Source: Anagrus nilaparvatae
Taxonomy: Eukaryota > Arthropoda > Insecta > Hymenoptera > Mymaridae
NCBI GenBank assembly: GCA_022575985.1
Contig: JAKSXM010000040.1
Location: forward strand, 12,480,001 to 12,544,000
DNA length: 64,000 nt
Direction of reading: 5' to 3'
The position numbers and the translations under genes are program-made. How positions within the stretch are numbered: the first letter of the stretch is position 1; each line of letters opens with the position of its first letter. Shown here in pieces: positions 1 through 64,000 of the stretch. The notes beneath the pieces were generated by a model. The model ran no database searches, was not told the DNA's origin, and saw only the letters and a program-made list of their open reading frames with translations.

Positions 1-865
1 TATAAAATTCTTGATTTTTTGGGAATTCTGAATTTAGTAGACGACGAAAGCAAAATTTTTTTTTGTTGTAAAATTTCTAGATGATTTAAAATTTAGACAT
101 TTCTAGATGATGACAAATTTCCATTATGAAAACACGTTCACAGTATTTATTTTTTTTTTTTAACTTTATTTTTGCTTGTTCGCTCTCACTAAGAAAAAGT
201 CAATATGCACGAAAATTTTGCACGTGCACTTGATTGTGGAAAGAAAAATAATGTTGCACTTTTATCATAAAAAACAAAATTTTTCAGAATTTGAAGAACA
301 AAATTCACATTCAGCAAAAAATCCTGCACGTGGTCAATATGTAAAAACAGACACTTTTTTGAAAATGTCTTGTGACAAAAATCATATAAAAAATATTATT
401 TATGAAAACATGTTCCGCACAAAAAACGTTATAATTCGGCTCGATGAGACCAGATGTTCCAAATAAGGATAGATAATTGCGGAACTAGGTGAAAAATAAC
501 TGAGACGGCCATTTTACTATTATAAACCAGAGCGTTTTATTGATGATGCGTGTGCACTTCGCCACGTCTGAAAGCGAATTGGTTTTCGCTGTCGTTACAC
601 AAAAGAGACGCTCATGCGCAGTATAAAATGAGATACAATGTATATTATACATATAAAACGCGTACAATATAAATAACGTATATTGCATATACCGAGACAA
701 AATTAAATAAAAATTAAACTATTACGTAGAATAGTCATTAAAATTAGGTTCCCATATTTCATTAGTATTTTTTATTAGAAAATTCAATAATTTTAAAATT
801 CCCTTAAATTAATTTTTATGAGGTATTTGCGTTCGCGCAAAAGAAACCATAACGGTTTACTGAAA

Positions 866-901
866 AACCAGATGGTTAACCAGATGGTTTACCAGATAGT
901 T
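866..901. repeat. Short tandem repeat, 12 bp x 3
   Basis: Three consecutive copies of AACCAGATGGTT, the third with two changes. The origin looks like simple slippage and no function is evident. Confidence 0.7.
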
Positions 902-1396
902 AATCATAAGGTATTTTAAGAATTAACTTTTAACTTTACAAGGGGTTTTTTAGGTCAAGAAATATGAATTTTCGATAGAAAATATTTAATTTTTTCTATT
1001 CAACATATTTTCTGATTTTCCAGATGGTTTCTACCGAAAAATCATAAACCCGTTCATTTTGCCAAGTATTTCGGTCCGCTATCTTGGAAAACCGGAAAAT
1101 ATGTTGGCTTGAAAAATTAAATGTTTTCGACAAAAAATTCATATTTATTGCCCTAAAAAACCCCCTTGTAAACTTAAAAGTTAATTTTTTTAAAGTTAAT
1201 GATTCTCCATCGGAAAATTTGTTGGGTTGAATAATTGAATAATTTCCACCCAAAATTCATGTTTTTTGCCGTTGTAATGTTAAAAAATCATTTTTTTAAG
1301 TTTCTATGTTCGCCATCTTGGAAAATCGGAAAATATTTTTTTGCCCTCCTGGGCGTAAAACTCGTGTGTAAAGAATTTTCTGAACTCGCTCTACGC

Positions 1397-1436
1397 CTAG
1401 CAATATGTGTTCACGAGCGTGAACACATATTGCTAG
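1397..1436. repeat. Perfect 19-bp-arm inverted repeat
   Basis: The left arm 1397-1415 (starting CTAGCAATATGTG) is the exact reverse complement of 1418-1436, with only 2 bases between them. It is far longer than expected by chance in this AT-rich context. It could be a transposon centre or a cruciform-forming site. No terminator or transposon ends are visible around it. Confidence 0.8.
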
Positions 1437-1960
1437 TGCCCAAACTTTTACGCCCTTGATACTTGATATACTATTTAATCCAAAATTAAAAATTTTATTC
1501 AAAAAAATGTTTTTCCAACCTCGAATACCCCCAGGTAATGTGAAAAGTACTTTTTTATTCATAAATATCGAAACTTTCAATATTAAAATTTAAAAAAAGT
1601 TGAATCAATGAGAAATCGATCTGTTTAAAAAAAAAAATTTATTAATTTTTGTTAACAATATAAATTTTGATGTTCTACTTCAAACACCATGATTACAACT
1701 GAAATTATTTTAACATTTGGTATATTACTAACGAAATTTAAGTATATAAAAAGCCTATATTTATAAAAATAAAAAATTAAAAAAAAAAAACTTCAGTTAT
1801 ATATGCTTCATATAACAAGTTAAAAGTTAATAAATATATAAAGTCAAGTGCTAAGTTGATGTTGATGTTTTTTGATTTTTTTTAAATTAATATTTGTGAA
1901 TAATATTTTTTAATTAACCTCAACTATATAAGTTTTTATACTAATAATAAATAAGCTGGT

Positions 1961-2161
1961 TGTTGTGTATATGTAAATACTGTATATATGTTGATGAGCT
2001 CCCCCCTTAATTTTATATGTATAACCGCTCCGAGCCTCAGTGCTCCGCCAGATCTCAAGCTAGTAATAGCTGTCAATAAAGTTATATTTTATATTTAATT
2101 AATTGAAACTATATCATTAATAATCACCATTACCATCACCATATCCATTAATTATCCATCA
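1961..2161 (+). repeat. 5' LTR of BEL element 1
   Basis: Matches 8832-9032 over 201 bp with about 5% divergence by eye. It contains an AATAAA polyadenylation signal (2076-2081) within the conserved block around 2030-2100. Confidence 0.92.
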
Positions 2162-2165
2162 ATTT

Positions 2166-2186
2166 TGGCATCCCAGGAATAGAACC
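2166..2186 (+). promoter_or_regulatory. Primer-binding site of BEL element 1
   Basis: TGGCATCCCAGG followed by AATAGAACC lies 4 bases after the 5' LTR. It is complementary to a tRNA 3' end of the form GGGATGCCA, and the complementarity appears to extend into a T-arm-like stretch. The same TGGCATCCC core lies next to the 5' LTR of BEL element 2. The tRNA itself was not identified. Confidence 0.75.
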
Positions 2187-2564
2187 TAAATTGAAAGAAG
2201 CAAATCAAGTATATTGTAAGATTTTTGAGAAAAGAAAAAATGTGCTTTAGAAAGAATTTCAAGATGGAGTATTAAAATTTGAATTTTGCGAAATTGAATA
2301 TTAATCAAGTGTGGTGTTATTTTGAAAAACTTTGTTTATAAGCGGTGCAAAAATAAGTTTATTTTAGTAAATTTATTAAAAATAATTTTTTTTTAAAAAT
2401 TAGCTTATAGTCATGACATTACTAAAATGACTTATATTGTGATTAGAAAAACTTGAGCAATTCAAAAATTGTCAAAAAAAAAAATAAAGTGAAGTGCTGA
2501 CAAAATATCAAAATTAAAAGAGTGACAGTATCCTTAGAAACTTTGAGAAAATTCATGCTAAAAT

Positions 2565-2595
<31 letters not shown>

Positions 2596-4253
2596 AGGTG
2601 ACGTCATTGCTAGAAAAAAGGAAGAATTTGCTGCGAATGTGTACCACCCCACCATAAAAAATTAAAACTCTTGCTTCATCATCAACATCTTTACTGGGTC
2701 GGCGCGCGAATTTCTTCATGTTTCTTCACCGTTCTACCGCCATTAGAGAGAAGCCCATCAATGTGCATGAAAGATAAAGAAGAGGGGACGAGTTCTTTAA
2801 AACATCATCGAAGCGGCAGACGACGAAGAAATTTACGCAACTACTTTCAATGATGGCAACCATGAGCTCAATCTTCAAGTTTTGTCGGCTGCTTACTTTT
2901 TAAAAGATGAGTGTTATTTCTATGTTTTTTACCATAAGTACACTTTTTTATTTTATTTTTTTTTATGATTAAAACTGATACTCTTAAAACTTATTATTAT
3001 TTTAAAGTATCTGCTTTGCAATTAATCAATTGTAGTAAATTAATTTTTTTTTCTGCTACATATTTATATAAGCAATTATTTAAATTAAAATGTAAAATAT
3101 TAAATTCCTTTATTTTTTTATATTGTTTAAAACTATTATATTTTAAAAAATAATTAATATATAAGGAGTAGGGAGCTCGTGAAAGTGTGTGAGTAAATTC
3201 TATCCATTTGGCATAAAACATTTACTTGGCAATTTTGTCCATTGTTTACATAAAAAAAACAAAACATAACCTATAAAATTAAAAATCTTTTTTGCTTTTT
3301 CAAAAAAAATTTAAAATCTTTTTTTGGTTATATTAAATAAAATTTATAATTTTTTTTCTTGTTGCTAACTTGTGTAAAATTAAATTTATTTTAAAAATTA
3401 TAAAATTATTATTTGAAAATTATTTTAAAAATTAAAATTGAGTAAATTTAAAATTTCTGACAGGTTATGTAAACTATTATTGTGTGTTGTTAAGCTATTA
3501 TTTTATTTGAGCATAGTCTAATTAATTTTGATGTTACCTAGGTTACAACATTGGCGTTTTTGGACTGGTGATCTGGATTTAATTTAAACTACTTGGCTGG
3601 ACCTCAACCGTTGGGGACTCTGATGATTCTTGACATTCCATTTGCTGCACAAACACAACATCAGGTCATAAGGAGGCTTTGGATAATCCAGGGTTGATTT
3701 TGCATCACCAGTTAAGCACATAAAGTTAACTTTCCTATTGTTGTAACCTTAGTTGATATTATTTGAACATTATATTTAAAATTATTTTATAGAAAAGCTA
3801 ATTATTAAATGCTCAAATGCACATTGTTTTTCTATTTGAATATATAATCTTGAATTAATTTAAAATCAATTTAAATACCTTGTACAAAATCAGACAATAG
3901 GCTTTAACTATTTCTCAAGTTGTAAATATAAGATAATTTTCTTTTTAAAATTGGATCATTGATAATTTTGTAAATACTTTAACTTTTTTGATTTACTAAT
4001 TTTAACTAGTTTTTAAATTGAGTTGATAATTGATTTTAATTTTCTTGTGTAATCGATGATTAGTTTTTTAAAGAGAAATTATTACACATTATCAGTGTTA
4101 TAATGTATCATCACGTGATTTCATAAAGTTTTTGTTTCAATAAACACTTGATTATAATTAACAGTCTGGGATATAATTGTGTATTTAAAAAATTATTTAA
4201 AATTAATGTCATTTTAGCTTCTCAAATATTTTAAAAATTATTAAATTGTAACA
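2187..4253 (+). other. Long untranslated leader of BEL element 1
   Basis: About 2 kb between primer site and gag with no credible ORF. It contains an A tract near 2562-2590 and a motif GATGTTACCTAGG (3530-3542) that is repeated in the internal region of non-autonomous element 4 (13478-13490), which suggests shared leader ancestry. It presumably carries packaging and translation signals; nothing more specific is visible. Confidence 0.6.
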
Positions 4254-5658
4254 ATGGCATCAATATTATTAGAACAAGCAGGATTATACCCTAGACTTAA
4301 AAATGCCTATAAAGCCTTTGAAGATGCTGGTAATATGAAAGCATCTAATTGCAAAATTGGGATGAAACACTTAGAAAATTTGTGGTCAACTTATGAGCAA
4401 AATAACATGTCTTTAATTGCTCATAGAGACTATACCCAACTTCAATCTCAACCATATTTTACAGAGAATCATTTTACTGCTATAGAAGAATTTTACATAC
4501 AAAATATTTGCCTTTTTCAAGATGCATCTTTCTAGATGCAAACCAAACAATTGAAAATATTGATCAACCTATACCTAGGCCTCATGTAGTAACGTTAGAT
4601 AATGAGAAAGTACCCCCATTATAAATACCTCACTTTAGTGGTGAATATACTGCATGGGAATCGTTTAGGGATGTCTTCCAATCATCGGTTATAAATAGGA
4701 AAAACTATTCTAATGTCGCGAAGTTACATCAGCTAATTTCAGTACTTGAAGGTGATGCAGCTACTATAGCTGCCTCATATCAATCTACTGATGCTAATTT
4801 CGAGATTGTATGGAATAAGCTTAAGGAGAGATACGAAGTTAAAAAAAGACTTGTAAATGCCCACATTGTTAATTTATACTCACTTAAGCCTATTCTAAAA
4901 CCTTCTGCAACTGAGCTAAAAAGATCTTGTCCGGTGTTAACACCCCTCTTTCAGCATTAAAAGGACTAGGTAGAAAAGTAGATTCTTGGGATGATTTGAT
5001 AGTTTTTCACGTTTTAAATTTACTGGATAATGATTCTCGCAAACAATGGGACATTTATTACAATACCTATTGTAACTCATTACTACCTCCTGCAAATAAT
5101 GGAACTGATGATGCTACAGTAAATGTAAAAGCTAGCTCTGAGCCTCCCTCTTTAGCAAAATTGTTGGAATTTATTGAAAACAAAATTAGCATTTTAGAGT
5201 CAATAGAAGAAGCTAGTAATAGCCATGCTAGCAAACAATTTTTGGATTTCAATAAAAATAAATCTTCAAATTATTCCAATAATTCTACTAAAGTTTTCAG
5301 TACTTCTGCTAATAATCAAAATAAATCAAACCAAAGTTTAAATAATAACTGCATCATTTGTAATGCCAATCACTTCTTTTTGTTTTGTGCAGATTATAAA
5401 AACAAAACCCCAAAGCAAAGAGAGGAGATTGTTTCTAAACATAAAAGATGTTTTAATTACTTAGGTGCACACTTTATCTCAAATTGCACATCTACAAAAA
5501 GGTGTACTATTTGCAAGCAGAAGCATCATACATCTTTACATATTAAAGGTTTTAAAAAAAATCCTAAAAATAGTGGTACTGACACAAATAATGCCACTCG
5601 TAGCGTCAATACAGAGGTAGCTATTGCTGAAACTAGTACATTATCAACCAGTTCTTGA
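4254..5658 (+). pseudogene. BEL/Pao gag (element 1), broken
   Basis: Gag is the structural capsid polyprotein. The start ATG at 4254 opens MASILLEQAGLYP, matching the starts of the gag genes of elements 2 and 3. The frame is broken near 4530 (frameshift), by TAA at 4622 and by a one-base loss near 4920, then is open from about 4925 to 5655. The C-terminal part has the BEL-type Cys/His cluster (CIICNANHFFLFC, then CTICKQKHHTSLH), a nucleic-acid-binding zinc region. The last frame ends at TGA 5656-5658 and then continues in the same frame into the protease; the same arrangement occurs in element 2. The upstream lesions make the gene inactive. Confidence 0.88.
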
Positions 5659-6175
5659 AAATTACCTTCTCAACCCCTTTTGGCGGCAGCTGTAGTTAAA
5701 GTTTGTTCAAAAAATGGACTGGAATTGGCAAGAGCTCTAATTGACCAATGCTTCCAAGCCTCATTTATATCTACTTCTTTATTTAAGAAATTGCGTCTTA
5801 AAAAAGAACCTGCTCAACTCCCTGTATCAGGAATTGGTGGTAAAACTGATCTTGTTTGCTCAAATATGGTACATCTTCAGATTAGACCTCACTTTTATTC
5901 ATATTATGTACTTAATGTCAATGCTTTTATAATACCAAAAATTTCGTCTTACGCACCTAATTCAGGTATTGATCCTATTAAATTCCCTCATATTAGCCAT
6001 TTGCAATTAGCTGATCTTGGATTTGCTAAGAAGGGTTGCATAGATTTGCTACTATGTTCAATTTAACACTCCTCTTTAATTATTGGTGAAATTATTAAAG
6101 GCTAAGAACATGAACCTATCGCAACCAGCTCAGAGCTTGGCTGGATAATTTCTGGTAATTCAGGTAATTCAGGTT
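5659..6175 (+). pseudogene. BEL/Pao protease region (element 1), truncated
   Basis: This continues the gag frame after the TGA at 5656. The retroviral-type aspartic protease motif appears as ALIDQC followed by QASFIS, where the canonical D-S/T-G glycine is replaced by Cys. The conserved segments PVSGIGGKTD and IPKISSYAPN agree with elements 2 and 3. TAA at 6064-6066 and another stop (TAA, 6101-6103) interrupt it. Around 6150-6175 the sequence jumps directly to RNase H, so the RT palm with YMDD is missing. A repeated GGTAATTCA sits at the junction. Confidence 0.82.
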
Positions 6176-7083
6176 GGTATGCTAACCTTCCTGCTGTTAA
6201 AACAATTAAAATTTCAAGGTGGCTAAAATATGTTCCGGGAGCTAAGTATGAGATATATGGATTTGCAGATGCTTCCGATAAAGCATACGGTGCCTGTACA
6301 TATTTAAAAGTTACGCTACACGGGAAGAGCACTGTGCACTTGCTACAGGCTAAATCTAAGGTTGCCCCTTTAAAGCCAATTTTAACTATACCGAAGTTAG
6401 AGTTGAATGTTGCACATTTATTGACAAAATTAACTGTGAAAGTGCTTAGAGCTTTAAAACTTGATAAGGTTAAAATATATTTATTTTCTGACTCTACTGA
6501 CGTATTATGTTGGCTAAAGGAGCATCCTTATCAATGGGAGAGATTTGTTAAACACAGATGTTCAGATATTCATACTTTGCTATCTGAGGCATTTTGGTCT
6601 CATGTTAGGTACATCGACAATCCTGCTGATTGCGTGTCCAGAGGTTTACCTCCTGATCAGTTGCAAGCCTTTTCTCTTTGGTGGGAAGGGGGAATAATGG
6701 TCAAAAGACCAATGGACTTACAGAATAGTAGCTTTAGTAAGTTCGTGAATACATTAAATGTAGATTGATCATGCTGTGAATTATAAAGAGCCTGAAAAAG
6801 TCGTTATTTGGGACTTGGTCGATAGGTACTCTTCTTTACCCAAGCTTCTAAGGATTACATCCTATGTAATTAGATTTGTAGATAAATTACTCATTAAAAG
6901 CAAAAATAAGTTAAAACAAACTTCTAATATTTTCAATAGTCATTGGTTTAATGTAAAATACTATTTAGGTTTCTGCAAACTGGTTTCAGTTCAGGAACTA
7001 CTAAGAGCTAGAATGCTATAGACCTATTTAGTTCATCAAAGTTACTTTAAAAAACACATAAAATTTATTTCTACTAATAAAAA
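6176..7083 (+). pseudogene. BEL/Pao RNase H and linker (element 1)
   Basis: Starts in the middle of the RNase H-like region (SRWLKYVPGAKYEIYGFADAS) and continues with TIPKLELN and LFSDSTDVLCWLKEHP, then NPADCVSRGLPP. These blocks align with element 2 (minus strand, 28270-27830) and element 3 (38660-39110). The frame ends at 6766-6768, then resumes at 6776 after a small frameshift (linker domain, DLVDRYSSLPKLLRITSYV) and stops at 7019-7021. It is catalytically dead as part of this copy because RT is absent. Confidence 0.85.
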
Positions 7084-7093
7084 ACCGGATAAC

Positions 7094-8026
7094 TTGAATT
7101 TACGTCGTCTAGATCAATTTTTCGACCAAAATTTGCTTGGTTTAGGCGGTCGTATTCATCTGTCCTTACTCGATTATGACCAAAAACACCCTTGGATCTT
7201 GCCAAGTAAATGTTCGTTCTCAAATCTCTTGGTTGATTTTATTCATGAAAAAACGTTGCATGGTGGTTTACGTTTGACGCTTTCAGCTTTAAGGCAAGAA
7301 TTCTGGGTGTTTAAAGGTAGAAATTTGGTAAGAAGTAGTATTCTCAAATGTAATGCTTCTATTAGATACAAGGCTAACACATTGAATCAAAAAATGGGCA
7401 TACTCCCTGCTTGCAGAGTCACTCGCCCTGATAAGCCCTTTAAAGTAAGTGGAGTGGACTATTCGGGTCCTTTTGCTACCCTTAGACTTAAAGGTCGCGG
7501 TGCTCACAAGTCACTTTGTAAGTCTTATATAGCTGTTTTTGTGTGTATGAACACAAAAACAGTTCACTTAGAGCTAGTCACTGGCTACTCTAGTCAAGAC
7601 TTTATTGCTGCCTTCCGGAGATTCACGTCAACTAGAGGACAATGTTCTGAGTTGTTAAGTGATCAGGGGACTACCTTTGTAGGAGCCAATAGGATTCTCA
7701 AGGAAATGTATGAAGCTTCTTCTAAGTACATGAATAACTTTGTGGATTATTTGGCAAACGAAAGTACAACCTGGAAATTTAACTCCCCAGGAGCTCCTCA
7801 TTTTGGCGGAATCTGGGAAGCTGTGGTAAAGTCAGTGAAGCATCACATTCGAAGAGTGGTTTGCGATCGTCAGCTAACCTTCGAAGAATTTTACACGCTG
7901 CTGAAACAAATCGAGGCTTGTCTTAACTCACGCCCGTTGGTCCCTCTGACTGATGATCCATCTGACAGCAGTTTTTTATCTCCTTCATTGATATTAACCC
8001 AGTCCGAATCTTACATTCTAATTTTA
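7094..8026 (+). pseudogene. BEL/Pao integrase (element 1)
   Basis: Retroviral-type DDE integrase. The N-terminal H2C2 zinc region is recognisable (HEKTLHGG, then KCNAS), but its last Cys is lost (NIC in element 2, NAS here). Catalytic blocks are GVDYSGPF (first Asp), LSDQGTTFVGA (second Asp) and APHFGGIWEAVVK (Glu). The frame is open for over 300 codons to about 8026, where it runs into a fragment of this element's own LTR. The protein would normally insert the cDNA into the chromosome. Confidence 0.88.
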
Positions 8027-8196
8027 TATGTATAACCGCTCCGAGCCTCAGTGCTCCGCTAGATCTCAAGCTAGTAATAGCTGTCAATAAAGTTATACTT
8101 TATATTTAATCAATTGAAACTATATCAATGGAACCCAATTCAATAAAGTTATACTTTATATTTAATCAATTGAAACTATATCAATGGAACCCAATT
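8027..8196 (+). repeat. LTR fragment embedded in integrase, with 56-bp tandem duplication
   Basis: From ATTTTATATGTATAACCGC (8027) the sequence equals the 3' three-quarters of the element's own LTR (compare 8881 onward), then rejoins coding sequence at GGAACCCAATTATG. A 56-bp block, 8085-8140, is repeated exactly at 8141-8196. The event is internal to the element and is best explained by template switching during reverse transcription. It cuts the integrase frame. Confidence 0.85.
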
Positions 8197-8538
8197 ATGA
8201 AAAAGTTAAAATCCCTCCGGTAGAAAGGTACAAGTTAATTCAAAACATGATGCAGGACTGGACGGTGTTGTTGGTTTGCGGAATATCTGCAAACCCTCCA
8301 AGAACGCCATAAGTGGAAAAATGAGCAAAGAAATGTGCAAACTGGTGACGTAGTGTTGATCTCTGATGAGGCAATGCCACCTGCTAAATGGCCATTGGCT
8401 AGGGTTATCAGAGTCCACAAGGGCCCTGATGGTTTAGTCAGAGTGGTAGATCTTAAGACGGGATCGACAGAACTTAAGCGTCCAATACATAAATTGATTA
8501 GGCTAAATACTCTAGATAATGAAGATGATAATTTATGA
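8197..8538 (+). pseudogene. BEL/Pao integrase C-terminal (DUF5641-like) tail
   Basis: Downstream of the LTR fragment the coding sequence resumes (PPVERYKLIQNMMQDW), is frameshifted near 8260, and is open again from 8335 to 8538 with GDVVLISDEAMPPAKWPL and LKRPIHKLI. This is the C-terminal domain that follows the DDE core in BEL/Pao pol, DUF5641-like by content. Elements 2 (26097) and 3 (40797) end with the same block. Confidence 0.82.
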
Positions 8539-8819
8539 ATTAAAATTTTAAAATTTTTGATGTATCTTTGTTTATAATTGTAAATATGTTGTATTCTGTT
8601 TTTATTTATATTATTTATTTATATTATTTTAATTATTTATTATTCATTCAAAAAATTTATTATTATTATAAAATTATTAATTGTCAATTATTATTCAGCC
8701 ACTTATTTTATATTTAAAAAAAAAAAGCTAAATTTTTTATTGTGATTCTTTTCACCACAAGAATTTTTTAACTTAAATTATTTTATTTTTCTTTTTTATA
8801 CAATTTAGTAATAAATTGT

Positions 8820-8831
8820 GGTGGGTGGAAA
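8820..8831 (+). promoter_or_regulatory. Polypurine tract of BEL element 1
   Basis: GGTGGGTGGAAA immediately precedes the 3' LTR. Its position and purine content fit the plus-strand primer. Confidence 0.6.
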
Positions 8832-9032
8832 TGTTGTGTATAGGTGAATACTGTATATATGTTGGTGAGCTCCCCCCTTAATTTTATATGTATAACCGCT
8901 CCGAGCCTCAGTGCTCCGCTAGATCTCAAGCTAGTAATAGCTGTCAATAAAGTTATACTTTATATTTAATCAATTGAAACTATTTCATTAATAATCACCA
9001 TTACGATCACATTATCCATTAATTATCCATCA
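8832..9032 (+). repeat. 3' LTR of BEL element 1
   Basis: 201 bp, starts TGTTGTGTATAGG and ends CATCA, followed by the target duplicate CTGGT at 9033-9037. Confidence 0.92.
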
Positions 9033-9429
9033 CTGGTAAAAAAAATTTATAATAAATAATGTAAACTTTAAAATCAAATTATATCTTAATAGAGAGTGTT
9101 TATACAGAATTTGCTCATTGTATAATAAAAATCTTAATAAATTTTCAAGCTTATTAAAATTGGGGCATCAAATTGATACTCTAGCATTTCATTTAAAAAA
9201 AATATTTAAAAAATTTTAAATACTACTTTAACTTTCCTTTGTGAACATTTAATTTATTTAAAGATTTATTAAAAAATTTATTTTACATATGTATTTGAAA
9301 TTCATTATAATTATTTTATTATTTTACTTATCTGCACATTTTGATAGATTTAAAAATAGTATAATTAAATTATTAATTTATTTGTACAAAACTTTATATA
9401 TATTTTTTTTTTTAACATCAAGAACATCT

Positions 9430-9489
9430 AGTTGTATATTATTGTAATTGCCTTCGGGCGTAAATAAAATAAAAAAAAAAAAAAAAAAA
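9430..9489 (+). repeat. Retroposon-like 3' end with UUCG hairpin and A tail
   Basis: TTGTAATTGCCTTCGGGCGT is followed by AAATAAAATAAA and a run of about 18 A. The GCC-TTCG-GGC hairpin just before a poly-A tail resembles the 3' ends of insect LINE or SINE elements. No ORF of the parent element is present upstream, so this would be a 5'-truncated copy. Flanks from 9040 show no gene. Confidence 0.4.
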
Positions 9490-9537
9490 TATAAAGTAGA
9501 GAATTAATGAAATATTCAAAATAAATAATTTTTATAA

Positions 9538-9879
9538 CTTTTCAATAAAGAATTGACGCATTAAACATACAAAACTACCATAAGAATACCCCTCCTTCTC
9601 ACACGACTTTTAAAAACTAACAAAATGCGTGCGCCGGTAGTATTATAATGTGCGACCTTGAAAAATATCATTCTATACTCCCAAGTATATATGATATTGC
9701 ATTGGAACTGTTACTTATAAAGAAGTTAAGAATAAGAGAAATTCTCATTACATATAGAGTTTTTATACTCGAATAAGTGTGTATGTATGTGTATATGTGT
9801 TAGAGTTTTAAAAGTCGTGTGAGAAGGAGGGATTCTTATGGTACCTGTATGTTTAATTCATTAATTCTTTATTGTCAAG
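9538..9879. mobile_element. MITE with ~80-bp TIRs, TAA target duplication
   Basis: The left end (CTTTTCAATAAAGAATT...) is the imperfect reverse complement of the right end (...AATTCTTTATTGTCAAG) for about 80 bp, including CCTCCTTCTCACACGACTTT. TAA flanks both ends (9535-9537 and 9880-9882). A 3-bp TWA duplication is typical of PIF/Harbinger, so this is a candidate Harbinger-type MITE. It has no coding capacity. Confidence 0.65.
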
Positions 9880-9891
9880 TAACAAAAAAAT

Positions 9892-10027
9892 ATTCTTAGA
9901 CGCGGTAAAGAATATTTACCCATCCCCCAGCATGTAAATATAAATATTTTTAGGTTGTTGGCTGCGCCATACATATTTATATTTACACGCTGTGGAATGA
10001 GTAATATTCTTCACCATGTCTAAGAAT
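9892..10027. mobile_element. Small foldback element
   Basis: ATTCTTAGACGCGGTAAAG at 9892 pairs imperfectly with CTTCACCATGTCTAAGAAT ending at 10027. The arms run about 55 bp (AGCATGTAAATATAAATAT against ATATTTATATTTACACGCT) around a short centre. The family is unknown and it is non-coding. Confidence 0.6.
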
Positions 10028-11727
10028 CTTCTATTAAAACATAATATATAAAAATAAAATATTAATTTATAAATAGCCTCGCCGAGCACAGCTAGGCCCT
10101 TCAGCTAGTTGTGTATTAAAAGAAAGAGATGAAATTTTTGAAAAACTGTATAACTTTGTTTATTATAACACAAGGAAAATTAATTTTAAAACCCAGTAAA
10201 AGCAGATGTTAAAATTTATTTACTAAATTACCTCGGTTACCTTAGCTCCCCTAAAAAATTAATTTATATTTTTTATAGCTCAAATTAATCCTTTTTATTT
10301 GTACTAAATGTACATCAAAATTATTTTTTTTGTGCAAAATTGTGCTTTTTTGCAAAACGTATAAAACGAGCGGGGAGCTGAACAGTTCGCCCCCCAATTG
10401 AAAAACTTATTTTTCTGCTGTACTATGCAATGCACAATTAACAGCTTTAATAAATGTACAATTAATTGTGCAATGGGCTTGTGAAAAAACATGCACTAAA
10501 TTGTTGACCAATAAAAAGTTATTAAAATCAAACATATTTTTCATTTAAAATGTGTATGGTGTATGTCATCTTACAGAAGACTTGGAAGTATAGATATGGC
10601 GCTTGTTTTAAATATTTTTAGTTTAGAATATAACTTGATATTTACTCAACTTGGGATTCGACTATTGTCGAAAATATTGATCCCAAATTATTTAACAATA
10701 ATTGAGGTTTTATAACTATATTTTTATTATTTATTGGAACCGATTGACCTCTCAAAACTTATCCGTGGGTTTATGGGGAAGGAAACATACATATGAGCTT
10801 TAAAAACATTTTTTCAGTTAAGTCGTTAGTAAAACTCCCTGCTGAAGTCATTTCTGACGTTATTTTTTCGGAAAATACTCGCTAAACCCTAGAAAATCGG
10901 AAAAATCCATGAAAAGAAGATATTAAAAAAACGTGATAAAAGTCGCCCTGAAGTTTGGCTTTATTACGCATAAGAACGCATAATTCAAATATTTATTAAT
11001 AAAATAATTAAATATTAAAAATTATTTAAATTTTTTTTCTACTAATTTTTTAACATTAATAGTTTAGGTTTGAGGTTTGACCATAAAAGATCGTATATGT
11101 TAAAAAACTTAACTTGAGATAGAAAAAATTTTTAGAATTCTAAGCCCAATTTTATTTATTCGAGCTTAGGAATTATTATTTTGCAAGTTTTTTTTTATTT
11201 ATAAATAAATTATATAAATATATTAATTAAAATATCTTGATTTATTTGTATATTTTATAAAATATGAATATTCAATAATTTTGAATACTTCATGAGTATT
11301 TAAACTATATGTAAAAAATATAATAAACTTATAATCTTGTATTATTTAGTGTTTTATATATGAAAAGACTTAAAATATTTCATCAAATAAGAAAATGGAT
11401 ATCGGCTATATTAAACATAAAAAACCCAAAAATTCCAAAAATTTGACTTTAAGTCGTTTTTTTTGACATTTCTCTTTAATGAATGCATTAAATAAAATAC
11501 AAAAAAAAAGAAAACCGTTTAATAAATACATTGCAATTTGGTTTTTACATTTTGATACAAACCATTTTAAGATATGAAGTGATGAAAATGACCACTTTTT
11601 TAGTTTTTAAATTTTGAACCTCTTAGCTTTAAATAGTTGTAACTCTGAACCTTCAGCTCAAATTCAAAAAAAAAAAAGAAAACGTCAAATCGATAGCATT
11701 TTTTCCAAGAAATAATTTGCACTAAAG
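10028..11727. other. AT-rich non-coding stretch
   Basis: No supportable gene. From about 11390 the sequence resembles 15590-15800 (GATACAAA..AGATATGAAGTGATGA), so the two sides of element 4 belong to one diverged repeat block. The single open frame at 10304-10492 (minus) has no recognisable content. Confidence 0.45.
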
Positions 11728-11779
11728 CTTATGAAAAAGTATAAAATTAGAAAAATTTTATTCTGTCATTCAATATATT

Positions 11780-12040
11780 TGTTCCGTATTGTAACTATTG
11801 TAAATATGTCTTTATTATAATATAATAATGTATACACGCCTTAATGTATATGTTAGAAAGAGATAGGTAATATCAAGCGCTACCTGTCAGTCGACAGTAC
11901 GCACTCAGCCGTATACCAGTACACACGTATTAATAAATCATCTTATCATCATATTAATCACAGTATCAGTTATTTTACATCCACTTTCATCCACTCCAAT
12001 ATTCCACCAATTAACCTCTAAATTACTTCAATATTGTTCA
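11780..12040 (+). repeat. 5' LTR of element 4
   Basis: 261 bp, starts TGTTCCGTATTG and ends ATATTGTTCA; one difference from 14930-15190. Confidence 0.92.
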
Positions 12041-12042
12041 TT

Positions 12043-12056
12043 TGGTCCTTCGATCC
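12043..12056 (+). promoter_or_regulatory. Primer-binding site of element 4
   Basis: TGGTCCTTCGATCC begins 3 bases after the LTR. It shares TGGTCC-TCG with the site of BEL element 3 (23762), which suggests the same or a related primer tRNA. Confidence 0.65.
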
Positions 12057-13859
12057 TTAATTGGCTAATAGTTTTTTAATTTAATCTATAAATTAGTTAA
12101 AAAACTTAAAAATCAGCACCACGAGGTTTTTTAAAATTTTTTTCTTCAAGTGAATATTGGATATTTAATGTGTGTTTTAAAGTGGATAATCATAAATATT
12201 AAATTAATTAATGCTCATCGATACAATTGTTCTTGTGATTAAATATATCAACTGTTTTCTCAAAAATTTAAAAGTGATTTACACGTGCTGTACTTAAACT
12301 TTCAAAAAAATATATTTGCAAAAAGTTTAATATTTACAAGCAGCAAATAAATAATGAGTGCCGAAAAACTTGTCAAAAAATAAATTATTTAAAAATTTAT
12401 AAAAAATTAAAAAAAACAAGAAGTGTATTACAAAAAAAAGAAAATCATCATAAATGAAGAAGAGGGGAAATAATATATTAACATAAAGGTGTTTCTCTCG
12501 CTCACACATCCTCGGCATATAAGCATCATGCGCACGCATTTTCTCAAGAAGACGACAGCAAACTTCAATTGCCGCCATATTCTTTTTTATTGGGGAAGAA
12601 GAAGCACACATCGAAGTTTTTTCTCTCTCTCTTCGCTCTCACTTACTCATATTAACGACGACATCTACCAGTAACCGTCATCACGTCATCATATCTCTGC
12701 GTTGGGGCATCACGACTACAAGTACATACGCGACGGCGCACTGGGCACGAAGCGTCTGCTCCAATCATATTCTTGTTCTGCAACGTGGCTAAATATTTGT
12801 CTACTGCTGGTGTCTCGTTTAAGATTAAGTTACGTTTTCTTTTTATTTATTTATTTTTAATTATTATTTCATAATAATAATAATACAAAAAAATTAAGCT
12901 CTTTTTTCAGTACACTTTTTGTAATAATTTATTCTTTTATTTTCTTAAATTTTTTCTAATAAATAAATTCAAAATTTATTTTATAATAATAATTAATATA
13001 AAGTTAAACCAATAATTAAAATTCAACTTCGCGTATGATAAAATTAAGAAATTCAAACTTCTGTATCGTACAATACTAATATATACTATATGTTAAAAAG
13101 AGATAGAGATGTTCGAAATTCTATGTAGAAAAAGATAGAGATGTTCAAATTTCTATTCTACGCTAAAAATCATTCGAAGAAATCAGATCGTACTCTTACT
13201 AGTACCTTATTTCTATACAGCAATCAATGCACTTCTACTCTTGATTTCTTTCGGTGATTAAAACATAATATTTATTTTGTTCTAAATTAATATTTTAAAG
13301 TTACAATTTTAATTTTATTATTTAAAATACTATTTTAAGTTCTAACAAATTAAAATAAAAATTTAAAATTGTATTATAAAAAAAAAGAAACTCTATCTCT
13401 TACATTTGTCTTTACAATATTCTTAAAATTTTAATTATATGTTATTTATATCTTGATCATATTTCTAATTAACTTGATGTTACCTAGGTCTCTACATTAA
13501 ATGGTCGACATCAAGAGGTCTATCATAAGCTGTAGCTGTTCGGGCTGTCTTGTCAATCAGTGGGAGTTCCTGGACATCATTTGCAGATCTCATCAATCAA
13601 GATATGATTTTCTTTGTCATGAGGACTATGTTTAAAATATGTTAGATTTTTATTGTTTACTATTTCACTTTTTTACAAAAATATTACTCATAATGTTTAA
13701 TTTAAAAATCTATAACGTATATCATTGTTCTCGGGAAGCAAGGTTTAACTTTCTTAACTTAAATTTTGACATTTATTATATAATTAAATATTTTTAAATT
13801 TTCATAAAAACTGAGTAAATTGTGTCAAAAAAAAATTATCTAAATAATTTTTTCTTTTA

Positions 13860-14150
13860 ATTACATTTACACTGTTTTGACATTTCTTAATAATCTCAAT
13901 AATCCGTATTCTGTTCAAGATAGGAGAGTGATAGATGTCAAACTTTGTAAATGTATGTACTTTTTCTTAACATTTTTGCGATAAAACTCAATAATCCGTA
14001 TTCTAAACAATGATAGGAGAGTAGCAAATGTTTAACTTAAATTCTAAAAAAAAACTCATCGACATTTCTCACCAAAAAACTCATTAATCCGTAATCTAAT
14101 AAAAGATAGGAGAGTGGTGGATGTCAAGCATTAAAATGCACTTAATTATA
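13860..14150 (+). repeat. ~92-bp tandem repeat x 3 inside element 4
   Basis: Each unit contains ACATTT, then CTCAATAATCCGTA (starts 13895, 13988, 14080; third copy CTCATTAATCCGTA), then GATAGGAGAGT and usually ATGTCAA. The conserved cores are separated by variable AT-rich spacers, which suggests a retained function such as RNA packaging or dimerisation. That is inference. Confidence 0.75.
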
Positions 14151-14929
14151 TGTACTACTATAACATGACAAAATTTACTCAAGTTTTATAAATAAAAATA
14201 ATATAATCTTAAATCTTCTGTAAAATTCTTATGTAATTTTCATACTAAAACTTTGTTTAATAATTCATTCTATAATTATGTATACTATAATTTTACAATT
14301 TTATCTCAATCAATAATTTAATAATTTTTCACCTGTAATGTAAAATTAAGTGGGGAGGGATACTGAACCACATTTTATAATCACTAATATGAGATAAAAT
14401 TGTCAAATTTAAATTCAAATCATTTAATGAGGTATTATAAATTATTTTAAACTCCGGTTTAAGAAGGTTAGACTGAGTTTCTCTAAAACAATTAAAATTA
14501 TGTTAGCAGACCAGTTATAAACTATAATTCTTAAACTTAGTCCTCAAATGATTTCTTAAATTTATTCTTGTATTGTTAATCACAAATGATAGTCCTAATA
14601 CTCTTATTGATTGCTAGGATCGTTTTGATTAGCAATAGTTATTGATAATCATTTTGATGTAAATCAATATTATGTTCATTGTTATTATTGTATTCATTTT
14701 AATTGTATATATAAACTCATTTTCTAAAAATATCTAAATATCTTCAAATTAATATTATATTCTTTTAATTAAAATTGTGAAGATACAAATCTATAATTAT
14801 GTATTTAAATTGTTAGACTTTTTAAAAAACACATAATAATGTTATTTAAAAAAATTGTTTGTAAATAATATTTTAATTCTTAAACTCTTTTTCAATTTTT
14901 TACCTTGATAAAAAATTAAGCCGGGAGAA

Positions 14930-15190
14930 TGTTCCGTATTGTAACTATTGTAAATATGTCTTTATTATAATATAATAATGTATACACGCCTTAATGTATA
15001 TGTTAGAAAGAGATAGGTAATATCATGCGCTACCTGTCAGTCGACAGTACGCACTCAGCCGTATACCAGTACACACGTATTAATAAATCATCTTATCATC
15101 ATATTAATCACAGTATCAGTTATTTTACATCCACTTTCATCCACTCCAATATTCCACCAATTAACCTCTAAATTACTTCAATATTGTTCA
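14930..15190 (+). repeat. 3' LTR of element 4
   Basis: 261 bp, begins directly after the purine tract. It ends at TTCA 15190, after which the host repeat resumes with TTGGCTGTCTG. Confidence 0.92.
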
Positions 15191-15600
15191 TTGGCTGTCT
15201 GTAATATGAGAAAAATAATCATTTTTATCTTAGTGTCTCGGTGGTTTTATATATTTAAAAAATTAACATTTTAGTACAATAAGGTTAGGTCGGCGGTCCC
15301 ATATATGAAAAAGTATAAAATTAGAAAAATTTTATTTTGTTGTTAAATATATTTTGGCCATCTTTAATATGAAAAAAATAATAATTTTTATCTTAGAGTC
15401 TCGGTGGTTTTATATATGTGAAAAATTCACTTTTTAGTAAAATTAGGTTAGGTGGGCGGTCCCATGTATGAAAAAGTATAGAATTAGAAAAATTATATTC
15501 TGTCGTTAAATATATTTTGGCCGTCTGTAAGATGAAAAAAATAATAATTTTTATCTTAGAGTCTCGTCGGTTTTATATTAGATTTGGTCGGCTGTCCTAG
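15191..15600. repeat. ~165-bp tandem repeat, interrupted by element 4
   Basis: Units carry ATGAAAAAGTATA-AATTAGAAAAATT, AATATATTTTGGC, ATTTTTATCTTAG, GTCTCGGTGG and AGGTT-GGTCGGC. The first unit starts at about 11728, is cut at 11779 by element 4 and resumes at 15191. Further units start near 15301 and 15464. The uncut units give the pre-insertion sequence. Confidence 0.75.
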
Positions 15601-15873
15601 TTATGAAAAAATAAAAAAATCAAAAAAATGGTCTTTAAGTAGTTTTTTTTACGTAGTTTTTTTTTTCTTTAAGTAGTTTCTTTGATGAAAGCATTGAATA
15701 AAAAACTGAAAAAAGTGTCATTAGAAAAGCGTTGAATAAATATAAAGCAATTTGAGTTTTACAATTTGATACAAAGCAGTTAAAGATATGAAGTGATGAT
15801 TTCTATAATAAGATAGTGAATTGAAAAAAATACAAAAACTTTTACACTATCTGGGTATTATTGAGTTAAAGAA

Positions 15874-16087
15874 AAACATTTTTATGAATAAACATTTTCA
15901 TTTTTTCACCCCGGCAAATTTTCCGATTTTCCAAGATAGATAAAACTTATAACTGGTTTATGTTTTCACACATTCAACGATTATGGAATACATTCACTTA
16001 TAACAGTTCACTTATAACAGTAATCTTAAAAAATCGGAAAATTTTCAGTGATGCGAAAATGAAAAATTTCATTCATGAAAACATTTT
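15874..16087. repeat. Foldback, ~60-bp arms
   Basis: AACATTTTTATGAATAAACA...CAAATTTTCCGATTTTCC on the left pairs with AAAAATCGGAAAATTTTC...CATGAAAACATTTT on the right. The arms are imperfect. A similar TTCCGATTTTCC phrase occurs at 1000-1090. Confidence 0.55.
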
Positions 16088-16256
16088 ACTCAACCTCGAA
16101 AACCTAAAAATAATAGCAAACAAAACTAAACACTAACGCTAATATAATTGGAATTGTAAAATTAAAAATAAATTAAAAAAACTAACTCCTCATCAAAAAA
16201 TTACATTTTTTTAAAATTTTGTTGTTGATTCTTTTACGTCTGGTATGTATTTAATA

Positions 16257-16509
16257 GTTGAATCAATGAGAAATCGACTTTTTCAGAGCAAAGAGTGAAA
16301 TACCATTTATGTACTATTGTTGGAAAACAAGAAATTCTATTTATAAAAGAGCAAAGATGTTTATTATAAATATTGTTCCCAACGTTTCTATAACCTGTGA
16401 TACTTCAAGTAATGATAGTTGAAAAGGAGTCTTATAAAGACTCGAAACCTTGGGAACAATATTTATAATAAACATCTTTGCTCTGGAAAAGTCGATTTCT
16501 CTTTGATAC
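16257..16509. mobile_element. Foldback/MITE with nested inverted repeats
   Basis: An outer pair (ATCAATGAGAAATCGACTTT near 16263 and AAAGTCGATTTCTCTTTGAT near 16490) encloses an exact 35-bp inner pair (16348-16382 against 16450-16484, containing GATGTTTATTATAAATATTG). Half copies recur at 18562-18620 and near 1600, so this is a dispersed family. It is non-coding; the superfamily is unknown. Confidence 0.65.
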
Positions 16510-16830
16510 TAATATTTAAATATTATAGTTGCATAAAAACATTGAAATTCTAAATTTGCTATAAAACAGGCTACAGATAATCGAAATAAATTTAAAGTGG
16601 CGTATATTTTTCTAAATTCAATACAAATATTTCAATGCTATCATTTTATAGAAACATTGAAATTACAAGATTTCTATAGAACAGGACAATATTTAAAAAA
16701 ACGTAAGTGTGGTATATTCTGCTAAAACCAATACTAATATTTAAATGCTATAATTGCATAAAAACATTGAAATTACAACTGTTCTATAATACACGCTACT
16801 GCTATTTGAAAAAAATTTAAAGTGTCTATA
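16506..16830. repeat. ~112-bp tandem repeat x 3
   Basis: The unit contains TACTAATATTTAAAT, then TGCATAAAAACATTGAAATT and CTATAAAACAGG, starting near 16508, 16622 and 16733. A shorter ~65-bp direct repeat with TGTCTACATTATGAAAAAA follows to about 17000. Confidence 0.6.
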
Positions 16831-17071
16831 TAGGCTGTCTACATTATGAAAAAACCCAAAAAATTTCACTGTAAAGTAAAATAGATATCGGCTGTCCTAT
16901 TTATGAAAAAACCAAATATTATAAAAATTTCACTGTATAGTAAAATTCATATTGGGTGTCTACATTATGAAAAAAAATCAAATTTTTCAATCTATATTGT
17001 GATTTGAATAAAATTGTTAGAAAATAACTGAAAAAACAGCTATTATCTGTGACGTTCCCAATATTTTTTAA

Positions 17072-18477
17072 AAAATATTTTTATAAAAATATAATTGCTT
17101 AGTTAAAAGCAATTATAGAGACGATCAATAGGAACAAGAAGAAATAACAAATTTTTATTGGTTCTTAATTTGTAACGTTTCGGTGTGAGCCACATCCTTT
17201 TTAAACGTTTATTTCCTTGTAAAAGATATAAATTGTGAAATACAAACATTGATATATAAGATTAAATAATATTTTAAAACTTACATTGATTTTAACTTAC
17301 ATTGATTTTAGAACTAATATACAATAAATTAAATAATTTAAAGTTTAAAGGTTGAACTGAAAAAATTTTTGGATTTAGAAAAAATTTTTTTATTATCATT
17401 TTGAACTTAATTGTTGCGTAGGCATAGTATGGGAAGAATGTTAATATGTTTTTGTAATATTATATTTAATATGTTTGATTTCGTGGAAGATGCTTAGTAA
17501 AATTGATCACTAATAAGAAAACTAATAAAAATAATATGTGGGAATGGTATTTACGAGCTTATAGATTGAAAGCGAATATTAAAAACAACATCTCTGACGT
17601 CAAAGAGCAACCTTTGAACTTGGTATAGAAAACGCCTACGACAACATAAAAATTCTTCTCATACAGTAGCTACATTCTTTCACACGGTTTAACGCATATA
17701 AGCTACTGTCCAGGGATGTCGCGGGACACTCGTTAAAGACACTTCATTAAGAGCATTTGATTAGAATACTTGTTTGGGATCACTCGTTACTTTTGCATTG
17801 CATTGGGATCTCGATACTAGCATCTTGTAGTTATACTTATATTATGGAACTTAGAGTATTTCAATAACCAAAAAAGTATATACAACAACTTTGGTTAATT
17901 TGTTTTCCTCTACAATAAACCAGCCTTAAAATAACTTTAAGGTCCGAATAAAAAGAATTCTCAATCACCTGAGAATAAATATTTAATAATCCAGCAAATA
18001 CGCTACATAATTCTTGCATAAACTTACTGTTTTTATTGTTTTGATTAAGGTCAATAATTGGAGTAAAACTCATTTTCAAAGAAAAAAAATTTTTCTATTT
18101 TTTGTATTGTAACACTACACTAATAAATAATTTAAGAACGTAAAAAATACAAACAAAAAATATAATTTAATTTATGTAAAATGAAAAACAAAAGATATTT
18201 ATAATTGTGTTGTTAATAGTACGGGACTGTAACTGATAATACTGAGAAAAATTAAGAGAGGGAGAATATTTAACGAACAATAATGATAATCATAATCATG
18301 TATTTGGAAATATTTTGTTAAGCGCGTCGATTGTATTTTTATAGAAATATTGTAATTTTTCTGTATCAAATTGTCTGTTTAAAGTATTGTCATGAAGCAT
18401 TCCGTATATGAAGCATTTCAGAAAATAGTCTTTATTTGTAATTTATCTCAGTAGCAATAATTTTGGTTTTTTTAAAA
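17072..18477 (-). mobile_element. Penelope-like element fragment, copy 1
   Basis: 17072-17415 is about 90% identical by eye to 19310-19735, and 18000-18108 plus 18425-18477 match 19727-19867. Copy 2 carries a GIY-YIG endonuclease just beyond this shared region, so the shared part is the 3' end of a Penelope-like retroelement read on the minus strand. Relative to copy 2 this copy has about 590 bp extra at 17416-18008 and about 310 bp extra at 18109-18422. Neither extra block has an identified origin. Confidence 0.6.
17861..18079 (-). pseudogene. Possible C-terminal remnant of the Penelope-like ORF
   Basis: A 72-codon frame opening MKMSFTPIIDLNQNNKNSKF. The first 20 residues are conserved in the same place in copy 2 (19740-19795, minus), immediately downstream of the GIY-YIG domain, so it may be the end of the same polyprotein after a frameshift in a poly-T run. 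No domain is recognised in it and function is not assigned. Confidence 0.35.
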
Positions 18478-18479
18478 TA

Positions 18480-19309
18480 GGACTAACTTATATACAAATT
18501 TTGAATCTTATCGTAAATTAATGTAACCTTATCGAGTGCAAACAAAAATGACATTTTTTAGGAACAATATTTATAATAAACATTTTTGCTCTGGAAAAGT
18601 CGGTTTCTCATTTATTCAACTATCTTATTTTATCATGGTTTTATATCTTATATTTGATATTTTGTTCTTTTATCGCTGTTATTTCAGTATTGGCAAAAAA
18701 AAATAACCAAACGCCACAGGTGGTTTATTGAAGAACTATTTTTTTCCTATATCTAATACACCGCTTGACTGCGCCATTACACCGCTTGTCGTCGCCATTT
18801 TTGTACATCAGCGCCGATTTTGTCATTTTACGGTGGTAGTTTTTTTTGTCAATATCGGCTATAACTTCGGTAGCATATTTCCGATTTGACCCAAAATGAA
18901 CTTCATCTTTGACTCGGTATTAAATTCTATACAAATTTTGACCTTATCGATCGCAAACCAAAGACATTTTGTCGCGGGTGTAGACTGTGCTTCGCACAGT
19001 GAGGTATATTTTATAACATTAATAATAATTATTAATAATAAATAATAATTGAAAATAGAATATAGTAATATGCAGATTCTTTAACAAAATTTGCAGTTTT
19101 TTTTCATATTGTAGACGGTTATTATTTAAATATTTTCTATTTTCATATTCATCACAACTGATATTGTAGACAATCAATATGAATTTTACTATTTAATTAA
19201 TTTTCATAATTTTTGTTTGTTCATATAAAGGACAGAAGGTATCCATTTTACTCTATAGTGAAATTTTTTGAGTTTTTTCATATATAAAATAGCCAACAAT
19301 ATAGGTTGA
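18480..19309. other. AT-rich repeat-derived spacer
   Basis: Contains a half copy of the foldback family (18562-18620), a short hairpin CTGTGCTTCGCACAG near 18988, and AT-rich DNA. No gene is seen. Confidence 0.4.
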
Positions 19310-20073
19310 AAAATATTTTTATGAATAATATAATTGCTTAATTAAAAACAATTATAGATGCGATCAATAGGAACAAGAAGAAATAACAAGAGTAAAAATC
19401 AAAGTTTTCTGAATTTTTCCTTATAATTTGTCCAGCAAGTTCGTTTTAAACTCAACAGAAATTTTTATTGGTCGTTAAATTTGTAACGTTTCGATGTGAG
19501 CCACACCCTTTTCAAACATTTATTTCACTGTAAACGTTATAAATTATGAAATACAAATATTGATATATAAGATTAAATAAAATTTTAAAACTTAAATTGA
19601 TTTTAAATTACATTGATTTTAGTACTAACATACAATAAATTAAATAATTTAAAGTTTAAAGGTTATAAACTGAAAAAATTTTTAGATTTAGAAAAAATTT
19701 TTTTATTATTATTTTGAACTTAATTCTTGCATAAACTCACTGTTTTTATTGTTTTGATTAAAGTCAATAATTGGGGTAAAACCCATTGTCAAAGAAAAAA
19801 AAATTTTCTATTTTTAGTATTGTGTCTTTTTTTGTAATTATTCTCAGTAGCAATAATTTTGGTTTTTTTAAAATCAAATTTATGATTACATTTTAAGTGA
19901 TGCATATAGAATACGGAATTTCCTTTTTTATTTTGATAATCTTTTTGACGTTCTTTAATGCGTTTATATAGTTTTCTAGAGGTTTGACCTACATAGGCAA
20001 ATTCACATTGATCATATTTGATTTTATAAATTACAAATCCTTTTTTGAATTTATTGATTTTATCTTTTCCTCT
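19310..20073 (-). mobile_element. Penelope-like element fragment, copy 2
   Basis: The 3' part of a Penelope-like element on the minus strand. It contains the GIY-YIG endonuclease (20073 to 19774) followed by the untranslated 3' region shared with copy 1. RT is not present upstream on this strand. It is a broken copy. Confidence 0.7.
19774..20073 (-). pseudogene. GIY-YIG endonuclease domain of a Penelope-like element
   Basis: A 99-codon frame without an ATG, bounded by TAG upstream and TGA at 19774-19776. Residues about 13-29 read FVIYKIKYDQCEFAYVG, which is the GIY-YIG core (VIY, 11 residues, YVG), followed by QTSRKLYKRIKERQ with the conserved basic residues. Then come MHHLKCNHKFDF and a late TENNYKKR. 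This order matches the C-terminal endonuclease of Penelope-like retroelements, which nicks target DNA for reverse transcription. The same fold occurs in other nucleases, but the HxLxxxHxFDF block favours Penelope. Only the endonuclease part remains. Confidence 0.75.
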
Positions 20074-20149
20074 CTATATAAATAAAATCAGGAGAAAAAC
20101 TATCTGTTCTATTAACACCTTTTTACATAATGAACAACATATTTCTTAA

Positions 20150-20326
20150 ACTGATAAAGTGATACAAGAAAAATTAAATAAAACAGAAGTTTTTTTAAAA
20201 GAAAATCTTGATTTATTCATAACTATGGCTGACAAAGGTAATACCACAGTAATTACACCACTATCTCTTTACAATCCCAAAGTAGAAAATGAATTAAAAT
20301 ACAAAGAATCTTACATTTCACTTTAA
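20150..20326 (+). pseudogene. Penelope-like RT N-terminal fragment
   Basis: A 58-codon open stretch on the plus strand, ending TAA at 20324-20326. It contains LFITMADKGNTTVITPLSLY, with the block ADKGNTTVI that is typical of the region just before the RT fingers in Penelope-like elements. It lies in the opposite orientation to the endonuclease fragment 75 bp away, so the locus is rearranged or two copies collided. No catalytic RT motif is present. Confidence 0.65.
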
Positions 20327-20653
20327 AACGCTAGACAGTAATTGTCCAGAATTCCATTTCGCGTTTCCTACAGTTACGTCATGCCAAGATGTAGACTTTC
20401 CTGCAAATTTAAAATTTACCCAAGGCGCCAGTCACGTCCCGATTCGTGACAAGGTTTTTAGAAACCCCTTTTGGGCATAACGCAACCCTAATACTTACGT
20501 GGCCAAAATCCGACTAGCACAGCTCGTAAATACGACAGGAGAGAGGGGGGAACTTATAAGTTTAACGTCGGAGTTCCTAAAATTCACAAAAAAACTTACT
20601 TAACTTAAAAATCCTTATAAACTACTAAAATTTACTAATTTTCATGTTTAAAA

Positions 20654-21000
20654 TAACGATAAATCCTAAATTTCCTACATTTTATGATCCTAAATTCGAA
20701 TAGAAAATGTCTTATTTTATTTAATTAACGATAAACCCAAATGGATATTTTGTAACTATCAATTTTAATTAAAGAGAATATAAAATGTTTTATATTATTT
20801 ATTTATCGATAAACCAAAATTTATATTTTGTGACAATCAATTTTAATTAACGAGAATATAAAATGTTTTATTTTATTTATTTATCGATAAACCAAAATTT
20901 ATATTTTGTGACAATCAATTTTAATTAACGCGAATATAAAATGTTTTATTTCATTTATTTATCGATAAACCATGATTTCTACCATTTGTTTAAATAAATA
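20654..21000. repeat. 78-bp tandem repeat
   Basis: The unit TATCGATAAACC...ATATTTTGTGACAATCAATT...GAATATAAAATGTTTTAT recurs at exactly 78-bp spacing (20726, 20804, 20882, 20960), with a diverged unit from 20654. It lies just upstream of the hammerhead array. It is non-coding. Confidence 0.85.
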
Positions 21001-21468
21001 ATTAAAATTTTATTATTTTATTCGATAATCCTTAATTTTATAAATCCGTATTCAATTTATTCTAATTTAAGGTTATTTAAATGCCAGAAAGTGCAATTAT
21101 CGAAAATTTACAAATTAATACTAAAAATTTCAAGAAAATGCATGTTTGTATAATATAATAATAATTTAACAAACGTGGGCGATGAATTTGTAAATTCATT
21201 TAATACCATGTACTCGTAAAAAGGTCGATTATAAATATTATTGTTTAAGAATTACAAACGAGTAATAAAAATTATTAATTTTCATATATAGAGCTTGGAC
21301 CTAATAACGCTCTGAGTTATAACATTCAACTCGCATTTTAATAAATATATATATATAACATCATTTCTTATATACAGAACAGATGGCTAAAGCAATGTGA
21401 GTCGTCCTCACAAGTGCTAAAATCGCCATTTGTTAACTATATAAGAAAAATAAGGACGTGTTTACATC

Positions 21469-21542
21469 AGCGTCTGTAGCACATACACTAACACACACAG
21501 CTACACTGATGAGATCTATGTGTTAGTGTTGATCGAAACGCT
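21469..21542 (+). ncRNA. Type III hammerhead ribozyme, copy 1
   Basis: Stem III AGCGT (21469-21473) pairs with ACGCT (21538-21542). The cleavage site is after C21474 in GTC. Stem I is TGTAGC (21475-21480) with GCTACA (21500-21505). The core CTGATGA is 21506-21512. Stem II is GATC (21513-21516) with GATC (21531-21534). The core GAA is 21535-21537. All invariant core residues, the G10.1-C11.1 pair and the A15.1-U16.1 pair are present. The open helix is stem III, hence type III. Loops I (19 nt) and II (14 nt) share an 11-nt perfect complementarity. The ribozyme would cut its own RNA to 2',3'-cyclic-phosphate and 5'-OH ends. Confidence 0.92.
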
Positions 21543-21971
21543 AGGTACCTTCTGTACCGACATTTAAAAACCGCGTAAATTCAAATTTTTAAATAAGTTT
21601 AAAAATTCATCTAATGTCGCCGCTTTGTATGCCTTAATAAAAAAAGAGATGACGATAAGCATCCGCATATAAAAAGCGTGGGCGATGAATTTGTAAATTC
21701 ATTTAATACCATGTACTCGTAAAAAGGTCCATTATAAATATTATTGTTTAAGAATTACAAACGAGTAATAAAAATTATTAATTTTCATATATAGAGCTTG
21801 GACCTAATAACGCTCTGAGTTATAACATTCAACTCGCATTTTAATAAATATATATATATAACATCATTTCTTATATACAGAACAGATGGCTAAAGCAATG
21901 TGAGTCGTCCTCACAAGTGCTAAAATCGCCATTTGTTAACTATATAAGAAAAATAAGGACGTGTTTACATC

Positions 21972-22045
21972 AGCGTCTGTAGCACATACACTAACACACA
22001 CAGCTACACTGATGAGATCTATGTGTTAGTGTTGATCGAAACGCT
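21972..22045 (+). ncRNA. Type III hammerhead ribozyme, copy 2
   Basis: Identical to copy 1 over all stems, core and loops, displaced by exactly 503 bp; cleavage follows C21977. The two cleavage sites define the monomer 21475-21977. The third, partial unit (from 22181) ends before the ribozyme. Confidence 0.92.
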
Positions 22046-22265
22046 AGGTACCTTCTGTACCGACATTTAAAAACCGCGTAAATTCAAATTTTTAAATAAG
22101 TTTAAAAATTCATCTAATGTCGCCGCTTTGTATGCCTTAATAAAAAAAGAGATGACGATAAGCATCCGCATATAAAAAGCGTGGGCGATGAATTTGTAAA
22201 TTCATTTAATACCATGTACTCGTAAAAAGGTCGATTATAAATATTATTGTTTAATAATTTAACAA

Positions 22266-23529
22266 TATTCCATAATTTTATTTTCATTTTATTCTAAAGT
22301 TTTCATTTTTACTAGTTTTAAGTCACGGCGCGCTATTTTAGTTAAAATAGCAACAAATTTTACTTATATTTTATTTTAATCCGCTGATTTTGAGGCTAAT
22401 TTAACGATTAACCATGTTTTCAGCCACTAGGGGTCGCCTAAAGCTGATCTAGACAAAATTAATTATGAATTGTAATTTTAATTTCGTTTATATAAATAAC
22501 CGCCATTGCCTAACTTAACTTAACGGTATTCCATCTTAGGATCTAAATAATAATGGTTTAACCAAAATCCCGCAGACATCCTCTGGTCTGCGTGGCAAGC
22601 CAAAATCAGGACTCATTAACTTATACTTAACACAAATTTTAATTTTGGGTCCTATTTCTAACTTAAATTTTAAGACCTAACCGGAATGGGTATAGACGGT
22701 ATATGCTGTGTTGACTGGGTTTTTACTCGATTTTGAAAACCTGCATTATAATTCGCAATCACAATTTTATTATGGGGACGATAATCCCGGGAATCTTATT
22801 GCTGTAATAACACTAAGAACAGCTTTACACAATACCTGTTTTCAATTATTCATTTGATTTTTAAATAAATAATTGAATCAAATTCCCCCTTTTAATAATG
22901 TAATTTATAAATTTTTTATTTCCTTAATTGTGTAGTGTGAATTTCTGTGTGTAAATTAGTGTTTTATGTAATTATGTGTTATAAAAATGACAGTATTCAT
23001 GTTTAGTTTTTGTTTTGTGAGAAAGAATTTGTGAAATTCTTGTTCATAATTAATTAATTTATTTAAATCTTGAAGCCCCAAAAGTTCTACTTAGCCCTAA
23101 TTCCTAAAAATTTATGCGCTATTTCAGGTTTGCAGAGTAGTTCTACAGAATTTATGTCCAAGTCTTGCAGAATAAGTTACATATTAATATTTAGCAAGAC
23201 TTGGAGAAGTTTCATGTATTTCGGCAAACAGCGGAGCTCCAGGAGAAGCTATTTTCCAAGTTTAGGATCATTGCAAGAGCTAAAATTTGTAGTTTCCCAC
23301 CTATAAGCCAAACGGAATTGCATTTATTGTTTCTAACTTCCTAATAAAGTTCCTAAACCCAAGTTAAAGAAGCTTTTAAGTTATAATATCCAAAATTTGC
23401 CTTATTTTAAAATTTCACTAAAATATTTTGTACTTAAAGTACTGGAGTTTTGTTCCGCATGATTAAAGGCTAATTTAAACTTGTTTGCACTATTTTACTT
23501 ATTAAATAATTTTAGAATCTTAATAGAAA
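22266..23529. other. AT-rich non-coding stretch
   Basis: No supportable gene. The open frame at 23070-23306 starts from a non-ATG codon and has no recognised content; it spans a hairpin around AAGTCTTGC (23160-23202). This block and 41195-43170 are the two halves of the DNA into which BEL element 3 inserted. Confidence 0.4.
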
Positions 23530-23534
23530 GTAGC

Positions 23535-23759
23535 TGGTGTGAAAACACACCTTTAATATTATATACTTAAAAATCACTCCTTATATTAATGTAAGAAAGA
23601 GAGAGTAACTACGCGTACACTCGACCTCCGGTCAGAGTGCGTCTAACCGTCATACAAAGCGGTTGTCTTTATTAAAAAACGCACATCATTAAAAGTAATA
23701 GTCTTTTTATACTTTATTTTATATTATTATCATCACCTTTTCCTATACAGTCCATAATA
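23535..23759 (+). repeat. 5' LTR of BEL element 3
   Basis: 225 bp beginning TGGTGTGAAAACACACC; contains CTACGCGTACACTCG and CATACAAAGCGGTTGTC, shared with 40965-41189. Confidence 0.92.
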
Positions 23760-23761
23760 TT

Positions 23762-23781
23762 TGGTCCCTCGGCCATAAAAG
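23762..23781 (+). promoter_or_regulatory. Primer-binding site of BEL element 3
   Basis: TGGTCCCTCGGCC follows the LTR by 2 bases. It resembles the element 4 site and differs from elements 1 and 2. Confidence 0.65.
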
Positions 23782-25580
23782 ATTTTTAAAAAAAGTGTTT
23801 AAAAAAAAAAAAACATCGAGTCCGTGGCTTATGGTGATACAAAAAGAAAAATAAAAGTTAAAAAAAGAGAACGCCATGCGGTGAAATTTTCTCTTTAAAA
23901 ATTTATTATAACAGTGCTTTTTTTTATGGTGGTGATCAAAATTAAATAAAACAAAGTTAAGTTAATAAAAAAAAAAAAAATAAGCAAGATAGAAGACAGT
24001 GAGCGCAGTAGCTTAGAGCTAGCACTCGTGCCTGTCGTCCGGGCAAGTCGAGTTCGAGACTCATAGCACCCATTCTGTTTTTATTTTTCTTAAAAATAAA
24101 TATTTAATTTATTAAATATTTATTTTCAATAAAAGTGAAAGTAGAATTTGAATACTGCGTGATCGACTGTGCTCTCGGAAGTTTTGGTGGTTTCCTTCAG
24201 TACCGGCGAATGCCAGCACAGTTTCTAATATCAAAGACGTTCTACTAACGCAATTACCTTCCCAATTCCTAATCATCCTCCTTCAACATTTGCATGTGAA
24301 TCCCCTACTTTATACTATTTCTTTATACTAACACTTGCCCCTTCAATTTTCTTTAAGTGCATCAATGTATGCATAAATGTGTACATTGACCCTTATAAGA
24401 AATAAATCAACATATGTAATTGTTGAAGGCCTCTGCCAATCTTGGTGTGCCCACGTGCAAAAGAGGTAAACAATAAATACAAATAGTGAAAATAAAACTT
24501 AAAAAAAAAAAAACAAAAAAACGTGCAAATATTTATATAAAAATTTTTTTCTTCTACATGGCTGTGCAAGTGATTTCAAGAACTTTTTTTTTATATAAAA
24601 TAATATAGACGTTTTCAAAAAATAAATAAAAAAAAAGAGAGAAGAAAAAACGGATTTTTCCCAAAAGGAAGGGGCTAAAATAAAAAAAAAGAAGAAAAGT
24701 GAAAGAAGGAATTTTCAATACAAAATTTTTTTTTGATGAAGAACAAGAAAGAAAAGACGGAAGTCATTTTTCATCATCTTCATATGTCCATCTCTCTCTT
24801 TCTTTTATCAACTTGAAGAAGTCGGAACGGGAACTCCAAAATTTAAAAAAAAAAAATCAAATTTCGATTTCCGTTTTAAAAGGAGGGGAGGATATAAAAA
24901 TTCATTGTCAAATTCCGCCATCTTAGTGCAAGCAGAAAACAACCAGCAAGAAGAGAAATCAGCGGCGCAAGAAAGTAGAAAAATTCGTCGTCGTTGCTTC
25001 GCCATTTTTTTTTTCTTGATACCAGCAGACGACAACGTGGATGCCGCCTTATTGCTTTAAGTTATGTTGTCTTTTTCTTAACTCTTTCTTCTTTCTTAAT
25101 TTTTTCTTTTTGGTTAATAAAAACATTAACTTTAAACTTTAAAAAAAAAAATCTTTTTCTTTCTTTTTTTTTTTAAATTAAAAGTTATATGAAAAATAAA
25201 TTAAATTCTTTCAAATTGAATTGAAAATAAGCTATCTTAAATTAAAAAAAAAATAAATTATTAAAAAAAAAACACATTCTGCCTAAAGGGACAGTAAATA
25301 ATTTTTTAAAAAATAAATATTTACTTACTTAAGGCAAATAACTCTTAAGTGTCAAGTAATCTGTTCTTCTATGTATATATATGTATATTTTTACTATTAC
25401 TCTCTCTTTCATTAAAATTAAAATTTAAATTCATTTTTTAATTAAAAATTAAAGATCAATTAAAATTAATTAAGTAAAATTCATTTAAGATTATTATTTT
25501 AAATTTAAATCTATTCAAAAATTTTTAAACTTTCAATTAAAATCACTAATTCTTTAAAAATTACAATTATAATCAATTTT
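23782..25580 (+). other. Leader of BEL element 3, part 1
   Basis: Non-coding purine- and A-rich leader. It includes the tRNA-like segment at 24000-24068. Open frames here (24699-24926, 24994-25176) are lysine/phenylalanine-rich low complexity and are not called. The leader continues at 34556 after element 2. Confidence 0.6.
24000..24068 (+). ncRNA. tRNA-like (SINE-head-like) sequence in leader
   Basis: GTAGCTTAGAGCTAGCAC resembles a D arm/A box. TGCCTGTCGTCCGGGCA can fold as an anticodon arm. GAGTTCGAGACTC resembles a T arm/B box (GTTCGA). Order and spacing are tRNA-like, but the acceptor stem does not pair convincingly. It is most likely a tRNA-derived remnant captured in the retrotransposon leader rather than a working tRNA gene. 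Confidence 0.35.
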
Positions 25581-25584
25581 GCCT

Positions 25585-25801
25585 TGTGGTAGTTGATGGA
25601 TAAATAAGGAAAATGGTGGTGTTTAAATAAATATAACTGATATTTAGCACTATGTACGTTTATTATAATGCAAGCCGATGTAGCATCGGTAATGGTTGCC
25701 GGAGCACTGAATTTATGCTCCGCAACAGTAATACTTCTTCAGAGGGCGCCTCTCATACTTTACACACACACACGCACACACGATATATTATGTACGCAAC
25801 A
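25585..25801 (-). repeat. 3' LTR of BEL element 2
   Basis: 217 bp (plus-strand view TGTGGTAGTTGATGG...GCAACA); matches 34335-34551. Confidence 0.92.
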
Positions 25802-26096
25802 TTTGCAAAAAAAAGATAAAATTCAATATAAAATAAAAAGAAAATGTTTAAACATGTGGTGGCTGGAAATTGAGAAGAAAAAAAGAAATATTTACAGTTA
25901 AAAATTTGGCCTTTTCAAACCATTATTTCTAATCTATAATATACAAAAAATCAATTTTAATAACTTATAATAACAGAACATATTTACAATAAAAAAATTA
26001 AAAATCACAATAAATAATGATGTATTTACACAATAATTATATTTACAAATACAATTTTGTTTTGAAAAACCTTTTTTTTTTCTAATTTAAAAAATC

Positions 26097-27428
26097 TCAC
26101 TGTTTTTCCTCATCCAACACATCTAATAAAATTAACTTGTGTATTGGGCGTTTTAAAGTGGTTGATCCCGTCTTGAGAGTTACAACCCTCACCAAACCAT
26201 CAGGACCCTTGTGTACCCCGATAACTTTTGCTAACGGCCAATAAGAGGGGGGCATGGTCTCATCAGAGATCAACACCACATCATTTATTTCTATATTTTT
26301 TTTTTCTAATTGCCACTTGTGACGTTCCTGCAGAGTTTGCAGATACTCAGTGGACCATGATCGCCACCAGTCTTGTAATTTTTGCTGAATGAGCTTATAC
26401 CTATTTGAAAGGGGTATATTTTGATCCAGATAATTATTCTCTGGCAAAATATTATTGTTTGATTGTGTGAGCAGGAAAGCAGGGGTTAAAAATTTGTTAT
26501 CAGACGGATCGTCTTTTAAAGGTATGAGTGGTCGGGAATTGAGGCAAGCCTCAATCTGCTTTAGCAGAGTATTGAACTCTTCATAAGTAAGTAAATGGTT
26601 ACCTACTACTCTCCGAATATGGTGTTTCACGGACTTTACCGCTGCTTCCCAGATTCCCCCAAAATGAGGCGCTCCCGGAGAGTTAAACGTCCAGTTCGTA
26701 CCCTCGTTGGTAAGAGAACCCACAAGTTCCTGCATATAGACAGAAGATTCCATATACATTTCTTTGAGGATTCGATCTGCGCCAACAAAGGTAGTCCCTT
26801 GGTCGCTAAACAAACCGGAACATTGCCCTCGAGTTGCGGTAAATCTTCTAAAGGCAGCAATAAAATCCGGACTAGAATACCCAGTTACCAGCTCAAGATG
26901 GACGGCTTTGGTGGTCATACAGACGAACACTGCTATGTAAGCCTTGTACATGGTTTTATGAGAACCGCGACCTCTATACCTTAAAATTGAGAAGGGGCCA
27001 GCATAATCTACTCCACTAAAGCGAAACGGTTTATCTGGCATGATTACCCTTGATGCGGGAAGTATTCCCATCTTTTGTATAGAGAGATTGGAACCATAAC
27101 GACGACAAATATTACATTTATATACGCAGCTTCTAACCAAATTTCTAGCTTTCACTACCCAGAATTCCTGACGCAATGTAGATAAAGTTAGCCTAACTCC
27201 TCCGTGCAACATAGATTTATGACAATGCTCTACCAATAATTTTGAAAATTGACCTTGATATGGCAAGATCCATGGATGTTTTTGGTCATGATCCAACAAC
27301 GACCAATAAATCCTACCCCCTAATCTGAATAAATTTTGCTCAAGAAAAAGATCTAATCTTCTTAGATTTAAGTCTTGCATAGGTTTACCATTTTTTAGCA
27401 AAGAAATATCGACTTCAAAATAAGCTCT
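26097..27428 (-). pseudogene. BEL/Pao integrase and C-terminal tail (element 2)
   Basis: A long open frame of over 430 codons from 27401 to 26097, in the same frame as the upstream RNase H part but separated from it by TAG near 27427. Domains: H2C2 zinc region (HKSMLHGG, KCNICRRYG), DDE core with GVDYAGPF (Asp), FSDQGTTFVGA (Asp) and APHFGGIWEAAVK (Glu), then the DUF5641-like tail (NDVVLISDETMPPSYWPL, LKRPIHKLI). All key residues are present, so this part itself looks intact. It would catalyse cDNA insertion. Confidence 0.88.
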
Positions 27429-28733
27429 CTAAATGATAAATATCCAGAGTTTTTTAGCTCGGGTGATTTCCTCAATAGACACTAACTTCGGAAAACAACA
27501 ACGATACTTTACCAAAAACCAAGAGTTCTTAACTAAGTCAGATTGCTCTGACAAGTTCACTAATTTACTTCTCACCCTCAATAACAACTTATCTATAAAA
27601 CGAAGAACATATGAGGTTATTCGAAGAAGTTTTTTCAAAGATGAGTATTTATTAATCAAATCCCAAACTTGAACTTCACAACTTTGTTTTTTAGCAACGA
27701 CGTTACAATTTATTGCTGTAACATTTACTGACTTACTTTGAAATTCCATGAAATCGTCTCCAGATTTATCCAAAGTCACACCCCCATCCCACCAAAGAGA
27801 AAAGTCCTTTAGTTGCAAAGGTGGCAGGCCCCTAGAAATACAATCAGCTGGGTTGTCGTGCGTTCGAACATGGTTCCAATAAGCCTCAGGGATTAACGCA
27901 TGGATTTTAGAACATCTGTGAGCAACATACATTTCCCATTTAGATGGGTGGTCTTTAAGCCAATAAAGTACGTCTGTAGAATCCGTGAAAAGATAAATTC
28001 TTACAGTGTCCAATCTCAGAGCTTTGAGAACCTTAACCGATAATCTAGCTAGTAAAAGAGCCGCATTTAATTCCAGTCTTGGTATTGTTAAAAGTGGCTT
28101 AATAGGCGCAACTTTAGATTTAGCTTGGATTAAATGAACAGAACTAACACCATTATACGTAACCTTGAGGTATGTGCAGGCAGCATAAGCAAATTTTGAG
28201 GCATCTGCAAAACCAAAAAGCTCGTATTCTGCATTAGGAACATAGTTTAGCCATCTTTTGATTTTGATGTCCTTTACAGCTGATATATCATTGTGCCAAC
28301 TTAAGAATTCATCTCTCAAAGGGGGGGGTGACATTTCATCCCAGCCAATTTTCGCCAACCATAACTTCTGCATAAAAATTTTGGCAGTAATAATAACCGG
28401 AGCCAACCAACCTAGGGGGTCAAAAAATTTGGCTATGATAGAAAGCACCTTCCTCTTTGTGAGATCACCCTCAAGTTGATCAATAACTAGATCAAAGGTA
28501 AATTCATCAGAGTCTGGACACCAGTTTAGACCCAACAACCCGAAGCAAGAATTGGATTTGGGTGAAGCACATGCTGAGCTAGGAAAATTTAGCAACTTTT
28601 CATCATTAGCTGACCACTTATGGAGGGAGAAACCACCCACCTTGCAAATTCCCACTAAATCTTTTTGCTTATCTAAAGCTTCAGCTAATGTGTGGCCACC
28701 AGACAGTGTATCATCCATATATGTTTCCATATA
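27429..28733 (-). pseudogene. BEL/Pao RT C-terminal part and RNase H (element 2)
   Basis: Open from about 28730 to 27429. It begins METYMDDTLSGGH, which contains the RT catalytic YMDD, and continues with DPLGWLAPVIITAKI (RT thumb/connection), FADASKFAYAAC and LFTDSTDVLYWLKDHP (RNase H-like), NPADCISRGLPP, and the linker LLRITSYVLRF. The first 31 codons duplicate those at 29586-29494, because leader DNA was inserted here. It ends at a TAG that most likely arose from CAG. Confidence 0.88.
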
Positions 28734-28734
28734 T

Positions 28735-29488
28735 GTTGTATTTTTAAAGTATAACTTAAAATATCAAATTCAATATGTAAATCCTAGAAATTACCAGCCC
28801 AAACTGAAAGATTTATACAAAAATAAAGAAAAATTTATACTTAAGGTAACAAAAAAAAATAATTTAAGTTTAATCAAAAGTATTATGAAAAAATTAAAAA
28901 GAAAATCTTTCAAATTGTGCTAGAGAATTTTTAATGTGGCATTTTTCCCCAATGATTCAGTGAATCACCTCTATAAAATTAATTGGGTTATAATATAAAA
29001 AATATTTCGAAAGAAAGTTTATTAATCGTAAGACACAATGTATTTCGCAAAGGTCCTGAAGCCGGATAAAATCATCACCCCCAACTCTGGATCAACCACT
29101 TCAATTTGATAAAAAGGAAATAATATTTTATAATGACTATAGTTTGATAATTGGGTGACAAATAATACATAAAAGCTCTGATACGCAGTGAAATTTTAAA
29201 AATCAAAAAGAATTACAAAAAAAAATTTTATTAAAACAAAATAATTTTTATTTCACTTGCACGTATTTTTTTTTTTCATTTGATAGCAACTTTAAAGCAA
29301 AATTAATTAACAATTTTTATCAATTTATTAAAAAGAAAATGTTTTGACTTGATTAAATATCATGGATAAAAGATTAAATAATTTATAGTTTAATAGCTAA
29401 TCGTCAATTTTTACAAGATTATAAAGCAAACACAAAATAACATACACGCTCCTCTGAAAATTGTTACACATTAATACAATATAATTTT
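28735..29488. repeat. 754-bp leader copy inserted in RT of element 2
   Basis: Identical by eye to 32474-33227, the leader between the 5' LTR and gag of the same element. On either side the RT coding sequence is duplicated for 93 bp (28641-28733 and 29494-29586). Two to five filler bases sit at the joints. It breaks RT at YMDD. Confidence 0.9.
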
Positions 29489-30888
29489 GCAAACTTGCAA
29501 ATACCCACTAAATCTTTTTGCTTATCTAAAGCTTCAGCTAATGTGTGGCCACCAGACAGTGTATCATCCATATATGTTTCCATATTAAGAATGTCCACAG
29601 CCAAAGGAAAATTTCTCCCCTCATCAATGGCTAATTGCCTAATGACTCTATTTGCTAAATAAGGACTGCTTATCATACCATAAGTGACTGTATTAAGCGA
29701 CCATACTTGAATAGTTTTGTTTTGATCAGAACGCCACAAAATCTGCTGAAACTTTCGGTCATCTTCGTGGACTAGGATTTGCCTAAACATCTGCTCAATG
29801 TCAGATACAAAGACAAATCTATATTTCATCCAATTGATCAATAACTCAGCTAAGTCCGGAAGTAGCTTTGGCCCACAGTGTAATAAATTATTAATTGAAA
29901 CCTTATCATAGTCTCTAGCTGAACCATTGAACACTGAACGAAATTCGCCCGAAGAGCCGAGAATTCCGTGATGTGGAAGAAAATAGCAATCGATTTCTGG
30001 CAGAGGGGATTCAAGAAGCGACATATGACCTGTATCATCATAATTTTGCATAAATGCCTTATATGCTTGAGCGAACTTTTAGTCGTTTAGAAATTTAGCT
30101 TCCATCCTTTCCAAAACTCTCTTTGCATTTTGATGAGATCCTCTGAACTTCAAATTAACACTATCAGGATCTTTAAAAGCTAATCTTACCACGTAACGTC
30201 CATCAGAATTGCGATAAAAAGTTTTGGAGAAGAATTCTTCACAAGCTTGTTCGTCAGGAGTGAGTAACGATTTAGAAGAAACAGCGACCTCCTCCTGCTG
30301 CCAAAATCTTTCTAAATTGAATGATAGATTCTCTTCCTCTATTGGAAGATCAGTGGCCAATAAACAATTAAAACCTTTCCCTAAATTCCCAGAAATTATC
30401 CAACCTAACTTAGAATTTGTAGCAATCGGCTGAGAGTCTGAACCTCTACGATTTTGGCCCTCAATTAATGACGAATGTACAGTTGTACTTAGCAAAACGT
30501 CAATCTGTCCTCGCTCATTAAAATGTGGGTCAGCAAGCTCTAAGTCCGATAAGTAATCAAGATTTTTTATTTGGAAATTTACATTTGGTGAATATGAGGT
30601 AATTTTAGGTATGACAAACGCATCAATATTTACCACAAAATCTGAGAAAAAATGCGGCCTAATATCAAAATTTACTAATTGAGTAGAAGTTAACTCACTG
30701 TTGCCCCCGACGCCAGAGATTGGTAAAAAAGTTGATACTTTTGGAATTTTCAGCTTTTTAAGCAATGACCTACTTATGAAAGAGGCTTGAGAGCATTGAT
30801 CTATCAGTGCCCTAGCTAAGAAATCACAACCAAAACTATTTGATACTTTTATTACGGCTGTAGGCAACAACGAGCTATTAGCTAATTG
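29464..30888 (-). pseudogene. BEL/Pao protease and RT N-terminal part (element 2)
   Basis: From codon CAA 30888 after the gag TGA. It has the protease motif ARALIDQCSQASFIS, LPISGVGG and the conserved DLERFWQQEE linker, then a TAA near 30076. RT follows with LPHHGILGSSGEFRSVFNGS, FVSDIEQMFRQI (motif A Asp) and TYGMISSPYLANR, and the YMDD block before the leader insertion at 29488. The last eight residues come from the inserted leader. The TAA and the insertion inactivate RT; the rest is well conserved. Confidence 0.88.
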
Positions 30889-30891
30889 TCA
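30883..30891 (-). promoter_or_regulatory. Candidate stop-codon readthrough site, TGA CAA TTA
   Basis: The gag frame ends TCA TGA and continues CAA TTA in the same frame into protease. CAR-YYA immediately after a stop codon is the tobamovirus-type readthrough context. Element 1 has TGA AAA TTA at the homologous place (5656-5664). Confidence 0.55.
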
Positions 30892-32286
30892 TGATTGAGT
30901 GGCTAATGTTACTGTTTCTGTTACGGTAGGTTGGCTACTAGAACTAGGGTTATGTGTGTCATTGCTATCATTAGCTTTTACTGCTTTCTTATTTTTGTAA
31001 CCTTTTATATGTAATGAAGTGTGATGTTTTTTATGACAAGATTGACAAGTTTTTGTTGAGTTACATTGTGTTATAAAATGTGGCCCTAAGCAATTGTAAC
31101 ATCTTTTTAATTTACCCACCAATTCCTCTCTCTGTTTAGGTGTTTTATTCTTATATGTAGGGCAAAAGAGAAAGAAATGATTTGCATTGCAAATAATGCA
31201 TTCACTATTAGGTTTTTTAGAAATATTTGAACTATTATCCACATTAGCTTGAAAAACCTTTGCGGGCATTGTAGAGACATTAGCATTTTTGAATTTATTA
31301 TTATTTTCTGCAAATTGTTTAACATTAAAATTATTACTCGACTCTTCAATCGATTCAAATATGCTATTTTGAGTCTCTAAAAACTCTAATATGTGTTTTA
31401 ATTCAGGTGGCTCAGAACAAGACCTAACCGGACCATCATCATCATTTCGTACGGTAGCAGCAAACCTATTAAAATAATTACTATAAAAAATTTCCCACTG
31501 CCTTCTAGAATCCTGATCTAATAAAGATAATACATGATAGACTAATAAATCGTCCCATTGATCAACTGGCCTATTCAAACCCTTTAAAGCAGACATAGGG
31601 CTATTAATTCCAGTAAGGATCTTTTTTAATTCTGTTGCTGAGGATTTACTAATAGGTTTTAGGGAATAAATAGAAGAAATATGAGCATGTACCAAACGCT
31701 TTTTTATCTCATATTTTTCCTTCAGTTTGTCCCAAATAATTTTAAAATTAGCCTCAGTAGGCTGATATGAAGTGACTAACTTCTTAGCGTCACCCTCAAC
31801 AACAGATATGATTTGATGCAACTTTGCAATGTCTGAATAATTCGGTTTGTTAATTACCGAAGATGTGAACATGTCACGAAACGATTCCCAACATGTAAAA
31901 TCCCCATTAAAATGAGGAATGCTTAACGGAGGCAACCTTTCACCATCTAACGTAACAAATTGTCTAACTGGGGGGTGAGTATTATCATTACGTGATTCTA
32001 TTTGGGAATCTAAATAAGCTTGAAGTTTTGACAAATTTTTTATGTATGCTTGCTCATACGCCAAGAAGAGATTATCCTTTATATAAGGTTGAACCTTAAG
32101 AGTCTCATAATCCTCATGGTTAATTAGCTGCATGTGATTGCTTTCAAATTTTTCCCACGTTTTTTCAAGGGAATTCATCCTGATTTTACAAGACGAGATG
32201 GACATGCTGTCACCTTCTTTTTCAAAATAGGCAAACGCATTGTTAATACATGTGGACATACTCACTTGTTGATTAATAATATCCAT
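30889..32286 (-). CDS. BEL/Pao gag (element 2)
   Basis: A 465-codon intact gag starting at ATG 32286 (MDIINQQVSMSTCINNAF). The N-terminal two-thirds is the capsid-type region (FNGDFTCWESFRDMF, KLVTSYQPTEANF, DQWDDLLVYHVLSLL). The C-terminal zinc region reads CIICNANHFFLFC, CYNCLGPHFITQC, CQSCHKKHHTSLH. It ends at TGA 30889-30891, followed in frame by CAA TTA and then protease. It packages the element RNA into cytoplasmic particles. It is the best preserved gag in the window. Confidence 0.9.
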   Translation of the reverse strand: MDIINQQVSMSTCINNAFAYFEKEGDSMSISSCKIRMNSLEKTWEKFESNHMQLINHEDYETLKVQPYIKDNLFLAYEQAYIKNLSKLQAYLDSQIESRNDNTHPPVRQFVTLDGERLPPLSIPHFNGDFTCWESFRDMFTSSVINKPNYSDIAKLHQIISVVEGDAKKLVTSYQPTEANFKIIWDKLKEKYEIKKRLVHAHISSIYSLKPISKSSATELKKILTGINSPMSALKGLNRPVDQWDDLLVYHVLSLLDQDSRRQWEIFYSNYFNRFAATVRNDDDGPVRSCSEPPELKHILEFLETQNSIFESIEESSNNFNVKQFAENNNKFKNANVSTMPAKVFQANVDNSSNISKKPNSECIICNANHFFLFCPTYKNKTPKQREELVGKLKRCYNCLGPHFITQCNSTKTCQSCHKKHHTSLHIKGYKNKKAVKANDSNDTHNPSSSSQPTVTETVTLATQS

Positions 32287-34312
32287 GATTAATAATGTTT
32301 ATCCGATGCAAAAAAGGAGTAAATATTATACTTGAGTAATAAGAAAAAAAAAATATTTGCAATTTAAAATATTTACAATTTTGCCATTGTTTACTAGCAT
32401 CTGCAAATCTCAGGGAATAATTGACAATTATACATAATACAAACGATACGTTTTTAAATAAAAAATTCAAACCGTTGTATTTTTAAAGTATAACTTAAAA
32501 TATCAAATTCAATATGTAAATCCTAGAAATTACCAGCCCAAACTGAAAGATTTATACAAAAATAAAGAAAAATTTATACTTAAGGTAACAAAAAAAAATA
32601 ATTTAAGTTTAATCAAAAGTATTATGAAAAAATTAAAAAGAAAATCTTTCAAATTGTGCTAGAGAATTTTTAATGTGGCATTTTTCCCCAATGATTCAGT
32701 GAATCACCTCTATAAAATTAATTGGGTTATAATATAAAAAATATTTCGAAAGAAAGTTTATTAATCGTAAGACACAATGTATTTCGCAAAGGTCCTGAAG
32801 CCGGATAAAATCATCACCCCCAACTCTGGATCAACCACTTCAATTTGATAAAAAGGAAATAATATTTTATAATGACTATAGTTTGATAATTGGGTGACAA
32901 ATAATACATAAAAGCTCTGATACGCAGTGAAATTTTAAAAATCAAAAAGAATTACAAAAAAAAATTTTATTAAAACAAAATAATTTTTATTTCACTTGCA
33001 CGTATTTTTTTTTTTCATTTGATAGCAACTTTAAAGCAAAATTAATTAACAATTTTTATCAATTTATTAAAAAGAAAATGTTTTGACTTGATTAAATATC
33101 ATGGATAAAAGATTAAATAATTTATAGTTTAATAGCTAATCGTCAATTTTTACAAGATTATAAAGCAAACACAAAATAACATACACGCTCCTCTGAAAAT
33201 TGTTACACATTAATACAATATAATTTTATAAATGTTGTATTGAGAAAAAGTGAAATTAATAAGAAAATTCTATTATTAATATCTTTTAAAAAATTTAATT
33301 TAATAAATAGTTAAGCATAAAAAATATCATTTAAAAAATTTTCTAATTTTAAATTACAATTTTTCTTTTAACCAATAAAAATCGAGATTTTTTATCAAAT
33401 AAGATATCAAGAAAAGACTTTTTTTTTAATTTTAATTTTAAATGATTATCAAAAAATTAATATCTCAAAAAATATTTACAACATTAGACTGAATACGCTA
33501 CAATACAACAACTTGATAACTGACTAATAAAGAATATATATATTTTATGAATAAATAATATTTTAAAATACAATAAACAAAACCTTGTTTTGAATGACAG
33601 GAAGCGCTTCTTGTTGACCACCATGTGACTAGCAGAAGAGAGAAACCTTCTAAATGTGAGTTTTTGATCTCCCCTCCATTATGATGACGAAAAAAAAGTA
33701 GGTTACGACTTCGTGCCGCTTCGTAGAAGATCGTGCCGAATCGTTCTTTTGAAAAAAGGTAGAGAAACAGGAGACCACTTCGTACGGCTTCGCTAGGATT
33801 CGTGTCGAGTCGTGTGTTTTTCTCTTCTTCTTCATGCGATAACCATTTTGTTTCCGTTGATAAAAAGAGGGGCGGTAATAAAACGCGCCAAAAAATATTA
33901 ATGACTTTTTCCTTTTTAGCGGCAAAACTTCTATATCGTCCTTTTCTTTTTTCACTTAAAAAGGATTTGCACTCCTTTATATCTTTTAAATAGAGAGAAT
34001 TTCCACTTGCTCCCTTTTTTAAAATTTAATGATGACAAAAAAATAATTTAATTTTAAAATTAAAATTAAATTAACACTGACTGTAACAGCTTTTTTTTGC
34101 TCTCTTTTGCTAACACAAAGTAACGGCAACCACTTTTAATTTAAAACAGTTAAATTTTTCTTTTTTTAATATTATGTATTTTTTTCAAACACTGCACCAA
34201 TACCATTTTGCTAAACAATCCACCTGCACACATGCAAATTAATATTCAACACGTGGCTGTTAATGAAAAATTTTCACTTTTCTTGTGCGTGGAGTTCAAC
34301 TTTACTCAAAAC
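32287..34312 (-). other. Untranslated leader of BEL element 2
   Basis: About 2 kb without a credible gene. It includes the 754-bp block later copied into RT (32474-33227) and a GC-richer imperfect ~70-bp duplication (33707-33750 and 33777-33820) with CGAAGC and ACGAAGT phrases. The open frame at 33650-33955 spans this duplication; it is basic and low-complexity and is not called. Confidence 0.6.
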
Positions 34313-34331
34313 GATGCACCAGGGATGCCAA
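34313..34331 (-). promoter_or_regulatory. Primer-binding site of BEL element 2
   Basis: On the minus strand TTTTTGGCATCCCTGGTGC follows the 5' LTR. The TGGCATCCC core is the same as in element 1, so elements 1 and 2 share a primer and form one lineage distinct from elements 3 and 4. Confidence 0.7.
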
Positions 34332-34334
34332 AAA

Positions 34335-34551
34335 TGTGGTAGTTGATGGATAAATAAGGAAAATGGTGGTTTTTAAATAAATATAACTGATATTTAGCAC
34401 TATGTACGTTTATTATAATGCAAGCCGATGTAGCATCGGTAGTGGTTGCCGGAGCACTGAATTTATGCTCCGCAACAGTAATACTTCTTCAGAGGGCGCC
34501 TCTCATACTTTACACACACACACGCACACACGATATATTATATACACAACA
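34335..34551 (-). repeat. 5' LTR of BEL element 2
   Basis: 217 bp, pairs with 25585-25801. It contains a CA-rich run near its outer end (34512-34530). Confidence 0.92.
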
Positions 34552-34555
34552 GCCT

Positions 34556-35457
34556 TTTTTGTCGTTTGTAAATTTTAAATGTCATTCAATATTATAAAAA
34601 AAAAAATAAAGCATTTTTTTCATAAAACTCTTTACTAAGAATTCTTGATGTTCCTAAGGTACTCATTTGGATGTTGCTGTTCTTGGCCTTCATGTCCTTG
34701 TCAGATTGAACTGTCTCAAGTGGATTAGCAGCTGTGATTTCAACCAAATCAACATCAATTTTCCATTCGTTGGAGTTCTGGGTACATCTAGATCCTGGAG
34801 TAGTGTCATTGGTCTTAAATTCTCAAATTTTCCAGTATTTATATAAACTTAAGAATTTTTGTAAATTACTTTAATATTTGTAATATTTTTTTGAATATTC
34901 TATGTACAATTATTTCAAATCTTTTTTTTGCTACATGTTATATAGCTTTTATTATATTATTAATTATTTATTTGTATAATTCAATTTCATGTTCTTGTTC
35001 AAAGATCCAATTAATTCAATTATTTATGTTACTATTAAAATTATTTAGTCTAATGTTTAATCTCAAAATTTAAATTAATTAATTGTTTATCTTGATACAA
35101 GAACTCTAATTAATTTTCTAATTTTTGATTTAATAATTGTTCATCAATTTTAATTGATTTAAAACAATTTGGTTAAATTAAGTTACCATAAATTTAATTG
35201 TTTTAAACATGTACTTTTATGTTTATATTTTTGTTCCACTCTTTATATTGATGTGCAATTTATTTTTTCTCTATATTTTAAGAAATTTTCTTTTTAATTT
35301 CAATTCAAATTATATACTAATGGTCAAATAACTATAATTAAAAAAAAAAAAAATTTTTTAAATTTAATTAAATATTATATTTAAAAAAAATAATAAATAT
35401 TAAAACATTGAAATTAGAATTTTGCACATCAATATATATATAAGTATTTGGACGACC
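34556..35457 (+). other. Leader of BEL element 3, part 2
   Basis: Continuation of the element 3 leader after the nested insertion. GATGTTCCTAAGG (34650) parallels the GATGTTACCTAGG motif of elements 1 and 4. No ORF is credible. Confidence 0.55.
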
Positions 35458-36876
35458 ATGGCTAACACAATCTTGGAGCAAACCTCCCTCATACCAAAAA
35501 TTAAAAAAGCCTTTCAGGTCTTTGATGAGGATTCTGAAAAAAGTGTGTCGTCATGTAGAGTGAGAATGACTGCCCCAATAAAAAATTGGCAAAGATTTGA
35601 AAGTAACCATCATCTAATATTTAATGCCGAGGATTTAGAAACCTTAATGACCACTCATTCTTATTTTTTGGATAAAGTTTATGACGAAGTGGATGAACAA
35701 CACTTAGTCAACCTTAGTCTGTTCCAAACTTACTTGGATAGTCATCCTCACTCTGATGACCATACACCAAACCCACAAATTGTCCAAACCATATCCCATA
35801 ACCCTGAAGATCTGGAACGATTACCTCGTCTTGATCTTCCAGACTTCAGTGGAGACTTTAAAGATTGGGAATCTTTCCGTGATGTATTCAATTCAACAGT
35901 AGTGTCCAAACCTCGTATTCCCAACATAACTAAATTGCGTCATCTTAGGGCCCATTTAAAAGGAGATGCATCAGATTTAGTCAGCAGCTTTGCTCTGACT
36001 GATGAAAATTTTCCTTTGGTTTGGGAAACATTAAAAATGCGGTATGAAAGTAAAAAGCGTTTGATCAACTCTCATGTTGCAGCTATTTTTGCGATACCTC
36101 CTATGGTTACAGCGAGCGCAGTAGATTTTAAAAAAATCTTAGTAAATTTAAAAACCCCTTTAGCTGCACTAAAGGTCTTAGGTCGCCCTGTTGATACGTG
36201 GGATGATTGGTTAATTTTTCATACCATTTCATTATTTGACACTGACACCAAAAGGCAATGGGAACTTTACCTGTGCAACTTATCATTCTCTAATCATACT
36301 CAAAATACACTTTCTACAACTGATAACAACACAATAAATTCTCATGTTAATTTCAATACAGAACCTCCAACTTTTAAAATATTATTACAATTTTTAGAAT
36401 CTCAGTTTGGAATGTTAGAATCTATTGAGGAAAACAATTTTGCCAATAAAAATAATCAATCAAGCTCAAATTTCAATATTAATAGCTCAAATCAAAATAA
36501 ATCTAAAAATACAAATGTCGTTACTCAACCTCAAGTCAAGGTATTTCATACCCTAGTAAATTCTAAAAACAATAATAATAATAAAATCGAATGTCTAATG
36601 TGTAAAGGAAACCATAAAATTAAGAATTGCAGTAATTACAAGAAATTAATACCTGCTAAAAGGTATGATTTTATAAAATCAATACCAAGGTGTTGTAATT
36701 GCCTTGGCAACCACCTTTATACAAAATGCACATCTAAAGAACTGTGCAATATATGTAAAAAGAAACATCATACATCTTTGCATGATAATTATGATAATTA
36801 TGATAATTATTTGATGATAATTATGTTAGTAGGTTTCAAAGACAAAGGCCTCAAAATACTAATAATTCCAGTCTGA
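35458..36876 (+). pseudogene. BEL/Pao gag (element 3)
   Basis: Start ATG 35458 in the context GACCATGG opens MANTILEQTSLIPKIKKAF, matching the other gags. The frame opens upstream at 35422, but homology starts at 35458. Capsid-type blocks (LDLPDFSGDFKDWESFRDVF, DTWDDWLIFHTISLF) are followed by an Asn-rich spacer and the zinc region (CLMCKGNHKIKNC, CCNCLGNHLYTKC, CNICKKKHHTSLH). A GATAATTAT microsatellite at 36783-36810 shifts the frame, so the last ~25 codons are out of frame. After the shift the frame runs straight into protease without the TGA seen in elements 1 and 2. Confidence 0.87.
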
Positions 36877-37958
36877 ATTCAACACAAAACTTAACTCACA
36901 ATACAAACAATGCTAATTCTTCTGAAACTGAAGCAAGTACCTCAACTAGCTCTCTTGTTACCTCAATTAAATTATGTGACACTCCTTCTCAAACATTATT
37001 ATCAACAGCAGTAGTTAAAATAATTAATGAAAATGGTTATGAATTATACGCAAGGACTTTAGTCGATCAAGCTTCACAGGCTTCTTTCATAAGCCAGTCT
37101 TTATTTAAACGAATGTGCACTAATCATTCCTCTAAAAAATTGCCAATTTCAGGAGTAGGCGGTAAAAATGATTATACATGTAAAAAAATCGTCCAATTTC
37201 AAATAAAACCCCGATTTATGTCAGATTTTTCTTTGATGATCGAAGCATATGTTTTGCCTAAAATTTCTTCTTATGCCCCAACGACCAGTTCTGAAACTGA
37301 AAATTTGAAGCATATTGCCGGCTTAACTCTTGCTGATGCAGGATTTTGCAGACGGGGTCAAATTGAAATTTTACTCAGTACTTCAGTCCACGCCGCCATT
37401 GTCGAGGAGGAGGTGAGACGAGGTGCTCATAATGATCCTATAGCTACAAAGACAAAGTTAGGTTATATTATCTCTGATAATACTGTTATAGGATCAAATT
37501 GTTGTCTTTCTGTTTGTGATGAGCCTGAATCTTCACTTTCTTTCGATTTGGAGCGGTTCTGGAGGCAGGAGGAAATTTTGGATTCGTCTTCTCGTATGCT
37601 TAATCCGGATGAGCAAGAGTGCGAAAACCATTTTAAATCAACTCACTTCAGAAACGCTGATGGTAGATATGTTGTAAGGCTCCCATTCAAAATTACTGAT
37701 ATTGAAAATTTACAGTTTCCTGGTTCGTATGCCTTAGCAAAAAATGTGCTTTTAAGAATGGAGAAGCGCTTCGCAAGCGACCCATCCTTTCACAAGCTTT
37801 ATACAGATTTTATGGCAGACTACAGCGAAACTGGTCATATGTCAAAAACTACTGTCTTTTTAATGTTTTTATTTTGTTATTCTATTCCCCACCATGGAAT
37901 CTTAAAAAAGATTAGTTTACTCAAAAAATTAAGAACAGTATTTAACATTTGTATCTGA
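36815..37958 (+). pseudogene. BEL/Pao protease and RT start (element 3)
   Basis: Frame 3, continuing gag after the microsatellite shift. Protease motif RTLVDQASQASFISQSL, with DQA where D-S/T-G would stand. Then LPISGVGG, RRGQIEILLSTSVHA, FDLERFWRQEE, DGRYVVRLPF and the RT start SIPHHGIL. About 45 codons of the RT fingers (present in element 2 after FRSVFNGS) are lost before 37958. Confidence 0.85.
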
Positions 37959-40797
37959 CATCAAACAGATGTTCCGTCAAATATTAATACATGAGGATGA
38001 TCGCAAATTTCAACAAATCCTTTGGCGTTTTAAGCCAACTGATGAAATTTCACCTTATTCGCTAAATACGGTGACGTATGGTGTAATAAGCAGCCCCTTC
38101 TTAGCTAATAGGGTAATGAGGCAATTAGCCCTTGATGAAGGAGATAAATATCCTCTCGCTGCCCCTATCTTAACTTCTGAAACCTACATGGATGACGCAC
38201 TGTCGGGTGGTCATTCATTACCTGAAGCTTTAAAAAAGCAAAATGAATGAATAAATATCTGCAAAACAGCAGGTTTTAGTTTGCCTAAATGGATTGCTAA
38301 TGACAAACTATTATTAAATTTTCCCCGATCTGATTTAGCTGATTCTGACGCTACAAATGACTGTTTCTCGTTATTGGGTGTATGCTATAATCCCTCTGAG
38401 GATTACTTTTCTTTTAAAATTAGATTAGATGAATTTAAAAAACCCATTACCAAGCGAATGGTCGTTTCTAGCATTTCCAAACTTTTTGATCCTTTAGGCT
38501 GGTTAGCCCCAGTTATTATAACCGCTAAAGTCATTATACAGAAAATGTGGCTTGCAAAGTTGCAATGGGAAGATGTCTTACCCGATGACTTGAACACAGA
38601 GTTTTTAGATTGGTACAACGGCTTGCCTGTTTTAAATAAATTAAAAGTACCTAGATGGCTAGGTTATATTACAGACGCAAAGTATGAGATTTCCGGTTTT
38701 GCAGACGCGTCAAAAATAGCGTACGCAGCTTGTGCCTATCTAAAAATCACAGTTAATGGTCAAAGTACGATACGCTTACTACAAGGGAAGTCAAAAGTAT
38801 CCCCTATCAAACCATTGTTAACTATACCTAAATTAGAGCTTAGCGCTGCTTTCCTGTTGTCTAAATTAACCGTTAAGGTCTTAAAGTCATTGAGATTGCC
38901 TTCTGTCAATATATATTTGTTTACTGATTCAATTGACGTTCTCTTTTGGCTCAAAGAGCATCCTTTAAAATGGCCAATTTTTATAGCAAATAAATGTTCT
39001 CAAATACATTCTTTAGTGCCTACTGCATTTTGGAGTCATGTTCGGTCAAAGGAGAACTCAGCTGATTGTGTTTCCAGAGGCATCCCTCCTGAGCAATTAA
39101 TTAGCTTTAATTTGTGGTGGGAAGGTAACGCAGAAATCCAAGGTGATTTTAAATTTATTCGCGATAACAATAATTTTCATACAAGTTCTCTCGCAACCTT
39201 AGGTTGTTCTGTTAGTCAACAAAAACAAAAAAATAAAATAATTAAAACTTGGGATTTGTTAAATAAATTTTCAAATGTTCGTAAATTATTTAGAGTTACG
39301 TCTTATGTATTGCGTTTTGTATGTAATGTTTTGTCTAAATTAAAGAATAATTTCATTAAAAAATCAAAATTACTTAATTGCAATTGGTTCGATATAAATA
39401 GAAAAACTTGTTTACCTTTTGTCAATTATTTTGAATTAAATAGGGCTAAATTACTATGGGTATATATAGTCCAAATGTCTTATTTCAAAAAAGAAATAAA
39501 TTTACTTAACAACAATTGCAAATTTACTAAGTCAAGGTTAATTAAATTGGCCCCTTTTTTAGACAATGGTTTGTTAAGGTTAGGCGGTAGAATTCATTTC
39601 TCTTTGCTTAGTTATGAGCAACAACATCCTTTAATTCTCCCCTATGATTCCAGACTTTCTAAATTACTAGTAGAGTATTTTCATCATAAAATACTTCATG
39701 GTGGTATACGTTTAACTCTTTCAACAGTAAGGTAGGAGTTTTGGATTATTAAGAGACGAAGTCTAGTTAAATCAATTATATATAAATGCTTAGATTGCAT
39801 TAGATATCGTGGCACAACGTCTGTGCAAAAAATGGGCATTCTACCTTATTCTCGAGTTGAAAAACCCGACAAGCCATTTCGTCTAACAGGTGTAGATTAT
39901 GCGGGGCCATATAAAATTTTAAGATATAAGGGCCGTGGGGCTCAAACTTATAAAGCCTACATTTGTGTATTTGTTTGTACGGCAACTAAGGCCATTCATT
40001 TATGACTTGTCACAGGCTATACAAGTGACGACTTCATAGCCGCTTTCAGGCGATTCACCTCAACTCGTGGACCGTGCTCAGGTTTGTTCAGTGACCAGGG
40101 TACTACCTTCATAGGTGCGGATAAAACCCTGAGGGAAATGTATATGGCCTCTTCAGGTTATATGCAGGACCTTCTGGGAAAGTTAGCCGATAAGGGTACA
40201 GACTGGTCATTTAACTCTCCTGCTGCTCCACACACTGGGGGGATCTGGGAATCAGCGGTTAAGTCCGTCAAGCATCACCTTCGTAGGGTAATGGGGGACC
40301 GTACACTTACGTTTGAAGAATTTTACACTCTTCTAAAACAAGTAGAGTCCTGTCTCAATTCGAGGCCCCTCATTCCTTTGACTGATGATCCGTCAGATCA
40401 TCAATTTTTATGTCCCTCGCTTCTGTTGACACAATCTAACTCTTACATCATACCCGAACCCAACTATCTAAATCAAAATATTCCTCCTACTCAAAGATAA
40501 AAATTAATTCAAGCCATGTTACAAGATTGGTGGCGGACATGGTCCTCTGATTACTTACAAACTCTGCAAGAGCGAAGTAAGTGGTCGGAGGAAGTAAGGA
40601 ATATTGAGATCGATGACGTTGTTCTGGTGACGGATGAGACTTTGCCTCCTAGTAAGTGGCCTTTAGGTCGAATTTTAAAAACTTTTAAAGTACCTGACAA
40701 TCTGACAAGGATTGTGGAGGTCAGGACCTGCACCTCTGTGTTGAGAAGGCCCATACAAAAATTAATATTATTAAAAACAAATAATGAATTAAAAAAT
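37959..40797 (+). pseudogene. BEL/Pao RT, RNase H, integrase and tail (element 3)
   Basis: A single frame interrupted by stops at 38248 (TGA), 39733 (TAG), 40003 (TGA) and 40498 (TAA), each probably one substitution. Order: RT motif A (FVSDIKQMFRQIL, opening just upstream of 37969), TYGVISSPFLANR, ETYMDDALSGGH, DPLGWLAPVIITAK; RNase H (GFADASKIAYAAC, LFTDSIDVLFWLKEHP); H2C2 (HHKILHGG, KCLDCIRY); DDE core (GVDYAGP, FSDQGTTFIGAD, GGIWESAVK); and the tail IDDVVLVTDETLPPSKWPL. All catalytic residues survive apart from the stops. Confidence 0.88.
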
Positions 40798-40952
40798 TAA
40801 AAAAAATATAAGTTTAAATGTAATTAAAAAATTAAACATTAAAATGAAACTTAAATCTATAATCGTAAATATCTTGTAAATATATTGTAAATATGTTCTT
40901 TTTTTATGTATTTTTTGTATTTAAAAATGTGTGTCAATAATTTAATCACTTT

Positions 40953-40964
40953 GAAAGGGGAGAA
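40953..40964 (+). promoter_or_regulatory. Polypurine tract of BEL element 3
   Basis: GAAAGGGGAGAA directly before the 3' LTR. Confidence 0.75.
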
Positions 40965-41189
40965 TGGTGTGAAAACACACCTTTAATATTATATACTTAA
41001 AAATCACTCCTTATATTAATGTAAGAAAGAGAGAGTAACTACGCGTACACTCGTCCTCCGGTCAGAGTGCGTCTAACCGTCATACAAAGCGGTTGTCTGT
41101 ATTAATAAACGCACATCATTAAAAGTAATAGTCTTTTTATACTTTATTTTATATTATTATCATCACCTTTTCCTATACAGTCCACAATA
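40965..41189 (+). repeat. 3' LTR of BEL element 3
   Basis: 225 bp; followed by target duplicate GTAGC at 41190-41194. Confidence 0.92.
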
Positions 41190-41194
41190 GTAGC

Positions 41195-43172
41195 TTTTAA
41201 CATGATTTATTCTTAATATTTGGTATTTCAAAATTTTATTGAAATTTCTGAATGGGCTAAAATATTAAATTCTAACATTAAATCCTCCTAAGTAAATTTA
41301 TTGTTCAATTTTAGTGATTTTAGCTAGATTATAATCAAAATAACTTAATATAGTAAATTAGAACGTTTTATTTAATTTAAACTGGAAAGTGTAATTTTTA
41401 TACGTAGAACAGGAACCATTTAATTTTGGATTTTATACTTTTAACTCAAATTTTGGACTATTTCAAGCTAGTAAAACTATTTTAAATTAATTAAAGCTTC
41501 GAATTAAGGAAGAATTTAGTCCTAATTACTTCAAACTTCATCGAATTTGAATTTTGTAAAATTTTGGGAGAACGAGTAAAAGTTCAAATTTTGTCAATTT
41601 TAAATTTTTAGAGTACTAATTAACAGCTGCATTGGGATAAGTTTAACCCAATTTAGCCTTATTTGGACCATAGAAGTTCCTAGATTAGTTACTAGTAAAG
41701 TCCAAATTTTTGACTAGTACATAGAATTTATATGTAGATTTTTTAAAATTTTAACGAGAAACCACATTTTTTATTAGTTTAACGAGAGACCAAATACTAT
41801 TATGTGTTTCTGAGAGCTTAAACTTAGTTTTTAGACTAATTTTAACGGTAAAACCACATTTTTGAAATTTTGTCAGTAAATTGAAATTAGCTAATTTCTA
41901 TCGGTAGTCCAGTAGCAAACCAATTATTAATTTTCGATAAACCAATAGTTGCCTGTTCGATATTCCAATATAGTTTTAGTTTCGATAAGCCATAGTGGAA
42001 ATCCAAGTGATCCCCAGTTCGATAAATCTTATTAAATTAAAAAGCTTTTCTCAAATGGAGTTTAATTGCTTTTCAATTAATGCTCCACTTGGGAAAATGG
42101 ACCTATATAATTGACTGTTATTAATAGAAACGAGAGACCTTTTTTTTTTATTAATTTTTTATAATACGGAAAGCCTTTAAATTTTTATTGATTTTCCTGA
42201 TAAAAGGAATCTATAAAGGGGCTCATATGTTATGGTAATTTTCCAAGGATTTTTCTTCAAATTCCTCGGAGTTAGTTAAAAGGTTTTTACGATAGTTTTC
42301 CATGTGATAGCGAAATTCCGTCCTTAATCTTCTGAGGCAGATGTCTTTATCAGCCCCAGAAGTCTTAAGGTTAAGAAAATACTTGGTTACTGCCATTTTT
42401 GAAGCATTCACCAAGTCCTGGTGAGCTTTAGCATCCTCGCGCACGCGCTTAGCCATATACTCCGTTAATTTATTATTCATATTTTATATTATTAATTAAA
42501 ACTTACCACGCTGCAAATTTTTCACCACAAATTTTTATATAACAAAAATAATCCTACTGCCACTGATTATGAACTGAATTTAACAATTAAAAAAATTGAA
42601 CTGAATTAAAATTATGAACTGAATTTAAGCAAAAATAATTGAACTGAATTAAAATTATGAATTGAATTTAAGCAATAAAAATTGAACTGAATTTAAGCAA
42701 CAAAATGAACTAAATGAACTGAATTTAAAATTTTGAATGAAAGAAACTTAATTAATTATACTGAAAGAATTTAAAAATTAAATTATACTAAATTTTATTT
42801 ACCGGCTTATGTCTGCTGTCAATAATTTCCAAAATGGAACTGAACAGCGAGACCCGCGTGTCTCTCGAGTTCACCTCCGTTTTACCCCACTACGAGTGTA
42901 AATTTTATAAAACCCCCTCCCGATATGTAATCTCTGCTCAAAGGTACTATACCCCCCCGCGAAATGCTCCATCTTTGTAAATGTGAAAAAGAATATTATT
43001 ACGCTTGCGCCGTTTCACACTAGGAGCGCTATTGCATGGTCGTAACTGAACACCACTGAGTCAAATTGTAGCACGGGGAATTTTCATCGTGTTACAACTT
43101 GACTACAATCCTTTCAAAAACTTAAAAAACAGTACTAAACGTTTTTTAAAACTTTGGAGATTAAAAGGTGTA
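41195..43172. other. AT-rich region with a GC-richer patch
   Basis: Mostly non-coding. It contains one small minus-strand frame (42223-42480), (T)GAACTGAATT-type short repeats at 42565-42725, a GC-richer patch at 42840-42980 that could be a promoter, and a 17-bp-arm inverted repeat (43059-43075 with 43088-43104). If any host gene is present in the window, this is the most likely place. Confidence 0.4.
42223..42480 (-). CDS. Unrecognised small ORF, 85 codons
   Basis: Encodes a charged, probably helical peptide (MAKRVREDAKAHQDLVNASK; ICLRRLRTEFRYHMENYRKN) unlike the low-complexity frames around it. No domain, signal peptide or membrane segment is seen. About 20 bases upstream on the same strand is GTG-GTAAGT, a good 5' splice-site match, so the real structure may include an upstream exon. 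It could be a host gene exon or a chance frame. Function unknown. Confidence 0.25.
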   Translation of the reverse strand: MNNKLTEYMAKRVREDAKAHQDLVNASKMAVTKYFLNLKTSGADKDICLRRLRTEFRYHMENYRKNLLTNSEEFEEKSLENYHNI

Positions 43173-43596
43173 TGTAACGGTGTTGGTAACTCAACACACT
43201 TTTAAGCATAGGTTAGGTATATAACATGTACAATAAGTATGTATTGGTCACTCGTGTTGTTAAGGCACTACGTAGTTTAAGTATATATGTATAAGTATTA
43301 GGGTATAAGATTTATCTATGTTATAACTATAGTATTAAGAATGTAGTAGTATGGTGGGGGATACAACTCTCAGGGAAGTATCCAGCATCATCATCTTTTG
43401 TTTTAAGAAAGACTTTCTCTTGCCTTTTGGAAGCCATTGTATTAAGTCTTAATAAACTGGTTTGTGTGTCTACTCAAACTCATCTGTTATCATTTTCATG
43501 TTAACCCAGTTATTTTAATCCTTTTTCAATCATAAATACAAGGTTAGACGTTTGCAATAGAATTTGCCATATATTATTTATTCCGGACATCACATA
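43173..43596 (+). repeat. Gypsy-type 5' LTR
   Basis: Starts TGTAACGGTGTTGG and ends near ACATCACAT. It contains AATAAA (43451). The sequence TTTGGCGCAGTCA follows (43598-43610); TGGCGCAGTC is the primer-site sequence of many insect Ty3/gypsy elements. No second copy lies in the window. It may be the 5' end of the gypsy element whose gag appears at 59722, split by later insertions; that is inference. Confidence 0.55.
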
Positions 43597-43599
43597 ATT

Positions 43600-43610
43600 T
43601 GGCGCAGTCA
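43600..43610 (+). promoter_or_regulatory. Gypsy-type primer-binding site
   Basis: TGGCGCAGTCA just after the LTR end. Confidence 0.6.
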
Positions 43611-44534
43611 TTTTAAATAAGTGCATCAGAACTTTAAGTGCCTATTGTCAAGGTCAGTGCCGGCGAAAATAGGAAAATTGATAAAAAACAATAATTTGAT
43701 CATTTTGTGCTGTGTAATATTTTCACAGACTTTTAAGTAAAATATCCATTGTTAATGTGACGAACTTTATGCAGATAATTAGTGTAAGTAGTGCCTTATT
43801 ACTTTGAAACCGAGTGACAACGTTTTTCTTTTATTGCGCAATTATATTATCAATATAGAAAATTAATATAAATATTTTTTTAATTTCAATAAAAACGTAC
43901 TTATTATTTAATAACAAAAAAATATAATAATTTTAAACAAGAAAATATTTTTTTTAATTAAGTTACATATTTTGTTACATAATATTACTAAAGTTATTAA
44001 GTAAGCATTGGAGGATTAGAGGACCATCAAATTTCAAGTTTAAACGACACTATCTACTCGAAAGTAGGTCGATTGAGGAGACGTAGAGTGTTTCAATCTC
44101 CTTTCTTTTTCTATAAAATAACCGGCGTATTTCGTGCGCAACACCCGCATGCTTTGTTATATACAGTGGGGTTTAGATCAGCTAGCGCTTTGAAATAGTA
44201 TATGTTGGATACTATACTTTTACGGTATATATATATACACCAGCTATTCTGAAACACATTATGTATAGTTGTATTTTTATATACATACATATATATACGA
44301 GATCCTTGTACACAAAGCCTCGCGTAAGAAATTTAATGGTTCTAATATAATTTATATATATATATATATATATAATTATCACAAGATTATAAATTTTGCT
44401 TTATGTAAAACTAAAAATAATATTATAGTTTTAGATTTAATAATAATATTAATATTAATGATTTTGGCCTTTTAAAGAAGTAATAGATAGGGAAAATAAT
44501 AAAATATTAGTAGATATTGTTTTATAACATTTAG
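43611..44534. other. Possible gypsy leader; AT-rich
   Basis: No gene. Includes (TA)n at 44348-44373. The frame at 44269-44475 is built on the microsatellite and is not called. Confidence 0.4.
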
Positions 44535-44538
44535 AAAT

Positions 44539-45919
44539 CACGGTGACCTGGAAGCGTTTTATTATTCGATCAAAATGACAAAAAAACCGTATAGTGGGGT
44601 GTTTTCTACACTAAAAAATGTCTACGAATTTCCTATCCGGACCTTCTATCCAGCTGCTATAAGAATTTGCTGTCAATATTTTCATATTTTCAATATTGTC
44701 TTAATTTTATAAAAGATTTTCTTAAAATTATGATCCTGAAAAACGATAAAATTCGATTTTTCTCATATAAGACGTGGTCGAATTTCTGGGGAAAAAATAT
44801 ACAAGATACTCTTGTAAATAATATTCAGAAAAACATATTTTGAAAACTGATAACCTTTTATAATGGATTTCCTCAAAATTGGGACCCTGAAATACGACAA
44901 AAATCGATTTTTCTCATATAAGAGGTAATCAAAAGCGAAAATAAATGGTTTCATCGGATTCCTGGGGAAAAAATACATAAGTATCTTTAATACATAATAT
45001 TTAGGAAATTTTATTTTATAAACTAATAAACTTTTTTGATTTTTTTCCTTAAAATTGGGACCCTAAAACACGAAAAAAAATTGACTTTTCTCATATAAGA
45101 GGTAGTCAAAAGCTAAAATAAATGGTTTCATCGGATTCCTGGGGAAAAAGTATACAAGACCTTCTTTTAAATAATAATCAGAAAAACTTATTTTGAAAAC
45201 TGACAACTTTTTATAATAGGTTTCCTTAAAATTGGGACCCTAAAAACCATTAAAATCGATTTTTCTCCTATAAAACGTGGTCAAAAGCTAAAATAAATGG
45301 TTCAATCGAATTCTTAGGGAAAAAATAGACAAGTCCCTCTTGTTAATAATATACAGAAAAATTTATTCTGAAAACTACAAAACTTTTAAAATTGGTCCAC
45401 TTGAAATTTGGACCCTAAAAGGTAACGAAAATCGATTTTCCTCCTATAAAACGTGGTCAAAAACTAAAATAAATGGTTTCATCGGATTCCTGGGGAAAAA
45501 ATATTGAAGTATATCAATTGGAACATAATTTTAAACGTAATTTTAATCCCCTGGAAAAACTGAAAGTTTTAAGAAAATCCCAATTTTAAGGAAGCCAAAA
45601 AAAAAAACTTTCGAGAGCTATCGTGGGCTCAAAAATCAATGTTTTGGTCTAAATCTAACGAGAAACTTATTTTTTTTACTTATATTTCCGAGTTCTGCGA
45701 ATTAGGAATCCCGTATACTTGGAAAAAAAAGCCAGTCTTATAAAAAAATTCAAATCATCATTATTCAAATTATGAAAATATTGACAGCAAACGCTTAAAG
45801 TAGCTGGATAGAAGGTCCGGATAGAAAATTCGTAGACATTTTTTAGTGTAGAAAAGACTCTAAGATACAGTTTTTTTTGTCATTTTGATCGCATAATAAA
45901 ACGCTTCCAGGTCACCGTG
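44539..45919. mobile_element. Non-autonomous DNA transposon with Transib-like ends
   Basis: Terminal inverted repeats of about 150 bp (44539-44690 and 45770-45919) start CACGGTGACCTGGAAGCG and include TCTATCCGGACCTTCTATCC. AAAT flanks both ends (44535-44538, 45920-45923). The terminal heptamer CACGGTG resembles Transib/RSS heptamers. The interior is a ~176-bp tandem repeat and has no transposase. Confidence 0.75.
44700..45560. repeat. ~176-bp tandem repeat x 5 inside the transposon
   Basis: Units carry CGATTTTTCTC-TATAA, GGTTTCATCGGATTCCTGGG and AAATTGGGACCCT. The CTC-TATAA motif recurs near 44761, 44912, 45089, 45264 and 45440. The first unit is about 25 bp shorter. Confidence 0.8.
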
Positions 45920-45965
45920 AAATTGTTGGTTAAGATAGGAATTGTAATGATTTAAAATATATATA

Positions 45966-46206
45966 TAGAAAATTATGGGTTAATAAATAACAATAATAAT
46001 TTATTTAACTAATTAACTTTATTAATTATAGCACGCGAGAGAGATTATATTCATTAGAAATCAGTGAAGCGACTAAAGAGAAAGTATACGTAATAACTAA
46101 ATAATACATAGGGGCGGCTGTGTAGCTTTTGGACTCTTATATCCTAAGACAATACATACATATACATTCACACATATACTATAGATATTATTTTGTATTT
46201 CCAACA
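45966..46206 (-). repeat. 3' LTR of Copia element
   Basis: 241 bp, preceded on the element strand by purine tract GTGAGGGGAG (46207-46216). Confidence 0.92.
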
Positions 46207-46475
46207 CTCCCCTCACAAAATTATATCTATAAAAAATAAACTAAATTATTTATTTACTAATACATCATATATCATATTATCAATAAATCATTTAACATTT
46301 AATTTAAAAAATCTCTCTCTTGCGCTTATTTTCTGGGAATTTACATGGTCCAACATTTGTTGTATAGGTACGGGGAAACCCAGGTAAAACCCGACCAGAC
46401 TATTTCTAAAATATACATCAATAAGTTTTATTATTTTTCTTGTTTCTTAAAATCAATAATTTTTATATCATTATT

Positions 46476-49400
46476 TTATATAAGTCCAAGTTTTTCTCTA
46501 AAATATAAGAATTTAACATTTGAAAGAGGTTTTGTAAAAATATCTGCAATTTGATTTGCAGTTGGAATATGTAGTAATCTTACATAGTTTCGTTTTACCT
46601 CATCTTGGACTCTATGATACTTTATATCTATTGCCTTCCTTTTTCTGTGAGGGCATTCGTCATTTGCAACATCAATACAACCTTGGTTATCTTCATAAAT
46701 TAAAATACCATTTTTTAATTCTATTTTTATACCATTTGACACATATATAAACCAAGTGGCATTTATAACTGCCTCGTATAAAGCCATATATTCTGCTTCA
46801 CAAGATGACCCTCCGGTCAGTTCTTGTTTTCTAGTACGCCAATCAATGACGCATTTATCAAACATTAAAAATACATACCCGGTTGTACTTTTTCTATCGA
46901 TCACATCACCACCCCAGTCAGAGTCTACATAACCTGTTATAAATTCCGAAAAATTTTCATTTCTTTCGTAAGTTAATTTTAAATTTATTGTGCATTTAAT
47001 ATACTTTAAAATTCTTTTTAAATACTCCCATAATAATTTATTACTTTTGCTTGCATATCTACTTACAATATTTACCGAATTACTAATATCGGGTCTAGTA
47101 CAAACCATTAGATACATTAAACAGCCTAGTAAACTCTGGCATAGGTCATTGTGTTTTTCATCTGAATTTAAGCCCACATAATCTACTTTACAATCCATAG
47201 GTGTCGTCATGGTTTTACTATAATCAATCATATTAAATTTATTTAAAATATTCTTTATATATAAACTTTGATCTAAACTAATTTTATTTTCATCTCTAAT
47301 TATTCTAATTCCTAAAAATAACTTTATATCACCTAAGTCTTTCATACTAAATTTTTGAGTCAAATAATTTTTAAATATATTCATTGCTAAATTATCTTTC
47401 TTAATTATAAGTATATCATCTACATATAACAATACATATATATTTTTAAATATATTTCCTTTATCAAGTATATAAACACAATTTTCAGTAGATGAGTTTT
47501 GAAATCCCTTTTCTTTTAACGTTTTATCAAAAACTTCAAACCAGCATCGTGCTGCTTGTTTTAAGCCATATATCGCTTTATTTAATTTACATACTAAATT
47601 TTTATTTTTGTCATTTTTAAGTCCTTCCGGAATATTAATATAGACGTCTTCCTTCAGGATTCCGTTCAAAAATGCAGTTTTTACATCCATATGATGTATC
47701 AACAAATTAAATTGATTCGCGAAAGCTAATAATAGTCTAAGACTTGCAATTCTTGCCACGGGAGAAAAAGTTTCGTTATAGTCTATTAAATATTCCTGAT
47801 TAAAACCACGAATTACTAATCTGGCTTTACGCGTTACGAGATTTCCAAACTCATCTGTTTTTATAGTTAATACCCACTTAGAATCTAATATATTTTTATT
47901 TATTGGTCTTGGTACAAGTGTCCAAGTTTTATTTTTGCGATGGGCTTCTAATTCATCATTGACAGCAACGTCCCATTCCGGCTTATCACTTCTAGATTGA
48001 ATTTCCTGAAAAGAATTTGGAATATCACTGGCAACTATTTGTGCCTTATACAAAACATGGTCTAGTATTGTATTATTTTCATTATAGTCTGTGGACCCTA
48101 CATTTTTTATTCTATCACTCCTTCTTAAACTTTTATTTTCTATTACTTTATTTTTAGCATTATGCGATTTCTTATTGTGTACTTCTTTATCTGTTTCTGA
48201 TACAGATTTATTATTTATTCTAGCCCTTTTATAGGGAATTTGCTTATTTCTAATTTCATTACAATCATTTTTATTTCTCTTTTTATTTCTATTTTTATTT
48301 CTTATTTCATCTGATTTATTATTATCAGGTACATTATTTATTACATCATCTGATTTATCATTATCAGGTATTTTATTTGTTACATCATCTGATTTATCAT
48401 TATCAGGTATTTCTTCTGCTGGCCTTAAAAGATTTTCATATTGATCAACTTTTCTAGTATTTTCATTATCAATACTTTCAAAATTTAATTTAGGTCTCGT
48501 ATTTAAAAATGTTATTTCATCAAAAATTGCATGTTTTACATTTATAAATTCTTCCCTATCTGGATGCCACACCTTGTAGCCATTTGGCACATAAGCAACT
48601 AGAATCCCTGCCCATGAATTACTTTCAAATTTACCCCCTTTATTATTGTCAAGTGCGTAAACTGTCGACCCAAAAACTTTAAGGTATTCTAGACTTGGTT
48701 TCTTACCATGCCATAACTCAAAAGGAGTTTTATGATCTTTTAGGCTTCTACAAGGTGTTAAATTTATTAAATATGTAGCAGTTAGGACTGCTTCACCCCA
48801 AAAAACAGTACTTAATTGTGCATCAATTAAAATTGTACGAGCCTTTTCTGTAATAGACCTATTTAATCTTTCAGCAACCCCATTTAATTGAGGGGTATAA
48901 GGAACAGTTAAATGCAAGGTTATGCCTTTTTGTACACAATAAGCTTTCATCTCATTTGATAAATATTCACGTCCGTTATCAATATATAAATAAGCTATGT
49001 TTAAATTAAATTTTGCTTGACTTTTTTCAACAAAGTCTTTAAAGGCTGTAAATACTTCGGACTTTTTAGATATTAAATAAGTTACGTGATAATGTGTAAA
49101 TTCATCCATAAAAACAACATAATAATTTTTATTTCCAATTCCAGAAGGACTGATTGGTCCACCTACATCTGAATGAACAATAAACAATGGTCGTTTTATA
49201 TGATCTTTATTTTTACTTTTATTAAACTTTGATCGGCATTGCTTTCCTTTTATGCACGATTCACATAATTTATTATTTGGATAGATATTTTTAATTATTT
49301 TTATATAATCGACCATTTCTTTATTTTTCAATTCCTTAAATTTATTATCGCTCATATGCCCTAAACGTTTATGCATTAAATCATAATCTACTTTATTATA

Positions 49401-49511
49401 TTTTGCAAAATTTGCAACTACGTTTTTGGCATATTCAATTTTTATTTTTGGTAATGAATTTTCAATTTTACCTGAGATAAGTACTTTTTCTTGCTTCTTT
49501 ATAAACACCAT
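46476..49511 (-). CDS. Copia pol: integrase, RT, RNase H
   Basis: An open frame of 1011 codons. The GAG-pre-integrase HHCC (KRLGHMSDNKF, CESCIKGKQC) is followed by the DDE integrase (VHSDVGGPI, YIDNGREYLS, NGVAERLN), an Asn/Lys-rich linker with NKSDD repeats, RVT_2-type RT (RKARLVIRGFNQ, DVKTAFLNG, LLYVDDILI) and RNase H (YVDSDWGGD, SSCEAEYMALYEA, EDNQGC). All catalytic residues are present. The annotated M is internal: homology continues upstream in a shifted frame into the protease part, with the shift in an A5 run at about 49544. It makes cDNA and integrates it. Confidence 0.93.
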   Translation of the reverse strand: MVFIKKQEKVLISGKIENSLPKIKIEYAKNVVANFAKYNKVDYDLMHKRLGHMSDNKFKELKNKEMVDYIKIIKNIYPNNKLCESCIKGKQCRSKFNKSKNKDHIKRPLFIVHSDVGGPISPSGIGNKNYYVVFMDEFTHYHVTYLISKKSEVFTAFKDFVEKSQAKFNLNIAYLYIDNGREYLSNEMKAYCVQKGITLHLTVPYTPQLNGVAERLNRSITEKARTILIDAQLSTVFWGEAVLTATYLINLTPCRSLKDHKTPFELWHGKKPSLEYLKVFGSTVYALDNNKGGKFESNSWAGILVAYVPNGYKVWHPDREEFINVKHAIFDEITFLNTRPKLNFESIDNENTRKVDQYENLLRPAEEIPDNDKSDDVTNKIPDNDKSDDVINNVPDNNKSDEIRNKNRNKKRNKNDCNEIRNKQIPYKRARINNKSVSETDKEVHNKKSHNAKNKVIENKSLRRSDRIKNVGSTDYNENNTILDHVLYKAQIVASDIPNSFQEIQSRSDKPEWDVAVNDELEAHRKNKTWTLVPRPINKNILDSKWVLTIKTDEFGNLVTRKARLVIRGFNQEYLIDYNETFSPVARIASLRLLLAFANQFNLLIHHMDVKTAFLNGILKEDVYINIPEGLKNDKNKNLVCKLNKAIYGLKQAARCWFEVFDKTLKEKGFQNSSTENCVYILDKGNIFKNIYVLLYVDDILIIKKDNLAMNIFKNYLTQKFSMKDLGDIKLFLGIRIIRDENKISLDQSLYIKNILNKFNMIDYSKTMTTPMDCKVDYVGLNSDEKHNDLCQSLLGCLMYLMVCTRPDISNSVNIVSRYASKSNKLLWEYLKRILKYIKCTINLKLTYERNENFSEFITGYVDSDWGGDVIDRKSTTGYVFLMFDKCVIDWRTRKQELTGGSSCEAEYMALYEAVINATWFIYVSNGIKIELKNGILIYEDNQGCIDVANDECPHRKRKAIDIKYHRVQDEVKRNYVRLLHIPTANQIADIFTKPLSNVKFLYFREKLGLI

Positions 49512-49531
49512 TCCATTCTTAAAGGTTACTT

Positions 49532-50719
49532 CTATACCTTTTTATCCATTTTCTTAACGGAAAGTAAATTTTGTGGTAGCTCTGGACAGTATAACACATT
49601 TTCAAGCAACAAGGTTACTCCCAAGTTACTGACTACTCTAATATCTCCTATTTTGGTAGCCATTATAAATTCACCTCGTTTAGCCACTTCAATCGATATT
49701 GGTGGATTCAAAATCTTGGCATTTTCAAAATATTTATCAGTTTTTATCATATGGTGCGATGCACCTGAGTCTACAACAAAATTATTTAGATCACTATTTA
49801 AATTTATACTAAATCCACTTTGACCAGCCATAAAAGCAAATGGTTGAGTCTGTATCTGCAGTACATCGTTTGCTTCTGCCTGTTGAGCCATATTTGCTCT
49901 TGTACTCTGTGATTCATTTCTTTTAAATTCTAAGAATTTTTTGTAATAAAAACAATCTTTTTTAATATGGCCTTTACGACCACATTGGTGGCATTCAAGC
50001 GATCTATTTCCTCTCCTGAAGTTAGCACTTCTAAAATTTCTTCTGTTCCCAAAATGCCTTCCTCTTTGCCTATTAGAAAAGTTCCGATTTCTACTTTGAG
50101 GCACATTTTCAGCCACACTAGATATAAGTGCCTTGGTACTGGTATCGTTATTGATCTCCTTCAGCTTCGTCTCATGGTCCAGGAGCCTGTTTTTGACAAA
50201 GGCGAAGGTGATTTCTTGGCTTTCGTTCATTGTTTCAATAGACGTCACCACTTGATTGTACTCGTTGGGAAGACTCTGCAAGAGCTTTCCAATCTTATCA
50301 CCTTCTTTAATTTCTTCTCCTTTTGCAGTAGATAAGGTGGTAATTAATTCGTTGAATTTTTCGAAATGCACAAGGAGGGATGTTGTGCTCGAATCCAGTT
50401 TTAAGTTATTGATTTTTCTTTCTATTGCCCACTGATTGGGCAAACTCCTTCTATCATATGTTGCATCAAGATTTTTGAAAATGTCTTTTGAAGCAGCGCC
50501 CTCATTTAAAGCATAGCTGATATGGGAATCAGCTAAATAATTCATAATGATTCCTCTTGCTTTATTGTTTTTTGTGACCCAATTCGCATTATGATTTGCT
50601 GGCATCTCTTCATCAATGATTGATATTACCCCTTCATCTATCAACACTGATCTTACTCTATTCTTCCATACTAGATAGTTTTCTCCAGCAAATTGGGTTA
50701 TATTTCTCTTATTTCCCAT
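49532..50719 (-). CDS. Copia gag and protease
   Basis: 395 codons starting MGNKRNITQFAGENYLVWK, a Copia-type gag. There is a UBN2-like capsid region (DATYDRRSLPNQW, TSLLVHFEKFNELI), an Arg-rich NRRNFRSANFRRGNRS, one zinc knuckle (CHQCGRKGHIKKDC), then aspartic protease with VVDSGASHHMI. The frame ends KKMDKKV, where the homologous sequence continues one base out of frame into pol. One A lost from a six-A run would explain it; a -1 programmed shift is less likely. Confidence 0.92.
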   Translation of the reverse strand: MGNKRNITQFAGENYLVWKNRVRSVLIDEGVISIIDEEMPANHNANWVTKNNKARGIIMNYLADSHISYALNEGAASKDIFKNLDATYDRRSLPNQWAIERKINNLKLDSSTTSLLVHFEKFNELITTLSTAKGEEIKEGDKIGKLLQSLPNEYNQVVTSIETMNESQEITFAFVKNRLLDHETKLKEINNDTSTKALISSVAENVPQSRNRNFSNRQRGRHFGNRRNFRSANFRRGNRSLECHQCGRKGHIKKDCFYYKKFLEFKRNESQSTRANMAQQAEANDVLQIQTQPFAFMAGQSGFSINLNSDLNNFVVDSGASHHMIKTDKYFENAKILNPPISIEVAKRGEFIMATKIGDIRVVSNLGVTLLLENVLYCPELPQNLLSVKKMDKKV

Positions 50720-51301
50720 CTTTGTTAAAAAAATTTTAAAAAATTACAGAAAATTAGAAAAAAAATTTATTTTTGCCTCGGGGCCCCAAAATTTCTTGAT
50801 ACGCTACTAATTTTTGTTGAGTACTGCGGGGCCCGCCTTTTACTATATACGGCCCTGAGGTGTATGAATTTGAAACTCGTGCGCGCCTCAAGGAACAACT
50901 CTACGTCTATCTTCTACCTTTCTCTTTCTAATTTCTTATTCTTCTTTCTTCTATGTATTATACTCCCGCTACTTTTACTTTTTGGGTCTGTATAATAATG
51001 ATAATAATGTTGAAAAAGCCGTTTAGAGTTTTTAACTTGTGTATATAAAGATGATGCAATATGACGCCACTTTCAATATTAATTAATTTTAGTTTATAAC
51101 TTTTATTGTTTATTTAATTAATTAAACACTATTAATTAAATTTTTATTTTTACACAATTCATAAACTTTTATTTATTTAAAAAATTTCACTTCACTTTTT
51201 TAAAAAATTTTTCACCACGCGGTCGAATTTATTAATTAAGTAATTAATTATTTATTAATTAAACAATCACAAAAAAAAAATTATTTAATTATTTATTTAT
51301 T
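50720..51301 (-). other. Copia 5' untranslated leader
   Basis: Between primer site and gag; contains a GC-richer patch at 50775-50900 and no ORF. Confidence 0.6.
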
Positions 51302-51318
51302 GCACAAGGCCCATAACC
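51302..51318 (-). promoter_or_regulatory. Copia primer-binding site (internal tRNA type)
   Basis: On the minus strand GGTTATGGGCCTTGTGC follows the LTR. GGTTATGGGCC is the Copia-type site complementary to the initiator-tRNA anticodon region rather than its 3' end. Confidence 0.8.
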
Positions 51319-51320
51319 TA

Positions 51321-51561
51321 TAGAAAATTATGGGTTAATAAATAACAATAATAATTTATTTAACTAATTAACTTTATTAATTATAGCACGCGAGAGAGAT
51401 TATATTCATTAGAAATCAGTGAAGCGACTAAAGAGAAAGTATACGTAATAACTATATAATACATAGGGGCGGCTGTGTAGCTTTTGGACTCTTATATCCT
51501 AAGACAATACATACATATACATTCACACATATACTATAGATATTATTTTGTATTTCCAACA
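51321..51561 (-). repeat. 5' LTR of Copia element
   Basis: 241 bp, nearly identical to 45966-46206. Confidence 0.92.
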
Positions 51562-51566
51562 ATATA

Positions 51567-52010
51567 TGTTACGGTTAGAGTCCGATCTCTGGCTAAAGCT
51601 AAGACTATCCAGTTAAAGCTAGCTTTAAGCCGTGTTGGCTAAAGTCCGATTCTTGACAATTTTTATTTTTTTGTTCAACATTAACCGGTATCGCTTGGTT
51701 AAAGCTAACATTATCCAAGCAAGCTGGATAAAGCCCGATTCGTATAATATTTAATACAATATAGTAACAAACCAACAAACATCTAGTAACTTTTTTTAAA
51801 AAATTTTTATTATTTTACCGCTATCATATTTTTGTATTCAATTAAATTTTTTAATATACAATTAGTAAATTAACTGTAATTTTATTTATTTTACAATATA
51901 ATATAATTATAATAATTAAATAAATTTTATAAAATTTTTAAATAAAATTTATATGGTTAACTTAAATAAATTATATGTTTTTATTTTACAAAAAATCTAA
52001 ATAAATATTT
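51567..52010. repeat. Left terminal inverted repeat of the Ginger-like element
   Basis: Starts TGTTACGGTTAGAG. It is rich in GGCTAAAGC/GGTTAAAGC phrases that make short internal repeats, then AT-rich. It matches the right end by eye apart from small indels. Confidence 0.8.
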
Positions 52011-52100
52011 GCATTTGAATAAATTTTTTAATTAACGTGTCAATAAAAAAAAAAAAAACAATTAATTAATATGAATTGTAAAAAGTAAAAATTTTAAATA

Positions 52101-54020
52101 TTATCTATTTGCACATGATAAGCTACTGTGACATTTTGAGTTACATTTAAGCCCGCTTGTCTTGCATTTATTATTTTTGCAACCTTGTTTGCAGTTGCAT
52201 CTTTGAAAACCTTGACCACCAAATTTAGATTCCATTATTGCAAGCTGACGTAATGATTTCTTTTCATCTGATATTTTTGAAATATCAATATGTGTTGTAT
52301 TTGTGGGTGTAAACTGATTTCGAGAAAACTTTTCTTCAATTGTCCCGTGATAATTAGCCAATTTATATAACCCGTTTTCATCTTTTTCTATTATCGCCAT
52401 TAGAATATTTCTAAAGTCTCCACGTCCTTTATCTACATCAGGAATTCCAACTCTGACTGTATCTCCAACGTTACAATTAGGGAACTTAGAATTTGACCTT
52501 TTCAGCATTTTTGATCCTTGGTTTTCTAAGTTTAGCTTAGCTTTTTTTCTGTTGTCACTAATATTTAGTTCTTTAGCACATATTTCACAAGAAATTTTAT
52601 CACTACAATTATTGCAATTTATTTTAGTTTCAACTATCACAGGTTGAAGCGATTGAAGCTCATTTTGTTGAAATTGAGCTTGCTCCAAGCAAAGTTGCTC
52701 AGATTGTATTTGAACAGGTAGCAGTTCTTGTTGGTTGAAAATTTCTGGAAGCATATTTTCTAAAATTAACTGCTCACTTTGAGTCTCAATTTGAAAGACA
52801 TCTTGTTCAATTTGAATTGGCGAAATTTCACATAAATTTTCATTTTGAATTTGCGGATTTTCACATAAATTTTCATTTTGAATCGGAAAAGGATCTTGCT
52901 GCCGTTTATCGATATTTTTCAAAATCATTTCCAATTCTTCTTCTGAGCTAATTTCCCGATAAAGAGATTCTGGAATTGATGTTGAAGCAAGGCCAAATCT
53001 TGCGTCGTTGCCAAACATTGCTCGATAAGGTGCACGCTGTATACCAGAATGCAGTGCTTGATTTTTCATAAACTGAACGAATTTAAGACCTTATGACCAG
53101 CGGGTGCTTTTTTCTTCTTCCAACCACGATATTAACATATTTTGTATATCTTGATTCGCTCTTTCTACACTGCCTTGAGATTGACTATGCCTTGGCTTAC
53201 CATGTACTATTTTCAACCCTTTCCACATCAAACTTAATTCTTCTATAATTGAATTTGAAAATTCTCGGCCGTTGTCCGATTGAATAATAGAGGGAGCCCC
53301 AAAAATAGAAATTATATCTAAAACTTGTTTGGCAACTTCAACTGCTGTTTTACGTGAGAGAGCTTTCAAAATACAGAACTTAGTAAGGTGATCTTGGTAC
53401 ACAAGTATAAATTTAAAGTCTCCATCAGGATTAGATTGCATGTCTATAAGATCGATTTGACACCTGTCGTTCATATTAGAATGAACCATAGGTTTAACAA
53501 CCAAGCCTTTTCTGGGGTTATTTTTCTTTAATTGACACGTTCTACACAACTTTAAAAACATTGCAATCATTTCTTGTGTCACATTTTTATATTTCTTTTG
53601 AAGCTGGTAAATCATTCGATGTCTACCTCCGTGGCCTATTGATTCATGAAAATTAAATAAAACGTCAAAAATCTCTTCATTTTTTATAAAATATTGCAAA
53701 GATTCCGGGTCTGAAAGAAAAATAGCAAAAAATAAATAAATTAAAAAAACCATGTTATACATAAAAAATTTTATAAATACCTGAGTTTTTTGCGACTAAT
53801 TTATCAAAAGCAATATCGTATCGATTCAACCTTCGTTTTTCAAGACTTGTTAATTTTTCGTTTTGATTTTTTTTTCTTTTGCCTCTCTTACTTCATTTAA
53901 AGTTTTATTATACAGATCTTCCGTAAAAGAAAAACAATTTTCTTTTTTATTTTTCAGTGATTCATTAAACTTTTCGTAAAAAATCATTTTTAAATCGTTG
54001 TAGCTTTGGGAATCAAACAT
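52101..54020 (-). pseudogene. KRBA2-type integrase gene of the Ginger-like element
   Basis: Exon 1 runs from ATG 54020 to 53781; an intron 53780-53711 (GT...TTTCTTTCAG, 70 bp) joins exon 2. Exon 1 has a frameshift in an A-rich run near 53860. Exon 2 has the H2C2 region (HESIGHGGRHRM, CRTCQLKK) and catalytic QIDLIDMQ, IQSDNGREF and GSVERANQD. A TAA at 53091-53093 follows, and the frame continues to 52101 with HSGIQRAPYRAMFG and a Gln-rich linker. A C-terminal Cys cluster (CNCKQGCKNNKCKTSG, then CNSKCHSSLSC) follows. That Cys tail is typical of KRBA2/SCAND3-like transposon-derived proteins. It would cut and insert transposon DNA. Confidence 0.8.
53711..53780 (-). other. Intron in the integrase gene
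   Basis: Donor CTCAG|GTATTTAT and acceptor CTTTCAG|ACCC, 70 bp, TA-rich. Joining the exons gives an uninterrupted frame (KNS-DPESLQYF). Reading through it gives the hydrophobic pseudo-N-terminus MYNMVFLIYLFF. Confidence 0.7.
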
Positions 54021-54194
54021 TTTATTTAAAAATTAAGTTGAAAAAAATTTTTAATATTTATTTAGTATTAAATAAAAGAATTACACGTTAAGCAATTCTG
54101 GTCACTTTAGATTTTATACTGAGTACTAAAGGAAATATTATATAAATAATTCCCCCTACATTAATTCTTCTTTATTTAATAACAAATATTTATT

Positions 54195-54637
54195 TACAAA
54201 TTTTGTCAAATAAAAACAAATAATTTATTTTATAAGTTAAAGCCATATAAATTTTATTTAAAAATTTTATAAAATTTATTTAATAATATTATATTGTAAA
54301 ATAAATAAAATTACAGTTAATTGACTAATTGTATATTAAAAAATTTAAATTTTAAAAATTGAATACAAAAATATGATAGCGGTAAAATAATAAAATTTTT
54401 TTAAAAAAAGTTACTAGATGTTTTTTGGTTTGTTACTATATTGTATTAAATTTCATACGAATCGGGCTTTATCCAGCTCGCTTGGATAATGTTAGCTTTA
54501 ACCAAGCGATACCGGTTAATATTGAACAAAAAAATAAAAATTGTCGAGAATCGGACTTTAGCCGTTACGGCTTGGCTAAAGCTAGCCTAAACCGGATAGT
54601 CTTAGCTTTAGCCAGAGATCGGACTCTAACCGTAACA
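54195..54637. repeat. Right terminal inverted repeat of the Ginger-like element
   Basis: Reverse complement of the left repeat, ending CTCTAACCGTAACA at 54637. Confidence 0.8.
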
Positions 54638-55135
54638 TATATATATAGCGTGCTATATGAATACATATATGTATAAATGCGTGTAATTTTATTTTCTTAT
54701 TATTTAATTGAATTTAACTGTTTTGCCCCTTCGATAGACTGAATTTTACGTCTGATATATATATTTGTGCATGCATGTATAAATATACATAAGTCATAAT
54801 TTTATTTTATAATTTGTAATATTTTTGACTAAAATAAAGAAATATCTTCTGCTATTTTACTCCCAATATCAAAAGAATTGAATATTATTTTAGTAGCGTA
54901 ACTGTAAAGAGAAATATAACAGATAGTAAAACGCTGTAAAATTTTCCGATTTGCTGCACGCGTAACTATATTATATATATATACATATACGCGTAAATTT
55001 CAAGTATACAAAAATTTTTTTTTCTTACTCAAAATTATTTGAGAATTTTTGTTTTCTCTTCCATTAACCTTTCAAATCTCATATAAGAATACTACATAAA
55101 ATTTTAATTAATTAACCATAAGATATATACATATA
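54638..55135. other. AT-rich spacer
   Basis: TA-microsatellite-rich DNA; no gene or clear element is seen. Confidence 0.4.
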
Positions 55136-56661
55136 CTAGCTGCCTCCGGCTCGCTTCGCTCGCCCCGGCAGCCACCATGGGGGCTGCGCCCCCCTGGACC
55201 CCTGCGGCTTTATTTTTCCAATAATATGTTGTTTTAGGTTACTCAATATTTTGTAAAATTACCTTTTTTTACCCGAAGTATTATCTAAAATTTACTGAAT
55301 CATAAAAATTACTGGCTTATGAACCCAGACAGATAATTAGTGATCAGCAATACAAAGTTTAGCTACCCTTCCATAGGATCCACAAGTAGTCGTTGTTTCC
55401 CTCGAATTCTAGGGTTCTGTCTGATAATAGCTGTTCAAGCTTTTTTTAGTTACTATATTCAGTTACTACATCAGTGGCTGATAAAAATTAGAAATATATG
55501 TAATATAAGTCCTAAACTTTTATAATTATCGAAAAACTATTGTAACTTTTGAAAAATCGAACCGATTATCTTGAAAATTCAGATGGATACGTAAAAAATA
55601 TACCTGAATCGAATGAAATTCTTTTTGATAAAAAAATTTTTCCTCGGTTTTCAGTTTTTTTGTTTTTTTTTTTAAATTTGATAAAAATTTTTTATTTGGA
55701 AATCCAGTTTTTGCAAAATAAAATTTTTTTGCCATAATCAATCGAAATAAAACCTAGCCTATGTTTTGACCCGTAATTTTCGCCGTCTTTTTCCGTAAAC
55801 TCAATTTCTGTAGCTTTTATTGTGTTCTCGTTTATCACGTTCCGACATACAAACATACATAAGTAAAGATTTATATATATAGGATGTAAATTTGAAATCC
55901 AAATTTTTTGCTAAAAAATATATGTAACTCTGGAAACATCTAACCGATTTGCTTGAAAATTTAGGTGGACACGTAAAAAACAATTCTAAATCATATAAAA
56001 ACTTTTCTGATTACAAAAAAATTCCAAGTTTTTAAGTTAATTACAATTTTTTTGAAAATTTACGAAAACATCAAAAATGATCACTTTTTTGAAAAAACGT
56101 TTTTTGGCGACAAAAATTTTATTTCGCATCAATCCAAATCCTGTATAGCCTATGTCACTCCTGCAATTTTTCCGTATTTTCAATTTTCCTATATTTTTAA
56201 CGTATCCACCTAAATTTTCAAGTTAATCAGCTTGAGCTGTCAAAAGTTACAATCATTTTTCGAAAATTATAAAAGTTTAGGACTAATATTATATATATTT
56301 GTAATTCTTACCGGTTACTAATTTAGTAGCTCAATAGGGTAACTAAAAGAAACTTGTACAGGTATTATCAGGGAGAATCCTAGAATTGGTAGTTGAGGGA
56401 AGCAACTGCAACTTGCGGATCCTAGGGAAGGGTAATCAAGCTTTGTATCGCTGATCACTAATTATCCGCCTGAGTTCCAACGTCCGTAATTTTTGTGATT
56501 CAGTAAATTTTAGATAATAATTCGGGTAATAAAAGGTTGTTATAGAAAATATTGAGTAACCTAAAACAACATATATTTTAAAAATTAAGTTGCAGGGGTC
56601 CAGGGAGGCGCAGCCCCCTTGGCAGTTGCCGAGGGGAGCGTAGCGAGCCGGAGGTAGCTAG
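55136..56661. mobile_element. Helitron-like termini in inverted arrangement
   Basis: 55136-55600 is inverted relative to about 56140-56661. Both outer ends carry CTAG next to a GC-rich hairpin-forming block (GCTGCCTCCGGCTCGCTTCG; at the right end as the reverse complement, diverged), and each CTAG is followed outward by TATA. A CTRR end followed by T and preceded by a hairpin is the Helitron 3' terminus. No Rep/helicase gene is present. The central part (55870-56140) contains the sequence repeated at 56765-57060. Confidence 0.45.
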
Positions 56662-56667
56662 TATATA

Positions 56668-56740
56668 GGATATAGATATAGAATAGATATAGATATAGAT
56701 ATAGATATAGATATAAATAGATATAGATATATAGGATAAG
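56668..56740. repeat. ATAGAT microsatellite
   Basis: A run of TATAGA/GATATA repeats with small interruptions. It separates two copies of the same repeat family and inflates the short open frame here, which is not called. Confidence 0.8.
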
Positions 56741-57148
56741 ATAAAGAATAGGAAGGATAGGATTGGATATAAATTTGAAATCCAAATTTTTTGCTAAAAA
56801 ATATATGTAACTCTGGAAACATCTAACCGATTTGCTTGAAAATTTAGGTGGACACGTAAAAAACAATTCTAAATCATATAAAAACTTTTCTGATTACAAA
56901 AAAATTCCAAGTTTTTAAGTTAATTACGATTTTTTTGAAAATTTACGAAAACATCAAAAATGATCACTTTTTTGAAAAAACGTTTTTTTGGCGACAAAAA
57001 TTTTCTTTCGCATTAATCCAAATCCTGTATAGCCTATGACACTTCTGTAATTTTTCCGCGTTTTTAGCCGCAAACCGCGCCTTTCTAGCTACTGTCGTCT
57101 AGGCGTGATTATCAAACTAAAAAAATTCTCTATCGGCATATATATATA

Positions 57149-59660
57149 CTAGCTGCCTCCGGCTCGCTTCGCTCGCCCCGGCAGCCACCATGGGGGCTGC
57201 GCCCCCCTGGACCCCTTTCGGCTTTATTTTTCAAAAAATATGTTGTTTTAGGTTACTCTATATTTTGTAAAATAATCTTTTTTTACCCAAAGTATTATCT
57301 AAAATTTACTAAATCATAAAAATTACGGGCATATGAACCCAGACAGATAATTAGTAATCAGCAATACAAAGCTTAGCTACCCTTCCATAGGATCCACAAG
57401 TGTATATATAATAACTTATAAATATATATAAATATATGAATTTGAAATCCAAATTTTATGCTAAAAAATATATGTAACTCTGGAAATATCAAACCGATTT
57501 GCTTGAAAATTTAGGTGGACACGTAAATAACAATTCTAAATCATATAAAAACTTTTCTGATTACAAAAAAATTTCAATTTTTTAAGTTAATTACGATTTT
57601 TTGAAAATTTACGAAAACATCAAAAATGATCATTGAAAAAACGTTTTTTTGGCGACAAAAATTTTCTTTCGCATCAATCTAAATCCTATAAAACCTATGA
57701 CACTCCTGAAATATTTTCTCGTTTTTTGCTGCAAACCGCATCTTTCTAGCTAACTTCGTCTAGGCGTGATCATCAAACTTAAAAAATTCTCTAACGCTAT
57801 TAGTAGGATTAGTCCAAAACTTTTTAAATTTTTGAAAAATTGTTGTAAATTTTTACAGATCCAACCGATTCACTCCAAAATTTAGGTGAAATCGTAAAAA
57901 ATATTCCCAAATGGAATGAAAGACTTTGCCACAGTAAAATTTTTCCTTAGTTCTCAGATTTTTAGGTTTTTTTTTTTAAATTGCATAAAAATTTTTTTCT
58001 TGGAAATTCAGTTTTTTCAACATACAAAATTTTTGTTCCAATTAATTGAAATGAAACCAAGCCTATGTTTTGACCGGTAATTTTTGCCGTCTTTTGCCGT
58101 AAACCCGATATTTCTAGCTTTTATTGTGGTCTAGTTTATCGCGTTCGGGCGATAAATAGATAATGGTGATTTGGCCCAGAAAACATAAAAAATGATCATT
58201 TTTTTGAACAATCGTTTGTTTGGCGACAAAAATTTTCTTTCGCATCAATCGAAATCCTGTATAGCCTATGTCACTTCTGCAATTTTTCCGCGTTTTTTGC
58301 CGCAAACCGCGTCTCTCTAGCTATTATCGTCTAGTCAATCCTATCAAACTAAAAAAATTCTCTATCGGCATATATATATATATAGATATAGATATATATA
58401 TATATACTAGCTGCCTCCGGCTCGCTTCGCTCGCCCCGGCAGCCACCATGGGGGCTGCGCCCCCCTGGACCCCTTTCGGCTTTATTTTTCAAAAAATATG
58501 TTGTTTTAGGTTACTCTATATTTTGTAAAATAATCTTTTTTTACCCAAAGTATTATCTAAAATTTACTAAATCATAAAAATTACGGGCATATGAACCCAG
58601 ACAGATAATTAGTAATCAGCAATACAAAGCTTAGCTACCCTTCCATAGGATCCACAAGTGTATATATAATAACTTATAAATATATATAAATATATGAATT
58701 TGAAATCCAAATTTTATGCTAAAAAATATATGTAACTCTGGAAATATCAAACCGATTTGCTTGAAAATTTAGGTGGACACGTAAATAACAATTCTAAATC
58801 ATATAAAAACTTTTCTGATTACAAAAAAATTTCAATTTTTTAAGTTAATTACGATTTTTTGAAAATTTACGAAAACATCAAAAATGATCATTGAAAAAAC
58901 TTTTTTTTGGCGACAAAAATTTTCTTTCGCATCAATCTAAATCCTATAAAACCTATGACACTCCTGAAATATTTTCTCGTTTTTTGCTGCAAACCGCATC
59001 TTTCTAGCTAACTTCGTCTAGGCGTGATCATCAAACTTAAAAAATTCTCTAACGCTATTAGTAGGATTAGTCCAAAACTTTTTAAATTTTTGAAAAATTG
59101 TTGTAAATTTTTACAGATCCAACCGATTCACTCCAAAATTTAGGTGAAATCGTAAAAAATATTCCCAAATGGAATGAAAGACTTTGCCACAGTAAAATTT
59201 TTCCTTAGTTCTCAGATTTTTAGGTTTTTTTTTTTAAATTGCATAAAAATTTTTTTCTTGGAAATTCAGTTTTTTCAACATACAAAATTTTTGTTCCAAT
59301 TAATTGAAATGAAACCAAGCCTATGTTTTGACCGGTAATTTTTGCCGTCTTTTGCCGTAAACCCGATATTTCTAGCTTTTATTGTGGTCTAGTTTATCGC
59401 GTTCGGGCGATAAATAGATAATGGTGATTTGGCCCAGAAAACATAAAAAATGATCATTTTTTTGAACAATCGTTTGTTTGGCGACAAAAATTTTCTTTCG
59501 CATCAATCGAAATCCTGTATAGCCTATGTCACTTCTGCAATTTTTCCGCGTTTTTTGCCGCAAACCGCGTCTCTCTAGCTATTATCGTCTAGTCAATCCT
59601 ATCAAACTAAAAAAATTCTCTATCGGCATATATATATATATAGATATATATATAGATATG
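57149..59660 (-). mobile_element. Helitron-like 1258-bp unit, tandem head to tail
   Basis: Two nearly identical units: 57149-58406 and 58407-59660. The CTAG-GC-rich terminus starts at 57149 and 58407, exactly 1258 bp apart; related blocks are at 55136 and 56658 (inverted). Each unit contains the same spurious 63-codon frame (58114, 59372). On the minus strand each unit would end GGCAGCTAG followed by TATA, the Helitron insertion signature. No transposase is encoded. Confidence 0.6.
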
Positions 59661-59721
59661 GATATATAAATACATACTTCCGCGTGCTCAAAGATTGTAT
59701 TTTAAAACTATCCTCTATTAA

Positions 59722-60714
59722 AGTCTAAAAAAAATTAAAACGGTCAATAATAGAAGCAAAGCTAATCATGTACCCACGGCTCAGGCGGCATTATCAGGCC
59801 CAGGTAGCATTATTAGTAATGTGGAGAATAGTGTAGCAAATCAGAGCGTAGGCACTGAAATAGAGTTAGGCGCTTTAGGTTCTGAGACCTCCGTGCCTGT
59901 CACTCCCATTATTACCGGCTTGACAGCACCCAGTACAAGTTTTATGAACTTGAAGTTAGCGGCTAGCCTAATCCCAAAATGTGACGGGGATTTAAAAACC
60001 CTTTTCTTATTTATTGACCAAGCTAGAACAGCAGAATAAAGGGTTACCCCCAATGAAAAGCAAAATTTGTTTGAAATTATTAAAAGTAAACTTGTGGGAC
60101 AAGCAGCCCAGATCCTTAGACAATATAAGCACCTGAGAACAGTAGAGGAAATAATAAGAACATTAAAAAGCCATTTAATACCTACAAAAGATGTGGGGCA
60201 GTCCCAAGCGGAGCTCCTCAAAGTAAAGCAAATTCAAGGGGAGAAAATACTGTCATATGGGTGCCGGGTAAATAACATTCTTGAGACCGCTATTGAAACA
60301 GCGAAAGAAACATATTCGTCGGAGCAATTTATAGGGGTCAATCTAGCCTTAAATAAATCGGCAGTAATAGGTTTCGTTCAAGGATTAGCGGATAACATTG
60401 ACTCACGGATTATTTTTTCAAAAAACCCGCAGACGCTGCAAGAAGCCATAAAGTTAGCCGAGAAAGCGGAAAATGAAAGAGGAACTAAGCAAGAGGAAGG
60501 TGCATTTATAAGTCAGGTTAATCTCATAAAGCGGGGCAACTCAAAAAGAAAATCTGAAAATGACCAGGTGTGCTTTAGGTGCAAAAAAGCAGGCCATTAT
60601 ATCAGGGATTGCCCGGAGAAGGAATCTACGAGGCATAATGGAAAAAGGACGAAATATGAGTGTCATCATTGCCATAAGTTAGGTCACATAGAAAAATTCT
60701 GTTGGGTAAAGTAG
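59722..60714 (+). pseudogene. Ty3/gypsy gag, 5'-truncated
   Basis: Open from 59722 without an ATG, so the gag start is lost at the junction with the Helitron-like repeat. One TAA at 60037-60039 interrupts the frame, which then runs to TAG 60712-60714. Capsid-like blocks (LIPKCDGDLKTLFLFIDQA, VGQAAQILRQYKHLRTVEEI) are followed by two zinc knuckles (CFRCKKAGHYIRDC, CHHCHKLGHIEKFC). It is typical of insect gypsy gag. The 5' LTR might be the one at 43173. Confidence 0.82.
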
Positions 60715-60818
60715 CCCCACCTTAAGAAAATCTGGTCTAAGTCAAGTAGTAACGGTCAAGAAAATACATAAGTTGAGGAAGGAAATTTTCAAGGAAGTTC
60801 CGGGAAACTAAAAGTCAA

Positions 60819-61918
60819 ATGACTAGTACTGGAGTAAGGGGTGGAGCAGAAGAAGTTAACCGTGCTCTCTATTGTACAAGAAAGCTAAAACCAATCTCCT
60901 CAGTAATACCACTAAAAAATGACAATTTTAGAAGTAATGAGGCAAAAATGATGTTAATTGATACGGGTTCTGACGTTAATCTAGTAAAACAAAAAGCTTT
61001 AGTACCAGGTATAGCTATTAATAAAAATATTATTATTCATATAATAGGAGTAGGCGAAGGCGTACAGAAAACATTAGGCGAAGTAGAGCTAGAATTTGGT
61101 GGTATTACTTGTAAATTTCATGTTGTCTCAAATTCATTCCCGGTAAATGAGGACGGTATTGTTGGCTTACCCTTTCTATGCAAAAATAAAGCGATAATTG
61201 ATTTTAGCAAACCAGAAAATGAAGGTATCATATTAAATAATAGCAAATTTATACCATTTCAACAATTCCATGAAATTCAGGTACCCGCGAGAACACGTAA
61301 ATTGGTATCAATCCCCATTCAAGAAACAAGTTTATCATAAGGTTATTTAAGAATAATTGATGCAGGCCCAGGAATATTCATGGGGCAAGCATTAGTTAAA
61401 CAAACAAATGGTTTTGTAAAACTATTTGTAATAAATACTACTCACAAAGATGTGAAATTATCGCTCCCCCCACCCGAAATTGAACCAATTGATATTTTAA
61501 GAACACAAAAGAATAAAGGTAAAGAAGCATTTTTTAAGCATGAGGCTGCCAAAGCATCCAGGTTTTCAAGACTAACGAAGGCATTAAATCTAGAATATTT
61601 AAACGCAGAAGAAAAAGCTAGCGTGATGAAACATCTTTATGAATTTGCAAATCAATTTTGTCTACCAGGCGACAAATTAGGCTACACAAACAAAATTAAA
61701 CATAAAATAATAACACGTGATTCAAAACCAGTTAAAGAGATGCAATATTGACATCGTCCGATTCACAAAGAAGTAATAAATAAAACAATAAAAGAGTATT
61801 TAGAAAATGATATTATAGAACACAGTGATTCACCGTATAATTCACCAGTATGGGTAGTAGATAAAAAACCCGATAAAAATGGCAATAAACTATATAGAAT
61901 GGTTTTATTAACTATATA
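60819..61918 (+). pseudogene. Gypsy protease and RT start
   Basis: Frame 3 with in-frame TAA at 61338 and TGA at 61749. Protease active site MLIDTGSDVNLVK, then IVGLPFL; next the pre-RT region and RT start (RPIHKEVINKTIKEYLENDI, SPVWVVDKKPDKNG). At about 61900 a repeated ACTATATAGAATNGTTTTA joins RT motif 1 to a later part of RT, deleting the block normally read as DYRxLN. Confidence 0.82.
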
Positions 61919-62965
61919 GAATTGTTTTACCCATTACCGCAAGTAACAGAGATATTAGACCAGTTAGGCGGAGCTAAATATTTTATGGTACTCGATTTGA
62001 AAAGCGGATTTTTACAAATCCCAATGGACGAGGAATTAAAGGAAAAAACAGCGTTTTCAGGACCATTTGGGCATTACCATTTCAAAAGGTTGCCATTTGG
62101 CTTATGCACAAGTCCAAATACATTCCAGAAATTAATGGATAAAGTTCTGTCAGGTATCCAGGGTATAAAACTGTATATTTACATGGATGACATCATAGTC
62201 TACGCACGCACCTTAAAGGAACACGAGCAGAAAATGAATAATTTATTAAAACGCCTCCAAAACGTAAACCTAGTTTTGCAGCCAAAAAAATGCCAATTTT
62301 TCAAGCGTAGCATTACATATCTGGGACATATCGTTATTTCTGAAGATGGAGTAAAGCCAGATCCGGAAAAAGTTAGAGCTGTAAAACAATTTCCAATTCC
62401 GAAATCAAAAAAGAAAGTTAAGTCATTTTTGGGCCTTATTGGCTATTACAGAAAATTTATTAAAAATCTAGCTAAACATGCGAAACCACTAACGAAGCTC
62501 ACCAGGAAAGAAGAGAAATTTATATGGGGCCCAAAACAACAAAAGGCTTTTGAATTTTTAAGAGATGCTATCTGCCAAGAGCCAATTTTACAGTTTCCAG
62601 ATTTTACGAAGGAGTTCGTGGTAACAACTGACGCGTCACAATATGCAGTGGGGGCTGTTCTTATAGTCAGGGCAAGATTGGCGAGGATCTTCCCATTGCA
62701 TTTGCCTCCAGAACTCTTAGTAAAACTGAAACTAATTTGAGCGTACCCGCGAAAGGATTTTTAGGAATTTTATTTGGTGTAGAAACCTTTAGACCTTACC
62801 TTTTTGGGAGACACTTTACGTTTGTAACGGATCATTTACCCTTAGTTTGGATACATAACCAAAAAAGAACCAAATTCTAAATTAGCGCGTTGGAAATTAA
62901 GACTTAATGATTACCATTTTTCAATTAGGTATAAACCGGGTTTAGTTAACTGTAATGCTGATGCA
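61919..62965 (+). pseudogene. Gypsy RT and RNase H
   Basis: Frame 2 from 61919: FYPLPQVTEILDQLGG, FMVLDLKSGFLQI (motif A), FKRLPFGLCTSP, IYMDDIIVYA (catalytic YMDD), LGHIVISEDGVKPDPEK, VKSFLGLIGYYRKFI. RNase H begins FVVTTDASQYAVGAVL. Frameshifts near 62665 and 62868 move it through two further frames (ETFRPYLFGRHFTFVTDH, then LARWKLRLNDYHFSIRYKPG and NADALSRNP). All RT core residues are present. Confidence 0.88.
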
Positions 62966-63604
62966 TTGTCTCGAAATCCGGTCGAAAGGCCCGAACTTGA
63001 TCCACAGATTGGTAATTTGGATGTGAATGAATGTATGCTTGTTAACCAAAGTTTAGAATCTGATTCTCGGGTTCAGGAGGGGATTCAGTTCTGCGCAGAA
63101 CTCGAAATCCCTGCTGCATCTGCGGATGACGATCGAGTAAGTGACATACAAGTTGAAAATATGGCTGCTAAAGTGTTTTTAATGAATGGCAAGGATGAGG
63201 GACTCGAGGTTAGTTGTGGTTTGAATGAGCCAGCAAGGGATAAGTTGCCTAATGGGCAACTGGTCTCAGGGGCACACCCAAACCAAGCTATTTTTGGAGG
63301 GCCTCAGCCCTGTGTAGAAACGCTTGAAGATTTCCTGGTTTTTTTGGGTCATGTAAGAGCAGATGATTCTGCCGTTGACCAGATTTTTGAGGAGAGTGCA
63401 CTCGTTCAAGGAATAATAGGGTTCTCGAGAGATATCCTTGGTGACAAAATGGAATTCAAAAAAAACTTTTATACCAAATTACCTATTAGCCAAGTTTTAG
63501 TACTCTTCGGGACGTGTGTAACAGTAACTAATGATAGAAATAATTCATTTTCATTCCTAGAGATCGATTTCAGGATTTCATTTTTTCCTGATTATGCTCA
63601 ATAG
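62966..63604 (+). CDS. Unrecognised C-terminal extension of the gypsy pol frame
   Basis: Continues the RNase H frame after NADALSRNP for about 200 codons. Gypsy elements normally have a short spacer and then the H2C2 integrase, but no HHCC or DDE motif appears here. The sequence is acidic (DDDRVSDIQVENMAAKVF, DSAVDQIFEESALVQ) and its last ~20 codons lie in a ~130-bp tandem repeat. It may be an acidic spacer before a lost integrase, or unrelated sequence fused by deletion. Function unknown. Confidence 0.35.
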   Translation: MSRNPVERPELDPQIGNLDVNECMLVNQSLESDSRVQEGIQFCAELEIPAASADDDRVSDIQVENMAAKVFLMNGKDEGLEVSCGLNEPARDKLPNGQLVSGAHPNQAIFGGPQPCVETLEDFLVFLGHVRADDSAVDQIFEESALVQGIIGFSRDILGDKMEFKKNFYTKLPISQVLVLFGTCVTVTNDRNNSFSFLEIDFRISFFPDYAQ

Positions 63605-64000
63605 TCCCCAGGATGAACGATTTTATCAGTTGTTATTTGCTTTATAATTTTGGAGAAATTAAGTGCCTTTATAGTCCATTTTCATCCCTGGGGATAGATT
63701 TGTACCGCGGGATCTCATTTTTTTCCGATTGGGCCCAATAGGACCCAGAATGGACGGCTTTATCAGTTGTTATTTATTTTTTGCTGCTGAACCTATTTTT
63801 TACCCTTATAGCCCATTTTTGTATCAATCTGTACAGCGAGATCTAATTTTTTTCTGATCAGGCGCAATGGGCCCCTGGATATCTAATTCTACCTGTTGGT
63901 ATTTATTTTATCATGTGGAACCCATTTTTTATCTCCAGAAACCGTTTTATCCTCGATAATTACCTTTTACATTAGTATTTTATTTTGGGATTCATGGGCC
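63546..64000 (+). repeat. ~130-bp tandem repeat x 3+
   Basis: The unit CATTTTCATCCCTGGGGATAG...ATCTCATTTTTT-CCGAT...GGACGGCTTTATCAGTTGTTATTT recurs near 63546, 63677, 63814 and 63943 with moderate divergence, and runs off the window. No function is seen. Confidence 0.75.

Follow-up and report, generated by a model that had tools for sequence, protein, structure and literature searches.

Hammerhead-bearing tandem repeats in the Anagrus nilaparvatae genome were found to form insertions, most of them of two divergent arms inside a single target-site duplication (TSD), with the outer end of one arm at one fixed site of the repeat unit and that of the other arm at a second fixed site. We consider it very probable that this is a non-autonomous retrotransposon of the retrozyme kind, whose circular RNA would be copied from both ends of the cut target by a reverse transcriptase (RT) of the Penelope-like element (PLE) type. 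One copy lies in the window, the whole 64,000-nt stretch that was analysed.

The copy in the window

As the preliminary description had it, the array in the window consists of 2.15 head-to-tail copies of a 503-nt unit (Table 1). The unit has 31% GC. Compared at a period of 503, 580 of 584 positions within 21174–22260 agreed, and the sole internal mismatch between units was G21227 / C21730 / G22233. The array was absent from the output of Tandem Repeats Finder, where the longest period reported was 500. The direct repeat TAATAATTTAACAA flanks it, exact over 14 nt. At the left junction 2 nt of it, and at the right junction 3 nt, also fit the unit, so that 12 bp is a reasonable lower estimate for the TSD; the duplication claimed earlier is present, but its length of 12 bp is that lower estimate and not the extent of the exact repeat. 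Also upheld were the statements that the insertion ends lie away from the cleavage site and that reverse transcription went more than once round, for which a circular template is the simplest reading. The near-identity of the units is real; taken at first as a sign of recent activity, it is explained by copying from one template rather than by youth in itself.

The unit has no coding capacity, as in retrozymes: the longest stop-to-stop frame round the 503-nt circle is 47 codons on either strand, with room neither for an RT and GIY-YIG endonuclease frame nor for the delta antigen frame that would mark an HDV-like agent. The circular fold of the unit was 4.7 standard deviations below 60 shuffles and that of its complement 4.3, so the stability is not strand-specific.

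Other elements were noted in the window. Pieces of two BEL/Pao retrotransposons lie in opposite orientation at 26097–32286 (minus strand) and 35422–40500 (plus strand); both hold Pao peptidase and DUF1759 domains, and the first also has RT and integrase-type domains. A copia-type element at 46476–50719 (minus strand) has pol in a frame of 1011 aa and gag in one of 395 aa. Its best named relatives, about 53% alike, are in bees, with others in butterflies, a beetle and a wasp.

Table 1. Features of the retrozyme insertion and of a related target sequence, in window coordinates
Feature	Position	Strand	Basis and remarks
Target-site duplication, left copy, TAATAATTTAACAA	21159..21172	.	14 nt at most
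Retrozyme insertion with a single (plus) arm, 2.15 turns of the 503-nt circle	21173..22254	+	period comparison, junction reading
Full 503-nt unit 1, from the 5' junction	21174..21676	+	period 503
Type III hammerhead, copy 1	21469..21542	+	RF00008 33.4 bits, below cut-off; predicted cut 21474/21475
Loop I partner in the predicted pairing between the two loops	21485..21495	+	coordinates counted by hand
Loop II partner in the predicted pairing between the two loops	21519..21529	+	coordinates counted by hand
Full 503-nt unit 2	21677..22179	+	period 503
Predicted hairpin TACTCGT (21714-21720) / ACGAGTA (21761-21767) around site A	21714..21767	+	coordinates counted by hand
Priming site A	21742..21751	+	circle ~268-277; accepted range 262-284
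Priming site B	21779..21789	+	circle ~305-315; accepted range 303-322
Type III hammerhead, copy 2	21972..22045	+	RF00008 33.4 bits, below cut-off; predicted cut 21977/21978
Partial unit 3, ending at priming site A	22180..22254	+	period 503, junction reading
Target-site duplication, right copy	22252..22265	.	exact repeat of left copy
Uninterrupted relative of the L010 target, one copy of its 13-nt TSD (12/13 nt same)	45767..45779	-	satellite; coordinates counted by hand

Copies in the genome

A genome search for other copies with the unit as query, proposed in the preliminary description, was run on the window's own assembly (488.7 Mb, 393 contigs). It gave at least 253 matches, a lower bound and a best-scoring sample because 40 of 621 candidates were scored. 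All clusters among the matches listed were fetched (L009–L045) and, together with the window, make up a first-subfamily sample of 38 rows or 37 independent loci, L044 being L028 on another contig. A second subfamily, at 87–89% identity, was recovered with a more diverged copy as query. It was sampled at eight places (L049–L056), of which seven are independent, L056 being taken as L051 (mirror-image flanks); the sample leaves out the listed places C196:13760615 and C378:27560. Unit length is 503 nt in the first subfamily and 501 nt in the second.

Plasmids yielded no DNA similar to the unit, and viral contigs no match to the exact pattern. A looser hammerhead pattern matched 2 prokaryote MAG contigs and 16 viral contigs, none of the 18 matching the unit at E 0.01 (best E 2.5).

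Two-armed insertions and their target sites

Pieces of at least 60 nt were counted as arms, setting aside smaller extra pieces in L018, L023, L037 and L042. On this count the left arm is minus and the right arm plus in 29 of the 37 first-subfamily loci. The reverse arrangement did not occur, and 8 loci, the window included, have one arm only; the one-armed tandem of the window is thus the minority form among the loci read. L023 holds its two arms twice through local duplication. Six of the seven second-subfamily loci are two-armed, all divergent. Arms span from about 0.15 to about 15 turns of the unit.

Exact direct repeats of at least 11 nt enclose 26 of the 37 loci, and in 23 of the 37 the repeat is at least 13 nt (13–15); 11 loci are without an exact repeat of at least 11 nt. 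When left and right flanks were mispaired as a control, repeats of at least 11 nt were found in 9 of 435 pairings and repeats of at least 13 nt in 0 of 435. TSD length was scorable in 28 of the 38 rows (L028 and L044 being one insertion): 9 bp in two, 11 in one, 12 in two, 13 in thirteen, 14 in six and 15 in four, with the mode at 13 bp. Twenty-five of the exact repeats have an A+T content of 86%, the flanks one of 73%. In the second subfamily a TSD was found only in L049 and L054; L050 and L052, whose flanks were available, gave none, and the remaining stretches are truncated or likewise yielded none.

A target without the insertion was found in related form. The flanks of L010 are satellite, and the window holds an uninterrupted version of its target, which is a related repeat and not the allele (Table 1). 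Around this place, at 44534–45920, lies a satellite of about 176 bp, and a related satellite elsewhere is the target of L010. A second empty-site comparison, of L009 with L023, aligned poorly exactly at the target. The preliminary description had named an outcome that would speak against mobility, the same flanks round a satellite at all loci; this does not hold, because the loci are dispersed with TSDs of their own and an uninterrupted relative of a target exists.

Where the two arms meet, the inner junctions show overlaps of 1–10 nt, are blunt, or carry 2–23 extra bases. On a circle numbered from the predicted cut, the inner ends of the two arms mostly differ (52 and 223 in L009, 476 and 72 in L012), being near each other in a few loci (205 and 214 in L021). 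Since the inner ends usually differ, the arms are not the product of a fold-back.

Two start sites

The outer ends fall at two places on the circle, site A (about 275) and site B (about 313), some 38 nt apart on the RNA. Of the independent loci that have two arms and a scorable TSD, 25 in all, 22 have one arm ending at A and the other at B. The exceptions are L017, with B at both ends (a poor fit), and L028 and L042, in each of which one end lies outside A and B. Two one-armed insertions, the window copy and L026, have a scorable TSD, and both end at A. These counts drop L044 and leave out the 10 of 38 rows without a scorable TSD. By our own arithmetic, at least 22 unlike pairs out of 23 would arise about three times in a million if each end chose independently and equally between A and B. 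In the second subfamily L049 and L054 are likewise A/B, with 14-nt repeats, though the A/B stretch is only 78% alike between subfamilies.

Target and unit share short microhomology at the junctions, with a mean of 2.1 nt at 43 outer junctions against 0.49 at random places; this set includes L044 and excludes junctions whose adjoining bases did not fit. Site A lies within a predicted hairpin, in which one U-A pair has become A-U, a compensatory change, between the subfamilies. Folded alone, the A/B stretch was no more stable than its shuffles (z -0.51).

In PLEs a single TSD encloses the inverted arms and just one of the two ends carries a tail; 22 of the 25 scorable two-armed loci have this form. 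Two divergent arms with two fixed start sites point to Penelope-like machinery.

A probable single template per insertion

Thirteen private variants, each seen at one locus of the sample, occur in every arm there and in at least 80% of that locus's units overall, while multi-unit private variants confined to one arm numbered two (in L035 and L036). Counts by arm were 15/15 and 2/2 in L020, 3/3 and 8/8 in L021, 8/8, 5/5 and 1/1 in L015, and 2/3 and 5/5 in L039; several such cases rest on one or two units per arm. The analysis leaves out L044, L042 (poor alignment) and positions 262–322, the junction zone. Such sharing is what one monomer circle copied repeatedly from both ends would give. The cut site is unmarked by any variant common to a whole locus.

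The hammerhead ribozyme

Both full copies in the window matched the Rfam model Hammerhead_3 (RF00008) with 33.4 bits (E 6.1e-5) and with the core residues present when the stretch 20900–22500 was searched, in agreement with the type III hammerheads, complete in core and stems, that were claimed for each full copy. The whole-window Rfam scan at curated cut-off (48.5 for RF00008) listed nothing; the lower score is likely due to the long loops. Read from the sequence, stem III is AGCGU/ACGCU (5 bp), stem I UGUAGC/GCUACA (6 bp) and stem II GAUC/GAUC (4 bp), with the core CUGAUGA and GAAA in each full copy and with III as the open helix. Self-cleavage is predicted after C21474 and C21977. An RF00008 search of the genome, in which 68 of 40,753 candidates were scored, gave no match and also missed the window's own two motifs, so that it is silent on copy number.

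Absent from the preliminary description is a complementarity of 11 nt between loop I and loop II, a length of at least 11 being reached by 257 of 200,000 composition shuffles. Folded alone, the hammerhead stretch preferred a nested helix of the two loop strands over stems I and II. The pairing could dock the loops or could switch the ribozyme off.

The two subfamily units are 89% alike, with no change in the core, in stems II and III or in loop II. In stem I, A4-U28 has become G4-C28 and G2-C30 has become G-U, with every pair kept; L020, a first-subfamily array, carries an intermediate G-U. Across the unit 126 consensus pairs are predicted; 117 of them are the same in both sequences, 6 have changed on one side, 3 show compensatory change and none is broken, a count that excludes gapped pairs and is favoured by the structure having been fitted to the same two sequences. 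By a pattern test that judges stem bases singly and would pass an A4-C28 mismatch, core and stems are intact in 145 of the 178 units that bear a hammerhead, and one or more intact units are present in 38 of 45 rows; the 45 rows include both L051 and L056, taken as one insertion. Within the first subfamily, template-borne variants were not depleted at the 41 essential ribozyme positions, where 3 of 31 template-borne variants fell as against 18 of 184 later ones (p = 1). What evidence the sequences offer for conservation of the ribozyme comes from the comparison with the second subfamily and not from variants within the first.

One locus runs counter to this. L036 (C317:1828800-1836200) has AAAA for GAAA in all 7 hammerheads of both arms and is otherwise usual, with two arms and a 13-bp TSD. 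A change from GAAA to AAAA in the core is expected to kill a hammerhead. The ribozyme of L036 is thus presumably dead, which counts against a circle made by self-cleavage. A rearrangement of loop I was noted in 7 of 9 units of L050 (C342:18937600-18943200), in both arms; the altered loop could pair with stem I.

Penelope-like elements

In the genome, L034 (C337:6981800-6986900) holds at 1017–3100 a retrozyme of 2.2 turns. Its site-A end runs straight into a 5'-truncated element with an RT motif and a GIY-YIG endonuclease (Pfam scores below the curated cut-offs), motifs that we take to be those of a PLE. The junction may have formed when reverse transcription switched from PLE RNA to the retrozyme at site A, or through a rearrangement afterwards. 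On the other side lies sequence that by eye resembles a C2H2 zinc finger.

With the PLE endonuclease piece as query, at least 150 matches were found (150 of 2287 candidates scored), three of them in frames of 846–893 aa, the 893-aa family being that of L047. Neighbouring endonuclease matches less than 6 kb apart were divergent in 13 cases, convergent in none and tandem in 2. L075 has two PLE arms, 99.8% alike, whose ends are 52 nt apart on the PLE sequence, inside a 12-bp TSD; of the three divergent PLE loci fetched (L075–L077) it alone gave clear ends, L076 and L077 giving none. In a separate comparison with three PLE loci, the unit had no convincing sequence match (best 24 nt, E 0.005). The PLE hammerheads of this genome are of the minimal PLE kind, unlike that of the retrozyme; by published descriptions of PLEs they are taken to be type I.

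The only sequence shared between the unit and PLE tails is a short motif, noticed after the fact, which serves as no more than a lead. CTTGGAC, with TATATAG shortly before it, occurs in L047 (1397–1413), in L048 (minus strand) and in the unit at about circle position 323, just after site B. The occurrences in L047 and L048 are close to the start sites of a single PLE family; a related CTTGGATAC was found in a second one. It is possible that CTTGGAC is a protein-binding element common to PLE and retrozyme.

Published work on PLEs offers a close parallel. A lizard PLE protein is described as starting reverse transcription inside the RNA at two adjacent sites and extending both strands, with a preference for AT-rich DNA; the stretch between the two sites is the 30–40 bp tail known at PLE ends (PMC11167929). 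Rotifer PLE insertions have tandem and inverted terminal copies in one TSD, with the tail on one inverted end (PMC3846280). In the in vitro work, as far as the available text goes, the two strands showed no difference in start site, and the start site was not homologous to the cut DNA (PMC11167929), whereas the retrozyme mostly uses one site per arm; this rule and the short microhomology go beyond that assay or differ from it.

Proposed mechanism and alternatives

The sequences themselves show how the insertions are built, where they start, their polarity and the variants they share, and from these we infer cleavage, a 503-nt circle, a PLE helper and an order of events as follows. Transcripts of an array would cut themselves at the hammerheads into 503-nt monomers, which would be ligated into circles. 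A Penelope-like RT/endonuclease would bind the circle near the A/B hairpin and cut AT-rich DNA with a stagger of about 13 nt. The 3' end of one target strand would then prime cDNA at A and that of the other strand at B, on the same circle, and both cDNAs would run round it for part of one turn or for several (0.15–15). End joining, with short microhomology or a few filler bases, would unite them in the centre, and filling in of the stagger would produce the target duplication. The window copy would be a case in which the A end alone was extended. Opinion could fall evenly either way on a further proposal, that a dimer of PLE-type RT, one subunit per strand and dividing A and B between them, copies one circle simultaneously from the two ends of the target break, and that this is the normal way of PLEs too.

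Priming at two sites on two strands might instead use long linear multimeric transcripts of an array, the ribozyme being irrelevant to templating. We regard this as unlikely. L036, whose template presumably had a dead ribozyme, speaks for it, as does the finding that insertion in vitro can proceed without the PLE hammerhead (PMC11167929). Linear multimers would, however, require each donor array to be uniform already if private variants are to be common to both arms; nor do they sit well with arms of about 15 turns or with a hammerhead stem kept by compensatory change between subfamilies. Mobilisation by a LINE, through ordinary target-primed reverse transcription with L1-like twin priming, is quite unlikely. 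LINE TSDs are of lengths compatible with those found here, so that TSD length alone would allow it, and a 532-aa frame in L041 is LINE-like by eye, but LINEs prime at the 3' end of their RNA and a circle has no 3' end. PLE copies in this genome also have the same divergent form, and LINEs are not known to have two fixed internal start sites. L1 twin priming does yield inverted, truncated insertions with TSDs (PMC2837659); two fixed internal starts, mostly one per arm, match the tail signature of PLEs instead.

It is highly improbable that the inverted arms came not from two primings but from one cDNA that folded back on itself, or from an inversion at a later time. Fold-back synthesis commonly gives inverted repeats, but these arms are not mirror images, their inner ends differ, their outer ends lie at two different fixed sites, and the TSD, where scorable, encloses both. 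An ordinary satellite with a chance hammerhead-like motif, spread by recombination, would also be tandem, AT-rich and homogeneous within an array; it is contradicted by locus-specific TSDs, the uninterrupted related target, fixed ends and constant arm polarity, and we give it almost no credence. Copying of a circle from both target ends by PLE-type machinery remains the preferred reading.

Relation to known elements

In the general sense this would be a retrozyme: it has a hammerhead in each unit, dispersed insertions with TSDs (26 of 37 loci) and no coding capacity, and its multi-turn arrays are indirect evidence for a circular RNA. With the metazoan non-LTR retrozymes it shares non-coding tandem hammerhead units, low GC and TSDs of more than 4 bp, and a circular template is proposed for those too (PMC7229834). 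They are described, however, as type I, with RNAs of about 170–400 nt, whereas the hammerhead here is type III and the unit, read from DNA, 503 or 501 nt; because hammerhead type and size differ, the family falls outside the metazoan retrozymes as described in 2020. The available text of that paper does not mention divergent two-arm insertions with two fixed starts, nor does the word 'inverted' occur in it (PMC7229834). Plant LTR retrozymes likewise have a type III hammerhead, dimeric units and a circle intermediate, but also LTRs, a primer-binding site, a polypurine tract and 4-bp TSDs (PMC4918200); with TSDs of about 13 bp, this element is not one of them.

The insertions have in common with PLEs the tandem and inverted copies in one TSD, the tail of about 30–40 bp on one inverted end, the two adjacent internal RT starts, the extension of both target strands and the AT-rich targets (PMC3846280, PMC11167929). 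PLEs differ in encoding an RT and a GIY-YIG endonuclease and in having minimal type I hammerheads, the retrozyme being non-coding and type III. From its sequences, then, the element looks retrozyme-like in its working and moved as PLEs are.

The ribozyme type is not new to insects, since type III hammerheads with loop pairing have been reported there (PMC7936874). Those insect hammerheads, and those of termite and toad HDV-like RNAs, share with ours the type III topology, long helices or loops and a Watson-Crick contact between loops I and II, but their stems and loops differ in length and sequence, and the termite genomic ones are isolated motifs without a described repeat or insertion structure (PMC7936874). 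Related motifs are mentioned for dipteran genomes, with a fuller account in preparation (PMC7936874), and work in preparation on type III hammerheads in insects is announced (PMC7761336, PMC7936874), so an animal type III retrozyme may already be known to others. Within the accessible portion of the open-licence PMC literature, no retrozyme with divergent arms and no type III animal retrozyme was reported; judged by that literature, what seems new is the set of mapped insertions and the two-site rule.

In published retrozyme work, as far as its available text goes, the helper enzyme is left open, with LINEs or PLEs named as possible helpers and PLEs as a strong candidate (PMC7229834), and the circular template is a proposal; dozens of insertions now bear on both questions. 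The family places a type III hammerhead in an animal retrozyme-like element with mapped insertions, and the tie it makes between retrozymes and Penelope-like machinery is one of mechanism, not of co-occurrence. It also suggests a rule of one site per strand that is not seen in the published in vitro work. If true, rolling-circle dual priming would explain both the puzzling tandem, inverted and tailed termini of PLEs and the movement of animal retrozymes.
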